Positions 1 through 64,000 of a DNA stretch of 64,000 nt are shown piece by piece; positions within the stretch are counted from its first letter, which is position 1; each line of letters begins with the position of its first letter. Where the stretch lies: contig DATMZR010000043.1 of the NCBI GenBank assembly GCA_035573435.1, positions 1 to 64,000 on the forward strand, written 5' to 3'. This stretch comes from Solirubrobacterales bacterium. Lineage in GTDB: Bacteria > Actinomycetota > Thermoleophilia > Solirubrobacterales > 70-9. The notes under the pieces were generated by a model. That model worked only from the letters and a program-made list of their open reading frames with translations. It searched no databases and was not told where the DNA came from. The position numbers were made by a program, and so were the translations under genes.

Positions 1-123
1 ACGATCACGGCCAGTCTCTCGTCGGAGGAGTAGGCTCGACGCATCGCCCAGACGGTCTCTCCCGCAGTCCTCGATCAGTTCAAGGAACGCTTTGAATGCT
101 GGAATCGCGGCGAGCTAGACCTG

Positions 124-465
124 ATGCAGAACTTGTACGCCGAGGACGCAGTGTGGGACATCTCGGGCGTCTTCACGGACGTCGCGCCGATGCAAGGACA
201 TGAGAGCCTGCGCCGCTACTGGGACGAGGTGTGGGAGACCTGGGAGGGGGTCCGAATGGATCCGCTCGCGGTATTCGACGTTGGCGACGGTCGCTATGTG
301 GTGGACGTACGGCTTTGGGGGAAGGGCAAGCGGAGCGGCGTTGAAGTCGACCAGCGCTTCGCTTACCTGTACACGCTTCGCCCCGAGGACGAGAAGATCA
401 TTCGAGCGCAGCTACTCCCAGATGTGCAATCAGCGGTCACCGTTGCGGAGTCATCCGCTCCCTGA
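124..465 (+). CDS. NTF2/SnoaL-like protein, probably 5'-degraded
   Basis: This is a small alpha+beta barrel protein of the NTF2/SnoaL-like superfamily, with the typical YAEDAVWD segment after the first helices and a C-terminal beta-sheet. Similarity clearly continues upstream of the ATG: the same frame, open from base 34, encodes a first helix reading FKERFECWNRGELDLM. No ATG, GTG or TTG lies between the in-frame TAG at 31-33 and base 124. The gene has either lost its start or begins at a truncated internal ATG. Function and substrate are unknown. It sits in a patch of related paralogues and remnants, which favours decay after duplication. Confidence 0.5.
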   Translation: MQNLYAEDAVWDISGVFTDVAPMQGHESLRRYWDEVWETWEGVRMDPLAVFDVGDGRYVVDVRLWGKGKRSGVEVDQRFAYLYTLRPEDEKIIRAQLLPDVQSAVTVAESSAP

Positions 466-481
466 CGTTCTCCTGCGGCAT
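437..481 (-). pseudogene. 5' remnant of an NTF2-like (MSQENV-type) gene
   Basis: On the minus strand an ATG at 481 opens MPQENVRERM and stops after 14 codons at 437. The first codons and the 17 bp upstream match the starts of the intact NTF2-like genes at 1977 and 13052, but the rest of the gene is missing. I read it as a truncated copy whose start region survived. It overlaps the 3' end of the gene at 124-465 on the other strand. Confidence 0.5.
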
Positions 482-501
482 CGCCCGCGCAGTATCTCGC
501 G
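465..501 (-). repeat. 37-bp NTF2 start box, copy 1
   Basis: This minus-strand copy contains GAGATACTGCGCGGGCG directly before an ATG and continues six codons into the remnant. It differs from the copy at 1961-1997 at one of 37 positions. GATACT, 9 nt before the ATG, is a plausible -10 element for a leaderless transcript. Confidence 0.7.
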
Positions 502-621
502 CCTAGGGGGAGGGTGGACCAGCGATACCGCGAAGGCGTGGGACGGCCCCAGTGGCTCGGCGTAGAGAAAACCGAAAAATCTCGGGTGAAACCCCGCTGG
601 ACCCGTGGCGAAATAGTCCTT

Positions 622-846
622 TTACGGCAGGCCGCGTCGCGTTTCTGGCTCGGGCGTGACCACCTCGACCGTGAACGGCTCACCTTCTAGCGCCGCTCGG
701 ACCCGTTGCACGGCTTTCTCGCCGTCCTCGGCGGAAAGCCGAGCCCTCACGCCCTCCTCGGTGCGGAGATTCTGAATCCCGGCCACGGCCAAAAAACATG
801 CGACTCGATCAACGTCGCCTCCAATGCGGACGAGGAAATGAGGCAT
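622..846 (-). CDS. small hypothetical protein
   Basis: An unrecognised protein of 74 residues beginning MPHFLVRIGG, with a charged helical middle and a Pro/Glu-rich C-terminus. An in-frame ATG at 939 would add 31 residues and would overlap the start of the divergent gene at 929. The internal ATG at 846 is preferred because the residues before it look unlike a folded domain. No motif points to a function. Residue composition is protein-like and the frame is open, so it is probably real. Confidence 0.4.
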   Translation of the reverse strand: MPHFLVRIGGDVDRVACFLAVAGIQNLRTEEGVRARLSAEDGEKAVQRVRAALEGEPFTVEVVTPEPETRRGLP

Positions 847-928
847 CGCGTCCGATGCTACGGCGACAGCATTGGCGGAATCTAAAGCGCCACGTTCTTC
901 GGTGACTCGATGGTTAGCATCGCCGTAG

Positions 929-1168
929 GTGCCCGCCATCGTCGAGTTGACGCCTATCAGCGGCCGGGGCCGCGATCTGCTGGAAGAGTTCGACAGCCAG
1001 ACTGGGTACCTCCCGTACAAGATCATCGAGGAGTTGGGGGCGAGGGTCTACTACCTAGAGGGGGAGACCGTGGAGACCGTGGCTCGGTTCAAGGCGGCTC
1101 TCGACCGTGTGGAGCCGTACTGGGAGCGACACCTGGCGTTCAGGGACGTGATGACTCCCACGGAGTAG
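929..1168 (+). CDS. small hypothetical protein
   Basis: An unrecognised protein of 79 residues with a GTG start. It is acidic and mostly helical, with segments such as LLEEFDSQTGYLPYKI and VARFKAALDRVEPYWERH. No signal peptide, membrane segment or known motif is visible. It ends 2 bp before the stop codon of the convergent NTF2-like gene at 1171, a tight tail-to-tail arrangement. It could be a real accessory protein or a fragment of a larger gene. Confidence 0.45.
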   Translation: MPAIVELTPISGRGRDLLEEFDSQTGYLPYKIIEELGARVYYLEGETVETVARFKAALDRVEPYWERHLAFRDVMTPTE

Positions 1169-1170
1169 CC

Positions 1171-1572
1171 CTACTCCCGCAGCCCGGCGGTTTCGAGGGC
1201 TTCGTCGCGGTTGAAGCACTCCTCGGTTCGTACGATCAGCCCATCGTTGACCGTGTAGAGGAGCCACTGCCGCCAGTCCATGTCCATGCCGCTCGCTCTT
1301 GCTCGCCCTGTGTAGTGGGTGGCGGCAAGCACCCGGCCCCCCGGCGCCTCAACGCATTCCTCGAGGTCGGCTCGAAAGCCGGGGAAGGTCTCCATATACC
1401 CCTCGAAGTAGCGCCTTACGGCGACCGGGCCGCGATGAATGGCCGCATCGGGGTCCTCGACGCTGGTGTGCCACTCGATCGCCGGGTCGTGAAGCTGCGA
1501 GACAGCCTCAAGATCGCCCCGCGCGAAGGCGTCATAGGCCGCCCGGATCACCTCCACGTTCTCCTGCGACAT
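1171..1572 (-). CDS. NTF2/SnoaL-like protein (MSQENV family)
   Basis: A single-domain NTF2/SnoaL-like protein of 133 residues. It starts MSQENVEVIRAAYDAFARGD, the first helix pair typical of this actinobacterial family, and follows with the usual IEWHTSVEDPD strand region. Such proteins form a cone-shaped pocket and can be enzymes or ligand binders; the substrate is unknown. A GTG lies immediately before the ATG, but the paralogues begin at MSQENV. It starts 3 nt after the stop of the upstream paralogue, so the two form an operon driven by the box at 1961-1997. Confidence 0.75.
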   Translation of the reverse strand: MSQENVEVIRAAYDAFARGDLEAVSQLHDPAIEWHTSVEDPDAAIHRGPVAVRRYFEGYMETFPGFRADLEECVEAPGGRVLAATHYTGRARASGMDMDWRQWLLYTVNDGLIVRTEECFNRDEALETAGLRE

Positions 1573-1575
1573 CAC

Positions 1576-1977
1576 CTACTCCGAAAGTCCGAAAGCTTCA
1601 AGGGCCTCGCGTGTCTCCTGATAGAGCCGGATTCGGGCGATGCGACCGCCGCGAACCTCGAAGACGAAGGCGCTTCGCGCGACCGCATGGATGCCATCCC
1701 GGCCTCGGACCTGGCCGGTGTTAGGGACGATCACCGAATCGCCGGACTCGATGAAGCGCTCCGGCTCAATTACGTTTTCTTCGAAGACCTCGGCAAAGAC
1801 ATTCTTGTAGAAGCGCAAGACCTCGGGCCACCCCCGGTAGACGCCCGCGTACGGCGCACGGGACGCCGACCAATCCAACTCCACATCCGGATGGTTCAGC
1901 GCCTGCAGGGCCTCGAAGTCGCGCCGGTTATAGAGGGCGAGCCCCTTCCTCACTACCTCCACGTTCTCCTGCGACAT
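1576..1977 (-). CDS. NTF2/SnoaL-like protein (MSQENV family)
   Basis: First gene of a two-gene operon of NTF2/SnoaL-like paralogues, 133 residues. It begins MSQENVEVVRKGLALYNRRD and contains the conserved HPDVELDWSASR strand and a C-terminal RIRLYQETREALEAFGL helix that recurs in family members. No ATG-proximal Shine-Dalgarno sequence is seen. Instead GATACT ends 9 nt before the ATG within a box shared with other paralogues, suggesting leaderless transcription. The biochemical role is unknown. Confidence 0.78.
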   Translation of the reverse strand: MSQENVEVVRKGLALYNRRDFEALQALNHPDVELDWSASRAPYAGVYRGWPEVLRFYKNVFAEVFEENVIEPERFIESGDSVIVPNTGQVRGRDGIHAVARSAFVFEVRGGRIARIRLYQETREALEAFGLSE

Positions 1978-1997
1978 CGCCCGCGCAGTATCTCGCG
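1961..1997 (-). promoter_or_regulatory. 37-bp NTF2 start box, copy 2 (putative leaderless promoter)
   Basis: The box runs from 21 bp upstream of the ATG at 1977 to 16 bp inside the gene. GATACT (xAxxxT) ends 9 nt before the ATG, compatible with a -10 element feeding a leaderless mRNA. It matches the copies at 465-501 and about 13032-13068 at all but one or two positions. Confidence 0.5.
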
Positions 1998-2242
1998 ATG
2001 CTGAAGGTGTCGCTTTCCATGCAAAGCGGGCATCTCGCGGCCGGTTACAAGACCCTCGCCCAGGACGGAGACCGCCAACGACAGCGTTTACTCAGCTGAT
2101 GCACGCCGGCCTCAGCAGTTATCGCTGTGCGGCGCATGGGCAGGGAGTCCGATCCCCTGCCCGTATCGCACCGGATCGCGCCTGATCCGATCAGGCCAGC
2201 AATTCCATCAACCCAACCGAAAATCGCCCTACCAAGCCGAAA
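1998..2242. other. intergenic stretch with two hairpins
   Basis: No convincing gene is seen between the NTF2-like operon and the tRNA remnant. Two inverted repeats stand out. One at 2138-2162 has an 8-bp GGGCAGGG/CCCTGCCC stem. The other, at 2181-2195, is the perfect palindrome CCTGATCCGATCAGG. Neither has a T-tract. They may be leftovers of mobile or regulatory DNA. Confidence 0.4.
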
Positions 2243-2260
2243 GGGCGGCCTTCGCCGCCC
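2243..2260 (-). terminator. probable intrinsic terminator behind the tRNA remnant
   Basis: GGGCGG and CCGCCC arms around a 6-nt loop form a strong hairpin, followed on the minus strand by TTT. It lies 10 bp after the tRNA-Gly fragment, where the terminator of an intact tRNA gene would be expected. Confidence 0.5.
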
Positions 2261-2270
2261 TCCCCCTCAC

Positions 2271-2311
2271 GCATGGCAAGCAGACGCTCTAGCCAACTGA
2301 GCTACAGCCGC
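2271..2311 (-). pseudogene. truncated tRNA-Gly (GCC), 5' half only
   Basis: Reading the minus strand from 2311, the sequence starts GCGGCTGTAGCTCAGTTGG, a normal acceptor strand and D-arm. It continues through the anticodon stem to an anticodon loop with GCC at 2277-2275. Similarity then stops at 2271. The expected 3' half (anticodon stem return, T-arm with GGTTCGAA, acceptor return) is absent here, and no T-arm was found in the following 270 bp. A terminator hairpin follows directly. I infer a deletion or integration scar; the product cannot fold as a tRNA. Confidence 0.7.
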
Positions 2312-2365
2312 GCAGGGCAAGGATTCTAGCCAGCGCTCCCTGGTAGGTCGTGCTGCTCGGCGCCG

Positions 2366-2776
2366 CTACCCCGGGGCGTCGAGCGCCTCGTTGACCAGGC
2401 GGTCGGCGTGTTCGTTCTCTTCCCGGGGCACATTGCGGATCGACCAGCGCTCGAAGCTCTGGAGTGCCTCGCGTACCTGTGCGTGCAGGTCGCGCAGGGC
2501 TGCGTCCTTGACCCGGTACTCCCCGCGCACTTGGCGGGCGATCAGCTCCGAGTCGCCCACCAGCTCGATTTCGACGGCCCCCAGGGCCTGGGCGCGCTCG
2601 ATCCCCAGCAGGAGCGCCCGGTACTCGGCCACGTTGTTGGTCGCCGGCCCAATGGTCTCTGAGCCCTCCTCCAGGATCTCGCCCTTGGGGGTGGTCACTA
2701 CGGCGGCGATCGCCGCCGGGCCGGGATTGCCGCGCGCGCCCCCGTCGACTTTGACGACCAGCCGCGCGGCGTTCAA
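2366..2776 (-). CDS. RNase HI-like protein
   Basis: A compact RNase H fold protein of 136 residues, likely cleaving RNA in RNA/DNA hybrids. All four metal-binding acids are visible: D11 (VDGGARGNPG), E51 (NNVAEYRA), D75 (VGDSELI) and D125 (NEHADRLVNEA). The basic helix of E. coli RNase HI is missing, as in many short bacterial homologues. The start is a TTG sharing a TTGA overlap with the stop of the upstream zinc-ribbon gene, so translation is probably coupled. A longer upstream frame is only the shadow of that gene. A separate RNase HII lies near 21 kb. Confidence 0.85.
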   Translation of the reverse strand: MNAARLVVKVDGGARGNPGPAAIAAVVTTPKGEILEEGSETIGPATNNVAEYRALLLGIERAQALGAVEIELVGDSELIARQVRGEYRVKDAALRDLHAQVREALQSFERWSIRNVPREENEHADRLVNEALDAPG

Positions 2777-3600
2777 GCCTTGTTGGCCGACGCCTGGCGA
2801 CGGGGAGACGTGGACCGCAGCCGCAGCTTGCCGTCCTCGGCAACAGCTGCGTTCCAGGCCTGTGCTTCCTCGGTGAGCTCGGAAACCTCGTCGCCCCTGG
2901 CGACCTCTCGCACGAGCTCTCCCTGGCCGTCCGCGTTGACCTCCCACTGATACCACGACAGCTCCCAGGCGACGGTTACCAGCGCCATCTGGCGGCCGGC
3001 GTCGGGGCGCACGGCGGCCCGTGGCTCCCCGAGCGAGCGGATCAGGCCGGCGACCTTGCGCCGTTCATCGCTGCCGTTGAACCGCTCCACGGCACGCCGC
3101 ATTAGCGCCTCGGGCCCACGTCGCGGGCGAGGCTTTTTGGGCGCCGCCTCCCCGGCAGGCGGTCGCGGCGGCTGCCGCTTGGCCTGCGGCTTTTGCTTGG
3201 GCTTGTCCGCGGGCGGCTCGGGGGGTTGCTCCGACGTCCCCTCCTTCACGGGCCTCGCTTCCGCCGTTGCGCCGTTCCCGCGGCGCCCCCGCGTAGCCGA
3301 CCGCGCCCGCGACGCCGCTCGCTCGAGGCGCTTTCGCAGCGCGTCGGTACGACGGGCCCGGCTCGGCGGCGCCTGCGTCATGGACCCGGCCACCTCGGCG
3401 GGGATCCAGCCCGACGCCTCAGCGCGCGAGCGGCACAGCACGCAGACGCCAAGGCGCTGTCCTTGCGGGTTCACGTACTCGTGTGCCTGCTCGCCCTTGA
3501 GCATGGTCCGCCCGCAGACGGCACAGATCGGATACGGGTCGTGCTGATCCGGCACGCGCTTCAACGTAGCAACGCTGCCGGAGGCACGCGGGCGAGGCAT
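2773..3600 (-). CDS. zinc-ribbon protein with Ala/Pro/Lys-rich linker, function unknown
   Basis: Unrecognised 275-residue protein. The N-terminus has two CxxC pairs (CAVCGRTM and CVLCRSRA about 28 residues apart), which would bind zinc. A low-complexity Ala/Pro/Lys/Arg linker covers roughly residues 75-160. The C-terminal 110 residues look folded and include RRKVAGLIRSLGEP and VTVAWELSWYQWEV. A GTG at 3555 is an alternative start that would drop 15 residues. The gene ends in a TTGA overlap with the RNase H-like gene, so the two are translated together and may share a nucleic-acid role; this is inference from context. Confidence 0.6.
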   Translation of the reverse strand: MPRPRASGSVATLKRVPDQHDPYPICAVCGRTMLKGEQAHEYVNPQGQRLGVCVLCRSRAEASGWIPAEVAGSMTQAPPSRARRTDALRKRLERAASRARSATRGRRGNGATAEARPVKEGTSEQPPEPPADKPKQKPQAKRQPPRPPAGEAAPKKPRPRRGPEALMRRAVERFNGSDERRKVAGLIRSLGEPRAAVRPDAGRQMALVTVAWELSWYQWEVNADGQGELVREVARGDEVSELTEEAQAWNAAVAEDGKLRLRSTSPRRQASANKA

Positions 3601-3601
3601 T

Positions 3602-3620
3602 GCCGGGGATCGTCCCCGGC
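3602..3620 (-). terminator. strong hairpin between EF-G-like gene and next gene
   Basis: GCCGGGGA and TCCCCGGC arms with a 3-nt loop fill the gap directly after the EF-G-like stop codon. No T-tract follows, so it may attenuate transcription or protect the 3' end. The loop resembles the ACGA loop of hairpins in the dispersed repeat described at 20861. Confidence 0.4.
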
Positions 3621-5714
3621 CTAGGCCTTGACCTGCTCCTCTTCGGCAGCCTGGGTCTCGGCGATCACCTTCTGGGCGATGTGCGCCGGGACCTCCTCGT
3701 AGCGCTCGAACTCCATCGTGTAGTCCCCACGCCCGCCGGTGATCGCTCGAAGGTCGGGGGCGTAGTCGAGCACCTCCGCCATCGGAACCTCGGCTTGGAT
3801 CTCCGTGACCGACCCCTTGGGCTCCATGCCCAGCGGACGGCCGCGGCGCGAGTTGAGGTCGCCGACCACGTCGCCCACGCTGTCCTCCGGCACCGCGATC
3901 GTCATCTTCACGATCGGCTCGAGCAGATACGGGTCCGCCTCGGCGGCGGCCTGCTTGAAAGCCATCGAGCCCGCGATCTTGAACGCCATCTCGGAGGAAT
4001 CGACGGAGTGGTGCTGGCCGTCGTACAGGCGCACCCTCAGGTCCTTGATCGGGTAGCCGGCCAGGACCCCGCGCTGCATCGCTTCCGCGATCCCCTTCTC
4101 GACCGCCGGGATGAAGCCTGACGGGATCACACCGCCCTTGATCGCGTTGATGAACTCGAACCCAGTGCCAAGCTCGGCCGGCTCGATCTCGATGTGACAG
4201 TCGCCGAACTGGCCGCGCCCGCCAGTCTGCTTCTTGTAGCGGCCGTGCGCCTTGGCGGGCTTGCGGATCGTCTCCAGGTACGGGACCTTCGGCGGTTTCA
4301 GCTCGATCTCCGCCCCGTAGCGCTGCTTCATCCGGTCCACGATCACCTCGACGTGGATCTGGGTGAGCCCGGCGATGATCTGCTCGCCGGTCTCCGGATC
4401 GCGATGCACGTCGAGCGTCGGGTCCTCCTCAGTGAGCCGACGGACGGCAGCAGCGGCCTTCTCCTCATCACCCTTCGACTTCGGCTCGAACGCGAACGCC
4501 ATCACCGGGGCCGGCAGGTCGAGCGGCGCGAACGCGATGCTCGCGTCCTTGGCGGCGAGCACGTCTCCGGCGCGCGTCTCGCGCAGCTTGGCGACCGCGC
4601 CGATGTCTCCCGCACCAAGCTCGTCCACGGTGGAGGTCTCCTTGCCGCACGGCGAGGCAAGCTGACCGATTCGCTCCTTGGCTTTGCGCGTGACGTTGAA
4701 CGCTTGCGAGTCCGAGCGCAGGACGCCGGAATAGACGCGCAGCATGTTGATGCGGCCGGTATAGGGATCGGCGGTGGTCTTGAACACGTAGGCGACGGGC
4801 TCACCGTCGGTGTCGGGCTCGATCTCGATCTGTTCCCCGTCGCCGCCAAGCGCCTTGATCGCCCCCCGCATCGCCGGCGAGGGAACGTCCTCCACCAGCG
4901 CCTCCAGCAGACGGTTGGTGCCCAGGTTCTTCGTCGCCACCCCGCAGGTGACCGGGAAGAGCTGTCCCTGCGTGACGCCCTGCTTGAGGGCGGTGACGAT
5001 CTCCTCGTGGGAGATCTCCTCCCCCTCCAGGTAGCGCTCCATGAGCTCGTCCGAGTTCTCCGCGACCTCGTCCATCAGCTTCTCGCGGTACTCCTCCGCC
5101 TGGTCGCGCAGCTCGTCGGGAATCTCGGTCTCCGTCGCGCTGCCCCTCCCCTCCCCCGCGTACTCGAAGGCCTTCATGTCGATCAGATCGATCACCCCAC
5201 GGACCTCGTGCTCGGAGCCGATGGGGATCTCGGTGGCGACCACGTGAGCGCCGAAGGCCTCCTTGAGGGAATCGAGCGTGCGGAAGAAGTCAGCGCGCTC
5301 GCGGTCGAGCATGTTGACGAATACCAGGCGGGCCAGGCGCTCGGCGGCGGCGCGGTTCCAGAGGCGCTCGGTGTGGACCTCGACCCCCATCACTGCATTG
5401 ATCACCACCACCGCGGCGTCGACCACGCGCAGGCCGGCCAGCGTGTCGGCGACGAAGCTCGACTCTCCGGGAGTGTCGATCAGGTTGATCTTGCGATCGC
5501 CGTACTCGAACGAGGCTACGCTGGCGCCGATCGACATCCCGCGCTCCTGCTCGTCGGGCTCGAAGTCGGAGACGGTGGTGCCGTCCTCGACCCGGCCGAG
5601 CCGATTGACCACCCCGGCCTCGAACAGCAGCGCCTCGCAGAGGCTGGTCTTGCCGCTTCCGCGGTGGCCGATCAGGGCGACGTTGCGGATCCGGTCGGCT
5701 GGCCTGGGCGCCAT
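3621..5714 (-). CDS. elongation factor G-like GTPase
   Basis: A full-length EF-G-fold protein (697 residues) with G domain, domain II and C-terminal domains III-V. It belongs to the EF-G-like paralogues rather than clearly to canonical FusA. The P-loop is GHRGSGKT (16-23) instead of the usual AHIDAGKT type. The DxxGH motif reads DTPGE (80-84), so the catalytic His is Glu. The NKxD motif reads NMLD (134-137). These changes suggest weak or absent GTP hydrolysis and a role other than main translocation. Start: an ATG at 5714 is preferred to a TTG three codons upstream. It is downstream of the sigma-factor gene in a leftward group. Confidence 0.88.
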   Translation of the reverse strand: MAPRPADRIRNVALIGHRGSGKTSLCEALLFEAGVVNRLGRVEDGTTVSDFEPDEQERGMSIGASVASFEYGDRKINLIDTPGESSFVADTLAGLRVVDAAVVVINAVMGVEVHTERLWNRAAAERLARLVFVNMLDRERADFFRTLDSLKEAFGAHVVATEIPIGSEHEVRGVIDLIDMKAFEYAGEGRGSATETEIPDELRDQAEEYREKLMDEVAENSDELMERYLEGEEISHEEIVTALKQGVTQGQLFPVTCGVATKNLGTNRLLEALVEDVPSPAMRGAIKALGGDGEQIEIEPDTDGEPVAYVFKTTADPYTGRINMLRVYSGVLRSDSQAFNVTRKAKERIGQLASPCGKETSTVDELGAGDIGAVAKLRETRAGDVLAAKDASIAFAPLDLPAPVMAFAFEPKSKGDEEKAAAAVRRLTEEDPTLDVHRDPETGEQIIAGLTQIHVEVIVDRMKQRYGAEIELKPPKVPYLETIRKPAKAHGRYKKQTGGRGQFGDCHIEIEPAELGTGFEFINAIKGGVIPSGFIPAVEKGIAEAMQRGVLAGYPIKDLRVRLYDGQHHSVDSSEMAFKIAGSMAFKQAAAEADPYLLEPIVKMTIAVPEDSVGDVVGDLNSRRGRPLGMEPKGSVTEIQAEVPMAEVLDYAPDLRAITGGRGDYTMEFERYEEVPAHIAQKVIAETQAAEEEQVKA

Positions 5715-5741
5715 CCCGACCAATATATGTCACCGCCTAGC

Positions 5742-6533
5742 TCAGATCTCGTCAGAGCGCGCGGCGAACCGCGAGCGCAGAGCCAGCACGGCCTTTGTGT
5801 GGAGCTGGGAGACGCGGGACTCGGTCACCCCCAGCACCTCCCCGATCTCCCGCAGGGTCAGGTTCTCGTAGTAGTAGAGCGCAACCACAAGCCGCTCGCG
5901 CTCCGGCAGGGACTCGATCGAGTCCGCGAGGCGGTCCTTGAGTTCGGACGTCTGGGCCTCCGCCTCCGGGTCGATTGCGCCGGGATCCTGGAGCGTGTCC
6001 AGGACGGAGATCTGCCCCCCGCCGCCCTCAGGGTCGGCGAACGTCCACAGGTCGTCGAGAGCCAACACCGACGAGTTGGCGATCGACAGCAGGGAGTCCT
6101 GGAACTCCTCCACGCTGATCTCCAGCTTGGCCGCCATCTCCTCGTCGGTGGGCGCGCGTTGCAGCTCGCCCTCCAGCTTGGCGTGCGCCTTCTCCACGTC
6201 GCGCGCCCGGGCGCGCACCGAGCGAGGCACCCAGTCCAGCGAGCGCAGCTCGTCGATGATCGCCCCCTTCACCCGAGCCACCGCAAAGGTCTCGAACTTG
6301 ATCTCCCGCTCGAGGTCGAAGCGCTCGATCGCCCCGATCAGGCCGATCAGGCCGTAGGAGATCAGGTCGGCCTCCTCCACGTGGGAGGGAAGGCCGGAAG
6401 CCATCCTGCCGGCGATGAACTTGACGAGGGGCGAGTAGGCGACCACGAGCCGCTCCCGGGCACGCTCGTCGCCGTCCTGCTTGTAGCGTCGCCACAGGTC
6501 CTTGAGCTCGACGGCTTTGACGTTCGTCTCCAT
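5742..6533 (-). CDS. whiG: RNA polymerase sigma factor, FliA/WhiG type
   Basis: A group 3 sigma-70 factor of 263 residues. Region 2 contains DLISYGLIGLIGAIERFD (core binding and -10 recognition) and region 4 contains NLTLREIGEVLGVTESRVSQLH, a helix-turn-helix for the -35 element. Length and spacing match FliA/WhiG, which control flagellar or developmental genes. No flagellar gene is in the window, so the regulon is unknown. The ATG at 6533 is preceded by a GGGGTGGG purine run; a GTG two codons upstream is the alternative. The EF-G-like gene starts 27 bp downstream. Confidence 0.88.
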   Translation of the reverse strand: METNVKAVELKDLWRRYKQDGDERARERLVVAYSPLVKFIAGRMASGLPSHVEEADLISYGLIGLIGAIERFDLEREIKFETFAVARVKGAIIDELRSLDWVPRSVRARARDVEKAHAKLEGELQRAPTDEEMAAKLEISVEEFQDSLLSIANSSVLALDDLWTFADPEGGGGQISVLDTLQDPGAIDPEAEAQTSELKDRLADSIESLPERERLVVALYYYENLTLREIGEVLGVTESRVSQLHTKAVLALRSRFAARSDEI

Positions 6534-6588
6534 ACCCACCCCAACCTATCCTTCGCCCTTACCGGCCCCCCAAGTTATCCGTCGCCGC

Positions 6589-7509
6589 TCAGGCGCGCGG
6601 GTGAGACCGTGCGTATTCCGAGCGCAATCGCTGCGGCTCGACGCGGGTGTATACCTGAGTGGTCGAAACGCTCGAGTGCCCCAACAGCTCCTGAATCGAG
6701 CGCAGATCGGCGCCTCCCTCGAGCAGATGGGTGGCGAACGAGTGCCTCAGCGTGTGCGGGGAAACGTGGCCCGCGACGGCGGTCTCCCGCACCCATCGAT
6801 CAAGCCGGCGGCGGATATCGGACCCAGACAGCCTGCGCCCACGGCGGGAGAGGAACAGGGCGCGCTCGTCGCGATTGACGCTGAGCACCGGCCGGGCCGT
6901 CGCGAGATAGCGCTCCAGCGCTCGCTGAGCCGGCTCGCCCATCGGCACGATGCGCGTCTTCGCTCCCTTGCCGGTAACCCGCAGCGCCTCCGAATCGAAG
7001 TCGGGTGCGTCCAGGTCGAGCTTCACGATCTCGTCCGCGCGCAGCCCGCAGGCGTACGCGAGCTCGAACACCGCCCGGTCGCGAAGCTCGAGCGGCCCCG
7101 TGGCCGGGATGCGATCCAGCATGGTCGCGATCTCGTCCGGCCCCAGGACTCGGGGCAGGCGGGAGCGACGCTTGGGGCTCGGCAGGAGCTCGGCTGGATT
7201 CTGTGGCGCGCTGCCAATGCGCACCAGGTGGTCATGGAGACTGCGGACGGCGGCAAGCTTGCGGGCCACGCTCGAGCGAGCCAGACCGCGCTCGGACAGC
7301 ACCGCCGCGTACGCCCTCAGATCCTTATACGCCAGCTCCCCCGGCGCCATGCCCCGCGCCGTCGCCCATTTCGCCAGCTCCACAAGGTCGGTCCCGTAGG
7401 CGCGCAGCGTGTGCGGCGAGGAGCCGCGGGTCCTCAGCTCCCGCTGGAACCCCTTCAGGGCCGCGTCCCAGGCGGGGCTCACCTCCTGCTCGGAAGATTC
7501 GGCAGCCAC
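6589..7509 (-). CDS. xer: tyrosine recombinase XerC/XerD
   Basis: Site-specific recombinase of 306 residues, the usual length for Xer proteins that resolve chromosome dimers at dif. An N-terminal SAM-like core-binding domain (about residues 12-100) is followed by the catalytic domain. All catalytic residues are present: R157, K181, H252, R255, H278 and nucleophile Y287 (TQVYTRV). It is a housekeeping Xer rather than a phage integrase: no excisionase or att repeats adjoin it. GTG start. It lies between the L,D-transpeptidase and the sigma factor, all leftward. Confidence 0.9.
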   Translation of the reverse strand: MAAESSEQEVSPAWDAALKGFQRELRTRGSSPHTLRAYGTDLVELAKWATARGMAPGELAYKDLRAYAAVLSERGLARSSVARKLAAVRSLHDHLVRIGSAPQNPAELLPSPKRRSRLPRVLGPDEIATMLDRIPATGPLELRDRAVFELAYACGLRADEIVKLDLDAPDFDSEALRVTGKGAKTRIVPMGEPAQRALERYLATARPVLSVNRDERALFLSRRGRRLSGSDIRRRLDRWVRETAVAGHVSPHTLRHSFATHLLEGGADLRSIQELLGHSSVSTTQVYTRVEPQRLRSEYARSHPRA

Positions 7510-7568
7510 GGGTGCTGTTTCGGCGGCCGCCGCTGCAAGCCTGCCGAAGAGGGGCCGCCTGCAGGCGC

Positions 7569-8606
7569 CTAGTTGCCGATGTAGATCGGGGCTCCGAGGG
7601 GAACCTGGTCGTAGAGCTCAATCACGTCCGGGACGGACATCCGGATGCAGCCGTGCGAGGCGGCGCTGCCCAGCGAAGCGACGTCGCTGGTGCCGTGGAT
7701 GCCCGCGCCGTTGAAGAACCCCATCCACCGTGCCTGGAGGGGGTTGTCGGGCCCGGGCGGAATGACCTCGCCGGCCAGGTCGCCGGCCCAGGCCGAGTCC
7801 GGCACGTACCAGGTCGGGTTGACCTGCTTGTCGTAAATCTTGTACGTGCCGGCCGGCGTCTCCAGGCCCTGCATGCCGACCGCGATCGTGTACGTCTTGG
7901 CGAGCTTCAGGTTCTTCCAGAGCCGCAGCTGGAAGGCGGCGCGATCGATGGTGATGTAGGCCGGATACTGCTGGGCGAGCTCGTCGGTGGTTACCTCCGG
8001 CTTGACCCGATCGGCCGGCACCGACACGGTGCGGTGGCGAGGGCTCTCGATCGCCGACCGCACGCGGGACCGCAGTTCGTTGACCCTGACGGTGACCCCG
8101 TCCTGGCCGGGCACAGCGTTCAGCGATGCAGGCCCGGGGCTGACCGATGCGTCGCGAGCGGGGCGGTTGATCTCGTCGGCCACCTCGCCGAGGAAGCCGT
8201 CCAGGGCCTGGGCCGAGTAGGTGAGCTGCGGGGCGATCTCGCGATCGACCGAGCCGCCCGTCGCGTAGCGCCACACCCGTGTCGGAAGGCCGCCCGAGCG
8301 GCTCGCATCGAGCGCCGCATCCACCATGCCGTCGATGTCGGCGCGCAGCTCGAGCCGGTCGGGACTGAGCGTGTAGTCGGCGCCCTCGAACCTCACAGTG
8401 ACCGGCTGCTCGAGCGGCTCGGCGAGCCGGGCACGGAGCCGCGTGCGCGCCTGGTCTGTGGACAGCCCGCCGACATCGACGTCGCCAACCCTCACCCCAT
8501 CGGCAATCTGGTCCGAGTTCGCACGGTCGACGGCGTACGCGCCCACGGCAAGCAGGAGGAGCAGGCCGACGGCGGCGGCGAGGGCTATCTGGAACCTGCG
8601 TTCCAT
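7569..8606 (-). CDS. L,D-transpeptidase with PG-binding domains
   Basis: A membrane-anchored cell-wall enzyme of 345 residues that would make 3-3 peptidoglycan cross-links. Residues 7-26 form a membrane anchor or uncleaved signal. A PG-binding type 4 region follows. The C-terminal YkuD domain (about 216-345) carries H304 (GIHGT) and the SHGCIRM motif with H318 and the catalytic C320. The start is supported by TACTCT at 8614-8619, ending 7 nt before the ATG, as for other leaderless genes here. It is probably the first gene of the leftward group ending at 2366. Confidence 0.9.
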   Translation of the reverse strand: MERRFQIALAAAVGLLLLLAVGAYAVDRANSDQIADGVRVGDVDVGGLSTDQARTRLRARLAEPLEQPVTVRFEGADYTLSPDRLELRADIDGMVDAALDASRSGGLPTRVWRYATGGSVDREIAPQLTYSAQALDGFLGEVADEINRPARDASVSPGPASLNAVPGQDGVTVRVNELRSRVRSAIESPRHRTVSVPADRVKPEVTTDELAQQYPAYITIDRAAFQLRLWKNLKLAKTYTIAVGMQGLETPAGTYKIYDKQVNPTWYVPDSAWAGDLAGEVIPPGPDNPLQARWMGFFNGAGIHGTSDVASLGSAASHGCIRMSVPDVIELYDQVPLGAPIYIGN

Positions 8607-8671
8607 CAGTTGAAGAGTAGAGCCGGGGTCACCCGGATTCGCGGCGCGGCCGGGCGCCGCAACCCCGTTTC

Positions 8672-8711
8672 GGCGCTCTGGATCTCCTAGATCTCCAGGC
8701 TAAGAAGCGCC
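8672..8711 (-). terminator. two-part hairpin at the end of the NTF2-like gene
   Basis: An outer GGCGCT/AGCGCC stem encloses an inner stem between CTGGA and TCCAG (8678-8698). The structure overlaps the stop codon of the gene at 8700 and lies just upstream of the L,D-transpeptidase gene. There is no T-tract, so the terminator assignment is tentative. Confidence 0.35.
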
Positions 8712-9176
8712 CGGAGATTTCCCTTTCTCTACTTGCCTACTCCGAGGTTCCGCGGCTTCGCGAGCCTCGTCGATCGTGTCGTATTGGTGGACCCGCGTGA
8801 TTCGACCGTCTCGCACCTCGTAGAGGGTCGTGAGCTCGAGCTCGACCCGCGCCCCGCTTACGCCCCCGACACCCCACTGCCGGCTGGGAACGAGAACGCA
8901 GTCGCCGGCGTCGACGTAGTCGAGGTTCTCGACGTGATACTCGCCGAAGGGCTCCAGCCACGTCCGCAGGTACTCGACCAAGCCGTCCAATCCACGGTAG
9001 CTGTCGCTGACGTCGAGTCCGAGCGGTATCTCCAGCGTTGTGAGCTCGATGTCCGGCGAGTAGGCCCGCCCGAGCGCCTCGCGGATCCCCTCGGCGCCCC
9101 AGTCGATCGCTGCCACGTTGACACCTTCGAACGGCTCGAACATCGACCGCACCATGTCTACGTTCTTCTGCGACAT
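8700..9176 (-). CDS. NTF2/SnoaL-like protein (MSQKNV)
   Basis: NTF2/SnoaL-like family protein of 158 residues. It begins MSQKNVDMVRSMFEPFEGVN and has a somewhat longer insertion than the other paralogues before the SPDIELTTLEIP strand. The C-terminal YEVRDGRITRVHQYDT hairpin is the usual sheet edge of the fold. The true start is the ATG at 9176, inside a diverged copy of the NTF2 start box; the frame is open further upstream but not protein-like. It is monocistronic. Function unknown. Confidence 0.75.
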   Translation of the reverse strand: MSQKNVDMVRSMFEPFEGVNVAAIDWGAEGIREALGRAYSPDIELTTLEIPLGLDVSDSYRGLDGLVEYLRTWLEPFGEYHVENLDYVDAGDCVLVPSRQWGVGGVSGARVELELTTLYEVRDGRITRVHQYDTIDEAREAAEPRSRQVEKGKSPGAS

Positions 9177-9196
9177 CGCTCGCTCAGTATCCCCCG
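9160..9196 (-). promoter_or_regulatory. 37-bp NTF2 start box, copy 3 (diverged)
   Basis: This copy keeps GATACTGAGCGAGCG before the ATG at 9176 but differs from the other copies at several positions. GATACT again ends 9 nt before the start codon, supporting its reading as a leaderless -10 element. Confidence 0.45.
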
Positions 9197-9231
9197 AGCA
9201 GACGAAGCGGGACGGTGGCGTTCCGCGACTC

Positions 9232-10341
9232 CTAGATTCCCAGCGGCTCGCGGTCCGCGGCCACTCCACTCCGCTCGGCTCCACGCTCACGCCGCACATA
9301 GGGGCTCCACCGCAGAAACTCCTCGACTTCACGCTCGTACGTGTAGGTCTGCTCCACGCCCCTGATCACAGGTGCCAGCCGCAGGTGCTCGCCCAGATTC
9401 AGCACGGCCTCGCGAGTCGTGTAGCCGTACCGGAAGCCGGTCGCCTTCAGCAGCCGGTTGTCGATTCCGCGCCCGAACCGAAGCTGGTTCACCACCTCGT
9501 CCGGGATCCGGAAGCCCAGCTGGCGCAACGGCCCGGCGACCAGGCTGGTCCCCCAGGGCGGCAGGACCGGCAAGGGTCGCTTGCCCAGCAGTCCGATGAT
9601 CTCGGAGAGCGCCAAGACCCCGTCGGCCGCCACGTTGAAGACACCGGGAGTCAGGTGGAAGGCCGAGTGCTCGAGAGCGTGCACCACGTCGTCCTCGTGG
9701 ACGAACTGAAGCCGGGGATCGAAGCCGAGCACCATCAGCACCAACGGGGCGCCGAACATCCGCGTGAACGCGGTATCCACGTCGGGCCCGAGCACGTTGG
9801 CGCAGCGCAGAACGGTCACGGTCACGTCGGGGTTCCGCTCTGCAAACTCGCTCACGGCCTGCTCGGCCTCGACGATGTCGCGCTCGAGGGCCGAGTGCGG
9901 CGAGTGCGGGCGCCCCATCTCCTCGGTGAAGAACGCCGGGTCGTCCTGCTCGGACCCGTAGTAGTGGGCCGAGCTCTTGAACACGAACTTCCGAACCGGC
10001 GAATCCGCGCCGGTGCAGGCGGCCAGGATGTTCATGGTGCCGATCACGTTGTTCTCGTGGGCCGCCCGGGGCGACGCCATGAGCGAGTTGACGACCAGCC
10101 GCGTGTCGACCACGGTGTCGATCTCCGCCGCCCGAACGATGCGCTGGAGCAGGGAGTGCTGGTTGGAGACCCGGACGAACTCGGTGCGCTCGAGCTCACG
10201 CGTGGGGGACCGGTTGTCGACTCCGATGATCGCCTCGATGTGCTCGAAGCTCTCGAGCGCCTGAGCCAGGCGGCTACCCCAATAGGTCGAGAGGCCGGTG
10301 ACGAGCACGCGACGACTTCGCTCATCCCTCGGCGCGCTCAT
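9232..10341 (-). CDS. NAD-dependent epimerase/dehydratase family protein
   Basis: Extended short-chain dehydrogenase of 369 residues. After the ATG, VLVTGLSTYWGSRLAQAL is a Rossmann-type nucleotide-binding loop with the Gly motif partly altered (GLSTYWG rather than GxxGxxG). Downstream FKSSAHYYGSEQ resembles the catalytic Ser/Tyr region, though the YxxxK pair is not clear. It shares an ATGA overlap with the acyltransferase upstream, so the two are coupled. The pairing suggests a lipid or envelope role, as in other actinobacteria; the substrate is unknown. An upstream open frame is a shadow of the acyltransferase. Confidence 0.8.
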   Translation of the reverse strand: MSAPRDERSRRVLVTGLSTYWGSRLAQALESFEHIEAIIGVDNRSPTRELERTEFVRVSNQHSLLQRIVRAAEIDTVVDTRLVVNSLMASPRAAHENNVIGTMNILAACTGADSPVRKFVFKSSAHYYGSEQDDPAFFTEEMGRPHSPHSALERDIVEAEQAVSEFAERNPDVTVTVLRCANVLGPDVDTAFTRMFGAPLVLMVLGFDPRLQFVHEDDVVHALEHSAFHLTPGVFNVAADGVLALSEIIGLLGKRPLPVLPPWGTSLVAGPLRQLGFRIPDEVVNQLRFGRGIDNRLLKATGFRYGYTTREAVLNLGEHLRLAPVIRGVEQTYTYEREVEEFLRWSPYVRRERGAERSGVAADREPLGI

Positions 10342-11282
10342 CCGAACCACACGGACTTTCGGCTGGCGACCATCTCGTGCAGGCTCTCCTGGATCCTGGC
10401 ACGGATCTCCTGAGCCAGGGTCTGCACGAGCGCCTTGTCCTCGGCCGCTTCCGCCCCGCCAAGCTCGACCGTGTCGATCGGCTCCAGAAAGCGGATCTTG
10501 AACTTGGCCGGCAGGTAGCCGAGCATCCCCAGGGGACCCAGCCAGGGGAACGTCGGCGTGATCGGGAAGTAGATCAGCCCCGTCAACCGCCGCAGGGCGT
10601 CCACCTGGCCGAACACCGGCATCGCCTCTTCCGCCCCGACCACGCAGGTCGGGACCAGCTGCGCCTCCGCGCGCATCGCCGCCTCTACGAAGCCCCCGCG
10701 CCCGAACCGCCGCAACCGATACCGGTCGCGGTACAGCTTCTCGGTCCCCTTGCGACCCTCGGGAAAGACGAGCACGAGCTGCTGCTCGTCGTACAGCAGC
10801 CGGTGCACGTTGGCGGGATGCGCCGCCACGCCGCCGATCTTCGGGATCAGCATCGAGAAGCCCGGGTAGCCCTTGAAGAAGTGCTCGACCGTGAGGTACA
10901 GCGGCCGGGGATACGGATGCTCCTCCCGGATCGCCTTGGCGATCATCGGCGCGTCCGGCGGCAGGGCGCCCGCGTGGTTCGAGACCAACAGCGCTCCGCG
11001 GTCGGAGGGGACATTCTCGATCCCCTCGACCTCGACCCTGAACCAGTAGCGGTAGAAGAAGTCGAGCAGGGTGCGGTCGAAGACGCCCTCGATCCGCTCC
11101 GAGCGCCCCCAGTCGTTGAGCCGCCGCTCCGGCTCGATCGCCGGCAGGAGCGCCCGCATGGACTCGGGCGCGGCGCCTTCGCGAATCCGCGCCGGCAGGC
11201 CGGCAGGCCCGGAGTGCTCGTCTCCCTCGTCCGCCGAAGCGGGGATCTGGGCGCCCAGCGATGTGCGCTGCTCGTCCGCCAT
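10338..11282 (-). CDS. lysophospholipid acyltransferase family protein
   Basis: PlsC-like acyltransferase of 314 residues, likely transferring an acyl chain to a lysophospholipid or glycolipid at the membrane. The active-site motif is SNHAGALPPD with H103 and D110 (a longer spacing than classical HX4D, as seen in related actinobacterial proteins). The glycerol-phosphate-binding motif FPEGRKG follows. The first 60 residues are a disordered extension. No clear transmembrane helix is seen. CAGAAT lies 8 nt before the ATG as a possible -10 element. The coupled downstream gene is an NAD-dependent epimerase-like protein. Confidence 0.82.
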   Translation of the reverse strand: MADEQRTSLGAQIPASADEGDEHSGPAGLPARIREGAAPESMRALLPAIEPERRLNDWGRSERIEGVFDRTLLDFFYRYWFRVEVEGIENVPSDRGALLVSNHAGALPPDAPMIAKAIREEHPYPRPLYLTVEHFFKGYPGFSMLIPKIGGVAAHPANVHRLLYDEQQLVLVFPEGRKGTEKLYRDRYRLRRFGRGGFVEAAMRAEAQLVPTCVVGAEEAMPVFGQVDALRRLTGLIYFPITPTFPWLGPLGMLGYLPAKFKIRFLEPIDTVELGGAEAAEDKALVQTLAQEIRARIQESLHEMVASRKSVWFG

Positions 11283-11329
11283 GGCGCGTCATTCTGCCAC
11301 TCCCGCGGCGCCTGCCCCAAGGCGGCCAA

Positions 11330-11335
11330 TATGTT
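11330..11335 (+). promoter_or_regulatory. -10 element that decides the start of the cyclo-ligase-like gene
   Basis: TATGTT lies 7 nt before the ATG at 11343, matching the leaderless pattern seen at yraN and ridA. The alternative ATG at 11331 is inside this hexamer, so it is unlikely to be translated. Confidence 0.5.
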
Positions 11336-11342
11336 TCCTTCG

Positions 11343-12056
11343 ATGCGCTCCAAGGACCAGGTGCGACGTGCCGTATGGCGGGCGATGGACCGCGAGGGGG
11401 TCTCCCGGTTCCCGGGCGCAGAGGGACGGATCCCCAACTTCGCCGGCGCGAAGCCGGCCGCGGACAAGCTGGCCGCGAGCCGCCACTGGAAGCGCGCGCG
11501 GGTCATCAAGGCCAACCCCGACTCACCTCAGACCCATGCCCGCAGGCTCGCGCTCGAGGACGGCAAGCAGCTGGTGATGGCGGTGCCCAGGCTGCGCGAC
11601 AAGCACCCGTTCCGCCTCCTCGACCCGAAGCGCCTCACCAAGGCCCAGGTGCGGGAGGCGGCGACGATCAAGGGCGCTCTGCGCCACGGTCGCGTGGTCG
11701 CGCTCGAGGAGATGCCCAAGGTCAACTTCGTGCTCTGCGGCTCGGTGGCGGTCAACCTGAGCGGGGCGCGGATCGGCAAGGGGGGCGGTTTCTCGGACCT
11801 CGAGTACGGGCTCTTGATCGATGCGGGGAAGATCGACGATCACACCGTCGTCGCCACCACCGTGCACCCGATCCAGATCCTTCGCGAGCACCTGCCGACC
11901 ACCGAACACGACCTGCCCGTCGACCTGATCGCCACCCCTCGCGCCGTGATCGACGTCGAGCGCGCCTACGACCGCCCGCGCGGCATCCTCTGGGACCACC
12001 TCCAGCCGCCCCAGATCCACGAGATCCCGATCCTCGAGCGGGCGGGGTACGCGTAA
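11343..12056 (+). CDS. 5-formyltetrahydrofolate cyclo-ligase family protein
   Basis: Protein of 237 residues in the 5-formyl-THF cyclo-ligase (methenyl-THF synthetase) superfamily, closest in style to the larger MTHFSD-like subgroup. The GARIGKGGGFSDLEYGLL segment is the characteristic Gly-rich nucleotide/folate loop. An N-terminal extension of about 60 residues (KDQVRRAVWRAMDREGVSRF) precedes the domain. Canonical family members recycle 5-formyl-THF with ATP; whether this subgroup does so is not established. It is divergent from the acyltransferase gene. Confidence 0.8.
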   Translation: MRSKDQVRRAVWRAMDREGVSRFPGAEGRIPNFAGAKPAADKLAASRHWKRARVIKANPDSPQTHARRLALEDGKQLVMAVPRLRDKHPFRLLDPKRLTKAQVREAATIKGALRHGRVVALEEMPKVNFVLCGSVAVNLSGARIGKGGGFSDLEYGLLIDAGKIDDHTVVATTVHPIQILREHLPTTEHDLPVDLIATPRAVIDVERAYDRPRGILWDHLQPPQIHEIPILERAGYA

Positions 12057-12198
12057 GGGCTTATCCAAGCGGTTTCTAGGAACCGAGCGCCAAGCGCGAG
12101 CCAGTGCTGGGGCCAGTCAGCCGCCTCCACCGCTTTTCGTCCGAAGCGACAGTCCGGTATCTGAGAGACTCGCGCCGCCAACTACAGCCGGAGAGCGG

Positions 12199-12609
12199 AT
12201 GCCCGACGCCAGAGACGTGATCCTCAAGCACATCGCCGCCGTCAACGACCGTGATAGCGACGCTGATCCGTGGGCCGCCGATGCCGAGCTGGCGGCGCCA
12301 GGCGGGCAGGCCAGCGGTCGCGACGACGTCATTAGCTTCTTGGGCGTGTTCCACGAAGCGTTCCCGGACCTCCGCCTTGAGATCAAGCAGCTCCTCACCG
12401 ACGGGCCAGCCGCAGCGGCCGAAGGGACCCTCGCGGGCACCCATGATGGCGTGCTCCACACCCCCAACGGTGACGTCGCGCCGACAGGACGAGCCGTTGA
12501 GCTCCGGTGGGCGGCGGTCTATGTCACCGACGGCGACACGCTGAAGTCCGAGCACCTGTTCTTCGACCAGATGGACTTTCTCGGCCAGCTCGGACTCCTC
12601 CCCGATTAG
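12199..12609 (+). CDS. SnoaL-like ester cyclase family protein
   Basis: A SnoaL-like protein of 136 residues of the polyketide-cyclase/ester-cyclase branch, distinct from the MSQENV group. It starts MPDARDVILKHIAAVNDRD and carries FHEAFPDLRLEIKQLLTDG, the family's central strand-helix unit. A GGAGAG sequence 4 nt before the ATG is a Shine-Dalgarno site, unlike the leaderless neighbours. The likely ligand is unknown and no polyketide genes are nearby. It sits with other NTF2-fold genes in an accessory patch. Confidence 0.75.
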   Translation: MPDARDVILKHIAAVNDRDSDADPWAADAELAAPGGQASGRDDVISFLGVFHEAFPDLRLEIKQLLTDGPAAAAEGTLAGTHDGVLHTPNGDVAPTGRAVELRWAAVYVTDGDTLKSEHLFFDQMDFLGQLGLLPD

Positions 12610-12777
12610 CGGCCGACGCCAATCAGCGCCAGACACGGACAAAGCACATCGCAGAGCCTGCCTTGCGGCCAGGTCGAGGATCGCTTCCTCGCGCTCATCT
12701 AGCGCAACGCCAGGCGGAAGGCCTGTGCGGATGGCCTCGACCAACCCGGTGCCTGAATCGGACGCTTTCTCACTCAT
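12610..12777 (-). pseudogene. possible fragment of a hypothetical gene
   Basis: On the minus strand an ATG at 12777 opens about 56 protein-like residues, including ALDEREEAILDLAARQALRC, which resembles helical segments in small actinobacterial or phage proteins. Past 12610 the frame only mirrors the SnoaL-like gene on the other strand. I read this as the start of a gene truncated by that neighbour, but a chance open frame cannot be excluded. Confidence 0.25.
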
Positions 12778-13031
12778 TGGAAACCCTCATGAGCGCATCG
12801 GTACGCGCGCAGCCGACCGCTCGGCGGTCCTCGGAAAACGCGCATCCGTGATCTCGACCTTCCCTCGGCGCGAAAGGCCCCCTCGGCGGTCCGTTGTCCA
12901 TCCGTCCACTCTCAGTTTCAGAAGGAAGTGCCCCTGGGAAAGTCCCGTGGTGGAGAGGCGGGTCTCCTGGAACTCGGTATCCCCAGAGTCCCGGGGTCGG
13001 ATGTGCAGGGCCGCCTCTCCCTTTGAGGCTT
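12778..13031. other. intergenic DNA without a convincing gene
   Basis: Both strands remain open over long stretches because of base composition, but no recognisable protein is encoded. The plus-strand frame that joins the NTF2-like gene downstream is rich in Arg/Ser/Pro and looks non-coding. No tRNA or strong terminator was seen. Confidence 0.4.
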
Positions 13032-13068
13032 CACGAGATACTGCGCGGGCGATGTCGCAGGAGAACGT
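13032..13068 (+). promoter_or_regulatory. 37-bp NTF2 start box, copy 4
   Basis: GAGATACTGCGCGGGCG precedes the ATG at 13052, and the conservation extends into the first six codons. It is almost identical to copies 1 and 2 although the genes that follow are quite diverged. Confidence 0.55.
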
Positions 13069-13459
13069 GGACGCCTTCAAGCGCGCAACTGATGCGGCCA
13101 ACCGCCGGGACATCGAGGCGATGCTGGAGGACCTCGACCCCGACGTGGAGTGGCATCCGGCGATAGCTGCATTGCTGGGAGGGAAAGCAACGATGTATCG
13201 CGGGCACGAGGGCGTTCGCGAGTGGTTCCGAGACCAAGAGGAGGTCTTCGCGGAGGTCCGCATCGATTACTCGGAGATCCGCGACGTTGGCGAACGAGTC
13301 GTCGGAATCGGGCGGCTCCGTACGCGTGGCAAAGCAAGCGGAGCCGAGACCGAGTCGCCGGTCGCCTGGGTGATCGAGCTTAAGAACGGCAAGGCCATCC
13401 ACGCGAGGGCATACCTGGAGCCCAGAGAAGCCCTCGAAGCCGCCGGGCTGCGGGAGTAG
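13052..13459 (+). CDS. NTF2/SnoaL-like protein (MSQENV family)
   Basis: NTF2/SnoaL-like protein of 135 residues beginning MSQENVDAFKRATDAANRRD. The LEDLDPDVEWHPAI strand and the C-terminal ARAYLEPREALEAAGLRE match the family pattern, and the last residues resemble those of the protein at 1171-1572. The open frame extends upstream to 12725, but the start box and family comparison fix the start at 13052. Monocistronic. Function unknown. Confidence 0.75.
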   Translation: MSQENVDAFKRATDAANRRDIEAMLEDLDPDVEWHPAIAALLGGKATMYRGHEGVREWFRDQEEVFAEVRIDYSEIRDVGERVVGIGRLRTRGKASGAETESPVAWVIELKNGKAIHARAYLEPREALEAAGLRE

Positions 13460-13477
13460 GCAGGCCGACACGGGCTC

Positions 13478-13649
13478 GTGACCTTCGATGAGGCCCTCGC
13501 CGCGCTGCTCGCCCTGGTCAGTGAGCGCGTGGAGGAGCTTCGTGGCCGCCAGGTGCGACGACACGCCGCTCCAGTTGAACCTGAAGGCGATATTCACCTA
13601 CAGCAACGGCACCACGCAGACGGTGAACGCATCGAAGGCCTGCACGTAG
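13478..13649 (+). pseudogene. mosaic of two gene fragments
   Basis: A GTG at 13478 opens MTFDEALAALLALVSERVEE, which looks like a genuine protein N-terminus, but the frame then becomes nonsense. From about 13512 another frame reads as a plausible C-terminus ending in LKAIFTYSNGTTQTVNASK before a TAG at 13647. The two pieces lie in different frames and are probably unrelated remnants or one frameshifted gene. Confidence 0.3.
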
Positions 13650-13658
13650 AATCGGCGG

Positions 13659-14651
13659 GTGAGCACCAGGAGCCGGGACGCACCTGACACGACCCTGGTC
13701 GGGCAACTCATCGAGGAGTACTTCCCCTTCGCGCCTCCGAGGGGCCAACTGCCGGATGCGACTCCGGCTGAGGGCCCGGACCCCTACGGCAACCCCGACC
13801 CGGAATGGCTTCGGGTGGACTGGCGAGACCACCTGCACCAGGTGACCCTCGACGGCGCCCGGGTCAACTACGTGGAGCTGGGGTCCGGCCCCCGGCTGCC
13901 CTTGGTCTTCGTGCACGGCCTCTCGGGCTCGTGGCAGAACTGGCTCGAGAACATCCCCCACTTCGCGCGCGAGCATCGGGTGCTGGCGCTCGACCTGCCG
14001 GGATTCGGCCATTCGCCGTTGCCCGACTGGGAGATCTCGATCGAGGGCTACGGGCGCCTGCTGCATAACTTCTGCGATGCGCTGGAGGTACGCGGCTGCG
14101 CCGTGGTCGGAAACTCGATGGGCGGCTTCATCTCGGCCGACGCCGCGTCCGCTGAGCCCGGCCGGTTCGAGAAGCTCGTCCTGGTGTCAGCCGCGGGGAT
14201 CTCTCACGCGCGGCTGCATCGCCAACCGGCCGAGACGCTGGCGCGGATGGCGACGGCAGCGGCGCCGCTCCTGCTTCGCCTCCAGGAGCGCGGCATGCGC
14301 CGGCCCCGCGTTCGCTGGGCGACCTTCAAGGGGCTGTTTCAGCATCCCGAGGAGCTGCGCCGCGAGGTGCTCCAGGAGCAGTTCGAAAACGGCGCCGGCC
14401 GGCCGGGCTTCCTGCCCGCCGTCCACGGGCTGGTGGGCTACGACATCCTCGACCAGCTGGCCGAGGTCGAGGTGCCGACCCTGATCGTCTGGGGCAGAAA
14501 CGACCGGGTGGTGCCGCCTCAGGATGCGCTCGGCTTCTCAAAGCGCCTACGCAACTCGCAGACCGTGATCTTCGACGACACCGGCCACCTGCCCCAGCTC
14601 GAGCGGCCGACTCGCTTCAACCGCGTACTGGAGACCTTTCTCGCCGACTAG
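13659..14651 (+). CDS. alpha/beta hydrolase
   Basis: Alpha/beta-hydrolase fold enzyme of 330 residues. The catalytic triad is visible: nucleophile S153 in GNSMGG, D282 in WGRNDRVVP and H310 in DTGHLPQ. The oxyanion region is [12 protein letters not shown] 60-residue extension precedes the fold. The specific ester or amide substrate cannot be told. TAGAAT at 13647-13652 ends 6 nt before the GTG start, fitting a leaderless transcript. The stop codon shares CTAG with the convergent ilvD stop. Confidence 0.85.
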
Positions 14652-16318
14652 CTCGTGACCGCACCCTGCGAGGCCGACGAGACGCTCCTCGCGTACTTGG
14701 CCATCACGCCGTTGGTGTACCGGGGCGCCGGCGGCCGGTAGTCGGCGAGCCGCCGGGCGATCTCGTCGTCCGGGAGGGCGACGTCGAGCCGCCGGCCCTC
14801 GACGTCGAAGCTGATCTCGTCGCCGTCGCGGATCGCGGCGATGGGACCGCCGCGAACGGCCTCGGGAGCCACGTGCCCAGCCATCAGTCCATGGGTGGCG
14901 CCCGAGAAACGGCCGTCGGTGAGCAGCGCGACCTCCTCCCCCAGCCCCTCGCCCACGATTGCCGCAGTGACATGGAGCATCTCCCGCATGCCCGGGCCGC
15001 CGGCCGGGCCCTCGTTGCGGATCACGACCACGTCGCCCGGCTTGATCGCCTGGTCCGAAACCGCCGCGAAGGCCTCCTCCTCGGACTCGAACACGCGCGC
15101 GGGCCCGCTCTGGCTGAGCCGCTCGGTACCGGCCAGCTTGACCACGCAACCCTCGGGAGCGAGGTTCCCGCGCAAGATCGCGAGGCCGCCCTCGGGCTTC
15201 AGCGCATCGGAAACTGCCCGGACGACAACCTGGCCCGGAGTCTCCTCACTGGCGCTCGCCTCCTCGCCGACCGTTCGCCCGGTGACGGTCAGCGCTTCGG
15301 AATGGAGCACGCCGGCCTCGGCCAGCCGCTTGACGATCACGGCCACGCCCCCCGCCTTGTAGAGGTCGGTGGCGACGAACTTCCCGCCGGGCTTCAGGTC
15401 GGCAAGCAGCGGCGTGCGGCGGGAGATGTGCTCGAAGTCGTCGATCGCCAACTCGATCCCAGCCTCGCGAGCGATGGCCAAGAGATGGAGGACGCCGTTG
15501 GTGGAGCCGCCCGACGCACATATGCAGGCGATCGCGTTCTCCAGCGATTCCCGGGTGATCACCCTGCTGGGACGAAGATCGTTGGCCAGGGCCTCGAGCG
15601 CCAGCTGCCCGGCCTGGCGTGCCGTCTCCCGCTTTTGGCCGTCCATCGCCGGGACCATCGCCGAGCCCATGGGCGAGATGCCCATCGTCTCGAATGCGCA
15701 GGCCATCGTGTTGGCGGTGAACTGGCCGCCGCAGGCCCCGGCGCCCGGGCTCGCGCAGCCCTCGAGCTCATGAAGCTCATCGTCGGAGAGGTCGCCGGCC
15801 GCGTGGGCGCCAATCGCCTCGAACACGTCCTGGATCGTGACGTCACGGCCGCGCCACCGGCCGGGAGCGATCGAGCCCCCGTAGAGCATCACCGCGGGGA
15901 CGTCGAGCCGGGCGAGCGCCATCACCGAACCCGGAATCGTCTTGTCGCATCCCGAGAGGGCCACGACGGCGTCGAACTGGTACCCCCGCACGGTGAGCTC
16001 GATCGAGTCGGCGATCACCTCACGCGAGACCAGTGAGGTCTTCATCCCCTCGGTCCCCATGGTGATCCCGTCCGAAATCGCGATCGAGTTGAACTCCATC
16101 GGCGTCCCGCCCGCTTCGCGGACCCCCTCCTTGACCGCCTCGGCCAGCTCGCGTAGATGGAAGTTGCAGGGCATCGCCTCGATCCAGGTGTTGGCGATCC
16201 CGACGGTGGGCCGGCGCAGCGCCTCGTCGTCGAAGCCGATCCCCTTCATGTACGCGCGGGCGGCGGCGCGGTCGGGACCGTCGAACACCGCGCTCGAGCG
16301 TGGGCGCGGGAGGCTCAT
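14648..16318 (-). CDS. ilvD: dihydroxy-acid dehydratase
   Basis: Catalyses the third step of valine and isoleucine synthesis, dehydrating 2,3-dihydroxy acids to 2-oxo acids. The 556-residue length is normal. The three iron-sulfur cysteines expected for IlvD are C51, C124 (SGCDKTIPG) and C196 ([13 protein letters not shown]). The C-terminal GRFSGATHG loop is present. The ATG lies in an ATGA overlap with the membrane-anchored gene upstream, so it is translated in the same operon as the two small genes at 16315-17111. No other branched-chain genes are nearby. Confidence 0.95.
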
Positions 16319-16872
16319 ATGATCGCGTCGATGCGGCGACCCCGCCACTCACGCAGCCGGATCAGATCGCGCGCCACCTGGCCGGGGTCGAGCTGGCGCC
16401 CCGGGACGTGCATGTTGGCCACCGAGATCAACTCCCGCTCGCCCGCCCGCAGCGACATCCACTTGGCGAGCACGTCGTCGGCGTCGGGCAGCCGCTGGCC
16501 GTGGGAGGGCTCAGAGCGATCGGGAAAGCCCACGCAGTATTCGCTCAAGAGCTCCCCGGAGCTTGTGTCGTAGGCGACGATCGGACGGTGCGGATAGAGC
16601 AGGTACCCGTAGCCCTGCTCGCCGTTGCCGCCCGTCACCGCGATGAAGCCCAGCTCGGCGTACATCGCGTATTCCTCCTCCGACACCACCGAGCCCAGCA
16701 GCTCCCGCGCCCGGACCTCGGCGCGGCGCTCGCGACCGGGGTCATATGCCGGCGGCGGCTCCGCGGCCCGGTCCGACCGGCGCCGTCTCCACCGCTCAGC
16801 CAGCGCAGGGCCGAAAGCGACCACGGCCAGAGCGCCGAGAACGATCAGCGAGGTTGCCACTACTAGCGTCAA
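16315..16872 (-). CDS. membrane-anchored protein of unknown function
   Basis: Unrecognised 185-residue protein. An N-terminal membrane segment (about residues 2-24) is followed by a basic RWRRRR stretch, indicating a cytoplasmic C-terminal domain. That domain has [15 protein letters not shown] and a conserved-looking tail, but no motif I can name. The start is a TTG in a TTGA overlap with the stop of the small upstream gene; an ATG-led longer frame is only a shadow. It is coupled to ilvD by an ATGA overlap. Confidence 0.6.
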
Positions 16873-17111
16873 CCGCCGGCGGCTGGCGGGAAGAAGACGA
16901 CCCGCTCTGTGTCCTCTGGAATCTCGGAGAAATCGCGCACCATGGTGGCCTCGTGCCGGGGGCCGTCCGCCGTCGGAACCGCCGCCCACATCCCAAGGTC
17001 GAGCTGGCGGCGAAACTCCTCGATCAGGCGCTCTGAGTCCTCGGCGACCTCGGGGTCACCCTCGGCCAGTAGGACGTCGCCCTGCCCGGGCTTCATGCGC
17101 ACGAGCTTCAT
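16869..17111 (-). CDS. small acidic protein of unknown function
   Basis: An 80-residue protein starting MKLVRMKPGQGDVLLAEGDP, with a helical EDSERLIEEFRRQLD segment and a C-terminal [13 protein letters not shown]. No known domain is recognised. CATAAT ends 9 nt before the ATG, suggesting this gene opens the operon with the membrane-anchored protein and ilvD. An ATG five codons later is an alternative start. Confidence 0.6.
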   Translation of the reverse strand: MKLVRMKPGQGDVLLAEGDPEVAEDSERLIEEFRRQLDLGMWAAVPTADGPRHEATMVRDFSEIPEDTERVVFFPPAAGG

Positions 17112-17133
17112 CTGGGCAGGATTATGGCAGCGC

Positions 17134-17931
17134 TCAAGAGCGGCCCAATCCGAACACGTCGACGGGTCCGACCCCGGCGCCGAGGTCCTGGAGCCCGTTG
17201 CCGACCGCCTCGGCAGCGATCTCCCGAGCCCAGCGCGCCGCGTCCGCGAGCTCGCTACCCCGAGCCAAAAAAGCCGCGAGCGCCGCGGAATGCGTACAGC
17301 CCGATCCGTGCGAAGCGCCGTCCGGGTAGCGCGGGCCCTCGATCCGCAGGGTGCCCGAGCCGTCGAAGAGCACGTCAGCGCCATCATCGGCATGTCCCCC
17401 GGTGACGATCACGGCTTCGGGCCCCAGCGCCTGGATTGCCTCGGCGAGCTGCTCCGGGGTGGCCCTGCCTCCCAGCCCGGCGAGCTCGACCGCCTCGGGC
17501 AGGTTGGGCGTCGCCACGGTGGCGCACGGCAGCACCCGCTCGATCAAAGCCGCCTTCGCGTTCGGGTCCAGCAGCACGGCGCCGCTCTGCGAGACCATCA
17601 CCGGGTCGACCACGACCGGCGCGGGGCGGACGAGGTCCAGGGCGTCGACCACCGCATCGATGGTCGGCTCGTCGCCGAGCATGCCGACCTTGACCCCGTC
17701 GACACCGAGGTCATCGGCGACCGCCCGCACCTGCGCGACGATCATCTCCGGCGGCACGGGGCTGACCAACTCGACGCCCACGGTGTTCTGGGCGGTGAGG
17801 GCCGTGATGGCGGTCATCCCGTGCACGCCGCAGCGTGCAAACGCCTTCAGGTCCGCCTGAATCCCCGCTCCGCCACCCGAGTCCGAGCCGGCGATCGCAA
17901 GGCAGGTCGGGACATGTCCGCCGTGGCCCAC
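17134..17931 (-). CDS. thiD: hydroxymethylpyrimidine/phosphomethylpyrimidine kinase
   Basis: Phosphorylates HMP and HMP-phosphate in thiamine synthesis. This is a ribokinase-fold protein of 265 residues, the usual ThiD length. AGSDSGGGAGIQADLKAF near the N-terminus binds the pyrimidine, and DGASHGSGCTHSAALAAF carries the anion hole and catalytic Cys. The GTG start at 17931 is supported by TACGCT ending 6 nt upstream and by the lack of any nearby ATG. No other thiamine gene is in the window and no TPP riboswitch is seen upstream. Confidence 0.92.
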   Translation of the reverse strand: MGHGGHVPTCLAIAGSDSGGGAGIQADLKAFARCGVHGMTAITALTAQNTVGVELVSPVPPEMIVAQVRAVADDLGVDGVKVGMLGDEPTIDAVVDALDLVRPAPVVVDPVMVSQSGAVLLDPNAKAALIERVLPCATVATPNLPEAVELAGLGGRATPEQLAEAIQALGPEAVIVTGGHADDGADVLFDGSGTLRIEGPRYPDGASHGSGCTHSAALAAFLARGSELADAARWAREIAAEAVGNGLQDLGAGVGPVDVFGLGRS

Positions 17932-17937
17932 GAAGTC

Positions 17938-17943
17938 AGCGTA
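17938..17943 (-). promoter_or_regulatory. -10 element supporting the thiD GTG start
   Basis: TACGCT (TANNNT) lies 6 nt before the GTG at 17931, directly after the dprA stop codon. It suggests that thiD is transcribed separately as a leaderless mRNA. Confidence 0.45.
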
Positions 17944-18849
17944 TTACCCCTCTGTCTCCCCGCCCGGAGGGATCAGGGCGCTCCTCGAGTAGCGCCCGCC
18001 GTCCGTCCGCAGATAGCCGAGCAGTTCCAGCCGGGCGAGGGCGACCGCGGTTTCCTCCGGGGGCGCGCCCAACGCGAGAGCCACGGCGTCACAGGTGCTG
18101 CTACCGAGTTCAACCGCCTCGGCGACCCGTGCCAGGTCGGGGTCGAGGGGAGGCCCGCAACGCCGGACCGCCTGCATCCCGACCCCGAGGAGCAGATCCA
18201 GAACGTCCTGGGCTCCGCGGATCAGCCACGCTCCATCCACGACCAGGTTGTTGGTGCCCTCCGAGACCCTCGACGTCACGGGGCCGGGAACCGCGCCGAC
18301 CGTTCGACCGAGATCCAACGCCAGCCGGGCGGTGATCAGGGAGCCGGACGGCTCCGCCGCTTCGATCACAACCGTGATCGCCCCGAGGGCCGCCATGATC
18401 CGGTTGCGCTTCGGGAATGCCCCCGGGCCGGGACGCTGGCCTGGCGGCGCCTCGGAGATGGCTGCCCCGCCCGCGAGGATGTCGGCGTAAAGGCGCCGCT
18501 CGCTGGCCGGATAGACGACGTCGGCTCCGCCCCCCAGGACCGCCAGCGTGGTCCCGTTCCCGGCCAACGCGCCGCGATGGGCGGCCGCGTCGATCCCTCG
18601 CGCCATTCCGCTGACCACGACCAGGCCGGCCGCTGCAAGCAGGCAGCCGAGCTCCTCCGCGACTCCTACCCCGTACGAGCTCGCACGGCGCGACCCGACC
18701 ACGGTCACGGTGTGCTCGGGCTCGTACGCCTCGATTGCCTGCCGGTCGCCGCAGCCGAAGAGCTGCTCGGGCGCAGCAACGCCGAGGTCGCCAAGGGCGG
18801 CCGGATAGCCGGGCTCGCCGCGGCGGATCGCCCAGACGGTGTCGCTCAT
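17944..18849 (-). CDS. dprA: DNA processing protein DprA/Smf
   Basis: Single-stranded DNA-binding protein that loads RecA during natural transformation. The 301-residue protein has the Rossmann-like DprA core with VTVVGSRRASSYG, VVVSGMARGIDAAAH and FPKRNRIMAAL, and a short winged-helix-like C-terminus (about 230-300). ATG at 18849 has a purine-rich GTAAGGGAA before it. It follows comM by 5 bp, forming the usual comM-dprA pair. Whether the organism is competent cannot be judged from this window. Confidence 0.92.
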   Translation of the reverse strand: MSDTVWAIRRGEPGYPAALGDLGVAAPEQLFGCGDRQAIEAYEPEHTVTVVGSRRASSYGVGVAEELGCLLAAAGLVVVSGMARGIDAAAHRGALAGNGTTLAVLGGGADVVYPASERRLYADILAGGAAISEAPPGQRPGPGAFPKRNRIMAALGAITVVIEAAEPSGSLITARLALDLGRTVGAVPGPVTSRVSEGTNNLVVDGAWLIRGAQDVLDLLLGVGMQAVRRCGPPLDPDLARVAEAVELGSSTCDAVALALGAPPEETAVALARLELLGYLRTDGGRYSRSALIPPGGETEG

Positions 18850-18854
18850 TTCCC

Positions 18855-20360
18855 TTACTCCAGGCCTCGCCGACGCAGAGTCAGCGCGCGGGCCACGTGG
18901 TCGCCGGAGACCTGCCCGCACCCATCCAGGTCCGCGATCGTGCGCGAGAGCCTCAAGACCCTGTCGTGACCTCTTCCGCTGAGGCCCAGCTGGGCGTGGC
19001 CGGCAGCGAGCGTCGCCTTGGCCTCAGGCGTCATCTCGGCGGCGCGGCGCAGCTCAACCAGGTTCATCTCCGCGTTGCAGCGCCCGGACCCAAGCCTGCG
19101 TTCCTGACGCTCACGGGCCGCGATCACCCGGCGCCTGACGGTCGCCGAATCGGAGGCGGGCGCCGTGCCCATGACCTCGGCACTCGGGCGCTCGACGGAG
19201 ATCGCGATGTCGATCCGGTCGGCGAGCGCTCCGCTGAGCTTGGCGCGGTAGCGGCGCACCGAGGCCGGCTGGCATTCGCATTCCCCGGACTCCTCGCCCC
19301 GGCCGCAGGGGCAGGGGTTGGACGCCGCGACGAGCATGAAGCGACAGGGCAGATCGATCGCGTGACGCGCACGAACGATGGCCACCCGGCCCTCCTCCAA
19401 GGGCTGCCGCAGCGCCTCGAGCGCTTCGCGGGAGAACTCCGCCAGCTCGTCGAGGAACAGCACCCCGCGGTGCGACAGGGTCACCTCCCCTGCCCGGGGC
19501 GGTGATCCGCCGCCGACCAGCCCCGCGGTCGAGATCGTGTGATGCGGCGCCCGGAAGGGCCGCGCGGGTGGAACGTCCCATCGCGGAACGCGGCCGCACG
19601 CGCTGGCGATTCGCAGCACCTCCATCGCCTCGGAACGGCGCAGCGGGGGCATGATCGACGGCAGGCGGCGCGCCGCCAGGGACTTCCCGGCGCCGGGCGG
19701 GCCGACGATCAGCAGGCTGTGGCCGCCGGCAGCCGCCACCTCGAGGGCATAGCGGAGGTACGGCTGGCCGCGCAGATCGGCGAGGTCCGGGCCCACGGGC
19801 AGGGCGCCGTTGGCACTCCACGCCGGACGCGGGGGAGTCGCCGGCTCATCCTCGGTGCCCAACAACCTCAGTTCCCGGAGCCGGTCCAGCGGGACCACCC
19901 TCGGCTCGCCGGCAAGGGCCGCCTCCACCGCGTTGTGCGCCGGGACCGCGATCGCCGGCGCTTCGACCCTTCGGGCGGCCTCCGCCATCGCCAGGATCCC
20001 GGGAACGGGCCTGACCGAGCCGTCGAGCGCCAGCTCCCCGGCGAGCGCCACCTCCTGCAGCCGCTCCGGTGGGAGCTGGCCGGAGGCCGCGAGCAGCGCC
20101 GCCGCGATCGCCAGGTCGAAGCCGGGGCCCACCTTGGGCAGGTCGGCGGGCGCCAGGTTGGCGGTGATCCGCTGCATCGGAAACTCGAAGCCCGAGTTGA
20201 CGAGCGCCGCTCGCACCCGCTCGCGCGACTCCCTGACCGCGGCGTCGGGAAGCCCAACCAGCGAGAAGCTCGGTAGTCCGCCGCCTGCGACATCGACCTC
20301 GACCTGAACCTCCCGCGCCTCGATGCCCACGAGAGCGAACGTGCGGGCGCTGGCGAGCAC
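18855..20360 (-). CDS. comM: YifB/ComM family Mg-chelatase-like AAA+ ATPase
   Basis: Hexameric helicase family implicated in branch migration during natural transformation. The 501-residue protein has an N-terminal ChlI-like domain with VGLPDAAVRESRERVRAA, Walker A GPPGAGKS, Walker B GVLFLDELAEF, and a zinc-type NPCPCGRG region between strands. GTG start with TAGCTT ending 6 nt upstream. It is divergent from yraN and leads the comM-dprA pair. Confidence 0.93.
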   Translation of the reverse strand: MLASARTFALVGIEAREVQVEVDVAGGGLPSFSLVGLPDAAVRESRERVRAALVNSGFEFPMQRITANLAPADLPKVGPGFDLAIAAALLAASGQLPPERLQEVALAGELALDGSVRPVPGILAMAEAARRVEAPAIAVPAHNAVEAALAGEPRVVPLDRLRELRLLGTEDEPATPPRPAWSANGALPVGPDLADLRGQPYLRYALEVAAAGGHSLLIVGPPGAGKSLAARRLPSIMPPLRRSEAMEVLRIASACGRVPRWDVPPARPFRAPHHTISTAGLVGGGSPPRAGEVTLSHRGVLFLDELAEFSREALEALRQPLEEGRVAIVRARHAIDLPCRFMLVAASNPCPCGRGEESGECECQPASVRRYRAKLSGALADRIDIAISVERPSAEVMGTAPASDSATVRRRVIAARERQERRLGSGRCNAEMNLVELRRAAEMTPEAKATLAAGHAQLGLSGRGHDRVLRLSRTIADLDGCGQVSGDHVARALTLRRRGLE

Positions 20361-20463
20361 GCGTCGAAGCTACGTGCCGTCGGCTCGCACGGGGCGCGCC
20401 GTTGGTCAAGCGAGCGTCACGGAGTTGGCGCATCTTGCGAGCCGGGCGCGTGGAGCACCCGCC

Positions 20464-20469
20464 TATGTT
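20464..20469 (+). promoter_or_regulatory. -10 element of yraN
   Basis: TATGTT lies 8 nt before the yraN ATG. The same hexamer and nearly the same spacing precede ridA and the cyclo-ligase-like gene, consistent with leaderless transcription. Confidence 0.45.
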
Positions 20470-20477
20470 GCGGTGCG

Positions 20478-20864
20478 ATGTCAGACGCTCGCCAGCGACT
20501 GGGCCGAACCGCCGAGGCGCTGGCGGCGGACTCACTCAGTCGCCGGGGCATGCGGATCGTCGCACGCAACGCCAGGACCTCCTCGGTCCGTGGTGAGCTC
20601 GATCTGATCGCGCTGGACGGGCCCACCCTCGTCTTCGTCGAGGTCAAGGCCCTGCGGGCCACTTCGGTGGCGGGCCCGGAGCGGCCTGCGATGGCGGTCG
20701 GTCGCCGCAAGCGCCACAAGCTGCGCTCGCTGGCACTCGCCTGGCTGCGAGACCACGACGGCTCGGTCCCACCGCACCGCGCGCTTCGCTTCGACGTGGT
20801 CGGGCTCCGCCTGGACTCCCGCGGCCACGCGGTCGAGTGGGAGCACCTGCGCGCCGCGTTCTAG
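20478..20864 (+). CDS. yraN: UPF0102/YraN family nuclease-fold protein
   Basis: Small protein (128 residues) with a restriction-endonuclease-like fold. The signature acids are in GELDLIALDGPTLVFVEVKA, where D and ExK are the likely metal site. It is probably involved in DNA processing; no activity is established for the family. In many genomes yraN lies between rnhB and comM in the same direction. Here it points the opposite way, creating a divergent junction with comM and a convergent one with rnhB. Its stop codon adjoins a copy of the dispersed repeat. Confidence 0.88.
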   Translation: MSDARQRLGRTAEALAADSLSRRGMRIVARNARTSSVRGELDLIALDGPTLVFVEVKALRATSVAGPERPAMAVGRRKRHKLRSLALAWLRDHDGSVPPHRALRFDVVGLRLDSRGHAVEWEHLRAAF

Positions 20865-21002
20865 TAGCGACGAAGTCGCGTAGCAGCGGGTGGACCTGCC
20901 GGGTAAGGCCAGTGCCCCAACCCGGCGCATCCGGCTTCGACGGATGACCGGTCGCCTGTGGCTCCCTGGTAGGCGAAGCCCAGGCTTCCGCCGGAGTTAT
21001 GA
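20861..21002 (+). repeat. dispersed convergent-junction repeat, copy A
   Basis: About 140 bp filling the space between the yraN and rnhB stop codons. It begins with the hairpin TAGCGACGAAGTCGCG, continues with GGACCTGCCGGGT, ACCCGGCG, a TCCGGCTTCGACGGA hairpin and GGCGAAGCCCAGGCTTCC, and ends at GGAGTTATG. It is roughly 85% identical by eye to copy D at 50891-51032. No protein is convincingly encoded. The successive hairpins suggest an RNA-level role such as bidirectional termination. Confidence 0.8.
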
Positions 21003-21004
21003 CC

Positions 21005-21595
21005 TCACGAGAGCTGGAGCTGGCTGTAGGCGATCGACTGGAAGGAGCGCCGGTGAAGCGCCGAGAGGCCGTGCTCGATGATCGCCGCTCGGTGTTCGGG
21101 GGTGGAGTAGCCGACGTTGCCGGCGAACCCGAACTCCGGATAGGACGAGGCGACGCTGCACATGTAGCGGTCCCTGGTCACCTTGGCAACCACGGAGGCG
21201 GCCGCGATCGCCGCGCTCCGGGCGTCGCCGTCGATCACGGCCCGGTGATCGACCGGGGTTGGCACCGAGAACCCATCGACCAGACAGGCGGCGCCGGGCA
21301 CTGTGACGCGCTCCAGGCTGCGAGCGAGTGCCGCCAGGTTGGTGACGTGAAGGCCGCGGGCGTCGATCCCGCGGGCGCAGCGAACCGTGACCGCGACCCG
21401 CGCCGCCGCGCGAACCACCACCGGATAGAGCTCCTCACGCTCCTCCGGGCTGCGCACCTTCGAGTCGTCCAGATCCGAGAGCGCGCGCCGGTCGCAGCGG
21501 CTCAGGGTGCGGTAGTCGATCAGCACCGCTGCGGCCACCAGCGGCCCCGCCAGCGAGCCGCGTCCCGCTTCGTCGGCGCCGGCCACGTAGCGCAC
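21005..21595 (-). CDS. rnhB: ribonuclease HII
   Basis: Removes RNA from RNA/DNA hybrids and single ribonucleotides from DNA. ADEAGRGSLAGPLVAAAV carries the first catalytic Asp/Glu pair, LDDSK follows, and the later VIDGDARSAAIAAASVVAK region supplies another conserved acid. The start is uncertain. A GTG at 21595 is used here, but family-like residues (LFRFDRALG) lie just upstream without a canonical start. The next option is an ATG at 21772, overlapping lepB by about 107 bp. It is the last gene of the rplS-lepB-rnhB run. Confidence 0.9.
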   Translation of the reverse strand: MRYVAGADEAGRGSLAGPLVAAAVLIDYRTLSRCDRRALSDLDDSKVRSPEEREELYPVVVRAAARVAVTVRCARGIDARGLHVTNLAALARSLERVTVPGAACLVDGFSVPTPVDHRAVIDGDARSAAIAAASVVAKVTRDRYMCSVASSYPEFGFAGNVGYSTPEHRAAIIEHGLSALHRRSFQSIAYSQLQLS

Positions 21596-21665
21596 CCCAA
21601 GCGCGCGGTCGAAACGGAACAGTCGTGCGGCCTGGCGCCGGCGGCGCGCGCGGCCCGCGCTGCCG

Positions 21666-22280
21666 TTAGAGGGTCCCGATCCGGTCCGGCGGCCAGTAGG
21701 TGAAGAAGGCTTCGCCGATGATCCAGTCGCGGGGGACGGGTCCCCAGAAGCGGCTGTCGTCGCTCGACCCACGGTTGTCGCCCATCATGAAGTAGTGATC
21801 GGGTGGAATGGTGATCTCTTCGGGCAAATTGCAGCCGCTTCCGCCCCGGCAGGGCCGGATGAAGTCCTCCTTGGCCGGCACGCCGTTGACGACCGGATGG
21901 CCATTCTCAATGCTGAGCGTGTCCCCGGGCTCGGCGACTATCCGCTTGATGAAGTTCGTGTCCGACTTGTCGCTCGTCGGCTCCGGACACGCCTCCCTGG
22001 GGTCCTGCTGAATGCCGCACTCCTGGCCATTCTCCGCTCCCGCCGGCGGATGGAAGACGATCACGTCGCCGATCTCGGGATCGCGCACGTGGTAGATCAC
22101 CCGGTTGACGAGCACTCGCTGGCCGACGTCGAGCGTCGGCTCCATCGACGGCGAGGGGATCTGATACGGCTTGACGACAAAGGCTTGGATCAAGAGCGCC
22201 AAGCCGATGGCCAGGGCGACGATCAACACCAGCTCGAGGAGCGCGCCACGCCCCGTCGTCGGCCTCGGGATCAGGTTCAC
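21666..22280 (-). CDS. lepB: signal peptidase I
   Basis: Cleaves signal peptides from exported proteins at the outer face of the membrane. The 204-residue protein has one N-terminal membrane helix (about 14-35), the catalytic Ser S45 in PSPSMEPT and the general-base Lys K112 in [20 protein letters not shown] is the conserved box E. GTG start in a GTGA overlap with rplS. A Cys-containing loop (residues 88-150) is longer than in minimal homologues and may be disulfide-bonded. Confidence 0.95.
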
Positions 22281-22903
22281 TTAGCGGATTCCTCGGAATC
22301 CTCGGCTGTCGCCTCGGATTGGGAATCCTCGGAATCCTCCCCTTCTGGCTCGGATTCCTCGGAGGATTCGGCCTCGGCCGGCGGCTCCGCTTCAGCGGTG
22401 GCTTCGGCTTGCTGTGCTGGTGGCTCCTCGGACTGGTCCTCGCCCTCGGTCTCTTCGCCCTCTTCGCCCTCGGCTTCAGGCTCCGCCTCGCTCTGCGCGA
22501 CGCCCTCCGAATCCAGTGCCTCGCCCTCCTCGGGGGTGACCACGAGCTCGTCCTCGATGCCCCAGCGCCGCTCGGCCACGCGGGCGCGCTTTCCGACCCG
22601 GCCACGGAGGTAGTAGAGCTTGGCGCGACGGACGTCCCCCCTTGCCACCACCTCCAGCCGCTCGATCTTCGGGGAGTGGACCGGAAAGGTCCGCTCGACG
22701 CCGACCCCGAACGACTGCTTGCGGACCGTGAACGTCTCCCTCGCGCCGGCGCCACGCCGAGCGATGACGACACCCTCGAACATCTGGGTCCGACGCCGGC
22801 TGCCCTCGACCACTTGGAAGTGAACCCGCACCCGGTCGCCAGGCGCGAACCGGGGTATCCGCCTCAGCTGACGCTGCTCGATGCTCTCGATGATCGTGCT
22901 CAT
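22277..22903 (-). CDS. rplS: ribosomal protein L19 with long acidic tail
   Basis: L19 sits at the 30S-50S interface. Residues 1-115 are a normal L19 ([33 protein letters not shown] and [11 protein letters not shown]). They are followed by about 93 extra residues almost entirely of Glu, Ser, Ala, Asp and Pro. Typical L19 is about 115-120 residues. The ATG at 22903 gives the standard N-terminus; an upstream start would add 26 non-conserved residues. TACTAT near 23027 could be a -10 element for a separate promoter. Coupled to lepB by GTGA. Confidence 0.93.
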
Positions 22904-23035
22904 GGGCTGCTGCGAGGGCGACGCCGGGGCTCTTTGCCGCCCGCCTGAGGCCGGAGACGACGCCTGGCCCTTGGCGCACAACGGGCCTCCGATCAGCGAA
23001 GGCCCGCGCGGCCGGAGAATAGTACCGGAGAGCCC

Positions 23036-23707
23036 CTAGCCGCCAGAACGGGCGGCGCGCCGGCGGCTTTGCCCCAGCCGCCATTCCCGGACGCGTGCAT
23101 GATCGCCCGAGAGCAGCACCTCCGGCACCTGCCAACCGCGATAGGTGGCAGGGCGCGTGTAGTGCGGGTACTCCGGCGCTCCCCCGAGCGCCTGTGAGAA
23201 CGACTCCTCGACTGCGCTGTCGGCGTGGCCCAGCGCGCCGGGAAGCTTGCGGATCAGCGCGTCGGCGACCACCATCGCGGCCAGTTCCCCGCCCGAGAGC
23301 ACGTACGGCCCGACCGAGACGGCGTCGGTGGCCAGGTGCTCCCTGACGCGCTCGTCGACCCCCTCATAGCGGCCACACAGAAGAGCCACCTCCCGTTCCC
23401 CTGCCAGCTCACCTGCGAGGGCATCGTCGAACTGGCGCCCAGAGGGGGCCAGCAGGACGATGCGCTTTCCCTGGCGGCCTTCCCCGTAGGCAGCGTTCAG
23501 CGCCGCGTCTACGGCGTCAACCCGGAGCACCATGCCCGCTCCGCCGCCGTAGGGGGAGTCGTCGACCTGACCGCCGCCGAGCGGCGTCGTCTCGCGGTAG
23601 TGGAAGAAGCGAATCTCCGCGCCGAGCTGGAGCGCGTTGGCGACGTGCCGCTGGCCGAGAAACCACTCGAACCACTCGGGGAAGAGGGTGAAGACGTCAA
23701 TCCTCAA
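23036..23707 (-). CDS. trmD: tRNA (guanine-N1)-methyltransferase
   Basis: Methylates G37 of tRNAs to prevent frameshifting. It has the SPOUT trefoil-knot fold, with VALLCGRYEGVDERV and YVLSGGELAAMV forming the SAM-binding knot. DSPYGGGAGMVLR and EYPHYTRP are also conserved. Length 223 is normal. TTG start overlapping the khpA stop by 11 nt. In most genomes rimM lies between khpA and trmD, but here the genes overlap and rimM is absent. Confidence 0.94.
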   Translation of the reverse strand: MRIDVFTLFPEWFEWFLGQRHVANALQLGAEIRFFHYRETTPLGGGQVDDSPYGGGAGMVLRVDAVDAALNAAYGEGRQGKRIVLLAPSGRQFDDALAGELAGEREVALLCGRYEGVDERVREHLATDAVSVGPYVLSGGELAAMVVADALIRKLPGALGHADSAVEESFSQALGGAPEYPHYTRPATYRGWQVPEVLLSGDHARVREWRLGQSRRRAARSGG

Positions 23708-23930
23708 TGAACTCGACCAGGACCCGTCGCTCGGCGCGGGTCGAGGCGGCCTTCGCCACCGTCCGGATGGCGTTGGCCACGCGGCCGCCCCTGCCTATCA
23801 GCCGGCCAAGGTCGTCGCCGCCCACGGTGACCTCGATGACGAGGTCTCCGTTTTCGTCCACCTCCTCGACCTGCACGGAGTCCGGGTCCTCGACCAGCGC
23901 CCGGGCGAGGAACTCGACCAGCTCACGCAT
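23697..23930 (-). CDS. khpA: KH-domain RNA-binding protein KhpA
   Basis: Single KH domain of 77 residues with the RNA-binding GxxG loop in GRLIGRGGRVANAIRTV. In other bacteria KhpA with KhpB binds many RNAs and affects cell division and elongation. The ATG at 23930 follows the rpsP stop by 4 nt, and the 3' end overlaps trmD. The conserved rpsP-khpA arrangement supports the call. Confidence 0.92.
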   Translation of the reverse strand: MRELVEFLARALVEDPDSVQVEEVDENGDLVIEVTVGGDDLGRLIGRGGRVANAIRTVAKAASTRAERRVLVEFIED

Positions 23931-23934
23931 GGCG

Positions 23935-24189
23935 CTATGAGCCCGTCGCCTCGATGCCCTTGGCGCGCAAGAGCCCCGCAACCGTTCGCGTCGGCTGGGC
24001 ACCGTGCGTGATCCAGTGCCGGGCGCGCTCCTCGTCGACCACGATCGTCGACGGGTCGGTCTGGGGGTTGTAGTGGCCGATCGTCTCGATCGTCCGGCCG
24101 TCGCGCGGCGAGCGGCGGTCGGCGACGACGATGCGCCAGATCGGGTTCCTCCTGGCCCCAACCCTTCTGAGTCTGATTCGTACGGCCAT
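23935..24189 (-). CDS. rpsP: ribosomal protein S16
   Basis: 30S assembly protein of 84 residues. It starts [20 protein letters not shown] and contains the family's [10 protein letters not shown] loop. First gene of the rpsP-khpA-trmD group. TAACCT lies 12 nt before the ATG as a possible -10 element. It follows ffh by 15 bp, so transcription may also come from there. Confidence 0.95.
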
Positions 24190-24204
24190 GCGCGGCGGAC
24201 CAGG

Positions 24205-25539
24205 TTACAGGCCCCGCATCAGCTGCTGTGGGTCGGGCATCTTGCCCTTGGCGAGCTGGGCCATCACCTTGCGCATCTGCGCGAACTGCTTGGTGAGCTG
24301 GTTCACGGCCTGAACGGTCGTCCCCGAGCCCCGCGCGATCCGTTTCCGCCGGGAGCCATCGATCAGATCCGGCCGCGCCCGCTCTGTGGGCGTCATCGAG
24401 AGGATGATCGCCTCGATCCGGTCGAGCTCGCGCTCGTCCATGTTCACCTGGCGGATCTGCTTCATGGCCTTGCCCATGCCGGGCATCAGCCCGAGCACAT
24501 TCGATAGCGGCCCCATGCGCCGCACCTGGCGCAGCTGGTCCAGGAAGTCCTCGAGCGTGAATTGCTGCTGGCGAATCTTGCGCTCCAGGTCCTCCGCATG
24601 GGTGCCGTCAGAGACCTCCTCGGCCTTCTCGATCAGCGACAGCACGTCTCCCATGCCGAGGATCCGGCTCGCCATTCGCTCCGGATGGAAACGCTCCAGC
24701 TCGTCGAGCTTCTCGCCCACCGAGGCGTAGAGGATCGGCTTGCCCGTCACGGCCTTCACCGATAACGCCGCTCCTCCCCGAGCGTCCCCGTCGAGCTTCG
24801 TCAGCAGCACGCCGTCGAACTCGACCCGCTCGGCGAATGCCTCGGCGACGTTGACCGCGTCCTGCCCGGTCATCGCGTCGAGGACCAGCAGGACGTCGTG
24901 GGGCTTGGTGCGCTTGCGGATGGCCGCCAGCTCCTCCATCAGATCGTCGTCGATGTGCAGGCGTCCCGCCGTGTCGACGATCAGCACGTCATAACCGGCG
25001 GTGCGCGCCTCGCCCAGCGCCCAATCGGCGATCTCCACCGGCTCCCGCTCCGTGCCCTGCTCATAGACCTTGGCGCCCGCTCGCTCGCCGACGGTGAGCA
25101 GCTGCTCGACTGCCGCAGGGCGTTGGGTGTCGCAGGCGACCAGGGCCGCCCGCTTTCCGTCCTTCGCGAGGTGCTTGGCGAGCTTCGCGCAGGCGGTGGT
25201 CTTGCCCGAGCCCTGAAGTCCCGCCATCAGGATCACGGTCGGGCCGGAGCTCGCGAGGGCGAGATCGCGGCTGGCGCCCCCCATCAGCGCCGCGAGCTCC
25301 TCGTTCACGATCTTCACCACCTGCTGGCCGGGGTTGAGGCTGTCCAACACGCCGGCGCCCAGGCAGCGCTCCTTGACCTGGGAAGTGAACTGCTTGACGA
25401 CCTTGAAGTTGACGTCGGCCTCGAGCAGCGCGAGGCGGATCTCGCGCATGGCCCGGTCGACGTCCGACTCTGTCAGCTTGCCTCGCGAGCGTACGCCGGA
25501 CAGGGTCTCCTGGAGCCGGTCGGACAGCTGATCGAACAT
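24205..25539 (-). CDS. ffh: signal recognition particle protein Ffh
   Basis: SRP54 GTPase that binds signal peptides and 4.5S RNA for co-translational targeting. N domain, G domain with P-loop GLQGSGKTT (107-115), and a Met-rich M domain (GLMPGMGKAMKQIRQ, RKRIARGSGTTVQ). Length 444 is normal. TAAGCT at 25546-25551 lies 6 nt before the ATG, suggesting a leaderless transcript. Its receptor ftsY lies upstream. Confidence 0.96.
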   Translation of the reverse strand: MFDQLSDRLQETLSGVRSRGKLTESDVDRAMREIRLALLEADVNFKVVKQFTSQVKERCLGAGVLDSLNPGQQVVKIVNEELAALMGGASRDLALASSGPTVILMAGLQGSGKTTACAKLAKHLAKDGKRAALVACDTQRPAAVEQLLTVGERAGAKVYEQGTEREPVEIADWALGEARTAGYDVLIVDTAGRLHIDDDLMEELAAIRKRTKPHDVLLVLDAMTGQDAVNVAEAFAERVEFDGVLLTKLDGDARGGAALSVKAVTGKPILYASVGEKLDELERFHPERMASRILGMGDVLSLIEKAEEVSDGTHAEDLERKIRQQQFTLEDFLDQLRQVRRMGPLSNVLGLMPGMGKAMKQIRQVNMDERELDRIEAIILSMTPTERARPDLIDGSRRKRIARGSGTTVQAVNQLTKQFAQMRKVMAQLAKGKMPDPQQLMRGL

Positions 25540-25571
25540 GAAGTCAGCTTACGGGGCCGGCCCGTCCGCCA

Positions 25572-26483
25572 TCACTCGTCGAGCAGGGCGGCGGCGAACT
25601 CGCGGGCGTCGAAGGGCCGCAGGTCCTCCAGTCCCTCGCCGATCCCAATCAGCTTCACCGGCAGCCCCAGCTCGGAGGCGATCGCCAGGGCGATGCCGCC
25701 CTTGGCAGTGCCGTCGAGCTTGGTCAACACGACGCCGGTCAGATCGACTGCCTCGGCGAACGCCTGAGCCTGTCGCAGGCCGTTCTGGCCGGTGGTGGCG
25801 TCGATCACGATCAAGCATTCGTGAGGGGCACCCTCGAGCCGCTTCCCGGCCACACGGCGTACCTTGGCCAGCTCGGCCATCAGGTTCGCGTGCGTGTGTA
25901 GACGGCCGGCTGTGTCGGCGATGACCACGTCGGTGCCCCGCGACTGGGCCGCAGCGATGGCATCGAAGAGGACGGCGCCGGGATCGCCACCTTCCGACCC
26001 ACGGATGATCTCGGCGCCGGCGCGCCCGGCCCAGGCTTCGAGCTGCTCGATCGCGGCGGCGCGGTACGTGTCGGCGGCAGCGACGATGACCGACAGGCCG
26101 CGCTCGTTTCGCAGCTGCCACGCGAGCTTGCCGATGGTGGTCGTCTTGCCGGTGCCGTTGACGCCCACCACCATCACGACCGCGGGGCGGCTCGTCAGAT
26201 CGATCCCGGAGTCCCCGGTGCCGGCCGCCTCGGCGAGCAACTCGATCAGCCGCGCGCGCACCGCGTGGGCATCCTCGGCGCCGCCTGCATCGACCTCAGC
26301 CTCCAGCTGCCCCACAACCTCAGCGGTGGTCCGGGCACCAACGTCGGCGAGGATCAGGGCCTCCTCGATCCGCTCCCAGGTCTCCTCGTCGAGCCGCTCG
26401 AAAAGGCTCGAGCTGAGCTCCGCCTGCAGGGCCTTGCGGCTCTTGGAAAGGCTCTCTCGGAGACGGCGCCAGGAGGTGGCCAT
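25572..26483 (-). CDS. ftsY: signal recognition particle receptor FtsY
   Basis: Membrane-associated SRP GTPase that partners Ffh. The protein is 303 residues: an NG domain with P-loop GVNGTGKTT (107-115), DTYRAAAIEQLE and TKLDGTAKGG. The acidic A domain found in E. coli is absent, as in many actinobacteria, so membrane contact probably relies on the N-terminal helix (MATSWRRLRESLSKSRKAL). It lies between the SMC-like gene and ffh. Confidence 0.95.
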   Translation of the reverse strand: MATSWRRLRESLSKSRKALQAELSSSLFERLDEETWERIEEALILADVGARTTAEVVGQLEAEVDAGGAEDAHAVRARLIELLAEAAGTGDSGIDLTSRPAVVMVVGVNGTGKTTTIGKLAWQLRNERGLSVIVAAADTYRAAAIEQLEAWAGRAGAEIIRGSEGGDPGAVLFDAIAAAQSRGTDVVIADTAGRLHTHANLMAELAKVRRVAGKRLEGAPHECLIVIDATTGQNGLRQAQAFAEAVDLTGVVLTKLDGTAKGGIALAIASELGLPVKLIGIGEGLEDLRPFDAREFAAALLDE

Positions 26484-26503
26484 GGCGCGCCACCTTAATC
26501 GCG

Positions 26504-28954
26504 TCAGGCGGCCTCGGCGGCCTCGTCTGCGGAGCCTTCCTCCTCCTCCGAGTGCGAAAGGCGGCGCGAGATCACCTTGGTGGCGCCGCCGCTTCCCATG
26601 CTGACCCCGTAGAGCACGTCGGCGGCGTCCATGGTCCGCTTCTGATGGGTGACGATCACGAATTGGGCCCGGCCCGAGAAGCGCCGCACGAGCTGCAGGA
26701 AGCGGTCGATGTTCGCGTCGTCGAGCGCCGCCTCTACCTCGTCGAGGATGTAGAAGGGCGACGGACGGGCGAGAAAGACGGCGAACACGAACGCGAGCGC
26801 GACCAGCGCCTTCTCACCGCCGGAGAGCAGCGATAGGCGGCGGGTGGCCTTGCCGGCGGGGGTGACCTCGATCTCTACACCACTTCCGGCGGAATCCTCC
26901 GCTGCCGCGTCCGGTTCGGCCGGGTTTTTGGCGGGATGTCCACCTTCCGCTCCGGGCTCGCCACCCTCAGCGTTGCCACCCTCGGCATCGCCACCCTCAG
27001 CGTTGTCGTCGTCCGCCTCTCCGCCGAGGACCAGGCGGGGGCCGTGCTCGCCGACCAGACGCAGGCGGCCGCGACCCCCCGGGAAGAGATGCGCGATCAG
27101 CTCCTCGAAGTTTCGCTCGGTCGCCTCGAACGTCTCCTCGAAGGCGACCCGGATCTTGCGGTCCGTGTCGCGGATCAGGCCCTGGAGCTCCGCCAGGGCG
27201 GCCTCGAGGTCCTGCCGTTGCTCCTCGAGCTCTTCGACGTGAGCGAGGGCATCGGCGTACTCCTGCTCGGCGAGCGGGTTCACCGGGCCAAGCGCTTCGC
27301 GGCGGCGCGCGAGCCGCTCGAGCTTTTGCTCGAGGAGATCGCGTTCCTCGGCGCTGAGCGCCTCGCCGGCGGGCTCGATCTCGCGACCCAGGCGGGAGGC
27401 GATCCGCTCCAACTCCGTCACCGCTTCGTCGCGCCGATCGCGAAGGTGCGTCGCCCGGACCTCGGCGCCGGTCACCGAGTCGCCCATCGCGTGCAGTCTT
27501 GCCTGAAGCCCCGCCTCCTCCTCCGAGCAGGCCCGCAGCTGCGCGGTCACGTCGTCGGTGTCGTGCTGGTCGAGCATTCGGCTCTCCAGCCGAGCGGCGC
27601 GCTCGCCCACCGCCGCGCGGGCCTCCGCCGTCGCCGCCAGCATCTCGTCCAGCTCCTTCATGATCCCTGCCGCCGCCCGGACGCGGCTCTCCAGCGAGTC
27701 CTGGCGACGCCGGCCCAGCAGCTCCTCCAGCCGCCGGGCGCCGAGCGCGGCGCGCTCCGATGCCTCACGAATCCGCGCGACCTCGGTCGCTCGCGCGTTC
27801 CCGCTGTCTGCCTCTCGAGCGCGGTCCAGGGCCTCGCCGGCCGCCGCGAGCGCGGAGGCGATCCGATGCAGTCCGGAGCCCACGGGATCCTCGCCCTCAT
27901 CGGCAGCGCCCGCGGGCGCCTCCTCGGCCAGCGCGCCCAGAGCCGCCCGCATGCGCTCCAGATCCTCACCGAGCTCGCTGCGCCGCACCGACAGTGCCTC
28001 AGCGCGGACGCTGAGGCGCTCGTGGGCAGCTCGCAGGGCCGTCAACCGGCCCCATACTTCGGTCCGCTCGCGATCGCGCCGGGCAAGGCGCTCCTCGATC
28101 TCGGTTCGGCGCCGGTTCACCTTCGACTGTTCGTCCTCGATGCGCCGCCGGGTCTCACGGGCCTCGGCGGCTTCGCGCTCGGCGTCGCCGAGCTCGCTCG
28201 AGTGCGCTCGGAGCTCCTCCGCGACCAGCCTGCCGCGCAACTCAGCAGACTCGCGTTCCAAGCGGGCGTGGATGTCCGCCGCCTGGGCCTGGCGTTTGAG
28301 AGGCCGCAGCCGGCTGCGAGCCTCGCGCTCGACGTCGAGCGCCCGGTCGAGGTTCTCCTGCGTGCGCTCGAGCTTGAGCTGTGCCCGCCGGCGGCGCTTG
28401 CGGTGCTTCCCGAGCCCGGCCGCCTCCTCGACCAGAAGGCGCCGGTCGCGCGGCTTCGAATGGACTATCTCCTCCACCCGCCCCTGACTGATCACCGAGT
28501 GCATCTCGCGGCCGAGGTTCGCATCGGCAAGCACCTCGATCACATCGACGAGCCGGCAGCGGGCCCCGTTCAGCCGGTACTCGCCCTCCCCGCTTCGCTC
28601 CATCCGCCGCCTGATCGAGATCTCCGAGAAGTCGCTGCCAGCCGCAGACCCGGCCGCCTCCGGAGTCGCAGAGGAGGAGGCGGTCGGCTTTGATGAGTTC
28701 TCCAGCACCACCTCGACCTCGGCGTAGCGCCGCGGCGACTGCTGTTCGCCGCCCGCGAAGATCATGTCCTGCATCGTCTGGCCGCGGACCGCGAGCGGGC
28801 TCTGCTCTCCGAGCGCCCAGAGCACGGCGTCGGTGATGTTCGACTTGCCGCAGCCGTTCGGTCCGACGATCACACTGACACCCGGCGAGAACTCAAGCCT
28901 GGTGCGTTCCGCAAAGGACTTGAAGCCCTTGATCGTGATCGAGCTCAGATGCAT
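26504..28954 (-). CDS. smc: SMC-like chromosome segregation ATPase without a recognisable hinge
   Basis: The head halves are classical SMC. The N-terminal half has Walker A GPNGCGKSN (31-39). The C-terminal half has the signature LSGGE (710-714) and Walker B YILDEVEAALDD (735-746). The protein is only 816 residues, against about 1150-1200 for bacterial SMC. Between the heads there are about 450 coiled-coil residues, with a short Gly/Ala-rich break near 345-360 and no 120-residue hinge domain. A Gly/Glu/Asp/Asn-rich insert (about 640-690) lies in the C-terminal head, partly encoded by 15-bp tandem repeats. Gene order (rnc-smc-ftsY) is that of true smc. Confidence 0.88.
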   Translation of the reverse strand: MHLSSITIKGFKSFAERTRLEFSPGVSVIVGPNGCGKSNITDAVLWALGEQSPLAVRGQTMQDMIFAGGEQQSPRRYAEVEVVLENSSKPTASSSATPEAAGSAAGSDFSEISIRRRMERSGEGEYRLNGARCRLVDVIEVLADANLGREMHSVISQGRVEEIVHSKPRDRRLLVEEAAGLGKHRKRRRRAQLKLERTQENLDRALDVEREARSRLRPLKRQAQAADIHARLERESAELRGRLVAEELRAHSSELGDAEREAAEARETRRRIEDEQSKVNRRRTEIEERLARRDRERTEVWGRLTALRAAHERLSVRAEALSVRRSELGEDLERMRAALGALAEEAPAGAADEGEDPVGSGLHRIASALAAAGEALDRAREADSGNARATEVARIREASERAALGARRLEELLGRRRQDSLESRVRAAAGIMKELDEMLAATAEARAAVGERAARLESRMLDQHDTDDVTAQLRACSEEEAGLQARLHAMGDSVTGAEVRATHLRDRRDEAVTELERIASRLGREIEPAGEALSAEERDLLEQKLERLARRREALGPVNPLAEQEYADALAHVEELEEQRQDLEAALAELQGLIRDTDRKIRVAFEETFEATERNFEELIAHLFPGGRGRLRLVGEHGPRLVLGGEADDDNAEGGDAEGGNAEGGEPGAEGGHPAKNPAEPDAAAEDSAGSGVEIEVTPAGKATRRLSLLSGGEKALVALAFVFAVFLARPSPFYILDEVEAALDDANIDRFLQLVRRFSGRAQFVIVTHQKRTMDAADVLYGVSMGSGGATKVISRRLSHSEEEEGSADEAAEAA
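26960..27004. repeat. three 15-bp tandem repeats inside the SMC-like gene
   Basis: Units GCCACCCTCAGCGTT, GCCACCCTCGGCATC and GCCACCCTCAGCGTT are head to tail. On the coding strand they specify NAEGG, DAEGG and NAEGG. Because 15 is divisible by three, copy-number change keeps the frame. Confidence 0.85.
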
Positions 28955-29031
28955 GGAATCGGCTGCGGAGCCCTGGGTAGGCTCGCTGTCGGATCGGACG
29001 GTTTTCTGTTTCGTCGCTGCGGGCCGCCTTC

Positions 29032-29757
29032 CTACTGCCCCTGGCGCTCCAGCGCTTCGGCGGCGGCGGCCTGCTCGGCGGCCTTCTTGCTGCGGCCCTC
29101 TCCCCTTCCGAGCACCTCATCCCCGCGGAGCGCGACCACCTCGAAGCGACGATCGTGAGGAGGGCCCGCCTCTTGGACGACCTCGTAGGTTACGCGGGTG
29201 CCTTCCCTGGCGAGCCGTTCCTGAAGCGCGGACTTGAAGTCGAGCAGGGTCTCCGACGCCAGCTCGATCTGTGGGGTGAAGGCCCCGACCGTGGCCTCGG
29301 CGGTTACCTCGAAGCCATGGTGCAGGTAGCAGGCGCCGATCACCGCCTCGCAGACCGAGGCCAGCGCCCGCTCCGACGCCACGAGCGCCTCTGAGTCGAT
29401 CCCGCCCTCGCGTTCCGGCGGCGCCGCCTCGCGCAGCCGCGCGGGCAGGCCGAGCGTCCTGGCCACCTCGCTGCAGGCTCGCCCGGAGACCGCCTGCCCG
29501 TGAACCTTGGTCAACCTGCCGATGTCCGCGCGCCCGAAGCGCTGGTACAGGTGCTCGGCCACAGCCAGTCCCAGCACGGCGTCCCCGATGAACGCCAGCC
29601 GGCCGTAGGAGTCCGTCCGGTGGTCAACCCACGAGGAGTGTGTGACCGCCCTGCGCCGCAGGTCGTCGGGGAGCGCGTCGATCAGCTCCGCCAGGCGTTC
29701 TGAGCCGACTTCGCGTCGCGGGCCCGTCCGGCGAAGCCTGCGAATCCCCAGGGGCAC
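29032..29757 (-). CDS. rnc: ribonuclease III homologue with a degenerate active site
   Basis: RNase III layout of 241 residues: endonuclease domain (about 20-150) and a C-terminal double-stranded RNA-binding domain (DFKSALQERLAREG and GEGRSKKAAEQAAA). The signature ERLEFLGDAVL reads GRLAFIGDAVL, so the Glu residues equivalent to E. coli E38 and E41 are G52 and A55. The DxxE site reads SVCE, so D114 is S134. Only D59 (D45) and E137 (E117) remain. It may bind but not cut dsRNA. GTG start at 29757, just after the acpP stop. Gene order acpP-rnc-smc is typical. Confidence 0.85.
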   Translation of the reverse strand: MPLGIRRLRRTGPRREVGSERLAELIDALPDDLRRRAVTHSSWVDHRTDSYGRLAFIGDAVLGLAVAEHLYQRFGRADIGRLTKVHGQAVSGRACSEVARTLGLPARLREAAPPEREGGIDSEALVASERALASVCEAVIGACYLHHGFEVTAEATVGAFTPQIELASETLLDFKSALQERLAREGTRVTYEVVQEAGPPHDRRFEVVALRGDEVLGRGEGRSKKAAEQAAAAEALERQGQ

Positions 29758-29768
29758 GAGCGCCTTCG

Positions 29769-30035
29769 CTAGTCGTCGGCGCCGAGCCGCTGGGTGACGA
29801 AGTCCACGGCCTGGCCGACGGTCTCGATCTTGGCCGCCTCCTCCTCGGAGACGCTCACCCCATAGGTGTCCTCGAGCTCCATCACCAACTCGTAGAGGTC
29901 GAGCGAGTCGGCGTCGAGGTCCTCGCGAAAGCGCGTGGTCTCGTCGATCCGCTCCAGCGGGACCTCCAGCTCGATCGACAGGTGCTCGCGGACCTTGGCC
30001 ACGACACCATCCCGGTTCAGCCCGTCGTCGCTCAT
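29769..30035 (-). CDS. acpP: acyl carrier protein
   Basis: Carries acyl chains on a phosphopantetheine arm during fatty acid synthesis. The 88-residue protein has the modification motif DADSLDLYEL with Ser S44 as attachment site, and acidic helices II and III typical of AcpP. The ATG lies in an ATGA overlap with plsX, so the two are coupled. Placement between plsX and rnc is conserved in bacteria. Confidence 0.93.
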   Translation of the reverse strand: MSDDGLNRDGVVAKVREHLSIELEVPLERIDETTRFREDLDADSLDLYELVMELEDTYGVSVSEEEAAKIETVGQAVDFVTQRLGADD

Positions 30036-31048
30036 GCCTCTTTCCTATCACGCCGGGTCATCCCCGCCTGGTCCAGGAGGCCGGCGGTTCGCTCGACAGC
30101 GCCCTGGTTGGACGTGCGTGCCGCGAGCCGCACCGCATTCGCGATGCCGTCGGGCCCGGAGCTCCCGTGGCCGACCACCGCAACGCCCCGGAGGCCGAGC
30201 AGGACCGCGCCGCCCGTCGTGTCCGGATCGAGCCGGCGGCGCAGGCCGGCGAGCGAGGGACGAAGCAGAAAACCGCCCGCCGCGGCCACGGGGCCGGAGC
30301 GCGCCGCAGCGCGCACCGCATCCGCAACGGCCTTCGCCGTTCCCTCGATCGTCTTCAGGACGACGTTGCCGGTGAACCCGTCGGTGACGATCACGTCGGC
30401 CACCCCGGCGAGCAGCTCCCGGCCCTCGAGGTTGCCCCTGAAGTCGAGGCTTGTGGCGCTGGCCAGCCTCGCGTTTGCCTCGACCACCTCGGGCGATCCC
30501 TTGTTGGCCTCCTCGCCCACGGAGAGCAGCGCCACGCGAGGCCCCGCAACCCCGAGCACGGCCTCACTGAAGGCAGCCCCCAGATAGGCGAACTGCACCA
30601 GGTCATGCGCCCTGGCGTCGGCGTTCGCCCCCACGTCGAGCACCAGCGTGGGCGGCCCAGGCCGGCCCGGGACGAGGAGCTGCACAGCGAGCGCGGGGCG
30701 GCGGACGCCGTGGAGACGCCGCAGTGCGAACAGGGCGGCTGTCATCGCCGCCCCGGTGGAGCCGGCGCTCGCCATTGCCTGGGAGCGTCCCTCGGCCACA
30801 TCTCGAGCGGCAAGGACGACCGACGCCCCCGGCCTGGACCGAACCGCGGCCACGGGCTCCTCGTCGTTGGTTATCTCCTCGAGGGCGGGCACCAGCTCCG
30901 CGCCGGCGATCTGCTCGACCGGGGCCAGTGCAGAGGGATCGCCGAACACTCGCAGCCGGATCCCATCCGCCGCGGCGGCTCGCACGCCGGCAACGATTGC
31001 CTCGGGCCCTCGCTCGGCGCCGCGACCGTCGAGGGCGACCGTCGGCAC
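30032..31048 (-). CDS. plsX: phosphate acyltransferase PlsX
   Basis: Converts acyl-ACP to acyl-phosphate for phospholipid synthesis. The 338-residue length matches the family. Conserved segments include MASAGSTGAAMTAALF, LLSVGEEANKG and VIVTDGFTGNVVLKTIEG. GTG start 4 bp after the rpmF stop; the 3' end overlaps acpP by ATGA. Peripheral membrane enzyme. Confidence 0.94.
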   Translation of the reverse strand: MPTVALDGRGAERGPEAIVAGVRAAAADGIRLRVFGDPSALAPVEQIAGAELVPALEEITNDEEPVAAVRSRPGASVVLAARDVAEGRSQAMASAGSTGAAMTAALFALRRLHGVRRPALAVQLLVPGRPGPPTLVLDVGANADARAHDLVQFAYLGAAFSEAVLGVAGPRVALLSVGEEANKGSPEVVEANARLASATSLDFRGNLEGRELLAGVADVIVTDGFTGNVVLKTIEGTAKAVADAVRAAARSGPVAAAGGFLLRPSLAGLRRRLDPDTTGGAVLLGLRGVAVVGHGSSGPDGIANAVRLAARTSNQGAVERTAGLLDQAGMTRRDRKEA

Positions 31049-31052
31049 CGAG

Positions 31053-31271
31053 TTACTCCTCGGCCTCCGTGGTCTGAGTGGGGGCCGCCTCGGCGATCTC
31101 GTGTTCGATCACCTCGCGTCCAGCGTACGTCCCGCATACCGGGCAGACTCGATGCGGCAGGCGGGGGCTATGGCAGCGAGGGCACTCGTTCAGCCGCGGC
31201 GCGCTGACCGAGTGGGTCGCGCGGCGCTTGTCCCGGCGCGTACGGGAGGTCCGTTTCTTCGGGACGGCCAT
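31053..31271 (-). CDS. rpmF: ribosomal protein L32, zinc form
   Basis: 72-residue 50S protein. MAVPKKRTSRTRRDKRRATH is the standard N-terminus, and CPRC plus CPVC form the zinc ribbon. An acidic C-terminal tail of about 15 residues is present. TACCAT at 31283-31288 lies 11 nt before the ATG in a CGCTACCATCCCCGC segment also found upstream of rpmB. Leads the rpmF-plsX-acpP-rnc run. Confidence 0.95.
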   Translation of the reverse strand: MAVPKKRTSRTRRDKRRATHSVSAPRLNECPRCHSPRLPHRVCPVCGTYAGREVIEHEIAEAAPTQTTEAEE

Positions 31272-31380
31272 GCGAAGCGGGGATGGTAGCGGCCGCCCGG
31301 CTCGTCGTAGGCTAGCCTCCCCTACGCCCCTCAAAGGGCGCAGAAGGCACAGCCCAGCCGACCAACCGGAAGGAGCAGCG
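31272..31380. promoter_or_regulatory. divergent promoter region of rpmF and R2lox
   Basis: The segment holds TACCAT (31283-31288) for rpmF. It also holds the palindrome AGGCTAGCCT at about 31311-31320, which offers TAGGCT on one strand and TAGCCT on the other as overlapping -10-like hexamers. A GAAGGAG Shine-Dalgarno sequence lies about 6 nt before the R2lox ATG. Confidence 0.4.
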
Positions 31381-32298
31381 ATGGCCTCGACCCTCCTCGA
31401 CCTCACGCAGCAAGGAGACGTTGCCACGATCTCGGACGAGTCGAAGCTCGACAAGATCAAGCTGCTCACCCCCCAGCAGCTCTACGAGCTCTGGGAGCGC
31501 CAGCAGTGGCTCTCGCAGCAGATCGACTTCGCCCAGGACAAGGACGACTGGGCCGGGCTCACCGACGAGGAGCGGGAGTGGTTCGTCTGGGGAATGTCGG
31601 CGTTCTTCCTCGGGGAGGAGCGGGTGACGACCCAGTTCTCTGGGCTCGTGATGGCCTACGAGGACGAGCAGGAGGAGGCTTTTCTGACCACCCAGCAGGT
31701 CGACGAGGCGCGGCACATGCAGTTCTTCGACCGCTTCTACCGCGAGGTCGTGGGCATGGCCGATGTCGGCATCAGGGAACGTCTGGCGACGGTGCGTGAG
31801 AACGTCAACGACGACTTCGTGCAGCTGTTCGACGGGGCTTTGGTCGACGCGGAGAGGCGATTGATCGCGGACCCGGCCAACGTCGAGGCAAAGGTCGACT
31901 TCATCACCGCCTACCACATGGTGATCGAGGGCACGCTGGCGCTCACCGGCCAGTGGACGATCACCGACTACTGGGAGAAGACCGGCAAGATGCAGGGCTT
32001 TCTGGAGGGCTTCAAGAACGTCGCCCGCGACGAGCATCGCCACGTGGCCTATGGCACCTGGTACCTGAAGCGGGCCTGCGCGGGGAACGAGGCGCTCGCA
32101 AACCGCGTGCGCGCCACGCTCTCCGAGCTCCTTCCGATCGCTAGCGGGGTGCTGGTGCCGCCCGGGCAGGACCCGAACGACTGGGAGCTCCTTGGCTACA
32201 CCTCAGAGCAGGTGAATCAGTTCGCCTACACCGCCCTGGCCCGGCGCCTCAAGGTGATCGGGGTGTCGCTGGTCGCGCCGGAACCCGCGCCCGCCTAG
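31381..32298 (+). CDS. R2-like ligand-binding oxidase (R2lox)
   Basis: Ferritin-like di-metal protein of 305 residues related to ribonucleotide reductase R2. Metal ligands align as E79, E109, H112, E183, E218 and H221. The first ligand is Glu rather than the Asp of class Ia R2. V82 and Y178 sit at the offsets (+3 from the first Glu, -5 from the fourth ligand) of the Val-Tyr ether crosslink known in R2lox. It therefore probably binds Mn/Fe and a long-chain lipid; its physiological substrate is unknown. A strong AAGGAG precedes the ATG. The gene stands opposite to its neighbours between rpmF and yceD, which are usually adjacent. Confidence 0.85.
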   Translation: MASTLLDLTQQGDVATISDESKLDKIKLLTPQQLYELWERQQWLSQQIDFAQDKDDWAGLTDEEREWFVWGMSAFFLGEERVTTQFSGLVMAYEDEQEEAFLTTQQVDEARHMQFFDRFYREVVGMADVGIRERLATVRENVNDDFVQLFDGALVDAERRLIADPANVEAKVDFITAYHMVIEGTLALTGQWTITDYWEKTGKMQGFLEGFKNVARDEHRHVAYGTWYLKRACAGNEALANRVRATLSELLPIASGVLVPPGQDPNDWELLGYTSEQVNQFAYTALARRLKVIGVSLVAPEPAPA

Positions 32299-32335
32299 GT
32301 ATCAATCGGCGACTCCTCGCTCGACACCATCCCCA

Positions 32336-32445
32336 TAACTCCGCTGGGATGCTCCGCTGCGCGTCCGCTCCCGGCGGGCTAGGGCGCCAGCCTGACCCGG
32401 CAGGCCCAACCGCATCTAGCGACTTCGTCGCTAGCCCGAACCGAG
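32336..32445 (-). repeat. dispersed convergent-junction repeat, copy B
   Basis: Minus-strand copy between the R2lox and yceD stop codons. It begins GGGCTAGCGACGAAGTCGC and continues CCTGCCGGGTCAGGCTGGCG and CCCTAGCCCG. The middle differs from copies A and D, but the end GCGGAGTTATG matches copy A. The TAG within GGGCTAGCG is the stop codon of yceD. Confidence 0.75.
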
Positions 32446-32952
32446 CTGGCGGAGTTTTTCCCAGCGGGGGTCGGGGGCCGGATCGTGGCGATGCTCGTCC
32501 GGATCGGCGTCGTTGAGCGAAGCGCCGCACACCGGGCACAGACCCTTGCAGTCGGGCCGGCACACGGGCTGAAGCGGTAGCGCCAGGGCCAGCGCGTCGT
32601 GCGCCCATGAGGCGAGGTCGAGCTGATCGTCCTCGATGTAGGGGCTGCGCAGCTCCTCGTCCTGGGTCCCCTGTTGCCCGACCTCGCGGGCATCGACGTC
32701 CACGGTCACGTCGGCGTCCTCCAGACAGCGCATGCACGGTCCCGAGACGTGGGCGGTGAACCGCATCCGGACCGCGTAGCCGGCGGCCGTCCGCGACAGG
32801 TCGAGGCGGGCGTCCACGGAGTCGCCCGCCGCGGCGTAAGCCTGGCCGCCTAGCTCGAGCCGCCCAGGGTCGGTCACCAGGTCAAGCCGACGTCCTTCGC
32901 CGGACCGCAGCGCGAAACGAGCCAGGTCGATGCTGTGATATGCCGCTGCCAT
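32431..32952 (-). CDS. yceD: YceD/DUF177 family protein
   Basis: A 173-residue protein of the family linked to rRNA or ribosome assembly by its gene neighbours. C73 and C76 (CMRC) plus the C-terminal CRPDCKGLCPVCG suggest two zinc sites, and LDLASWAHDALALALP is the conserved helix. TAAGCT about 10 nt before the ATG may be its -10 element. Its stop codon lies inside repeat copy B. It normally abuts rpmF; here R2lox separates them. Confidence 0.88.
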   Translation of the reverse strand: MAAAYHSIDLARFALRSGEGRRLDLVTDPGRLELGGQAYAAAGDSVDARLDLSRTAAGYAVRMRFTAHVSGPCMRCLEDADVTVDVDAREVGQQGTQDEELRSPYIEDDQLDLASWAHDALALALPLQPVCRPDCKGLCPVCGASLNDADPDEHRHDPAPDPRWEKLRQLGSG

Positions 32953-32970
32953 CCCCGAATCGAGCTTAGC

Positions 32971-33528
32971 GTGAGCGCCCAATTCCACCTGGATCCCGAG
33001 ACCTACCTCGACGAGATCCGAGCCGAGGTGCCGCGCTACGACGAGCTCCAGGAGCGGACCATCGAGGCGATCCCCTTCCCGCCCCGCAGGGTGCTCGAGC
33101 TCGGGGTGGGCACTGGGGAAACCGCCCGCCGGCTCAAGGCGCGATTTCCCGATGCGGAGCTGACCGGGTTGGACTCCCAGCCGGAGATGGTTTTCAAGGC
33201 GCGCGAGCTGGGGATCGAGGTGCGCCTGGCTCGGATGGAGGACCCGCTGCCCGACGGACCGTGGGACCTGGTGCTCTCCGTGCTCTCTGTCCACCACCTC
33301 ACCGACGAGCAGAAGCGGGACCTGTTTCGCCGGGTGCGCGAGCAGTCCAGGGCGATCGTCATCGGAGACGTGGTCATTGCCGAGCCACAGGTGACGCCTC
33401 TGGAGGAGGGCGTCGACCTGCCCTCGCGCGCCGAGGACCTGGCCGAGTGGTGCAGCGGCGAGATCGTCTGGAAGGGCGACGACCTGGCCGTGGTCCGCGC
33501 CGTCTACCAGCAAAAGAGCCCGCACTGA
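32971..33528 (+). CDS. class I SAM-dependent methyltransferase
   Basis: Rossmann-fold methyltransferase of 185 residues. VLELGVGTGETARRL is motif I, LTGLDSQPEM the acidic strand-2 end, and WDLVLSVLSVHHL motif IV. It has the small Methyltransf_25/12 type architecture; the substrate is unknown. GTG start 18 bp from the divergent yceD start. A bidirectional-looking terminator overlaps its stop codon. Confidence 0.82.
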   Translation: MSAQFHLDPETYLDEIRAEVPRYDELQERTIEAIPFPPRRVLELGVGTGETARRLKARFPDAELTGLDSQPEMVFKARELGIEVRLARMEDPLPDGPWDLVLSVLSVHHLTDEQKRDLFRRVREQSRAIVIGDVVIAEPQVTPLEEGVDLPSRAEDLAEWCSGEIVWKGDDLAVVRAVYQQKSPH

Positions 33529-33540
33529 AGCGGGCCCTTT
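33513..33540. terminator. intrinsic terminator after the methyltransferase
   Basis: AAAG and CTTT flank GCCCGC and GCGGGC arms with a 6-nt loop, so the hairpin has a T-run on both strands. It overlaps the last codons and stop of the methyltransferase and isolates it from the next gene. Confidence 0.7.
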
Positions 33541-33636
33541 AGAAGCCGCCTCGACCATGGCGGCACTCGCCTGTTGGGTACAGCGTAGCGCCCGCTACAT
33601 ACGATCCGCCCGCCCGCTACCGAGGAGGAGACGCTC

Positions 33637-34443
33637 ATGTCGAAGCTGCTCTACACCAAGCGCGACCGGATCGCCTACCTGACCATCAACCGGCCGGAGG
33701 CCCGAAACGCGATCGACCCCGACGTCCACCGGCTGATGGTCGAGGCGTGGGCCGACTTCCGGGACGACGACTCGGTGGACGTCGCGATTCTCACCGGAGA
33801 GGGCGATGCCTTCTGCGCGGGCGCGGACCTGAAGACGTACATCCCGCCGATCATCAGCGGAGCGAGCCCCGGCAGGCTTCGCGAGATCGTTGAGCTGGGG
33901 CTGAACGGCTTCACCCGCGGCATGCATCGGATTCCAAAGCCGATCATCGGGGCGATCAACGGCTGGGCGCTGGCCGGAGGCCTGGAGACCGCGATGGCCT
34001 GCGACATCCGAATCGCCTCCGACCGGGCGATGTTCGGATCCTTCGAGGCGCGGCGTGGCTTTCACCATGGCGACGGCGGCCTGGTGAGATTGGTTAACAC
34101 CTGCGGTGTCGGCGTCGCCATGCAGATGCTGCTCACCGCCGAGCCGATCGATGCCCGGCGGGCCCTCGAGTGCAACATGGTGGCCAACGTGGTCCCGCAT
34201 GAGGACCTGATGGACGAGGCCGAGCTGACCGCAAGGCAGATCCTGCGCAACTCGCAGGCGGCGGTTCGCTCCGCGAAGCAGACGATCCTCGACGTCATCG
34301 GCCAGCCACTCGACTTCCAGCTCCGCACCGAAGCCTGGAACGCCTACACCTGCGCCGACCCCGAGGAAACGAAGGCCCTCTTGGAGCGCTTCTACGAGAA
34401 GACCGACGCGGGGCGCGCCGGAACGCACGGGACCGAGCTGTGA
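33637..34443 (+). CDS. enoyl-CoA hydratase/isomerase family protein
   Basis: Crotonase-fold protein of 268 residues acting on a CoA thioester. AFCAGADLKTYIP and NGWALAGGLETAMACDIRIA form the oxyanion hole. In the region where hydratases carry the second catalytic Glu, the sequence is RRGFHHGDGGLVRL, so standard hydration is not certain. TACGAT about 34 nt upstream and a GAGGAGGAG Shine-Dalgarno give it a normal leader. A GTGA overlap couples it to the SDR gene. Confidence 0.85.
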   Translation: MSKLLYTKRDRIAYLTINRPEARNAIDPDVHRLMVEAWADFRDDDSVDVAILTGEGDAFCAGADLKTYIPPIISGASPGRLREIVELGLNGFTRGMHRIPKPIIGAINGWALAGGLETAMACDIRIASDRAMFGSFEARRGFHHGDGGLVRLVNTCGVGVAMQMLLTAEPIDARRALECNMVANVVPHEDLMDEAELTARQILRNSQAAVRSAKQTILDVIGQPLDFQLRTEAWNAYTCADPEETKALLERFYEKTDAGRAGTHGTEL

Positions 34444-35126
34444 GACGCGCCGTGGTGACGGGCGCAGCCCGCGGAATCGGGGCGGCAATCACCGCGTTGT
34501 TGCGCTCCGGCGCGATCGAGGTGGTCACCATGGATCGTGAGGAGGGCTGCGACCACACGCTCGATTTGGCCGTCGACCCCATACCCGAGCTCGGCCAGGT
34601 CGACATGTGCGTATCCAACGCCGCGATCACCGACACCGTGGCGCCCGCCCACCGGATGACGCCGGAGCAGTGGGCGCGGGACATCGAGGTCAACCTGACC
34701 GGCGCCTTTCGGGTCGTCCAGGCCTGCCTGCCGGGAATGCGCGAACGGAACTGGGGAAGGATCGTGGTGATCTCGAGCGGCGCTGCCCGCTCGGGGCTCC
34801 CCGGTCAGGTGGCGTACTCCGCCTCGAAGGCCGGGCTGATCGGGATGATGAAGACGGTCGCCGCCGAGAACGTGCGCCGGGGAATCACCGCGAACGCGGT
34901 CCTTCCGGGCATGGTCGGAACCGAGAAGGTGAGGGCGATGCCCGCCGAGATCCTCCAGCGCCTGATCGAGACCCTGCCCGCACAGCGCCTGGCCGAACCG
35001 GCAGAGGTCGCCGCCCTGGTGGCCTTCCTCGTCTCGGAGGAAGCCGGCTACATAACCGGCGAGGCGATCGCAATCGACGGCGGCGCATCGCTCAACACCC
35101 TCTCGCTGACCCGGGAGCAGCGCTAG
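34440..35126 (+). CDS. short-chain dehydrogenase/reductase
   Basis: Classical SDR of 228 residues, FabG-like. VVTGAARGIGAAIT binds the nicotinamide cofactor, SNAAITD is the NNAG-type strand, and S113, Y126 and K130 form the catalytic set. DGGASLNT at the C-terminus is typical. Coupled to the enoyl-CoA hydratase, it likely handles the resulting hydroxyacyl intermediate; the pathway is unknown. GTG start. Its stop shares CTAG with the convergent gene. Confidence 0.88.
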   Translation: MRRAVVTGAARGIGAAITALLRSGAIEVVTMDREEGCDHTLDLAVDPIPELGQVDMCVSNAAITDTVAPAHRMTPEQWARDIEVNLTGAFRVVQACLPGMRERNWGRIVVISSGAARSGLPGQVAYSASKAGLIGMMKTVAAENVRRGITANAVLPGMVGTEKVRAMPAEILQRLIETLPAQRLAEPAEVAALVAFLVSEEAGYITGEAIAIDGGASLNTLSLTREQR

Positions 35127-35830
35127 GCCCGAGCGGGGCCGGAAACGCCGTAGCGCTTGAAGTGGCGGGCCGGGATATCCGCAGGGTCCTTGTACCAGTA
35201 CCAGGTGCAGGGATCGCGGTCGAAGTCATCCGGGGGGTCGGACGGGTAGACGGGGTAGCCGATCCACCGGATCGGCAGGGCCTCGTTCATGAACGCGCAG
35301 TGCGTGCAATAGAGCGGGAACCCGGCTCGCCCATAGCTCCAATCGTGGGCGCCGTCGGTCACCCCCCAGCCCTCAGGTCCGTAGCGGCGGTTTCTCCATA
35401 GGCGCTGGCCGGAGCCGCAGGGATTCATCGTGAACGTGAGCTTCTCGTCGTCCTCTGCGATCTCGAAAGCCCCCGGCTTGGGACCCACCCCGCTGGTCGA
35501 GTGCGCGCGCCAGGTTGCCGCGAGCGCCGCGGCGACCTGCCGCCGGTCCGTCTTTGCGATCGTCTCGACGGGGCGGCGCCAGCTCCGCTCGAGGCTCCAC
35601 TGCCATGCCTCCTCGACCCCGTCGTCCCCGAGCTTCTCCTTGATGAACGAGATCAGCCCGGCCACGCCGTCGACGAGCAGGTCGTGCATGAACTGGGACT
35701 CGTGCCTCATCTCCTCGCAGAGCCGTTTCGCCTCCTCGGCCTCGCCCCGTTCGAGCGCCTCGATCGCCCTCACCATCGTCGGTCGCGCCATCTCACGCAG
35801 CTCCTCGTCCGAGAACCACCTCTCGCCCAT
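35123..35830 (-). CDS. conserved hypothetical protein with Cys-rich aromatic C-terminus
   Basis: Unrecognised 235-residue protein. The N-terminal half is helical and charged (MVRAIEALERGEAEEAKRL). The C-terminal half contains MNPCGSGQR, PLYCTHCAFMN and RDPCTWYWYKDP, possible metal or cofactor ligands. A resemblance to the L-2-amino-thiazoline-4-carboxylate hydrolase-like family is possible but unproven. The ATG at 35830 has a GGAGGTG Shine-Dalgarno; a longer upstream frame is not protein-like. Confidence 0.65.
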   Translation of the reverse strand: MGERWFSDEELREMARPTMVRAIEALERGEAEEAKRLCEEMRHESQFMHDLLVDGVAGLISFIKEKLGDDGVEEAWQWSLERSWRRPVETIAKTDRRQVAAALAATWRAHSTSGVGPKPGAFEIAEDDEKLTFTMNPCGSGQRLWRNRRYGPEGWGVTDGAHDWSYGRAGFPLYCTHCAFMNEALPIRWIGYPVYPSDPPDDFDRDPCTWYWYKDPADIPARHFKRYGVSGPARA

Positions 35831-35867
35831 CTCACACCTCCGTTCGCGGGCGCCGAGCGTATCGGTG

Positions 35868-36461
35868 TCAGGACCCCGGCTCCCGCCACATCTGCCACAG
35901 CGGCGGGCCGTCTGAAGGGAGGTTGAACTCGCCGGTGACCACGAAGCCGTGACGCTCATAGAGCGCCCGGCTCCGCACGGTGCTCGCCTCCAGATACGCG
36001 GGAACCCCCTGCGCGTCGAGCGTCTCGAGCGCAGGGTGCATGAGCTTGGAGCCGATCCCTCTCCCCTGCGAGTCGGGCTCGACGCCCATGATCGCCAGAT
36101 ACCAATGGGCGGGCTTGCGCGGATGCTTCCCTTCCACCCGCATTCTGGTGCGAAAAGCCAGGGGCAGCCGCCTGCCGAACACCCTGACCATCGGGGGCAT
36201 CTCCCGAATGGTCGCCCTGGCCGGAACCCTCCATTGCAGCGGCGGCGCCCAGATCGCCGCTCCCTGCACGTCGTCCGTGGTCCAGACGAGCCCGTGCGGC
36301 AGCGCGATGGCGCGCAGCTCGGTTTCGAAGAACAGCCTCAGCCTGGGCACGCGGTCGCTCGCCCGCGGCAGAAGATGTGACCACGCGGGGTCGGCGTGGA
36401 AGGCGCGCGCGAGGGCTTCGGCGAGGCGCGGGACGTCCTCGACTGCCGCGCGCCGGACCGT
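35868..36461 (-). CDS. GNAT family acetyltransferase with non-standard start
   Basis: GNAT fold with the acetyl-CoA motif VEPDSQGRGIGSKLM and C-terminal STVRSRALYERHGF. The first ATG/GTG/TTG in frame is the GTG at 36350. However, the 37 codons before it read as a standard GNAT N-terminus (VRRAAVEDVPRLAEALARAF). That frame is bounded directly by the TAA of sepIVA, with ACG as first codon. Translation may start at ACG or GTC through coupling, or the start codon has been lost. I annotate from the ACG; substrate unknown. Confidence 0.7.
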   Translation of the reverse strand, partial: TVRRAAVEDVPRLAEALARAFHADPAWSHLLPRASDRVPRLRLFFETELRAIALPHGLVWTTDDVQGAAIWAPPLQWRVPARATIREMPPMVRVFGRRLPLAFRTRMRVEGKHPRKPAHWYLAIMGVEPDSQGRGIGSKLMHPALETLDAQGVPAYLEASTVRSRALYERHGFVVTGEFNLPSDGPPLWQMWREPGS

Positions 36462-36932
36462 TTAGCCGACCTCTGCTGGCTCTTCCTGCTCGCGCCCGGC
36501 GAGGCGGTCGCGCCCGCGGCGAACGGCGGCGAGGAACTTCTCCAGGTTGACCTCGAGCGTGGAGAGGATCTCGTCGGCGTAGTCCTCGGCGCCCAAGCGA
36601 ATCGAGCGCTCGGTCTCCCGCGCGTCCTCGATGATCTCCTCGGCGGCGCGCTCGGCCTGCTTGTAGACCTCCTCCTCGGAGATCAGCCGCGACTGCTGGT
36701 CGCGGGCCTCCTTGACCACCCGCTCGGCCTCGCGCTTGGCCTCGGCGAGCATCTCCTGGCGCTCCTTGACGATCCAGCGCGCCTGCTTGATCTCCTCGGG
36801 AATCGTCGCCCGCATCTGATCCAGAAGGTCGTAGATCTCCTCGCGATCCACGCGCACCTGGTCCGTGAGCGGCACGGGCCGCGCGTTGTGGATCAGGTCA
36901 TCGAGTTTGTCGATCAGGACCAGAACGTCCAT
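36462..36932 (-). CDS. sepIVA: DivIVA-like coiled-coil protein (SepIVA type)
   Basis: A 156-residue protein, almost wholly helical after a short N-terminal MDVLVLIDKLDDLIHNARPV. It is a DivIVA-domain-like coiled coil with EEAEKK-type heptads between about 50 and 150. In mycobacteria the homologue sits next to yceD and rnc and acts in septation and envelope assembly. Here it lies near coaD, yceD and recG, in keeping with that call. TAAGCT 12 nt before the ATG may be a -10 element. Confidence 0.75.
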   Translation of the reverse strand: MDVLVLIDKLDDLIHNARPVPLTDQVRVDREEIYDLLDQMRATIPEEIKQARWIVKERQEMLAEAKREAERVVKEARDQQSRLISEEEVYKQAERAAEEIIEDARETERSIRLGAEDYADEILSTLEVNLEKFLAAVRRGRDRLAGREQEEPAEVG

Positions 36933-36986
36933 GAGAATCGTGAAAGCTTACGCGGAGCGGCGGATTTGCGGGCGCACAGTCGATAT

Positions 36987-36998
36987 TTCGGCGCCGAA
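36987..36998. promoter_or_regulatory. perfect 12-bp palindrome upstream of sepIVA
   Basis: TTCGGCGCCGAA lies in the 100-bp gap between coaD and sepIVA, the only spaced junction in this run. It could be an operator; no regulator gene is near. Confidence 0.3.
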
Positions 36999-37032
36999 TT
37001 GCAAGCTCGCGCCCGCGCGTGGATCACGGCAT

Positions 37033-37533
37033 CTACCGCTTCAGACGCTCCACCAGAGCCTCCGCCACCGGCGGCGGGACCAGGTTGGAAACGTCGCCGC
37101 CGAAGGTCGCGATCTCCTTGACCCCGCTCGACCGGATGAAGCTGTGATCGGGGGAGGCGAGGATGTAAACGGACTCGATATCCGGCGCCAGGTTGCGGTT
37201 GAGCTGGTTCATCTCGAACTCGTATTCGAAGTCGGAGATCGCGCGCAACCCTTTCACGATCGCGTTCGCGCCGTGCTGGCGGGCGAACTCGACGAGGAGG
37301 ATCGAAAAGGCTTCGACGCTGACGTTGCCGACGCCATTTTCGGCGATCGCTTGCTCGAGGAACGCCTTGCGCTCCTCGGCAGTGAACAGGGTCGTCTCCT
37401 TGCGGACCGGCTGGTTGACGACCCCCACCACGACCCGGTCGAAGACCCTTGCCGCGCGGGCGATGATGTCCAGGTGCCCGTTGGTCACCGGATCGTACGT
37501 GCCCGGGCAGATCGCCACTCGTCCGTCTGTCAT
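37033..37533 (-). CDS. coaD: phosphopantetheine adenylyltransferase
   Basis: Penultimate enzyme of coenzyme A synthesis, joining ATP and phosphopantetheine. The 166-residue protein has PGTYDPVTNGH (10-20), the nucleotidyltransferase TxGH motif, and the C-terminal SFIRSSGVKEIA loop. ATGA overlap with rsmD upstream, a conserved pair in bacteria. Confidence 0.96.
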   Translation of the reverse strand: MTDGRVAICPGTYDPVTNGHLDIIARAARVFDRVVVGVVNQPVRKETTLFTAEERKAFLEQAIAENGVGNVSVEAFSILLVEFARQHGANAIVKGLRAISDFEYEFEMNQLNRNLAPDIESVYILASPDHSFIRSSGVKEIATFGGDVSNLVPPPVAEALVERLKR

Positions 37534-38066
37534 TCCCGGGGCTCCAGGTGGTGGATGCGGATCAAGGTGTCGCCGTAGCGTCGCTCGGCGATCAGCGGCA
37601 TGGACAGCCGGATCGGTCGGCGCGCGGCGCTCTCGCAGATCAAGCGCCCGCCCTCCGCGAGCCGGCCAGGGATGAGCGAGTCGAGTTCCCCCTCAAGACG
37701 GTCGGCGAGTCTATACGGCGGGTCGCAGAAGATGACGTCGAAGCGCCCGCGTGAGCGGCGGAGGTAACGCAGGGCGTCGGAGCGGACAACCGCCACACGC
37801 CTCTCCAGCCCCAGCTCGCGCACGTTGCGGTGGGCAAGGGACACGTGCGTGTCGACCAGTGTCGCCCGGGCCGCTCCCCTAGAGACGGCCTCGATGCCGA
37901 GCGCCCCGGTGCCGCAGTAGAGGTCGAGGACGCCGGCGCCGCCGATCCCTCCGAGGATCGCGAACAGCGCCTCGCGAACCCGGTCCGCGGTCGGCCGCAG
38001 GGCCGCCGAGCGCCGGGGCGGCGCCGCCAGGCGGCGACCCTTGAGCTCGCCTGCAACGACCCTCAT
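37530..38066 (-). CDS. rsmD: 16S rRNA (guanine966-N2)-methyltransferase
   Basis: Modifies 16S rRNA during 30S assembly. The 178-residue protein starts MRVVAGELKGRRLAAPP, has motif I VLDLYCGTGALG and the catalytic DPPY at 115-118. Start ATG directly after the recG stop; ATGA overlap with coaD. The recG-rsmD-coaD order is typical. Confidence 0.95.
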   Translation of the reverse strand: MRVVAGELKGRRLAAPPRRSAALRPTADRVREALFAILGGIGGAGVLDLYCGTGALGIEAVSRGAARATLVDTHVSLAHRNVRELGLERRVAVVRSDALRYLRRSRGRFDVIFCDPPYRLADRLEGELDSLIPGRLAEGGRLICESAARRPIRLSMPLIAERRYGDTLIRIHHLEPRE

Positions 38067-40268
38067 CTAGGCCGCTATCGGCTCAGCTCGCTCGTCGCCG
38101 AAGCGCTCCCGGGCGGCGTCGAGCAGCGGGCCAAGCTCGGGCGCGTCGAGCGATCCGTGCCGGTCGAGCAGCTCGAGCAGCTCGCGCCGCGCCTCGGTGA
38201 GAACCGCGACGTCCTCCGGAAGCTCCGCGACTCGAAAGCGCGGGAGGCCGTGCTGGCGAGTGCCGAGGATCTCCCCCTCGCCCCGCAGGGCCAAATCGAC
38301 CTCCGCCAGCTTGAAGCCATCCCGCTCGGCCTCGATCGCCTCCAGACGGCGCCGCGCGAGCTCGGAGCCGGGATCGCCGAACAGGATGCAGTGCGAGGGA
38401 TGCTCGCCGCGGCCCACGCGGCCGCGAAGCTGATGAAGCTGGGATAACCCGTATCGCTCCGCACCCTCAACCAGGATCACGGTGGCGTTCGCGACGTCGA
38501 TGCCCACCTCGATCACGCTGGTCGCCACCAGCACGTCGGTCCCGCCGGTCGCGAACCGCTCCATCGCCTCCTGTTTCTCGCGGGACGGCATCTGCCCGTG
38601 CAACAGGCCGACCTCGAAATCCGCGAACTCGCCGGCGCGCAGCCGGCCCGCCTCCTCGGCCGCCGCCTTGGCCTCGAGCTTCTCAGATCCCTCGACCAGC
38701 GGACAGACGACATATGCCTGGCGACCCTCGCGCAGCCGCTCGCGGATGAACTCGTAGGCTCCGGCTCTCTTCTCCTCCCCCACCGCCCAGGTCTCGACCG
38801 GCCTGCGCCCAGCCGGGAGCTCGCGAAGAACGGTGGCATCCAGATCGCCGTAGGCGGTCAGCGACAGGGTGCGTGGGATCGGCGTCGCGGTCATGTGGAG
38901 GACATGAGGTGCCGCCCCAGCGGACCCCCTGGCGTCGAGCGCGGCGCGCTGGCGGACGCCGAAGCGATGCTGCTCGTCGACCACGCAGACCGCGAGGCGG
39001 TGGAAATCGACGTCGGGCTCGATCAGAGCGTGCGTGCCCACCACCATCGCCAGCTCGCCGGAGGCGAGCCGCCCAAGCGCCTCGCGTCGCCTCGCGGCCG
39101 GCGTCGCGCCGGTCAAGAGCGTGAACGGGACCGCCGAGTGGGCGAGCAGGCGATCCAGGGTGGCCGCGTGCTGCTCGGCCAGCGTCTCGGTGGGCGCCAT
39201 CAGGGCCGCCTGATGGCCGGATTCGACGGCGCGCAGCATGGCGTACGCCGCGACGACGGTCTTGCCCGACCCGACCTCCCCCATGAGCAGGCGCTGCATC
39301 GGGCGCTCGGACCCCAGCTCGGAGTCGATCTCGGCGACGGCCCGCCGCTGATCGCCCGTGAACTCGAACGGCAGCGACCCGAGCCAGCGCGTCACCAACT
39401 CGCCGCGGTCACCCAGGGCGATGCCCGGCCGCCGTGCCTCACGTCCCCGGCGCCGAGCGGCCAGCGCCACCTGGTGCAGGAACAGCTCCTCGAAGGCCAG
39501 CCTCTCCCGGGCCCGCTCCGCCTCGTCCAGGTCCTTCGGAAAGTGCGCGACCGCGAGCGCATCGCCGGCTCCCGCCAGGCGGCGGCGGGCGCGGAGCTCC
39601 GCCGGCAGCGGCTCCAGCGCGTGGCGGGCCAGCGGCATCGCCTGCCAGGCCCACTCTCGCAGCCGTTGCGCTCGCAGCCCCTCAGAGGCGGGGTGCACAG
39701 GAACGAGCCCCGTCGTGTGGATCCCGGTCGGGCCATCGACGTCCGCGAACTCGTGTGCCTCGACCCGGAACCCGGAACGGTCGAGCTTTCCATGGGCCAG
39801 CAGCCGCGTGCCCGCTTGCAGACGCTCGGCCAGCCAGGGTTGGTTGAACCAGACCGCCTTCGCTGGGCCCGACTCGTCGGCCACCGTCGCCTCGACGATC
39901 ACCAAGCCGCGACGGCGCGTCGGCCGCAGGCGCACCGAGCGCACCTCGACCTCCACCGTCGCCTGCTCGCCGATCCCGAGCTCCGAGAGGGGACGGGGTG
40001 AAGCGAGGTCCCGGTAGGAGCGCGGGACGTGCGTCAGCATCTCGCCAACGGTTGCGATCCCGAGGTCGGCCGCGGCAGCGGCGAGCCTGGGGCCGGCGCC
40101 GCGGAGCGTCGTCAGCGGGGCGTCGAGCATGCTCGGGCGTGGCGCCGAGCGAAGCGCCACCGAGCCGAGCCCCTCGCGGTCCTGCTGCCCTCCGGTCCCG
40201 AACGCGCGCGGCGCCTCAGGCTCCGCCGCGTTTCGGGGGTCGCCAATGGTCGCAGGCGCGCCGCTCAT
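38067..40268 (-). CDS. recG: ATP-dependent DNA helicase RecG
   Basis: Branch-migration helicase that regresses stalled forks. N-terminal wedge (OB) domain around 60-190, then SF2 motors with GEVGSGKT (Walker A), DEQHRFG (DExH) and QLRGRVGRG (motif VI). With the ATG at 40268 the protein is 733 residues and has a 46-residue Gly/Ala/Pro/Arg-rich leader. The ATG at 40130 would give the common 687-residue form. The longer start is preferred because TAGCCT lies 7 nt before it. Confidence 0.94.
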   Translation of the reverse strand: MSGAPATIGDPRNAAEPEAPRAFGTGGQQDREGLGSVALRSAPRPSMLDAPLTTLRGAGPRLAAAAADLGIATVGEMLTHVPRSYRDLASPRPLSELGIGEQATVEVEVRSVRLRPTRRRGLVIVEATVADESGPAKAVWFNQPWLAERLQAGTRLLAHGKLDRSGFRVEAHEFADVDGPTGIHTTGLVPVHPASEGLRAQRLREWAWQAMPLARHALEPLPAELRARRRLAGAGDALAVAHFPKDLDEAERARERLAFEELFLHQVALAARRRGREARRPGIALGDRGELVTRWLGSLPFEFTGDQRRAVAEIDSELGSERPMQRLLMGEVGSGKTVVAAYAMLRAVESGHQAALMAPTETLAEQHAATLDRLLAHSAVPFTLLTGATPAARRREALGRLASGELAMVVGTHALIEPDVDFHRLAVCVVDEQHRFGVRQRAALDARGSAGAAPHVLHMTATPIPRTLSLTAYGDLDATVLRELPAGRRPVETWAVGEEKRAGAYEFIRERLREGRQAYVVCPLVEGSEKLEAKAAAEEAGRLRAGEFADFEVGLLHGQMPSREKQEAMERFATGGTDVLVATSVIEVGIDVANATVILVEGAERYGLSQLHQLRGRVGRGEHPSHCILFGDPGSELARRRLEAIEAERDGFKLAEVDLALRGEGEILGTRQHGLPRFRVAELPEDVAVLTEARRELLELLDRHGSLDAPELGPLLDAARERFGDERAEPIAA

Positions 40269-40275
40269 CGCTCCA

Positions 40276-40281
40276 AGGCTA
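40276..40281 (-). promoter_or_regulatory. -10 element supporting the longer recG start
   Basis: TAGCCT (TANNNT) lies 7 nt before the ATG at 40268. No similar element precedes the alternative ATG at 40130. Confidence 0.4.
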
Positions 40282-40324
40282 CGGCGGCGCGGGGCCGGAA
40301 CCCCCCTGGCTCACCCGCCGCCGG

Positions 40325-41743
40325 TCAGGCTTGCGCCGCTGCGAGCTCCGTGTCGCTCACCTGCCCCGTGGGCTTGATGTTCTGGTTGAGGCGGAACAGG
40401 TTGGTCGGGTCGTAGCGATCCTTGAGCGCCTGAAGCCGCGCGTAGGTCTCCGGACCGAAGGCGGCACGAACCCGGTCCTCGCCCTCCTCGCCGATGAAGT
40501 TGAGGTAGGCACGACCCGTCGTGTAGGGCTTCATCCGGGCGCCGAATTCGCGGGTCCAGGTGATGTTCACGTCGTCGTCGGCGGCATCGAGCCACATCGA
40601 GATGATGTGCAGGTTGAAGGGGGCGTGCCGCTGACCGAAGGCCATCGCATCGTCCGGGACGCGTGAGATCGCGCCGCCGCCGGGGAGCACAAGGATCTGG
40701 CTGAGTGGCGAGGGCTTCGTGAGATGGTGCTCGCAGAGCAGGTCGATCGCCTCGTCGGGAAGCTGGGCGAGGAAGTCCGCGGTCCAGTAGTTGCGCCGGC
40801 CGGGCTGGTTCGGAGGATCGATGAGCTGCTGGACGGCCACATACGGCATCGGCTGCACCATGTCCATGGCCGGAGGGCCGAACTCGCGCAGCGGCTTCAG
40901 GCCCTCCTCGGCCTCGGCGAACGGACCCGCGTAGCAGAGAACCATCCCCATCACCGGCTGGCCGCGGACCGGTTCGGGGACGAATTCCTCGGGCGGCGCG
41001 GAGATCAGCGCGCAGCCACCACAGACCTCGTCCGGCGCCTGGGCGATGAAATCGCGGAAGTGACGGAGCACCGCCCCGGCCATCGGGGCCGGGTACATCA
41101 GCATCCCACCCAGCAGCGTCGGCCCCATCGGCTGCAGCTCGAACTCGAACTCCGTGACCACTCCGAAGTTGCCCCCGCCGCCGCGGGTGCCCCAGAACAG
41201 GTCGGCGTTCTCCGACTCCGAAGCCGTCAGCCTGTTCCCATCGGCAGTAACGATCTCGACTGAGCGCAGGCTGTCGCAGGTGAGGCCGAGCTTCCGCTCC
41301 AGCCAGCCCGACCCGCTGCCGAGCGCGAGCCCGCCGACGCCGGTCGTCGAGTTCCGGCCACCGGTCATCGCCAGCCCATGCTCCTGGGTGGCGGCGTCGA
41401 CGTCGCCCCACACCGCCCCGCCCTGGACCCGCGCCGAGCGCGCGTCGGGATCGACCTCGATTCGGTTCATGGGACGCAGATCCACGCATACGCCCCCCTC
41501 ACACACCGCGTGGCCCGTGACCGCGTGGCCGCCGCAGTACACGGACAGCGGCAGGCCCTCGGTGCGGGCGAAGTCCACGGCGGCCGCGACGTCATCGCCA
41601 CTCTCGCACCGCGCGATCACCGCGGGACGGCGGTCGATCATCCCGTTGAACACCTGACGCAACTCGTGGTAGCCCTGATGGTCCGGACCCACGAGCTGTC
41701 CTTCAAATCGACTCGCAAGCGTCTCGAGGTCGAGATCTGTCAC
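40325..41743 (-). CDS. FAD-linked oxidase (berberine-bridge-like)
   Basis: PCMH-type flavoprotein of 472 residues with a C-terminal BBE segment (RYDPTNLFRLNQNI). GGHAVTGHAV contains H73, the likely covalent FAD attachment. TTGVGGLALGSGSGWLERK is present, but no Cys sits at the second linkage site, so flavin is probably singly linked. It oxidises an unknown alcohol or sugar; such enzymes are often catabolic. GTG start with an AAAGGGGAA Shine-Dalgarno. Divergent from ridA and part of an insert between recG and fakA. Confidence 0.86.
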   Translation of the reverse strand: MTDLDLETLASRFEGQLVGPDHQGYHELRQVFNGMIDRRPAVIARCESGDDVAAAVDFARTEGLPLSVYCGGHAVTGHAVCEGGVCVDLRPMNRIEVDPDARSARVQGGAVWGDVDAATQEHGLAMTGGRNSTTGVGGLALGSGSGWLERKLGLTCDSLRSVEIVTADGNRLTASESENADLFWGTRGGGGNFGVVTEFEFELQPMGPTLLGGMLMYPAPMAGAVLRHFRDFIAQAPDEVCGGCALISAPPEEFVPEPVRGQPVMGMVLCYAGPFAEAEEGLKPLREFGPPAMDMVQPMPYVAVQQLIDPPNQPGRRNYWTADFLAQLPDEAIDLLCEHHLTKPSPLSQILVLPGGGAISRVPDDAMAFGQRHAPFNLHIISMWLDAADDDVNITWTREFGARMKPYTTGRAYLNFIGEEGEDRVRAAFGPETYARLQALKDRYDPTNLFRLNQNIKPTGQVSDTELAAAQA

Positions 41744-41800
41744 GGCTTCCCCTTTCGACCGTTGTCCGGAGGGCAGCCTAGCCAACTATGTTTCGCCGCC

Positions 41801-42274
41801 ATGGGCCGGATCGAGGAGAGGCTGGCGGAGCTGGGCTTGACGCTGCCGAGACCCTTCGCCGCTCCGGCTGGGGTGGAGTTCAGGTTCGACCTGGTCCGGG
41901 TGAGCGGCCGGATCGGCTACGTGTCCGGCCACCTGCCCACCGACGGCTCCGAGGTGCTGATGCGCGGCAAGGTGGGCGATGAGCTCACGGTCGAGCAGGG
42001 CTACGAGGCGGCGCGCCTCACCGGGCTCGCGATACTCGCCTCGCTGAAGGGGGAGCTGGGCGAGCTCGACCGTGTCAGCGGCTGGGTGAAGGCGCTGGGC
42101 CTGGTCAACTGTTCGCCGGGCTTCAGCAAGATGCCCGCTGTGATCAACGGCTTCTCGGAGCTGATCCTCGAGTTGTGGGGCGAGGCGGGACGTCACGCCC
42201 GCTCGGCGATCGGAGCGGCCGAGTTGCCCTTCGACGCCCCGGTGGAGGTCGAAGCCGTAGTCGAGGTGAACTAA
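41801..42274 (+). CDS. RidA/YjgF-YER057c-UK114 family protein
   Basis: A 157-residue RidA-fold protein. Family members hydrolyse reactive enamine/imine intermediates. It belongs to the larger subgroup (GYVSGHLPTDG and VNGFSELI-like segments) rather than classical RidA, and the deaminase Arg is not obvious. TATGTT at 41787-41792 ends 8 nt before the ATG, suggesting leaderless transcription. It converges on GST across repeat copy C. Confidence 0.8.
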   Translation: MGRIEERLAELGLTLPRPFAAPAGVEFRFDLVRVSGRIGYVSGHLPTDGSEVLMRGKVGDELTVEQGYEAARLTGLAILASLKGELGELDRVSGWVKALGLVNCSPGFSKMPAVINGFSELILELWGEAGRHARSAIGAAELPFDAPVEVEAVVEVN

Positions 42275-42275
42275 A

Positions 42276-42382
42276 TCAATCCGCCGGAAGCCTCGGCTTC
42301 GCCTTCGTGTCCGGCGGGCTTGGGCCCCGGCCTTACCCGGCAGGCCCCTTCGCCCCGACCGCGACTTCGTCGCTAGCTCGGA
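42276..42382 (-). repeat. dispersed convergent-junction repeat, copy C
   Basis: Minus-strand copy, slightly shortened. It reads CGAGCTAGCGACGAAGTCGC, CCTGCCGGGTAAGGCCGG, GCCCAAGCCCGCCGGA, and GGCGAAGCCGAGGCTTCC and ends GGCGGATTGATT next to the ridA stop. It overlaps the 3' end of the GST gene and supplies its last codons and stop. Confidence 0.8.
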
Positions 42383-43136
42383 CCCGCTTGCGGTGCCCCT
42401 GGAACATCCGCTCCACCCACCGATACCCGGGACGCTCCTTGAGGGGAGCACGGAAGCGCTCCAATGCCTCGGGCGCTGGGGGAAGCGCGGGTCCCTCCGG
42501 CGGCTGCACCAACGGAAAGAGCAGCGAGGCAGCCGTGAGGTCCGCGACGGTGAAGCCGTCACCGACGAGGTAATCGCCCGGACCGAGCTCGGACTCGAGT
42601 CGGTCGAGCGCCGCCAGGATCTTGGCCCTCGCGAGCTCCGCCCGGCGATCGCTCTTCACCCCGTAGCGAAGGGCCGCGAACGTTGAGAAGAAGCGCATCG
42701 CCCCCGCGCGGACTGGCCCAATGCCGGCCAGGCGACCAGGCAGCAGGTCGACCGTGAAGCGCTCGACGACCGCCGGGTCCTTCGTCGCCTCGTGGAAGGC
42801 GAGCAGGCGCGTGTGGGGACCCAACTCCTCGTCGAAGAACTCCTCCAGCTCCAGTGCCCGACGGCGCTCATCGGGATCCTCGGGGTAGAGGGGTGGGTCG
42901 GGATATCGGCGCTCGAGCTCAGCGATGATCGCCGTGGAGTCAGCGATGGCCTCGCCGTCGAGCTGGAGCAGCGGGAACGTCTTGCTGCGGCCCCGGGTCA
43001 GCCAGAGCGCCACGACCATGTGTGCGCCGGGGGTCGGGGCCCTGCGCTCGTGCTCGATCCCCTTGTGGTCGAGCGCCCAGCGAGCCTTCTCGTTGTAGTG
43101 CGAGATCTCGATGTGCCAGAGGGTCGGCTTCGACAC
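42333..43136 (-). CDS. glutathione S-transferase family protein
   Basis: GST-like protein of 267 residues. The N-terminal thioredoxin-like domain starts SKPTLWHIEISHYNEKARW and includes FPLLQLDGEAIADSTAI. The helical C-terminal domain carries GDGFTVADLTAASLLF. Actinobacteria usually lack glutathione, so the thiol partner is unclear. The final residues ASDEVAVGAKGPAG are encoded by repeat copy C, so the original C-terminus was probably shorter. GTG start 10 bp after the stop of the hypothetical gene upstream. Confidence 0.82.
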   Translation of the reverse strand: MSKPTLWHIEISHYNEKARWALDHKGIEHERRAPTPGAHMVVALWLTRGRSKTFPLLQLDGEAIADSTAIIAELERRYPDPPLYPEDPDERRRALELEEFFDEELGPHTRLLAFHEATKDPAVVERFTVDLLPGRLAGIGPVRAGAMRFFSTFAALRYGVKSDRRAELARAKILAALDRLESELGPGDYLVGDGFTVADLTAASLLFPLVQPPEGPALPPAPEALERFRAPLKERPGYRWVERMFQGHRKRVRASDEVAVGAKGPAG

Positions 43137-43146
43137 GGCCGAGACG

Positions 43147-43884
43147 CTACCCCTTCTGGATCCCGAGTGCGTCGAGCTCGATCCAGACCAGCGTCGGCCC
43201 AGGGAGGGCGCGGTTTCTGACCCCGATCGGCCGTACCCTCCGGCGGGTCGGGAAGGTGAGGCCATCGACTTGGCGATGCTCGCTCAGGTGGTGGGCCGCC
43301 CTCGCCCATCCGCCGACGACCTCGGCCGTGTAGTCGTGGCGGCGGATCAACCCCGACGAGTCCACGTAGAACGTCTGGTGTGCGGAGTGCGTGTCGAGGT
43401 CGGTGGGGAAATCGACCTCGAGGCGGCGCCATTCCTGGTCTGCTTCTCGCCAGCGCGCTCCCTCGGCGACGCGCACGCCGTCCCGCGTCAGCAGTAGTGG
43501 CGTAGTCAGGTAGTTCCACATCGCATAGCCAGCGAAGTAAGTCGAGTCCAGCGGGTCCCAGCGGACGTTGCGGCGCAGCCCTGCACGACCGAAGAATGCG
43601 GGGCGCGGGTCCGCGCGGGAGGCGAGCACCTCGCTCCCCTCGCCTTCGATCCGCGCTTCGCCGCGGTCGAACACTCCGCGCTGTCCGGGCTCCGGGAACG
43701 GGTCCATCACCGCTCGCGGCTGATCGAGCTCCACCGTGAGCCGGTAGTCCGCGAAGCGGTTCCCAGGCACTCGCGTTCGCAGCAGCAGCCCGCCCGAGCG
43801 CACCCGGGCCTGAACGCTGCGCGCCGCCCGCCAGCGTTCGAGCCCTCCGTGCGCCTCGAGGACTTCGTCCAACAGCGCGCTCAT
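43147..43884 (-). CDS. conserved hypothetical protein
   Basis: Unrecognised 245-residue protein. The N-terminal MSALLDEVLEAHGGLERWR resembles starts of lipoprotein-carrier (LolA-like) folds, and the rest alternates beta-strand segments (RADPRPAFFGRAGLRR, LEVDFPTDLDTHSAHQTFYVD). No signal peptide is seen. It is probably a beta-rich ligand-binding protein; this is a guess from pattern only. It leads the small run with GST. Confidence 0.6.
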   Translation of the reverse strand: MSALLDEVLEAHGGLERWRAARSVQARVRSGGLLLRTRVPGNRFADYRLTVELDQPRAVMDPFPEPGQRGVFDRGEARIEGEGSEVLASRADPRPAFFGRAGLRRNVRWDPLDSTYFAGYAMWNYLTTPLLLTRDGVRVAEGARWREADQEWRRLEVDFPTDLDTHSAHQTFYVDSSGLIRRHDYTAEVVGGWARAAHHLSEHRQVDGLTFPTRRRVRPIGVRNRALPGPTLVWIELDALGIQKG

Positions 43885-43890
43885 CGGCTG

Positions 43891-43912
43891 GGGCTAGGGA
43901 CGAAGTCCCCGG
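43891..43912. repeat. covarying hairpin related to the dispersed repeat
   Basis: GGGCTAGGGACGAAGTCCCC resembles GGGCTAGCGACGAAGTCGCG of the repeat. A C-to-G change in one arm is matched by a G-to-C change in the other, so the stem is kept (GGGAC with GTCCC). It lies between the hypothetical gene and fakA. Confidence 0.5.
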
Positions 43913-43921
43913 GGTTCATGT

Positions 43922-43940
43922 CTCATTGCGCAGCAATGAG
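43922..43940 (-). terminator. hairpin over the fakA stop codon
   Basis: CTCATTGC and GCAATGAG form an 8-bp stem with a 3-nt loop spanning the last codons and stop of fakA. It lacks a T-tract but is followed by the hairpin at 43891-43912. Confidence 0.4.
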
Positions 43941-45548
43941 CCACCAGTAGTGCGGCTGGCCGCCTCGGTGGAGCTCCAGCTCCACCCCCTCGGCGAGCTC
44001 GAGCGGCAGCTGCTCGAGCGGGATCGGAGCATCCTCCCCTTCGATCACGGTGACGATCTCGACGTCATCGGCAAGGCGTTCGATGATCGCCGCAAGGGTC
44101 GAGCCTGCTCCTCCCCAGGCCACGACCTCTTCCCCCGCGAACCCGACGGCATCGCCGCGCACGAACCGGCCCTGAGGATCCGGGCGTGCGGCCGGCGCGA
44201 CCGCGCCCCAGTGGATCTCCTGGAGCGCGGCCTCCAGGCGTTCCCCATTCTCGGCAGCGGTCCGCTCGGGATCGAGCTCGACCAGCGCCGCCAGCGCCGC
44301 CTGCTGGGAGAGGGAGCCGACGACGCGAGCCGGCTTCTCGGACAGCTTCGCCGCCTCCTGCGCGGCCAGGATCACGTTCGGCGAGTTGGGAAGCACCAGC
44401 ACCTCGTCGGCGGACACCTCGTGGATCTGAGCCAGGATCTCGTAGGTGGAGGGATTGAGCGTCGTCCCACCGTCGACCACGCGGGCCCCGAGCGCCTCGA
44501 ACAGCGATTTCAGGCCGCCGCCGGCGGCGACAGCCACCACGCCGGTACGCGCAGGCGCCAGACGGCGCTCGCGCGCCTCTATTTGCTCGCGCATGTCGCC
44601 GACGTCGAGCCGCTGCACGTCGCCTGCCTGCTCGAACACCGCCACAGCGACCTCGGGCTCGTCCGTGTGCAGGTGGACCTTCAAGGTCGCCTGGTCGCCG
44701 ACCACCAGCACCGAGTCACCGATCTCCTCCAAATGCTTGACGAAGAAGCGCGCGTCGAGCCCCCGGCCGGTGACGATGAAGTTCGTGCAGTAACGAAAGC
44801 GACTGTCGAAGTGGTGGGGTCGCGTCTCCCGGGGGGGCTCGTGGTGCGCGACCTCCGGGACCGCGTCCACCTCGCCGCGCAACCCGGCGACGATCCCGGC
44901 CAGGATCAAGACCAGACCGTACGCCCCTGCGTCGACCACACCGGCCTCCGCCAGCACGTCGAGCTGCTCGGGCGTCCGCTGGACCGCCTCCTCGCCCGCC
45001 CGGGCGGCCACCGCGAGCACCGTGGCCAGGAGCTCGTCCTGCTCGGAGTCGTCCGCCCGCGAAGACAGCCGCTGGCGATCCGTGTGCGCCAGGTGCTGCG
45101 ACGCCGCGTGCGCCATCTCGCGGATCACGGTCAGCATCGTTCCCTCGGCGGGGTCGCGCACCGATTCGTAGGCGGCGTCGGCGGCGCTCGCGAACGCCGC
45201 GGCGACCAGCACCGGATCGACCAGCTCCCCCGGGCGGCTGGCCAGCTCCTCGGCTGCCCCGCGAACGATCTGGCTGAGGATCACGCCGGAGTTCCCGCGC
45301 GCGCCCATCAGAGCAGCCCGGGCGACCGCATGGACGATCTCCTCCCGGGCGCGCTTGTCGATCGGCTGCCCGTCGAGGCGGTCGAGCTCGCTCATCACGG
45401 CGCTCATGGTCAGCGCCATGTTGTCCCCGGTGTCGCCGTCGGCCACCGGGAACACGTTCAGGTCGTTGACCTCCTGGCGGCGTTGCTCGAGGTGGGCGTA
45501 GGCGGCTTCGACCACCCGCCGAAACCGCTCGATCGAGGTATCGGGCAC
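43923..45548 (-). CDS. fakA: DAK2/DegV-domain fatty acid kinase-like protein
   Basis: A 541-residue homologue of FakA (YloV), which phosphorylates FakB-bound fatty acids. The N-terminal DAK2 domain has NVFPVADGDTGDNM, the ATP/Mg site, and ARGNSGVILSQI. A middle domain and a C-terminal DegV-like domain (VAVAAGGGLKSLFEALG and VLPNSPNVILAAQ) follow. GTG start with GATAAT ending 9 nt upstream. It usually neighbours rpmB and recG; here an accessory insert separates it from recG. Confidence 0.9.
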   Translation of the reverse strand: MPDTSIERFRRVVEAAYAHLEQRRQEVNDLNVFPVADGDTGDNMALTMSAVMSELDRLDGQPIDKRAREEIVHAVARAALMGARGNSGVILSQIVRGAAEELASRPGELVDPVLVAAAFASAADAAYESVRDPAEGTMLTVIREMAHAASQHLAHTDRQRLSSRADDSEQDELLATVLAVAARAGEEAVQRTPEQLDVLAEAGVVDAGAYGLVLILAGIVAGLRGEVDAVPEVAHHEPPRETRPHHFDSRFRYCTNFIVTGRGLDARFFVKHLEEIGDSVLVVGDQATLKVHLHTDEPEVAVAVFEQAGDVQRLDVGDMREQIEARERRLAPARTGVVAVAAGGGLKSLFEALGARVVDGGTTLNPSTYEILAQIHEVSADEVLVLPNSPNVILAAQEAAKLSEKPARVVGSLSQQAALAALVELDPERTAAENGERLEAALQEIHWGAVAPAARPDPQGRFVRGDAVGFAGEEVVAWGGAGSTLAAIIERLADDVEIVTVIEGEDAPIPLEQLPLELAEGVELELHRGGQPHYWWLIAAQ

Positions 45549-45570
45549 TACGGCCGGATTATCCCTGGCC

Positions 45571-45584
45571 CGGGCTAGCGACGA
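45571..45584 (+). repeat. partial copy of the dispersed repeat end
   Basis: CGGGCTAGCGACGA matches the first 14 bases of the repeat's conserved end, then diverges. It lies between the rpmB stop and the fakA promoter. Confidence 0.4.
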
Positions 45585-45600
45585 CTCTTGCGCCGGTCGG

Positions 45601-45792
45601 TCAGGCGGCTTTAGTGACCTTGTTCGACTTCAGGCAGCGCGTGCACACATAGACCCGGCGGGCTCGCGCCCCGTCTTGGATTCGGACCTTCTGGAGGTTG
45701 GGGTTGAAGCGTCGCCGGGTCGCGACCATCGAATGGCTGCGCGAGTTCCCGAACGCCGGCCCCTTGCCGCAGCTGAAGCACACCTTGGCCAT
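45601..45792 (-). CDS. rpmB: ribosomal protein L28, zinc form
   Basis: 50S protein of 63 residues starting [20 protein letters not shown], with CFSC and CTRC zinc pairs. The start is supported by TACCAT at 45802-45807, 9 nt before the ATG, within CGCTACCATCCCCGC, which also precedes rpmF. It lies upstream of fakA as in many genomes. Confidence 0.95.
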
Positions 45793-45815
45793 CGCGCGGG
45801 GATGGTAGCGGGGAG

Positions 45816-46373
45816 CTACCCCAGGGCCTCGCGAATCAGCGCCATCCGGAGCACGGCGACGGCGGCGTTTCGGCCCTGATCGCGCTTGTCCCCTCCGGCG
45901 CGTGCCAGCGCCTGCTCCATCGTCTCGCACGTGATCACCCCGAAAGCGCAGGGAACCCCCGTCTGGAGCTGAACCTGCTGGATGCCCCGCGCCGCCTCCG
46001 CCGAGACGTACTCGTAATGGTCGGTCTCGCCACGGATCACCGCCCCCAGGCAGGCCACGCCCGCGAAGCGGCCCGACTCCGCGCACCATTTCGCCGCTAA
46101 GGGCAATTCGAAGGCACCGGGGGTCTCGAACGTGTGCACCGACGCTGCGCTGACCCCGCCCGCGGAAAAGCCCTCGACGGCGCCGTTGACGAGCCGCTCG
46201 GCGAGGTCCGCGTAGAAGGTCCCAACGCAGACGGCGAACTCGCTTCTTCCCAGCCGCTTCCGCTCATCATCAGAAAAGCCCGCCGCTTCCTCCAAGGGAG
46301 CCGAAGGCGACCGTTGATCCGAGCTTGCTCGGATTTGTCCGGGGGCGGCGGGGTCGGTGCCGGGACTAGCCAT
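45816..46373 (-). CDS. ribH: 6,7-dimethyl-8-ribityllumazine synthase
   Basis: Condenses the dihydroxybutanone phosphate and ribityl-uracil intermediates of riboflavin synthesis. Conserved [14 protein letters not shown] and [19 protein letters not shown], the latter with the phosphate-binding loop and catalytic His. A 42-residue N-terminal extension precedes the fold. The ATG overlaps the ribBA stop by 8 nt. Last gene of the rib operon. Confidence 0.94.
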
Positions 46374-47673
46374 CCTCTGGCTCGGACTCCTTGGCCCCCA
46401 GTGCCTCGCGCTCGACCTCCTGTCGGTGCTCCGCGTGAATCATCTCCTCGTCGAGCGGCAGGCCCTGGTGATGCAGGGTGTGGCCGAGGCGCTCCCGCTT
46501 CGTTCGCAGGTAATCCTCGTTGTGCCGGTTGGGCACAGCCTGGATCGGGACCTGATCGGCGACCGACAGCCCGTATCCCTCCAGGCCGTGGATCTTCCTT
46601 GGGTTGTTGGTCAGGATGCGGATGCTCGTCAGCCCCAGGTCGACCAGGATCTGTGCGCCGATCCCGTAATCGCGCAGGTCGGCCGGCAGCCCGAGCCTCA
46701 GGTTCGCGTCCACCGTGTCGAACCCGTCCTCCTGAAGCCTGTAGGCGCGAAGCTTGTTGAGCAGGCCGATGCCCCGTCCCTCCTGGGAGAGGTAGAGCAG
46801 GACGCCGGCGCCTTCGGTCTCGATCATCGCCAGCGCGGCCTCCAGCTGCTCGCCGCAGTCGCAGCGCAGCGAGTGGAACACGTCGCCGGTGAGGCACTCG
46901 GAGTGGACCCTCACCAGCACGTCCTCCTTGCCGCGGACGTCGCCCATGACCATGGCCAGATGGTGCTTGTCGTCAACGAGCGAGCGGTAACCGACCGCGG
47001 TGAAGTCCCCGAAGGCCGTGGGAAGCCGCGTGGAAACGACTCGCTCCACCAGCCTCTCCGTCCGCCGCCGGTAGGCGATCAGATCGGCGACCGTGATCAT
47101 CTTCAGCCCGTGGCGCTTGCAGTACGGGACCAGGTCGGGCACCCGGGCCATCGTCCCGTCCTCGTTCATGATCTCGCAGATCACGCCGGATGGGATCAGG
47201 CCGGCCAGCCGGGTCAGGTCGACGGCCGCCTCGGTCTGGCCCGCCCGCTCCAGCACGCCTCCGTCCTTCGCCTTCAGCGGGAACACGTGTCCCGGCTGGA
47301 CGAGCCCGTCCGGCTTGGTGGTGGGATCGATCGCGACCTGAATCGTGTGGGCGCGATCGTGGGCCGAGATGCCGGTCGTCACCCCCTCCGCCGCCTCGAT
47401 CGAAACCGTGAAGTTGGTGTGGAAGGCCGACTCGTTCTTGGCCGCCATCAGGTCGAGCTCCAGCTCGTCGCAGCGCTCCGGCGTGAGCGCCAGGCAGACC
47501 AGCCCCCGCCCATACATAGCCATGAAGTTGATCGCCTCGGGGGTCGCGAACTGGGCGGCGAGGGTGAGGTCGCCCTCGTTCTCGCGATTCTCGTCGTCGC
47601 AGACGACCACCATCCGGCCGCTGCGGATCTCCTCGATCGCTTCTTCAATGGGCGCAAAAGCGCTCTCAGCCAT
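46366..47673 (-). CDS. ribBA: bifunctional DHBP synthase / GTP cyclohydrolase II
   Basis: Makes both riboflavin precursors. The N-terminal RibB domain (about 1-205) has [16 protein letters not shown] and a [13 protein letters not shown] segment. The C-terminal RibA domain has [20 protein letters not shown], where the three Cys bind zinc, and [16 protein letters not shown]. The 435-residue length fits a full fusion. It starts after ribE with almost no gap and overlaps ribH. Confidence 0.95.
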
Positions 47674-48276
47674 CTAGCTCCTTTCCTCCTCAAAGCCTTG
47701 CACGAGCCGCTCCGCGTAGCGCGCGATCACGTCGACCTCCAGGTTGACCTGGCCGCCGTTGGCAAGCTCTCCGAGCGTGGTCCGCTCCAGGGTCTCCGGG
47801 ATCAGAGACACCTCGAAGCCATCGTCGGCGAGGGCGGAAACCGTGAGGCTGACGCCGTCGACGGTGACCGAGCCACGCTCGACGATGAACCGCGCGAGCT
47901 CGCGCGGCGCGGCGAGCCGCAGGCGCCGGGCAAAGCCGTCCGCCCGCGCAGCCATGACCTCGCCCGTGCCGTCGACGTGCCCTTGGACGAGGTGGCCGCC
48001 CAGGGGGTCTCCCACGCGCAGCGGCAGCTCCAAGTTGACGGGGGCTCCGGGCTCGAGCTCGCCCAGGGTGGTCACCGACAGAGTCTGGTTTCCGACGTCG
48101 GCCTCGAAGGCGCCGTCGGTGACCGACGCCACGGTCAGGCACGCACCGCTGACCGACACCGAGTCACCCTCCCCCAGCTCGGCCGCAAGCTTCGCCCTGA
48201 TGCGCAGGCGCGCACCTCGCTCGCTTCGCTCCAGCTCCTCGACCCTGCCGATCTCGCGAACGATGCCGGTGAACAT
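47674..48276 (-). CDS. ribE: riboflavin synthase alpha chain
   Basis: Dismutates lumazine to riboflavin. The 200-residue protein has two lumazine-binding repeats, beginning MFTGIVREIGRVEEL and GHLVQGHVDGTGEV, each with a SVSGACLTV/TVDGVSLTV-type loop. It starts 3 nt after the ribD stop. Second gene of the riboflavin operon. Confidence 0.95.
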   Translation of the reverse strand: MFTGIVREIGRVEELERSERGARLRIRAKLAAELGEGDSVSVSGACLTVASVTDGAFEADVGNQTLSVTTLGELEPGAPVNLELPLRVGDPLGGHLVQGHVDGTGEVMAARADGFARRLRLAAPRELARFIVERGSVTVDGVSLTVSALADDGFEVSLIPETLERTTLGELANGGQVNLEVDVIARYAERLVQGFEEERS

Positions 48277-48279
48277 CGC

Positions 48280-49416
48280 TCACCACTCCCGCAGGCGGGC
48301 GCGAACCAGCAGGTCCTCGCCCGAGCGCGCCCATTCCATTGCCAGGGCCGGCGTCGCATCGGCGATCCGGGCGACGCCCTCGCCTCCGGCGAGCGGCCTG
48401 GCGCCGGTGCCGCCAAGCACCAAGGGCGCGATGAATAGGCGCAGCTCGTCGATCTCGCCGGCGTCGAGGAAGGAGCCGGCCAGAGTCGGGCCCCCCTCGA
48501 GGAGTAGCGAGGTGATGCCGCGACGACCGAGCTCGGCGAGCGCCGCGGAGACCCGGGCCGGCGGCTCGCCGTCACAGACGATCAGGTCCGCCCCGGACTT
48601 TCGGAGCGCCTCCGTCCGCTCGCTCGTGGCTGCCGTGGAGACGACCACGATCAGCGGTGCCTCACCAACGGAGCCGACGAGGCGGGAGCTCCGCGGCAGG
48701 CGGGCCTCGGAGTCGAACACGACCCGGGTGGGTTGACGGAGATCGTCCTCCGCCGTGACCGGCCTCGCGGTCAGCAGCGGATCGTCGGCCAGCGCGGTGC
48801 CAATCCCGACGCAGACAGCGTCGCATTCGGCTCGCCAGCGGTGAGCGAGTGCACGGCTGGCCTCGCCGGAGATCCACTGTGAGTCGCCGCTCGCGCTTGC
48901 CACTCGGCCGTCCAGGCTGAGGGCCGCCTTGTGGACCACGAGCGGGCGGGCTGTGCGAGCGTGCTTTCGAAACGCCTGATTCAGGAGGCGCGCTGCCGCC
49001 GCTTGCGGCCCGTTGGCCAGCTCGACCTCGACGCCCTCGTCGCGCAGGATCCCGGGGCCGCGACCGTTCGCCTTCTCGCTCGGATCCTCCGAGGCGATCA
49101 CGACGCGCGCCACCCCGGCGGCGAGGATGGCTCCCGTGCAGGGTGGCTGGCGCCCGTGGTGGGCACAGGGCTCCAGCGTCACGTACAGCGTCGCACCGAC
49201 GGGGTCGATTCCCCTGGCGCGGCAGTCCTCCAGGGCCGCCACCTCGGCGTGGGGGCCGCCGATGCGCGCGTGGAAGCCCTCGCCGATCGGCTCGCCGTCC
49301 CGCACCAGGACCGCCCCCACCAGCGGGTTCGGGCTGACCCTGCCGCGACCGCCCTCGGCCAGCTCCAGCGCCCGTTGGAGGTGCAGCCGGTCCTCTTGTG
49401 TGACCACGTTGGGCAT
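48280..49416 (-). CDS. ribD: bifunctional riboflavin deaminase/reductase RibD
   Basis: Acts on the GTP cyclohydrolase II product. The N-terminal deaminase has HAEVAALEDC and PCAHHGRQPPCTGAI for zinc. The C-terminal reductase (about 150-378) uses NADPH, with SGDSQWISGEASRALAH and LLEGGPTLAGSFL. First gene of ribD-ribE-ribBA-ribH. TACGAT (49424-49429) lies 7 nt before the ATG, so there is no leader for an FMN riboswitch; a palindrome at 49445-49460 overlaps the -35 zone. Confidence 0.95.
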   Translation of the reverse strand: MPNVVTQEDRLHLQRALELAEGGRGRVSPNPLVGAVLVRDGEPIGEGFHARIGGPHAEVAALEDCRARGIDPVGATLYVTLEPCAHHGRQPPCTGAILAAGVARVVIASEDPSEKANGRGPGILRDEGVEVELANGPQAAAARLLNQAFRKHARTARPLVVHKAALSLDGRVASASGDSQWISGEASRALAHRWRAECDAVCVGIGTALADDPLLTARPVTAEDDLRQPTRVVFDSEARLPRSSRLVGSVGEAPLIVVVSTAATSERTEALRKSGADLIVCDGEPPARVSAALAELGRRGITSLLLEGGPTLAGSFLDAGEIDELRLFIAPLVLGGTGARPLAGGEGVARIADATPALAMEWARSGEDLLVRARLREW

Positions 49417-49444
49417 CTGGGAGATCGTAGGCCGCCAGGGCTGA

Positions 49445-49460
49445 TTGACTGGTCAGTCAA
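49445..49460. promoter_or_regulatory. TetR-type operator-like palindrome
   Basis: TTGACTG and CAGTCAA arms with a 2-bp spacer form a perfect inverted repeat, the style bound by many TetR-family repressors. It lies between the ribD -10 (49424-49429) and the flippase -10-like TAAGGT (49503-49508). It covers the -35 position of ribD. Confidence 0.5.
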
Positions 49461-49517
49461 CCAGGATTGTACGCCCTCGCGGCCGCCCTCCGGGTCTCCG
49501 CATAAGGTGCCCCACCG

Positions 49518-50888
49518 ATGGCGCGCGAGGTAGCGGAGGCGGAGGCGAGGCGCTTCGGCCGGGCTGCCGGGTTGCTCTCGATCGGCATCGGCTCCGCCGG
49601 CCTGCTCACCTACGTCTACTTCTCGCTCGCCTCCCACAATCTCGACCCGGTCGACTACGGCGAGGTGGTGGTCCTCTGGTCGGCGGTCTTCGTCACCATC
49701 TCCACCCTCTTCAGGCCCGTGGAGCAGCTGCTCTCGCGAACGATCGCCGAGCGACAGGCCGGCGGGCAAGCAATCGGCCAGCCGCTTCGTGTCGCAGCCA
49801 GGATCCAGCTCGGCCTGGCCGCCGCCTTCGGGCTGTGCGCCCTCGTTTTGCGGGACCCGATCCAGGACCGGCTCCTGTCGGGCAACGAGACCCTGTACTG
49901 GATCTTCGTGACCGCCACGCTCGCCTTCGCGGCGAGCTTCTTTGCCCGGGGCTTTCTGGCGGGCAGCCGGCGCTTCTCCCTCTACGCGGTCCTCTTACTC
50001 GCCGAGTCCACGGCCCGCGTCTCGTTCGCGCTCGCGGTGGCCATAGGCATCGCCAGCGGCCAAACGGCGGTCGCGCTGGGGATCGTCGCTGCCCCGCTGC
50101 TCAGCCTCACGGTCGTTCCGCTCGCCTTTGCGCGTGGAGCCGCGGCCCGGGGCCGCGCCGCGCCTCCGCAGCCATCGAGCCAGGCGGAATTCACCCTGGC
50201 CGCCGGTGGCGGGTTCGCCGCAGCGGTGCTCTTGATCATGGTCTCGGAGCAGACCCTGCTGAACGCCGGGCCCCTGCTGGTCAAGGGCTCCGAGGGAGCG
50301 GCTGCGGCCGGATACATCTTCAACGTGCTGATGATCGCGCGGGCGCCGCTCGTCCTCTTTCAGGCGGTCGCCACCAGTTTGCTCCCACACCTGACCCGGT
50401 TGCGCGCCAGCGCCGACGCGCGCCACGCGCAGGCGTTCCGGCTCTCAGTCCGGCTGACCATCGCCGCGATCGCTGCGTTCGCGGCTGTGGTGGCGCTGGT
50501 CGTGTTGATCGCCGGTCCCGAGCTGATGCAGCTCGCGTTCGGAGATAACTTCGAGTATGACCGCGTCGGTCTGCTGATCGTCACCGCGGGCATGGGCGCC
50601 TACCTCGCGGCGGTCACCCTGAACCAGGCGGCGCTGGCGCAGGGCCAGGTGCGCCGCGCGGCCGCCTGCTGGGTCGGTTGCGCGCTTGCGTTCGTCGCCT
50701 GGAACCTGTTGCCGGTGCTCGACGAGTTCCGTCGGGTCGAGGTCGGATATGCCGGTGCGGCGGCTCTTCTCTGTGGGCTGCTCTACCTGCTCTACCGCCT
50801 CCCGCGGGCCCGCCCGGAGGATGTGGTCCAGCCCGGCTCGCCGCAGGAGATCGAAGCCCGCCTTGCGGCAGCGGACGAAGCCGGCTAA
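49518..50888 (+). CDS. polysaccharide flippase-like membrane protein
   Basis: Polytopic protein of 456 residues with about 12-14 hydrophobic segments, in the MOP/Wzx-type oligosaccharide flippase or exporter superfamily. The N-terminal cytoplasmic stretch is MAREVAEAEARRFGRAAG. The LSSRTIAERQ-type loop (LLSRTIAERQAGGQA) and a C-terminal soluble tail support the family call. The substrate is unknown; no glycosyltransferase is nearby. TAAGGT lies 9 nt before the ATG. It converges on rpe across repeat copy D. Confidence 0.78.
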   Translation: MAREVAEAEARRFGRAAGLLSIGIGSAGLLTYVYFSLASHNLDPVDYGEVVVLWSAVFVTISTLFRPVEQLLSRTIAERQAGGQAIGQPLRVAARIQLGLAAAFGLCALVLRDPIQDRLLSGNETLYWIFVTATLAFAASFFARGFLAGSRRFSLYAVLLLAESTARVSFALAVAIGIASGQTAVALGIVAAPLLSLTVVPLAFARGAAARGRAAPPQPSSQAEFTLAAGGGFAAAVLLIMVSEQTLLNAGPLLVKGSEGAAAAGYIFNVLMIARAPLVLFQAVATSLLPHLTRLRASADARHAQAFRLSVRLTIAAIAAFAAVVALVVLIAGPELMQLAFGDNFEYDRVGLLIVTAGMGAYLAAVTLNQAALAQGQVRRAAACWVGCALAFVAWNLLPVLDEFRRVEVGYAGAAALLCGLLYLLYRLPRARPEDVVQPGSPQEIEARLAAADEAG

Positions 50889-50890
50889 AC

Positions 50891-51032
50891 ATAATCCGGC
50901 GGAAGCCTCGGCTTCGCCTACCAGGGAGCCGTAGGCGACCGGTCATCCGGCGAAGCCGGACGCGCCGGGTTAGGGCGCCGGCCTGACCCGGCAGGTCCAC
51001 ACGTAGCTACCGCGACTGCGTCGCTAGCCCAA
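50891..51032 (-). repeat. dispersed convergent-junction repeat, copy D
   Basis: About 140 bp on the minus strand between the flippase and rpe stop codons. It reads GGGCTAGCGACGCAGTCGCG, GGACCTGCCGGGTCAGGCCG, AACCCGGCG, a perfect TCCGGCTTCGCCGGA hairpin, and GGCGAAGCCGAGGCTTCCGC. It is the closest relative of copy A and ends GGATTATG by the flippase stop. Confidence 0.82.
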
Positions 51033-51038
51033 ACCGCT

Positions 51039-51779
51039 TTACGTGGCGTGGGCGGCGGCCGCGATTCGGCGGTACGCCTCCGCCGGTTCCGGGTCTCCGA
51101 ACACGGCGGACCCGGCTACGAACAGGCTGGCTCCCGCCTGAGCCACGCCGCCGACCGTCTCCGCATCAACGCCGCCGTCCACCTCGATGACTGGGCCGGG
51201 GGCGAGGCCGCGCAGCCTCGCGACCTTGTCGGGTGCTGAAGCGATGAACGGCTGGCCGCCCCAGCCGGGGTTCACGGACATGCAGAGAATCACGTCGGCC
51301 GAGTCGTTGAGCTCCGTGACCGACTCGGCCGGCGTCCCCGGGTTCAGCGCCAGGCCCGCCAGGCAACCGGCGTCCCGGATCGCCCCGAGGGTGCGGTGGA
51401 CATGGGGGTCGGCCTCGAAATGGAAGCTGATGCAATCGGCGCCCGCGCGCGCGAACTCGGACACCTGCTCGGCCGGACGCTCGATCATCAGGTGAACGTC
51501 CAGTGCGCCGCCCGCGTCGTGCACCTGGTCGGCGATCGAGCCCGCGACCAGCGGCCCGATGGTGATCGGTGGCACGAAATGACCATCCATCACGTCGACG
51601 TGGATCAGCCGCGCGCCGGCGGCCATCACCTCGTCGATCTGGGCCCCGAGCCGGGAGAAGTCGGCCGAGAGGATCGACGGCGCAACGCGCCTACCCGCGA
51701 ACAGCTCCCGGGGCGAGGCGGCGGGGGACTTGTCGGTGGCAGCCTCGATCAGATCGACCTCAGCATGGAGGCGCCGCAA
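51039..51779 (-). CDS. rpe: ribulose-phosphate 3-epimerase
   Basis: Interconverts ribulose- and xylulose-5-phosphate in the pentose phosphate pathway. TIM barrel with VAPSILSADFSRL, HVDVMDGHFVPPI, NPGWGGQPF and IEVDGGVD. A TTG at 51779 gives 246 residues and overlaps the zinc-ribbon gene by 31 nt; no closer canonical start lies before the barrel. It is the last gene of the priA-def-fmt cluster. Confidence 0.92.
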   Translation of the reverse strand: MRRLHAEVDLIEAATDKSPAASPRELFAGRRVAPSILSADFSRLGAQIDEVMAAGARLIHVDVMDGHFVPPITIGPLVAGSIADQVHDAGGALDVHLMIERPAEQVSEFARAGADCISFHFEADPHVHRTLGAIRDAGCLAGLALNPGTPAESVTELNDSADVILCMSVNPGWGGQPFIASAPDKVARLRGLAPGPVIEVDGGVDAETVGGVAQAGASLFVAGSAVFGDPEPAEAYRRIAAAAHAT

Positions 51780-52024
51780 TGCTGGCAGAGCATGTCCTCG
51801 GAAGTGCTCGTGCGGGCGATCGTCTGGTGCTCCCCGCAGTTCGGGCATCCCGAGACCAGCTCGAAGCGCTGCAGGCAATAGACGCAGCGGTATCGCCCCG
51901 GTAGCTGAGTCGGGCGCAGCCAGGGCTCGCCGCAGCCGGGGCATTCGGGGCGCTGAAGCGTCGGCCCTCCCTCTTTCGAGCGGGGGTCCACGGGCACTGG
52001 GATCGTAACCGCCGCCGAGGTCAC
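51749..52024 (-). CDS. small double zinc-ribbon protein
   Basis: A 91-residue protein with four CxxC pairs (CPGC, CVYC, CPNC and CQHC), enough for two zinc ribbons. A tail of 35 mostly unstructured residues leads in. Function unknown; nucleic-acid or protein binding is likely. GTG start in a GTGA overlap with fmt; its 3' end overlaps rpe. Confidence 0.7.
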   Translation of the reverse strand: MTSAAVTIPVPVDPRSKEGGPTLQRPECPGCGEPWLRPTQLPGRYRCVYCLQRFELVSGCPNCGEHQTIARTSTSEDMLCQHCGASMLRSI

Positions 52025-52932
52025 GCCGCCACCTTCGGCGGCGGGTGACCGCGCAGATAGGCCTCCGCGGCCATCGGGCGCTTCCCGGGAGGCTGGACCA
52101 CATCGAGCCGCAGCAGTCCCTCGCCGCAGCCGAGCCGCAGCGCGAGGCCGTCGACGGCGAGCCGTCCGACAGGCAGCGACCCGCCCTCGGCCGAGGCCGC
52201 CCCGACGCCCAGCCGCCGGCCGTCGTCCAGCTCCAGGTACGCGCCGATGTGGGGGTTGAGCGCCCGCACCGTCCGCTCGAGGTCGATGGCCCGATGCGCC
52301 GGATCCAGGCGGCGCTCGCCCGGTGAGATCTTTTCGGCATAGGTGGCCCGCGAGTCGTCCTGCTCGGTGAACTCGAGCCCCCCGGCGGCGCGTAGGTCCA
52401 AGGCCCGAACGATCAGCTCACCGCTGACCTCCGCAAGGCGTGCCGAAAGGGTCCCGTAGTCGTCGGAGGGTTCCACCGGCACCGCCTCGGCGAGCGCGAC
52501 CGCTCCGGAGTCGAGCCCCGCCTCGACCCGCATGACCGTCACCCCGGTTTCCGCGTCCCCCGCCATGATCGTCCGCTCGATCGGGGCGGCCCCACGCCAC
52601 CGGGGAATCAGCGACGGATGCACGTTGAGCATCTCCAGCCGGGATAGCAGCGGCTCGCGGATCAGCTGTCCAAATTCGCACACGACCCCAACCTCGGCAC
52701 CGGCCGTGCGGATCCGCTCCACCGAGCCGGGCTCGCTGACCCGGGATGTCTGATGGAGCTCAATGCCCAGCTCGGCGGCGGAAGCCGCCACGGGCGGGGG
52801 AGCAAGCTTGCGTCCACGCCCTCGAGGACGATCGGGCGGCGTGGCGACGAGCACCGGCCGGTGGGGCGAATTGGCCAGGCGGCGCAGGACCGTGACGGCG
52901 AACTCGGAGGTCCCGAGATAGACCGTCCTCAC
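52021..52932 (-). CDS. fmt: methionyl-tRNA formyltransferase
   Basis: Formylates initiator Met-tRNA using 10-formyl-THF. The 303-residue protein begins RTVYLGTSEFAV. LNVHPSLIPRWRGAAPI contains the catalytic Asn-His signature, and GVTVMRVEAGLDSG follows. The C-terminal OB-like domain is intact. GTG start overlapping the def stop by GTGA, the conserved def-fmt pair. Confidence 0.94.
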   Translation of the reverse strand: MRTVYLGTSEFAVTVLRRLANSPHRPVLVATPPDRPRGRGRKLAPPPVAASAAELGIELHQTSRVSEPGSVERIRTAGAEVGVVCEFGQLIREPLLSRLEMLNVHPSLIPRWRGAAPIERTIMAGDAETGVTVMRVEAGLDSGAVALAEAVPVEPSDDYGTLSARLAEVSGELIVRALDLRAAGGLEFTEQDDSRATYAEKISPGERRLDPAHRAIDLERTVRALNPHIGAYLELDDGRRLGVGAASAEGGSLPVGRLAVDGLALRLGCGEGLLRLDVVQPPGKRPMAAEAYLRGHPPPKVAA

Positions 52933-53561
52933 ACGTCTTCGTCTGACGGCGGGCTGTAGGTGGTCCCCTCCCGCAACGCCCGCAGCGCCCCCTTTCGCTG
53001 CTCGCGCTCCGTTCGGTCGAGGATCAGCACCCCGTCGAGATGGTCGATCTCGTGCTGGAGGACGCGGGCCTCGAGACCCGAGGCCTCGACCAAAAGCGAC
53101 TCTCCATGCACATCGTGGCCTCGCACGCGCGCATACAGCGGCCGCTCGACGTCCACCGTGATGCCCGGCAGGCTGAGACAACCCTCCTCGGCGACCGCGA
53201 GCTCGTCCGAGAGCCATTCCAGCTCCGGGTTCACGATCGCCGTCGGGGTGGCGTCGAGGCCCGCCTGCATGACGAGCAGCCGGTGCATGATCCCGAGCTG
53301 GGTCGCCGCCAGGCCGACGCCCAGGGCGTCGCGCATGATCGAAACCATGTGCGCCGCCTCGCGTTCGAGCTCGGGCCCGAAGCTCGCGAGCTCCGCAGCC
53401 GGCGACTTCAGCACCGGGTCGCCGAAGGTCCGTAGCTGGGCGAGGGCCGCCGCCCGGCGCTCGCGCGTCTGGGGATCGAGCTCGGCAACCGCATCGTCGC
53501 CGGGGCCCTCGGGGTTCACCGATTCCTCCCGAAGCGTCGCGGTGTCCGGAGAATCGCTCAT
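52929..53561 (-). CDS. def: peptide deformylase
   Basis: Removes the N-formyl group from new proteins. Motifs GVGLAATQLG (81-90), EEGCLSLPG with C128, and QHEIDHLDG with H170, E171 and H174 give the complete metal site. The 210-residue protein has a 40-residue N-terminal extension. TAGACT at 53569-53574 ends 7 nt before the ATG, so it probably starts a leaderless def-fmt transcript. Confidence 0.95.
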   Translation of the reverse strand: MSDSPDTATLREESVNPEGPGDDAVAELDPQTRERRAAALAQLRTFGDPVLKSPAAELASFGPELEREAAHMVSIMRDALGVGLAATQLGIMHRLLVMQAGLDATPTAIVNPELEWLSDELAVAEEGCLSLPGITVDVERPLYARVRGHDVHGESLLVEASGLEARVLQHEIDHLDGVLILDRTEREQRKGALRALREGTTYSPPSDEDV

Positions 53562-53598
53562 CGACGCGAGTCTAGTGGTGCCCCTCGCGACCGCCCGC

Positions 53599-55797
53599 TT
53601 ACTGCGGATCGACGTCGACGCTCACCGCCGCGCCCCGCAGCCCGCGGCCCTCCGCAAGCCGCTCGACCGCGCCGCCAACGGCGGCCACCGCCCCCGCGCG
53701 GTCCTCTGCCTTGAGCAGAAGCTGGTGGCGGTGGCGACCTCGCAGCCGGAAGCGGGGCGCCGGCCCCAGGAGCTCAGTGCCCGCGGGCAGCCCACCCTCC
53801 AACGCCAGGCGAACGCCGTCCGCGGCCGCCCGGGCCGGCCCGGCCTCGGTCGAAGTCAGCTCGATTCGGATCAGGTGCGAGAAGGGCGGATAGCGAAGCG
53901 CACGACGCCGCTCGAGCTCCCCGGCGAGGAAGCCGTGAGTGTCATGAGCGGCCGCATGGCGGATGGCGGCGGCCTCGGGTGCCAGGGTCTGGACGAGCAC
54001 TCGTCCCCCCCGCTCGCCGCGGCCGCTGCGCCCAGCGAGCTGGGCCATTAGGGCGAAGGTGCGCTCCTCCGCCCGGAAGTCAGGGAAGCGAAGCGACGCA
54101 TCCGCGTCGAGCATCACGCTCAGCACGACATCGGGGAAATCGTGCCCCTTGGCCACGATCTGGGTGCCAACCAGAACGCCCGACTCCGCCTCATCGAAGC
54201 GGCGCAGGATCTCGAGGTGACCGCCCCCGCCCGCGACGCTGTCCGAATCGAGTCGGAACACGGGGAGGGGCGCCACCGCCTCGCCGAGCAGGGTGGACAG
54301 CTGCTCGGTGCCGGCACCGTGGCGAGCGAGGGCAACCGAGCCGCACGCGGGGCAGGAGACCGAAACCGGCTCGGCGTGACCGCAGTGGTGACACCGAAGG
54401 CGCTCCTCGCGTTTGTGGAGGACCAACGAGACCTCGCAGTCCGGGCACTGGAAGGCGTGACCGCAGGCCCGGCAGGAAACGAATGGGGCCCAGCCGCGCC
54501 GGTTGAGAAGCACGATCGCCTTGGCCTTCGCCTCGCGGACCTCAGCCAGCGCCTCGGTGGTGCGGGGATGAAGCGGGCCCCACCGGGGCGAGCCACTGCG
54601 AATGTCCACGACCTCGACGGGCGGCAGCTCGCGGCCGTCAGCCCGACACGGCAGCTCGAGCCGTGGCAAGCCCAGCCAACTCTCCGGCCGGGGGGTGGCG
54701 CTTCCCGCCAGGAACGCGGCCTGCGCCTCGCCCGCCCGGTGGCGGGCGACCTCGCGCGCGTCGTAGCGTGGATCGCCCTCCTGCTTGTAGGAGGCGTCGT
54801 GCTCCTCGTCGATGACCACCAGGCCCAGCTCGCGCACCGGAGCGAAGGCCGCCGAACGCGGGCCCACGCAGATGAGCGCTTTGCCCGAGGCAAGGCGCTC
54901 CCACTCGTCGCGGCGTTCGCCCGCCGCGAGGCGCGAGTGAAGCAGCGCCACTCGATCCCCGAAGCGCGCCGCGAACCGCGAGATCGCTTGGGGCGTGAGC
55001 CCGATCTCGGGAACGAGGACGATCGCTCCCTTCCCTCGCTCGAGCGCCGCCTCCGTGGCCGCCAAATAAACCTCCGTCTTGCCCGATCCAGTGACCCCGT
55101 GCAGCAAGTGCTCACGACTGGGGGCCCCGTCCATCGCGGCGATGACCGCGTGAAGGGCCGCCCCCTGCTCGGCGGACAGTGACGGCCGGCTCGACGGGGC
55201 GCCGACGTCCACAACGCGCGGCCTCCGCGAACGCTGCTCGCGGCGCAGGCTGACCAGCCCCCGAGCCTCGAGGCGCTCGAGCGTCCGCAAGTCGACTCCG
55301 TCGTCCGCCTCCAGCGTCCGCGACGTAAGCTCGACCGCCTCTGAGCGCTCGCCGGCCAGCCTCTCCAGCGCGCGACGCTGGCGTCGCCCGAGCCGCGCCT
55401 TCCCGCCGAGTGCCGCCCGGCCCGCTTCGGTGGCGGCGGCGATGGTCTCGAGCCTTGGCCCCGCCACCCCACCGTTTCGGCTCACGCTGGGCGGCAGCAC
55501 CAGCTCCAGCCCGCGAGCCGGAGTCGAGCAATACTCGCGAGCCACCCAGATGCCGAGGCGGACGAGCTCGGGCGTCGCACCTGCCGCCAGTGCTTCGATC
55601 GGCTCGGCTAGCCGATCGGGTGCCAGCTCGCTCGACTCGGCGATGTCGACCACGACTCCGATCACCCGCCGTCTGCCGAACGGAACCAGCAGGACCGTGC
55701 CGACCCCGACCCCGATCAGCCGCTCGGGCAGGCGGTAGTCGAACGGTCCGCGCAGCGCCCGGGCCGTGGTCAGCGGCTCTACCTTCGCAATCGCCAT
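53599..55797 (-). CDS. priA: primosomal protein N' (replication restart helicase)
   Basis: SF2 helicase that restarts collapsed forks. N-terminal DNA-binding domain, Walker A GVTGSGKTE, VIDEEHDASYKQ (DExH), paired zinc motifs (CRACGHAFQCPDC and CHHCGH, CPACGS) and the helicase C motifs. The 732-residue length is normal. TAGCTT (55806-55811) ends 8 nt before the ATG. A longer upstream frame is not protein-like. It precedes def by about 37 bp. Confidence 0.93.
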   Translation of the reverse strand: MAIAKVEPLTTARALRGPFDYRLPERLIGVGVGTVLLVPFGRRRVIGVVVDIAESSELAPDRLAEPIEALAAGATPELVRLGIWVAREYCSTPARGLELVLPPSVSRNGGVAGPRLETIAAATEAGRAALGGKARLGRRQRRALERLAGERSEAVELTSRTLEADDGVDLRTLERLEARGLVSLRREQRSRRPRVVDVGAPSSRPSLSAEQGAALHAVIAAMDGAPSREHLLHGVTGSGKTEVYLAATEAALERGKGAIVLVPEIGLTPQAISRFAARFGDRVALLHSRLAAGERRDEWERLASGKALICVGPRSAAFAPVRELGLVVIDEEHDASYKQEGDPRYDAREVARHRAGEAQAAFLAGSATPRPESWLGLPRLELPCRADGRELPPVEVVDIRSGSPRWGPLHPRTTEALAEVREAKAKAIVLLNRRGWAPFVSCRACGHAFQCPDCEVSLVLHKREERLRCHHCGHAEPVSVSCPACGSVALARHGAGTEQLSTLLGEAVAPLPVFRLDSDSVAGGGGHLEILRRFDEAESGVLVGTQIVAKGHDFPDVVLSVMLDADASLRFPDFRAEERTFALMAQLAGRSGRGERGGRVLVQTLAPEAAAIRHAAAHDTHGFLAGELERRRALRYPPFSHLIRIELTSTEAGPARAAADGVRLALEGGLPAGTELLGPAPRFRLRGRHRHQLLLKAEDRAGAVAAVGGAVERLAEGRGLRGAAVSVDVDPQ

Positions 55798-55854
55798 CGA
55801 CCTGCAAGCTAGGCGCGGCGGCGGACGCCGCAGGCGGGGCAATAAGCTTGCGAC

Positions 55855-56364
55855 GTGGCGCTGAGGCTTGCACCCGGGGAGCGGGTGATGTTCGCGGGGC
55901 ACCCGTCGTGGCGCTCAATCCTCGCCTTCTACGTCAAAGGGCTCCTGGTCGTATTGATCGCCGCCTTCGCCGTCGCGATCGTCAGCGACGACTCCGGCGT
56001 GGTCGGCCTGGTGGCGGTGATCGGAGTTGCGCTCGTCGTCCTGGCCGGGTTCATCAAGCGGATCACGACCCACTACACGATCACCACCCGGCGACTGCAC
56101 ATCAAGCGGGGGATCATCGCCCACGAGGTCCAGGAGACGCGGCTGGAGCGGGTGCAGAACGTCAACTACAACCAGTCGCTGCTTCAGCGCATGCTGCAGG
56201 TCGGCGACGTGGACTTCGACACCGCTGCGGGCGACGATTACAACTTCATCTTTGCCGGCGTCGCCAACCCCAGCGACGTCGTGGAGCGGGTCGACCGGGC
56301 GACGCACGCCGGTTCGACCTCGGGGCTCGGGGACGAGCCCACCGCGCCGACCCAGTTCCGCTAG
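55855..56364 (+). CDS. PH-domain-containing membrane protein (bPH2 type)
   Basis: A 169-residue protein with two predicted membrane helices (about 23-42 and 46-66) followed by a bacterial pleckstrin-homology domain ([33 protein letters not shown]). The role of such YdbT/YdbS-like proteins is unclear. GTG start with TAAGCT ending 6 nt upstream. Divergent from priA, and its stop shares CTAG with metK. Confidence 0.78.
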
Positions 56365-57614
56365 GAAACGTCCGCCGTCGCGCCCGCCTGGTCCCCGGCA
56401 ACCTCCAGGCCCGCCGCGGCGCGAAGGGCGTCAACCCGGTCGGTGCCCTCCCAGGTGAAGTCGCGGTCGGTGCGGCCAAAGTGTCCGTAGGCGGCGGTCT
56501 TCTGGTAGATCGGCCGCCGCAGGTCGAGATCGCGGACGATGGCCCCGGGGCGGAGGTCGAACTCCTCGCGCACGATCCTGGTCAAATCGGGGTCTGGGAG
56601 CTTCCCAGTGCCGAAGGTCTCGACCATCAGGGAGACGGGGTGGGCGACCCCGATCGCGTACGCAACCTGGACCTCGCACCGGTCGGCGAGCCCGGCTGCG
56701 ACCACGTTCTTGGCCACGTAGCGGCCCGCGTAGGCGCCTGTGCGGTCCACCTTGGAGGGGTCCTTGCCGGAGAAGCAGCCCCCGCCGTGGCGGGCGGCGC
56801 CGCCGTATGAGTCGACGATGATCTTGCGACCGGTGAGACCGCAGTCGCCCTGCGGGCCACCGATCTCGAATCTCCCGGTCGGATTGACCATGAAGCTCTC
56901 GTAGAGGTCCTTGTCAGTGAACAACTCCTTGTACTCCTCGTGCAGAACCGGCTCGACGACGTGCTCCCAGAGATCGGGCTTGATCAGGGCCTCGCCGTCG
57001 ATGCCGGGCTTGTGCTGGGTGGAGACCAGAACCTTCACCACTTCCACTGGACGGCCGTTCTCGTAGCGGACGGTCACCTGGGTCTTCCCGTCGGGACGCA
57101 GATACGGGATCACCTCCGCCTTGCGAACCTCAGCCAGACGGTGGGCGATCGTGTGCGCGATCTGGATCGGCATCGGCATCAGGGCCCGAGTCTCGCGGGC
57201 CGCGTAGCCGAACATCATTCCCTGATCGCCCGCCCCGATCCGGTCCAGCTGATCCTCGTCGGTGGGGTCGGTCCGGGCCTCGTAGGCGACGTCGACACCC
57301 TGCGCGATGTCGGGGGACTGCTCGTCGATCGCCGTGATCACGGAGCAGGTCTCGGCGTCGAACCCGTACTTGGCCCGGTCGTAGCCGATCCGCCGCAGGG
57401 TCTCGCGGGCCACCCGGGGGATGTCGACGTACGTCTCGGTGCTGATCTCGCCCGCCACCACCACGAGCCCGGTGTTGACCAGGCACTCGCATGCCACGCG
57501 CGCTTGCGGGTCGGCGGAAAGCACCGCATCAAGGACGCCGTCGGAGATCTGGTCACAGATCTTGTCCGGATGGCCCTCTGTGACCGACTCGGAGGTGAAC
57601 AGGAACTCCCCCAC
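56361..57614 (-). CDS. metK: S-adenosylmethionine synthetase
   Basis: Makes SAM from methionine and [18 protein letters not shown] holds the ATP-binding His, [12 protein letters not shown] the methionine loop, and [18 protein letters not shown] the P-loop-like site. The 417 residues cover the full length. The GTG at 57614 is supported by TACAGT ending 7 nt upstream and by the [13 protein letters not shown] start pattern. Confidence 0.96.
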
Positions 57615-57621
57615 GGCCGCG

Positions 57622-57627
57622 ACTGTA
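57622..57627 (-). promoter_or_regulatory. -10 element supporting the metK GTG start
   Basis: TACAGT (TANNNT) lies 7 nt before the GTG at 57614. The more distant ATG upstream overlaps the DUF3352 gene. Confidence 0.45.
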
Positions 57628-57651
57628 GCGAAGGCGCAGGCGACTTTGGCC

Positions 57652-59580
57652 TCAGTCAGGGGGCGCGAACCCCTCCGGAGCCTTGACCGTTTGCCCTGCA
57701 GACGCGTCAGCTCCAACGATCAGGCGAGCGTCCGTGGAGAGCTCTTCGGGGCTCGATTCGATCGCCAGGCCCAGAGCCCGCAGCTTGTGGATCTCGGAGG
57801 CGAAGGTCGCATAGGCGGGGTCGTCGGCGAGCCCGGCGCTCTCGCCGAGCGCGATCAGGCCTCCGAGGTCCAGATAGCCGAGCACGGAGCGATCGCCGCC
57901 AAGCCCGTCGGTCGCCGCGTCGTACAGCTCCCCTTCGTCGAGGCCGCCTTCCCCGCTCGCCAGCTGCTTCACGGCGGCGGGGTCGGTCGCGATCACCAGG
58001 GTCGAGCCATCGAGGGCGTAGGTGAGATCGATGGTGGGCGACAGGCGAACACTGTGTGCCGTCAGATCCCCGATTTCCTCCTGGCTCACCACCGGGGCTT
58101 GGAGAGACTTGGAGGGATTGAGCGCCTGGGTGATCGGGCCCTGAAGCCGGGCCAGCGCCTCGCCGGCCCGGTCCGCATCGACATCGGCCGCGACCAGCTC
58201 GAGGAACGGGGCCTGGGAGCCGCGCGGGGCCGGCTGCAGCGCGATGGCGGCCTCGTCACCCAGCGAGGGCAGGAGGTCCCGCTCCAGGTCGACCTCTCCG
58301 AGCTTCCTCACCCGTTTGAGGAGGTCGCCCACTGCCGCCGCCAGCCCCGGCTCGGTCGCGCTGGCCTGGTCGAGCAGCGCCGCGAGCGTCTGCCCAGGGT
58401 CGCCGATACCGAGGTACGCGAGCGTGTCGCCGGGGAGCAAGCCCGCCAAGTCTGACTCGAAGCTGGGGAAGGCCGAGAAGAAACCCGGATGCCGCTTGGC
58501 GCGACCCTGCGCGAGCTTGGAGCGCACGGCCACCTCGAGCCCGTCGTCGCGCGCCACGAGCCCCAGGGCCGCTCCTTGGCTGGCGTCTGGATTGATCACT
58601 GACGCAAGAGCGGCCAGCGGCCCGCGCGGGTCAGCGACGAGCTCCGAGATCCCCTCGGGCGACAGATAGACATCGGCGAGGCGCTTGTCGGGCAGGTCGT
58701 CGCGCGCCGCGCTCGCCTTGGAATCATCGGCCAGCGAGCCGGTGTCCTTTGCACCGGTGGCCGCATCAACCGACTCCCGCACGCCAGCCGTGGATCCGAT
58801 GACGAGGAAGCCGTCCACAAAGGCGGTGGCCAACCCGCGCCGGTCGACCCGCACCTCCTGGTCCCGATAGGTGACCGAGCGCGGCGTGCCGGCGGCGATG
58901 GAGTCGGCAAACTGGTGCGCTCGAGCATCGTCGCTCACCTCGAGCAGCTGGACCTCCTCGGCCGGGCTTGCACCGCGGGTCGGCACGATCGCCAGCGCCG
59001 CCTCGCCCCCGAACCACGGCTCGACGTCGCGCTGGAAGTCGGGCGGCGCGCCATTCGGCCCCGAGAATTGGGACAGGAGGAGGGCGATCGCCTGCTTCGT
59101 GATCCCCGGCAGGGGGGCGAGCGCTTCGGTGGCGTCCTCGTACTGCTCCGTGTCGGGGTCAACGTTCAGGTGGGCGTAAGCGAGCGCGTCGTCGGGAACG
59201 AGGTGGATCGCGTCATCGGCGGGCGGACAGGAGTCGCCACCAGGCGCCTGGCAGGGCAGCGCCGGGACCGCGAGCGACCAAAGGAGGGCCAGGGCCACCA
59301 CGGCACCTCCCGCCAGCCCGAGGTGCAGCCGGGTTTGGCGGTCGAGATCGAGCCAGAACGCCCGGGATCCGTGCGCGACTGCAACCGCAAACCGGCGGAC
59401 CGCCCGCCCGGCGGTGAAGGCGGCGTCCTCGACCGCGTATCCCGCGTCCTTCAGCCGCCCGGTAAGGGATGCGAACCGGGATGGCCTCAGGAGCGGCCAG
59501 CTTGGCTGGCGTCGAAGCCAGCCCGGCCGCCGCAGGCGAGGCAAGCGGGGCCGCGACCATCGGGGGCGAGAGAATTTCAC
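57652..59580 (-). CDS. DUF3352 domain membrane-anchored protein
   Basis: A 642-residue protein with a basic, Pro/Arg-rich cytoplasmic N-terminus, one membrane helix (about 86-107), and a large extracellular DUF3352 region rich in Ala/Asp/Leu. The domain is common in actinobacteria and cyanobacteria with unknown role. GTG start; TATAAG lies about 8 nt upstream. It stands alone between metK and der. Confidence 0.75.
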
Positions 59581-59603
59581 GTGCGACTCTTATATCCCCG
59601 CAT

Positions 59604-60956
59604 CTACTGAGACTGCGCCGCCAGCCCGGGCCGGGCCCTGCGCGAGCGCCGGGTGTGGGGGATGAAGTCGATCACGAGCGGGATTCCCTGGAGGCCGTAG
59701 TCCTCGCGGAGCCGGTTCTCGAGGTGGAACGCCCACTCGCGGGTGATCAGGCGCCGGTCGTTCACCTGAATCGCGAAGCGCGGCGGGCGGCGGCCCACCT
59801 GGGCGGCGTAGTAGAGGCGCAGGCGCCGTCCCCGCTTCTGGGGCGGCGGCCTGCTGGCCAGCAGGTCCTGGACGAAGCGGTTCAGCTCGGGCGTCGGGAT
59901 CCGGAGGGCGCGCCGATCGGCGAGCTCGATCGCACGCTCGAGCAGCTTCGGCAGGTTGCGACCGGTGAGCGCAGAGCACGTGACGACCGGCGGACGGAGG
60001 CGGAGGCGCTTGGCGAGCCGCGCGGTGGCGTCCTCGAGGTCGGTCTCGCCGATGTCCCACTTGTTCAAAGCCACCAGCGTCGCGCAGCCGGAGCGCATGG
60101 CGAGCTCGGCCACCCGAAGGTCCTCCGAGGTGACTCCCTCGGAGGCGTCGCAAACCACGAGCGCCACGTCGGCGCGCCCGGCCGCCCGCTCGGCGCGCAG
60201 CTGAGCGTAGTAAGCGATCGTGCCCGCGATCTTGGTGCGACGTCGCAAGCCGGCGGTGTCGATCAGGACCAGCCGGCGGCCGTCGAAGTCCAGCTCGGTG
60301 TCGATGGCGTCGCGAGTCGTTCCGGCCAGCTCGGAGACGACGACCCGCTCAGTGCCGAGGAAGGCGTTGACGAGGGAGGACTTGCCTACGTTGGGGCGAC
60401 CGATGACCGCGACATCTACCGCGACTTCGTCGCTAGCCCGAGCCTCTCCACCTTTCAGCAGCTCCGCCAGTCGGTCAAGCAGGTCTCCTGTCCCGTGCCC
60501 CTGGGCGGCGGAGACGGGCTGCGGGTCGCCGAGGCCGAGCCGGTGGAAGTCGGCCGCCAGGTAGTCGTCGCCGGGCTCGTCGATCTTGTTGGCCACCACG
60601 ACCACCGGAATGTCGCCGCGCCGCAGGATCTCGGCGACCTCGGCGTCGCCCTGCCGCAGGCCGGCGCGCGCATCCACCACCAGCGCCACCGCATCGGCGT
60701 CGGCGATCGCCTCTCTCGCCTGACGCTGGACCGCCACGGACAGCGAATCCTCCGCCGCGAGATCGACCCCGCCGGTGTCGACCAGGCGAAAGCGGCGGCC
60801 GTTCCACTCGCAATCGAGGGTCTTGCGGTCCCGGGTCACCCCGGCCTCGCTGTGGACCACGGCCTCGCGCCCGCCGGCCAGTCGGTTGGCGAGGGTCGAC
60901 TTGCCGACGTTGGGGAAGCCGACCACGGCGATCTGGGGAAAGCGGTCGCCGGTCAT
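59604..60956 (-). CDS. der: ribosome biogenesis GTPase Der (EngA)
   Basis: Double GTPase needed for 50S assembly. G1 of domain 1 is GFPNVGKS (13-20) and of domain 2 GRPNVGKS (186-193), followed by a C-terminal KH-like domain. The 450-residue length is normal. Residues [10 protein letters not shown] in the inter-domain linker (172-181) are encoded by a copy of the dispersed repeat's conserved hairpin. ATG in an ATGA overlap with cmk. Confidence 0.95.
60418..60444 (-). repeat. repeat end embedded in der, copy E
   Basis: The minus strand reads GGGCTAGCGACGAAGTCGCG, identical to the conserved end of the dispersed repeat. It lies in frame in the linker between the two G domains, so it adds codons rather than breaking the gene. 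Confidence 0.75.
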
Positions 60957-61597
60957 GAGTGCTGTCTTTCCCTCTGGGCGGCTAGGTCCGCGATCCGAGC
61001 GGCGACCTCGTCGGGGCTGAGCCCGGTGGTGTCGATCTCCACGGCGTCGTCCGCGGGGCGCAGGGCGCCGTGCTCGCGTCCGCGGTCGCGCGCGTCCCGC
61101 AGCGATTGCGCAGCCCGGACGTCGGGCAGCGACTCGCCGGTCTCGGCGGCGCGTCGCCGGGCTCGTTCGGCATCGCTCGCGGTGAGGAAGACCTTGAGCG
61201 TCGCGTCGGGGCTGACGACCGTGCCGATGTCCCGGCCCTCGGCGACGTAGTCGCCGGCGGCGATCAGTGCCCGCTGGCGCTGGACCATCGCCTCTCGAAC
61301 CTCGGGATGCACCGAAACTCGCGACGCTGCCGCCGAGACATCGGGGGCGCGGATGGCCTCGGTCACGTCCTCGCCCTCGAGCGATACGCGTCCGTCCGTG
61401 ACCGTGATGCGCAGCCCGCGGACAAGGTGGCCGAGCGCCGCCGCGTCGTCCAGGCCGGCGTCTGAGCGCAACGCCGCCAGGGCAGCGCAGCGATACATCG
61501 CTCCAGAGTCGAGGTAGGCGATCCCCAGGGCGCGAGCGACGGCCCGGGCGACCGTCGATTTGCCCGCCCCGGCCGGGCCGTCGATGGCGATGACCAT
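60953..61597 (-). CDS. cmk: cytidylate kinase
   Basis: Phosphorylates CMP/dCMP. The 214-residue protein begins [20 protein letters not shown] with the P-loop, has YLDSGAMYR and [12 protein letters not shown] for nucleotide binding. TATCCT (61605-61610) lies 7 nt before the ATG. ATGA overlap with der, the common cmk-der pair. Confidence 0.95.
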
Positions 61598-61621
61598 GCG
61601 GGTGAGGATAGAGTTGACCGA

Positions 61622-61948
61622 ATGCGGAGCTGGGACATCTCGACGCTGGACGTACAGCCACACAGTCCGGCCGTTCTGGATTCCGAGGCCGAGGGTCGCG
61701 CGATCGTCATCCAGCTTCCGGCGGGCGAGCTCTTGCAGGAACATCAGGTCCACGAGCGGGCGTGGCTGCTCGTCGTCGACGGGCGGATCGAGATCACCCA
61801 GCCCGGTGGGGGATCCGATAGCGGGGGCGCAGGGCTTTTGGCCACGTTCGATCCCGCCGAGCGGCGCGAGGTCCGCGCAACCGAGGACACGCGACTGCTC
61901 TTGCTCTTGGCGCCGTGGCCGGGCGCGGGCCACCCAAGCCTGCGTTAG
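61622..61948 (+). CDS. cupin-domain protein
   Basis: Small beta-barrel protein of 108 residues with a cupin-like pattern ([24 protein letters not shown], then ITQPGG). Metal-binding His residues are partly present (EHQVHE). It probably binds a small molecule. Divergent from cmk with only 24 bp between; its stop overlaps the aroA stop by 4 nt. Confidence 0.7.
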
Positions 61949-63312
61949 CCCGACCCTTCGAGCAACGACGCCAGGTCTGACTCGAATCGCGGGTAGCTGA
62001 TGCCCGCGGCCTCCGCGCCGACCACGTCGACTCCGTCACGCGAGGCAAGCCCCGCGACGGCGCCGAGCATCGCCATCCGGTGGTCGCCGCGAGCGTCGAG
62101 CTTCCCCCCGCGAAGGCCGCCCGTTCCGAGCACCGTGAATCCATCATCCGTGGCCTCGATCTCGGCCCCGATCCCGCGGAGCCCCTCGACCACGCCCACG
62201 ATCCGGTCGGACTCCTTGTGACGCAGCTCCCCCGCCCCGCTGACCACTGTCCTGCCCTCCGCAAACGAGCCCAGGAGCGCCACCAGCGGGAGCTCGTCGA
62301 TCGCCAGCGGCACCTCGTCGTCATGGACGCGAGTTCCCGCGAGAGGGCCATGGCGGGCGACTATCGCCCCCAGCGGCTCAGGGCCGCCGGGCGCCGGGTC
62401 CTCTTCGACCTCCACCGCCGCCCCCATCCTGTTGAGCACGCCCAGCAGGCCGACCCGGGTCGGGTTGAGGCCGACCTGCTCGAGCCGGACGCGGCTTCGA
62501 GGGACTACGGCCGCGGCAACCAGGACGAAGGCGGCGGACGAGAAGTCCCCGGGCACCGAGATCCGCTCCGGCGACAGACGCTCCGCGGGACGCACGACGA
62601 TTCGCCGGACCGGGCCGCTGTGCTGTGCCGCCGTGGCCCGAAGCTCCCTGACCTCGACCTGCCCCCCGGCGGCGGTCAGCATCCGCTCCGTGTGATCGCG
62701 AGTGACCGCAGGCTCGACCACGGCGGTTTCGCCCTCGGCGAGCAGGCCCGCGATCAGCACGCACGACTTCACCTGGGCGCTCGCCACCGGGAGCTCGTAG
62801 ACGAGGCCGTGAAGCGCCGATCCCTCGACCCTGAGCGGCGGTAGGCGCCGGTCGCGGCACTCCACGCCGGCCCCCATCATCCGCAGGGGCTCGGCGACTC
62901 TGTCCACCGGACGGCGCCGGATCGACTCGTCTCCATCAAGGGTCCAGGCGCCCGTTCGCTGCCCCGCGAGCCAGCCGGGCAGGATGCGCAACAAGGTGCC
63001 GGCGTTCTCGACGTCGATCGCGACCGGTCCGGCGTCTGGAGCCAATCGCTCCCCCGGGCCGCGCAGCCCAACCCCCCGCACCCGCAGGTCCCTGTCCCCC
63101 GCCGCGCTCGACGGACCAAGCTCTTCGAGCTGCGCGCCAAGTCTCTGGATGGCGGCGAGGGTCGCCCGCGTGTCCCCAGCATCCAGGTAGCCCTCGATCG
63201 CCGTCACCCCCTCCCCCATCGCCCCGATCAGCGCCGCCCGGTGGCTGATCGACTTGTCGGGCGGAGGCTGGATCGAGCCGCGCAGCGGCCCTGAAGGGGC
63301 GAAGCGCGTCAC
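61945..63312 (-). CDS. aroA: 3-phosphoshikimate 1-carboxyvinyltransferase
   Basis: EPSP synthase of the shikimate pathway. The 455-residue protein has PPDKSISHRAALIGAM, ENAGTLLRIL, KESDRI and GDHRMAML, covering the substrate-binding residues of both domains. GTG start in a GTGA overlap with tyrA. Conserved aro gene clustering. Confidence 0.95.
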   Translation of the reverse strand: MTRFAPSGPLRGSIQPPPDKSISHRAALIGAMGEGVTAIEGYLDAGDTRATLAAIQRLGAQLEELGPSSAAGDRDLRVRGVGLRGPGERLAPDAGPVAIDVENAGTLLRILPGWLAGQRTGAWTLDGDESIRRRPVDRVAEPLRMMGAGVECRDRRLPPLRVEGSALHGLVYELPVASAQVKSCVLIAGLLAEGETAVVEPAVTRDHTERMLTAAGGQVEVRELRATAAQHSGPVRRIVVRPAERLSPERISVPGDFSSAAFVLVAAAVVPRSRVRLEQVGLNPTRVGLLGVLNRMGAAVEVEEDPAPGGPEPLGAIVARHGPLAGTRVHDDEVPLAIDELPLVALLGSFAEGRTVVSGAGELRHKESDRIVGVVEGLRGIGAEIEATDDGFTVLGTGGLRGGKLDARGDHRMAMLGAVAGLASRDGVDVVGAEAAGISYPRFESDLASLLEGSG

Positions 63313-64000
63313 CGCGAGACGGACACGTTGTGGCCCAGTCCGCGCACGATCTCGGCCGCGCGCTCGGCCTCGCCCTCCCCGGCGACCCACAGCGAGACCG
63401 CGCCGGTGCGCATGTCGGGCGCGGGATAGAGCGCCATGTCCTCGATGTTGACCCCGGCGCGCCCGAGCGCCAGGGCAAGCTCGGCGACGGTCCCGGGCCG
63501 GTTCTCGACGCTGAGGCGCAACTCGTAGAGCTGGCCGCCGGCCAGGTCGACCTCGAGCAGGCGGCGGCGATGCTCCCGGGCCTCCCCGTGCCACGCACCC
63601 ACCCGCTCCGCGTCGCCCGATCGGATCAGCTCGGCGGCTTCGTGCAGGCGTTCGGACACAGCGTCAACCTCGCGCGCGACCGCATCGCGGTTGGTGGCGA
63701 AGATGTCGCCCCAGATCGGCGGGTTCGCCCCCGCGACGCGGGTCGTGTCGCGAAAGCTCGGGCCAACCTCGGGCAGGCGCTCGGACTCCTCGGCCGACGC
63801 CGCAGCCGCCTGCTGGACGAGGACGTTGGCGATCACGTGCGGCAGATGGCTGACCGTCGCCATCAGCCTGTCATGGGTCTCGGCATCGATCGCCTGAGGA
63901 CGGGCGCCGAGGTCAGCGATCGCGCGCTGGAGCCGGTCGTACAGGACCCCACTCGAGCGCTCGGTCGGCGTCAGGTACCAGCGAGCCCCTTCGAACAAGT
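63309..64000 (-). CDS. tyrA: prephenate dehydrogenase, C-terminal part (cut by window edge)
   Basis: At least 230 residues; the N-terminal NAD-binding domain lies beyond the window. MATVSHLPHVIANVL is the dimerisation helix region of TyrA, and the C-terminal 75 residues form an ACT-like domain (YELRLSVENRPGTVAELALA) likely sensing tyrosine. It oxidises prephenate in tyrosine synthesis and is coupled to aroA. Confidence 0.9.
   Translation of the reverse strand, partial: LFEGARWYLTPTERSSGVLYDRLQRAIADLGARPQAIDAETHDRLMATVSHLPHVIANVLVQQAAAASAEESERLPEVGPSFRDTTRVAGANPPIWGDIFATNRDAVAREVDAVSERLHEAAELIRSGDAERVGAWHGEAREHRRRLLEVDLAGGQLYELRLSVENRPGTVAELALALGRAGVNIEDMALYPAPDMRTGAVSLWVAGEGEAERAAEIVRGLGHNVSVSR

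Follow-up and report, generated by a model that had tools for sequence, protein, structure and literature searches.

A family of short, probably mobile palindromic repeats at gene junctions and within genes of a Solirubrobacterales bacterium

Within 64 kb of DNA from a Solirubrobacterales bacterium (the whole stretch analyzed, called the window here), four copies of a structured repeat, A to D, each lie between two genes that face each other. The question raised by this arrangement is whether such a repeat serves a purpose at convergent junctions, as a bidirectional terminator, a 3'-end stabilizer, or a small RNA, or is a mobile element that has settled there.

The four copies and their common hairpins had been recognized by the initial annotation at nearly the positions given here, and they do constitute one family of 113 to 150 bp, far above chance: at a tolerance of up to 3 mismatches, the window contains 6 matches to the 17-mer GCTAGCGACGAAGTCGC where 0.5 would be expected, a number that none of 100 shuffles attained. 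Our own gene calls likewise put all four (4/4) between facing genes. Copy A (20853-21002, plus strand) is a full element with a nested 36-bp module (20935-20970, plus strand) and is flanked by the genes for UPF0102 (+) and RNase HII (-); its hairpin 1 (20867-20879, plus strand) reads GCGAC-GAA-GTCGC. Copy B (32333-32445, minus strand) is a core element without the module, has a hairpin 3 (32341-32377, minus strand) with the inner loop GCA, and separates a ribonucleotide-reductase-small-chain-like gene from YceD, which takes its TAG stop from the flank of the copy's hairpin. Copy C (42273-42387, minus strand; hairpin 3 at 42281-42317, minus strand), also a core element, lies between a YjgF/RidA-type gene and a GST gene that passes through hairpin 1 and ends, inside the copy, at the TAA of CCGGGTAA. 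Copy D (50889-51038, minus strand), between an open reading frame without a Pfam match and the ribulose-phosphate epimerase gene, is a full element with the nested module at 50920-50955 (minus strand) and a hairpin 1 loop GCA. The likeness of A and D, previously put at about 85% over about 140 bp, comes to 89% identity over 138 bp; B and D are 84% identical over 74 bp, and B and C are 76% identical over 105 bp. All four listed copies are real, but two further copies that consist of hairpin 1 only had been missed. One is at 43893-43909 (plus strand), reads GCTAGGGACGAAGTCCC with a compensated stem, and corresponds to a longer element at the orthologous place in G001, a relative of the same genus. 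The other, copy E (60401-60447, with the hairpin-1 match at 60421-60437, minus strand), is in frame in der, where it encodes an 11-residue stretch between both GTPase domains; G001 has a full element there.

Read from the GCTAGCGACGAAGTCGC end, the core of the element comprises hairpin 1, with the general form GCGAC-GNA-GTCGC; a linker (CCTGCCGGGTCAGG...GCCC) that contains CCTGCCGGGT; and a longer, bulged hairpin 3 with the arms CCGSCGNNN / NNNCGSCGG and an inner SGC-GAA-GCS (GGC-GAA-GCC or CGC-GAA-GCG). The core measures 113 to 117 bp, and the element about 150 bp when it holds the nested module. The 36 bp by which A and D exceed the core show up as a gap in the alignment and are a separately repeated module inside the element. 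Since this module (CCGGATGACCGGTCGCCTNCGGCTCCCTGG core) occurs both nested in several copies and on its own elsewhere, at 46289-46321 in the window, at other places in the same genome, and in the relatives G001, G002, and G003, it is apparently an independent, second repeat family.

The hairpins are under constraint. In 49 copies from four genomes, the 19 pairs of hairpins 1 and 3 show standard pairing in 94.4% of cells versus 80.9% when shuffled, changes on both sides in 13 of 19 pairs versus 6.7, and 113 double-change cells versus 36, and pairing falls to 30 to 49% when the partner is slid by 1 to 3 columns; kinship among the sequences can inflate the contrast with shuffles, and a structure derived from a single copy favors the unslid version. 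Because the double changes are spread across so many pairs and arm types, the constraint on the fold is secure, and compensatory change keeps the hairpins. A GNA loop was found in 73 of the 76 hairpin 1s identified by a stem search (GAA in 61, GCA in 8, GTA in 2, and GGA in 2). Single copies fold with no lower energy than dinucleotide shuffles, and RNAalifold leaves out hairpin 3, owing to competition between its 5' arm and a middle hairpin.

The family extends well beyond the window. In the 2.58-Mb genome from which the window comes (the source genome), a covariance model built from A to D gave 49 matches at E <= 1, and the 17-mer with up to 2 mismatches gave 51 matches versus 3 for a reversed control; the copy number is put at about 45 to 58. 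Sorting covariance-model matches by type of spacer, a check that the initial annotation had proposed, bore out the initial impression of a preference for convergent junctions in the source genome but not in G001. These statistics draw on 592 kb of the source genome (528 kb around matches plus the window) and 371 kb of G001, with a background local to the matches and genes called, uncurated, by our own Markov-model script. In the source genome, copies occupy 16/80 convergent, 18/412 tandem, and 4/86 divergent junctions, and 5/44 copies are intragenic. Convergent junctions are thus enriched (16/80 versus 22/498 other junctions, odds ratio 5.4, p = 8e-6), and they remain so with the window left out (12/72 versus 22/439, odds ratio 3.8, p = 0.001). 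In G001, with a similar copy number, copies occupy 5/43 convergent, 28/268 tandem, and 3/42 divergent junctions, 10/47 copies are intragenic, and there is no convergent enrichment (5/43 versus 31/310, p = 0.79). Convergent gaps that bear a copy span 58 to 237 bp and are essentially the element itself, whereas those free of copies are mostly shorter than 50 bp. As a separate observation, the sampled 592 kb contain 15 convergent gene pairs whose overlap is exactly 4 bp, as a shared CTAG would give.

It could be argued that the element was selected between convergent genes as a bidirectional terminator or 3'-end stabilizer and that mobility merely seeded the repeat. The fourfold to fivefold enrichment in the source genome is genuine, and a local function could also contribute to it; the conserved hairpins lie close to gene 3' ends; and for REPs elsewhere a role as RNA elements at 3' ends has been put forward (PMC3733652). 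Yet G001 carries as many copies without the enrichment, 64 of the 80 convergent junctions sampled in the source genome have no element, and conservation is no higher in copies at convergent junctions than in copies at tandem junctions (median bit scores, 73.8 versus 75.8; p = 1.0). The copies inspected for this feature have no T-run 3' of their hairpins, which makes a classic intrinsic terminator unlikely, and a scan of 20500-40000 returned no terminator-like match at A or B. The initial annotation had also placed the hairpin end of the repeat against one stop codon, an arrangement that does not generalize: with both genomes summed, it is the hairpin 3 end that tends to face stops (56, versus 20 starts), while the hairpin 1 end faces 34 stops and 42 starts. 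A role dedicated to convergent junctions fits poorly with the location of most copies elsewhere (18 tandem, 4 divergent, and 5 intragenic) and with the relatives described below, in which the same junctions are empty of the element and work without it. Finding a repeat between facing genes in a single genome says little in favor of a terminator, and we consider selection for termination or 3'-end stabilization improbable.

The relatives point instead to movement. Site A is empty in G001 (an 18-bp gap, read by hand) and in G007; site B is empty in G002 (a 12-bp gap, read by hand); site C is empty in G002 and G003 and occupied in G001 (L122, L157); and site D is empty in G001, where both genes share CTAG. 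Each of the window sites A to D is therefore empty in at least one relative, with genes that abut or overlap there, as judged by manual reading of the junctions, automatic alignment being unreliable. Conversely, at least 9 copies of G001 are missing from the orthologous places in the source genome, and at three orthologous junctions (L119/L160, L092/L173, and L110/L154) the copies have opposite orientations, which is best explained by independent insertion, with inversion in place as the alternative. Taken together, the empty sites, the copies absent from the source genome, and the opposite orientations indicate a mobile, non-autonomous element, and the mobile origin that had been left open earlier thereby gains support. 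Several sites hold a full element in G001 versus hairpin 1 or hairpin 3 alone in the source genome, which shows that elements also lose parts or grow module by module. No terminal inverted repeat of the kind found in MITEs was seen in the aligned copies, and target-site duplications and exact boundaries could not be fixed from the divergent flanks, because the compared genomes are just ~75 to 85% identical. In G001, C65:28431-28815 holds 3 or 4 element copies in tandem; the matching window junction (52932-52949) is empty. Our reading of A to D as a family of short, non-autonomous, mobile palindromic elements has, in our estimate, a probability of about 0.87.

The relation of the element to coding sequence was followed at gene ends and within genes. 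In the source genome, 35 gene 3' ends fall inside 39 intergenic copies, versus 21 for 37 in G001. In the copies that were read, the sense frames meet stops at varying depths (TAG in GCTAG, TAG in GGTAG, and TAA in GGGTAA), so that an insertion shortly before a stop codon is easily tolerated. Intragenic copies are nearly all in the sense orientation and in one frame, yielding peptides that resemble a common 35-residue sequence; the exception is the L115 copy, which is antisense in an ABC-transporter gene. The in-frame copies sit in linkers, loops, and termini, and the added peptide is flexible. Der, described above for the source genome and G001, has a similar short AGDEVA stretch in G002, and the element stretch is absent from Der in G003, G006, G007, G025, and G027. 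In the source genome, element-derived peptides lie in two linkers of the lipoyl part of KGD, a fused E2/E1 2-oxoglutarate dehydrogenase (L107:8297-12676), and ribosomal protein S17 (L094:7316-8002, minus strand) carries an N-terminal extension of ~150 residues that has an acidic start and is partly derived from the element. Further in-frame copies occur in HisF, NuoG, and Lhr (twice), in a UvrD/PD-(D/E)XK protein of both species, and at the C-terminal end of a laccase-like protein. Since the frames are open and the domains intact, the peptides are probably produced and tolerated in these proteins. Among intergenic copies, 23 of 29 in G001 keep the peptide frame open, versus 9 of 32 in the source genome, and a more stop-rich master copy in the latter would fit its excess of copies at gene ends. 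A shared function of the copies as a small RNA or regulatory RNA element is very improbable: their hairpins covary, but an Rfam scan gave no family at the gathering threshold, no sigma-70-like promoter match was found in 20500-40000 (which covers A and B only), copies lie in a fixed frame inside coding sequence, and neither site nor orientation is conserved across sister species.

The mobile family has spread unevenly among related bacteria. A model built from 49 copies of the source genome, G001, G006, and G007 has matches at E <= 0.01 in 27 of 50 genomes of the same family, with 58 copies in the source genome, 67 in G001, 53 in G017, 31 in G019, 30 in G015, 25 in G004, and 24 in G007; copy number in this family thus ranges from 0 to 67. 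In the sister family, used as a control, 5 of 41 genomes have one weak match each. The exact hairpin-1 core is present in 5 of 232 genomes of the order, and the only match in an exact-pattern scan of genome contigs was the G001 record. We found no description of such repeats in this bacterial group in the literature.

Our search for a mobilizing enzyme found none. The only match to the Y1 transposase domain (Y1_Tnp, PF01797) in the source genome (G000) is on a lone 5.2-kb contig (C9; L194, L195), and a local search of the 1.9 kb around it showed no element. None was found in G001 to G007, some of which are incomplete genomes, despite the 67, 25, and 24 element copies of G001, G004, and G007. 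An origin by way of a RAYT transposase was rejected, the sole Y1_Tnp match of the source genome being unlinked to elements and absent in G001. Contig C9 also holds a tandem-repeat-like stretch and may be foreign to the assembly.

By behavior, the closest kin of the element would appear to be the Rickettsia palindromic elements (RPEs) and REPs. RPEs measure 105 to 146 bp and occupy both intergenic sites and, in frame, the interior of conserved genes (Ogata et al. 2000; PMC2229807). The A-D element resembles them in length, in its long stem-loops (here two covarying hairpins), and in having both intergenic copies and in-frame copies in conserved protein genes, and neither has an identified mobilizing enzyme. 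It differs in lineage and sequence, and RPEs are described with 12-bp terminal inverted repeats, whereas the A-D element has hairpins at both ends and no such repeats were seen. Our claim that it works like an RPE is accordingly one of likeness in behavior, with homology outside it. Rickettsia and Wolbachia are the best-known carriers of selfish palindromes that are read in frame. REPs are 20 to 40 bp long with a tag at one end, and the GTAG types are associated with RAYT transposases (Di Nocera et al. 2013, PMC3733652); GTAG/CGTC REPs lie mainly between convergent or unidirectional genes, near 3' ends, often with a TAG stop, and inside UvrD/RecBCD genes (PMC3733652). The A-D element is likewise palindromic, present in many copies, and placed at gene ends, its termini often supply stops, and some copies are in UvrD/RecB-type genes. 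It is far longer, at 113 to 150 bp, although the single hairpins within it are REP-sized. By inspection, an unpaired GTAG/CGTC end tag is not conserved in the aligned copies: CTAG precedes hairpin 1 and GGTAG often follows it, CGTC is within the stem, and GTAG stands before the inner stem in one hairpin-3 subtype only, the other having GGAC. A Y1 transposase is lacking in seven of the eight genomes searched and unlinked in the eighth, but published REP species may also lack RAYT. With no conserved REP tag and no linked tyrosine transposase, we have not filed the element as a REP. The BOX elements of pneumococcus and the MIRUs of mycobacteria are small, interspersed, modular repeats at gene junctions, and MIRUs overlap the stop codons of their neighbors; the A-D element would resemble both in these features.

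How would such an element move? We suggest that the fold matters for mobilization, probably as a hairpin in single-stranded DNA that would be acted on by an enzyme supplied in trans. Hairpins of the d(GCGAAGC) type, with GNA loops, are unusually stable as DNA, and for this reason we favor a role as single-stranded DNA over one as RNA. The crowding at convergent junctions would then mark the places where insertion does least harm rather than a dedicated terminator role. A more specific version, in which a coding-compatible hairpin moves via single-stranded DNA with an enzyme other than a Y1-HUH one and shifts between stop-rich forms (as in the source genome) and open-frame forms that seed peptides into essential proteins (as in G001), is speculative and, on balance, rather unlikely to hold in full.

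The A-D element is a new family of a known kind. It brings such elements, at up to 67 copies per genome, to another, high-GC lineage, with insertions in Der, ribosomal protein S17, KGD, and HisF. In sister genomes the same site may be full, partial, or empty, so that how the element inserts, how it is tolerated, and how selection acts on its fold can be tested directly.

What the first reader, a model, noticed from the sequence alone, without database searches (positions are those of the whole stretch)
29032..29757. RNase III homologue with most catalytic acids replaced
The normal signature is altered at the two Glu (now G52 and A55) and the later Asp (now S134), leaving D59 and E137. The dsRNA-binding domain is intact and the gene keeps its usual place. 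It may be a dsRNA-binding protein that no longer cuts, or it may use a different metal arrangement.
Basis: partly seen in the sequence, partly recalled or inferred. Interest (0 to 1): 0.7.

Follow-up and report, generated by a model that had tools for sequence, protein, structure and literature searches.

The report
RNase III with stripped-down active site
A whole order of soil bacteria (Solirubrobacterales) carries, as its only double-strand-RNA-cutting enzyme, an RNase III that has lost most of the conserved acidic residues, including one of its metal ligands, yet keeps exactly the two acids that cutting needs most, so it is probably an enzyme with an altered metal site rather than a dead one.

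Summary
The rnc gene (29032-29757, minus strand) has G52, A55, D59, S134 and E137 where E. coli RNase III has E38, E41, D45, D114 and E117. E65 is also lost (I79). This is not a damaged copy: it is the only RNase III in the genome and is under purifying selection. All 70 order members sampled have Ala at 41, no acid at 65 and no Asp at 114; D45 and E117 are invariant. On an independent Smc tree, E41A and the loss of E65 each need one change, on the branch to the order. Within the phylum the motif occurs in 17 of 19 order genomes and 0 of 377 others. D114 was lost earlier, across most of the class.

Of the eight conserved acids, only D45 and E117 survive. In E. coli and S. aureus these are essential for cutting but not for binding. 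The 23S processing stalk persists with strong covariation. I therefore favour a still-cutting enzyme with a reduced (metal-B-type) site over a dead dsRNA binder. No activity was measured. This protein also naturally carries the three positions (38, 65, 165) mutated in the engineered "bacterial Dicer". It is a new variant of a known kind.

The parts
29032..29757 (-). rnc, RNase III homologue, GTG start, 241 aa
   Evidence: Pfam RIIID and dsrm over cut-off; NCBIfam TIGR02191 156 bits, below its 166.25 cut-off
29293..29664 (-). RNase III nuclease domain
   Evidence: PF14622 E 9e-22; AlphaFold model mean pLDDT 93, best PDB match E. coli RNase III 7r97
29047..29235 (-). dsRNA-binding domain, intact
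   Evidence: PF00035 E 5e-16
29602..29604 (-). G52 = E. coli E38 (valley rim) lost
29593..29595 (-). A55 = E. coli E41 (metal A ligand) lost; Ala in 70/70 of the order
   Evidence: metal role from PMC9291653
29581..29583 (-). D59 = E. coli D45 (metal B ligand) kept, invariant
29521..29523 (-).
29368..29370 (-). R130 = E. coli S110; Arg in 92% of the order, rarely in the class; one helical turn before position 114 and on the same face as 114/117
   Evidence: helix assignment; face is helix geometry (inference)
29356..29358 (-). S134 = E. coli D114 (no direct metal contact) lost; Ser or Glu in the order
29347..29349 (-). E137 = E. coli E117 (ligand of metals A and B) kept, invariant
29209..29211 (-). 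A183 = E. coli Q165 (+3 G recognition) lost, common across the class
   Evidence: role from PMC9291653
29769..30035 (-). acpP, upstream neighbour
   Evidence: acpP found near rnc in 69 of 70 order loci
26504..28954 (-). smc, downstream neighbour; used for the independent tree

Best explanation
This is the ordinary, single-copy RNase III of the Solirubrobacterales, with an order-wide reduced active site. The acid at 114 was lost first, in most of the class. E41 (a metal-A ligand) and E65 (valley rim) were then lost at the base of the order, with Arg gained at 110. E38 was later lost several times, including in the window's genus. D45 and E117, which hold metal B, are kept without exception. The protein probably still dimerises, binds dsRNA and cuts the 23S (and other) stalks. 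It would do so through the metal-B site, with metal A weakly bound or its role taken partly by Mn2+ or by Arg130. The loss of two rim acids per subunit (E38, E65) should tighten RNA binding. Shown: the residues, clade, single copy, purifying selection and retained stalk. Inferred: cutting, metal use and the role of Arg130.
For: 70/70 order sequences keep D45 and E117 and lack E41, E65 and D114. E41A and the E65 loss each need one change on an Smc tree, and the order is one starred clade. dN is about 0.1-0.35 of dS between genus members. RIIID divergence is only modestly raised for matched Smc distance. There is no second RNase III domain in the own genome or in 57 relatives with a hit. The 23S stalk pairs in 91.8% of cells with 10 of 27 pairs changed on both sides in nine order genomes, and 0 of 500 shuffles match. 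Literature: D45/E117 mutants bind but fail to cut; E41A and D114A are weak with excess Mg; D114 does not touch Mg directly (PMC8708148, PMC3386247, PMC9291653).
Against: E41 is a direct metal-A ligand, and E41A alone is weak in E. coli; combined with D114S, activity could be near zero. No atomic coordinates were available to test the Arg130 idea. The stalk could be kept for ribosome assembly or for another nuclease. The nuclease domain evolves somewhat faster than in sister families. rRNA loci were readable for nine order genomes, none of them from the window's own family.
Confidence: 0.6

Rival explanations
1. Non-cleaving dsRNA-binding protein: the order has lost RNase III catalysis and kept the dimer and dsRBD as an RNA chaperone or regulator, as with the E. 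coli rnc70 (E117K) protein or plant RNC1.
For: Two of four catalytic-cluster acids and two rim acids are gone; the nuclease domain evolves slightly faster than in sister families while the dsRBD is close to them; inactive RNase III relatives exist (RNC1, PMC8708148).
Against: D45 and E117, not needed for binding, are invariant in 70/70 while the other conserved acids drift or are lost; the 23S stalk is kept with covariation.
Confidence: 0.25
2. Active enzyme with a replacement acid: residues from the order-specific segment before helix 130-148 (for example Glu129, E. coli 109, acidic in 83% of the order and 4% of the class), or the Glu at 114 in 24 of 70, restore the metal A site.
For: Acid gain at position 109 in the order; Glu at 114 in 24 of 70.
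Against: Position 109 lies off the 114/117 helix face by simple geometry; 46 of 70, including the window, have Ser at 114; no acid is newly invariant anywhere in the nuclease domain.
Confidence: 0.1
3. Recent pseudogene or assembly artefact in this genome only.
For: None found.
Against: Same state in 70/70 order members from many assemblies, dN/dS well below 1, intact frame, conserved neighbours.
Confidence: 0.01

Closest known systems
Bacterial RNase III (E. coli Rnc, Aquifex Rnc, M. tuberculosis Rnc)
   Same: Domain order, fold (7r97 best match), operon place, D45, E117, dsRBD and DxKSxLQE linker motif
   Different: Lacks E41, E65, D114, the GxGE loop, Q165 and in this genus E38; has extra residues before the D114 helix and Arg at 110
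Engineered E. coli RNase III E38A/E65A/Q165A ('bacterial Dicer', PMC9291653)
   Same: The three engineered positions are naturally changed here (G, I, A) and in 28 of 70 order members, 0 of 146 others
   Different: The engineered enzyme keeps E41 and D114; here both are lost, so product size and activity are unknown
E. coli rnc70 (E117K) and E117A/Q binding-only mutants (PMC8708148)
   Same: Altered catalytic cluster with an intact dsRBD
   Different: Those lose E117; the natural variant keeps E117 and D45 and loses E41 and D114
Inactive RNase III relatives: plant RNC1, mitoribosomal protein mL44
   Same: RNase III fold with missing catalytic acids (mitoribosome chains of the mL44 type are among the fold matches)
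   Different: Organellar and derived; the mL44 catalytic state is from memory and was not tested here. This one is the cell's only RNase III and keeps D45 and E117

Membership tests
Bacterial RNase III (class I) | N-terminal RIIID plus C-terminal dsRBD | tested here: met
   Pfam; model
Bacterial RNase III (class I) | Four-acid catalytic cluster E41, D45, D114, E117 | tested here: not met
   Only D45 and E117 present
Bacterial RNase III (class I) | Signature box NERLEFLGDS | tested here: not met
   Reads YGRLAFIGDA
Bacterial RNase III (class I) | Orthology: conserved gene place and single copy | tested here: met
   acpP-rnc-smc in the order and class; one copy
Bacterial RNase III (class I) | NCBIfam TIGR02191 equivalog score | tested here: not met
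   156 bits against a cut-off of 166.25
Bacterial RNase III (class I) | Metal-dependent cleavage of dsRNA | not testable with these tools
   Needs purified protein
Catalytically dead RNase III-type dsRNA binder | Loss of the residues essential for cutting (D45, E117) | tested here: not met
   Both invariant in 70/70
Catalytically dead RNase III-type dsRNA binder | No cleavage with intact binding | not testable with these tools
   Needs binding and cleavage assays
Natural 'bacterial Dicer' | Loss of E38, E65 and Q165 | tested here: met
   G, I, A in the window; 28/70 of the order
Natural 'bacterial Dicer' | 22-23 nt products from long dsRNA | not testable with these tools
   Needs in vitro assay

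The most novel reading that the evidence does not exclude
Solirubrobacterales RNase III cuts dsRNA without the E41 metal-A ligand and without D114, through a single retained carboxylate metal site (possibly helped by Arg130), and because it also lacks the rim acids and the +3 G reader it acts as a natural bacterial Dicer releasing about 22-nt duplexes. That would be a natural exception to the two-metal model of RNase III.
Probability: 0.25. Interest if true: 0.8.

Novelty: new variant of a known kind. Interest (0 to 1): 0.58.

Why it matters
E41 is treated as a catalytic metal ligand of RNase III, the enzyme from which Dicer and Drosha mechanisms were worked out. Every sampled member of one bacterial order lives without it, and without E65 and D114, in its only RNase III. 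If these enzymes cut, they show how few carboxylates the RNase III chemistry needs and offer natural enzymes for siRNA production. If they do not cut, a whole order processes rRNA without RNase III cleavage. Either answer is one purification away. I found no paper joining RNase III with this class, in an open-access library that omits most subscription journals.

Tried and rejected
Searching for a second RNase III or Mini-III (PF00636, PF14622, dsrm) found none beyond rnc. Free duplex search of long 16S/23S flanks was uninformative for many genomes because GC-rich flanks pair by chance; anchoring on the conserved CTTGAAAACT motif fixed this for 23S. The 16S stalk was left undecided. Raw RIIID/Smc divergence ratios exaggerated relaxation and were replaced by distance-matched comparison. 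The predicted model gave no readable coordinates, so replacement acids could not be tested in three dimensions. Literature searches for natural inactive or variant bacterial RNase III in this class found nothing. Pseudogene and assembly artefact were rejected.

Full report
Observation. The open reading frame at 29032-29757 on the minus strand (GTG start) encodes a 241-residue RNase III with a nuclease domain and a dsRNA-binding domain. Alignment to PDB RNase IIIs and to relatives puts G52, A55, D59, S134 and E137 at E. coli positions E38, E41, D45, D114 and E117. In addition E65 is Ile, Q165 is Ala, and the GxGE loop (97-100) is gone. The protein falls just under the NCBIfam RNase III cut-off (156 against 166.25 bits). 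The AlphaFold model is confident (mean pLDDT 93) and matches E. coli RNase III 7r97 best.

How widespread it is. The window lies in a 2.58 Mb, 97% complete genome. Its nearest relatives in GenBank are labelled Solirubrobacterales or Conexibacter (matching contig lengths), that is, Actinomycetota, Thermoleophilia. Across 70 distinct sequences of the order (four families): position 41 is Ala in 70; position 65 is Ala, Ile, Pro or Ser in 70; position 114 is Ser in 46 and Glu in 24; position 38 is non-acidic in 28; D45 and E117 are kept in 70. Across 80 sequences from the rest of the class: E41 80, E65 80, E38 79 (one Asp), D114 only 12. Across 66 other bacteria: E41 66, E65 66, D114 57. On a tree of the neighbouring Smc protein the order is one clade with SH-aLRT 97; E41A needs one change, the loss of an acid at 65 one, at 38 six, at 114 nine. 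A DNA pattern for RLA(F/Y)xGDxVL is in 17 of 19 order genomes and 0 of 377 other genomes of the phylum; that pattern finds only this wording of the motif.

Not decay. The genome has one RNase III domain and one dsRBD, and 57 of 60 relatives searched likewise have a single RNase III domain, with no Mini-III. Between species of the genus dN/dS is about 0.1-0.35. The acpP-rnc-smc neighbourhood is conserved. With pairs matched for Smc distance, the nuclease domain is modestly more divergent than in the rest of the class (for example 0.44 against 0.34 at Smc distance 0.20-0.25), while the dsRBD is close to it at most distances.

Which acids survive, and what they do. Eight acids are conserved in RNase III orthologues (E38, E41, D45, E65, E100, D114, E117, D126; PMC3839596). 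In the order only D45 and E117 are kept in all sequences. In the E. coli RNA complex metal A is held by E41 and E117, metal B by D45 and E117; D114 touches no metal; E38 and E65 sit on the valley rim, and removing them tightens RNA binding and gives 22-nt products (PMC9291653). D45 and E117 mutants fail to cut but still bind (PMC3386247; PMC8708148 Table 1). E41A and D114A keep weak activity with excess magnesium. So the order has kept a complete metal-B site, and it has kept the residues that matter for cutting and not for binding. That is hard to explain for a protein that only binds. The counter-argument is that both weak mutations are combined here, which I have not found measured anywhere.

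Substrate. In nine order genomes with readable 23S genes (families f2 and f3) the flanks form the usual processing stalk around CTTGAAAACT / AGTTTTGAAGG, 34-49 base pairs long, like the sister families (41-50). Over a 27-pair core, 91.8% of cells pair, 10 pairs change on both sides, and none of 500 shuffles reaches these values; slid controls fall to 28-46%. The stalk is under selection to pair. This is expected if it is still cut, but it could also serve assembly.

A possible new player. Position 110, one helical turn before 114 and on the same helix face as 114 and 117, is Arg in 92% of the order, Asn/Ser/Thr in 92% of the class and Ser/Ala/Thr elsewhere. An arginine that takes over part of the charge role of metal A is an inference without coordinates.

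Natural 'bacterial Dicer' positions. Positions 38, 65 and 165 are non-acidic, non-acidic and non-Gln together in 28 of 70 order members, including the window, and in none of 146 others. These are the positions changed in the engineered E38A/E65A/Q165A enzyme.

Verdict. The most likely account is a functioning RNase III with a reduced, metal-B-type site (0.6); a non-cutting dsRNA binder remains possible (0.25). It is a new variant of a known kind, directly testable with one purified protein.

Noticed in passing
26504-28954 (-): The neighbouring Smc is only 816 aa and has no SMC hinge domain by Pfam; no SMC_hinge match exists anywhere in this genome. In the same family 4 of 37 genomes have a hinge match, while the other families of the order mostly do: apparently a hinge-less SMC lineage.
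   Followed up: partly
other Thermoleophilia families (L140-L229, e.g. L143, L158): Loss of D114 (Ala or Asn) and of the GxGE loop is class-wide in RNase IIIs that keep E38, E41 and E65.
   Followed up: partly
L065, L068, L089, L093, L100, L107, L111: Asn replaces D114 in RNase IIIs of scattered Bacillota, Planctomycetota and others, so D114N is a common natural change.
   Followed up: no
L259 (G129), L258 (G166), L256 (G075): 23S rRNA genes span about 5315, 3735 and 3511 nt instead of about 2990, suggesting inserted introns or intervening sequences.
   Followed up: no
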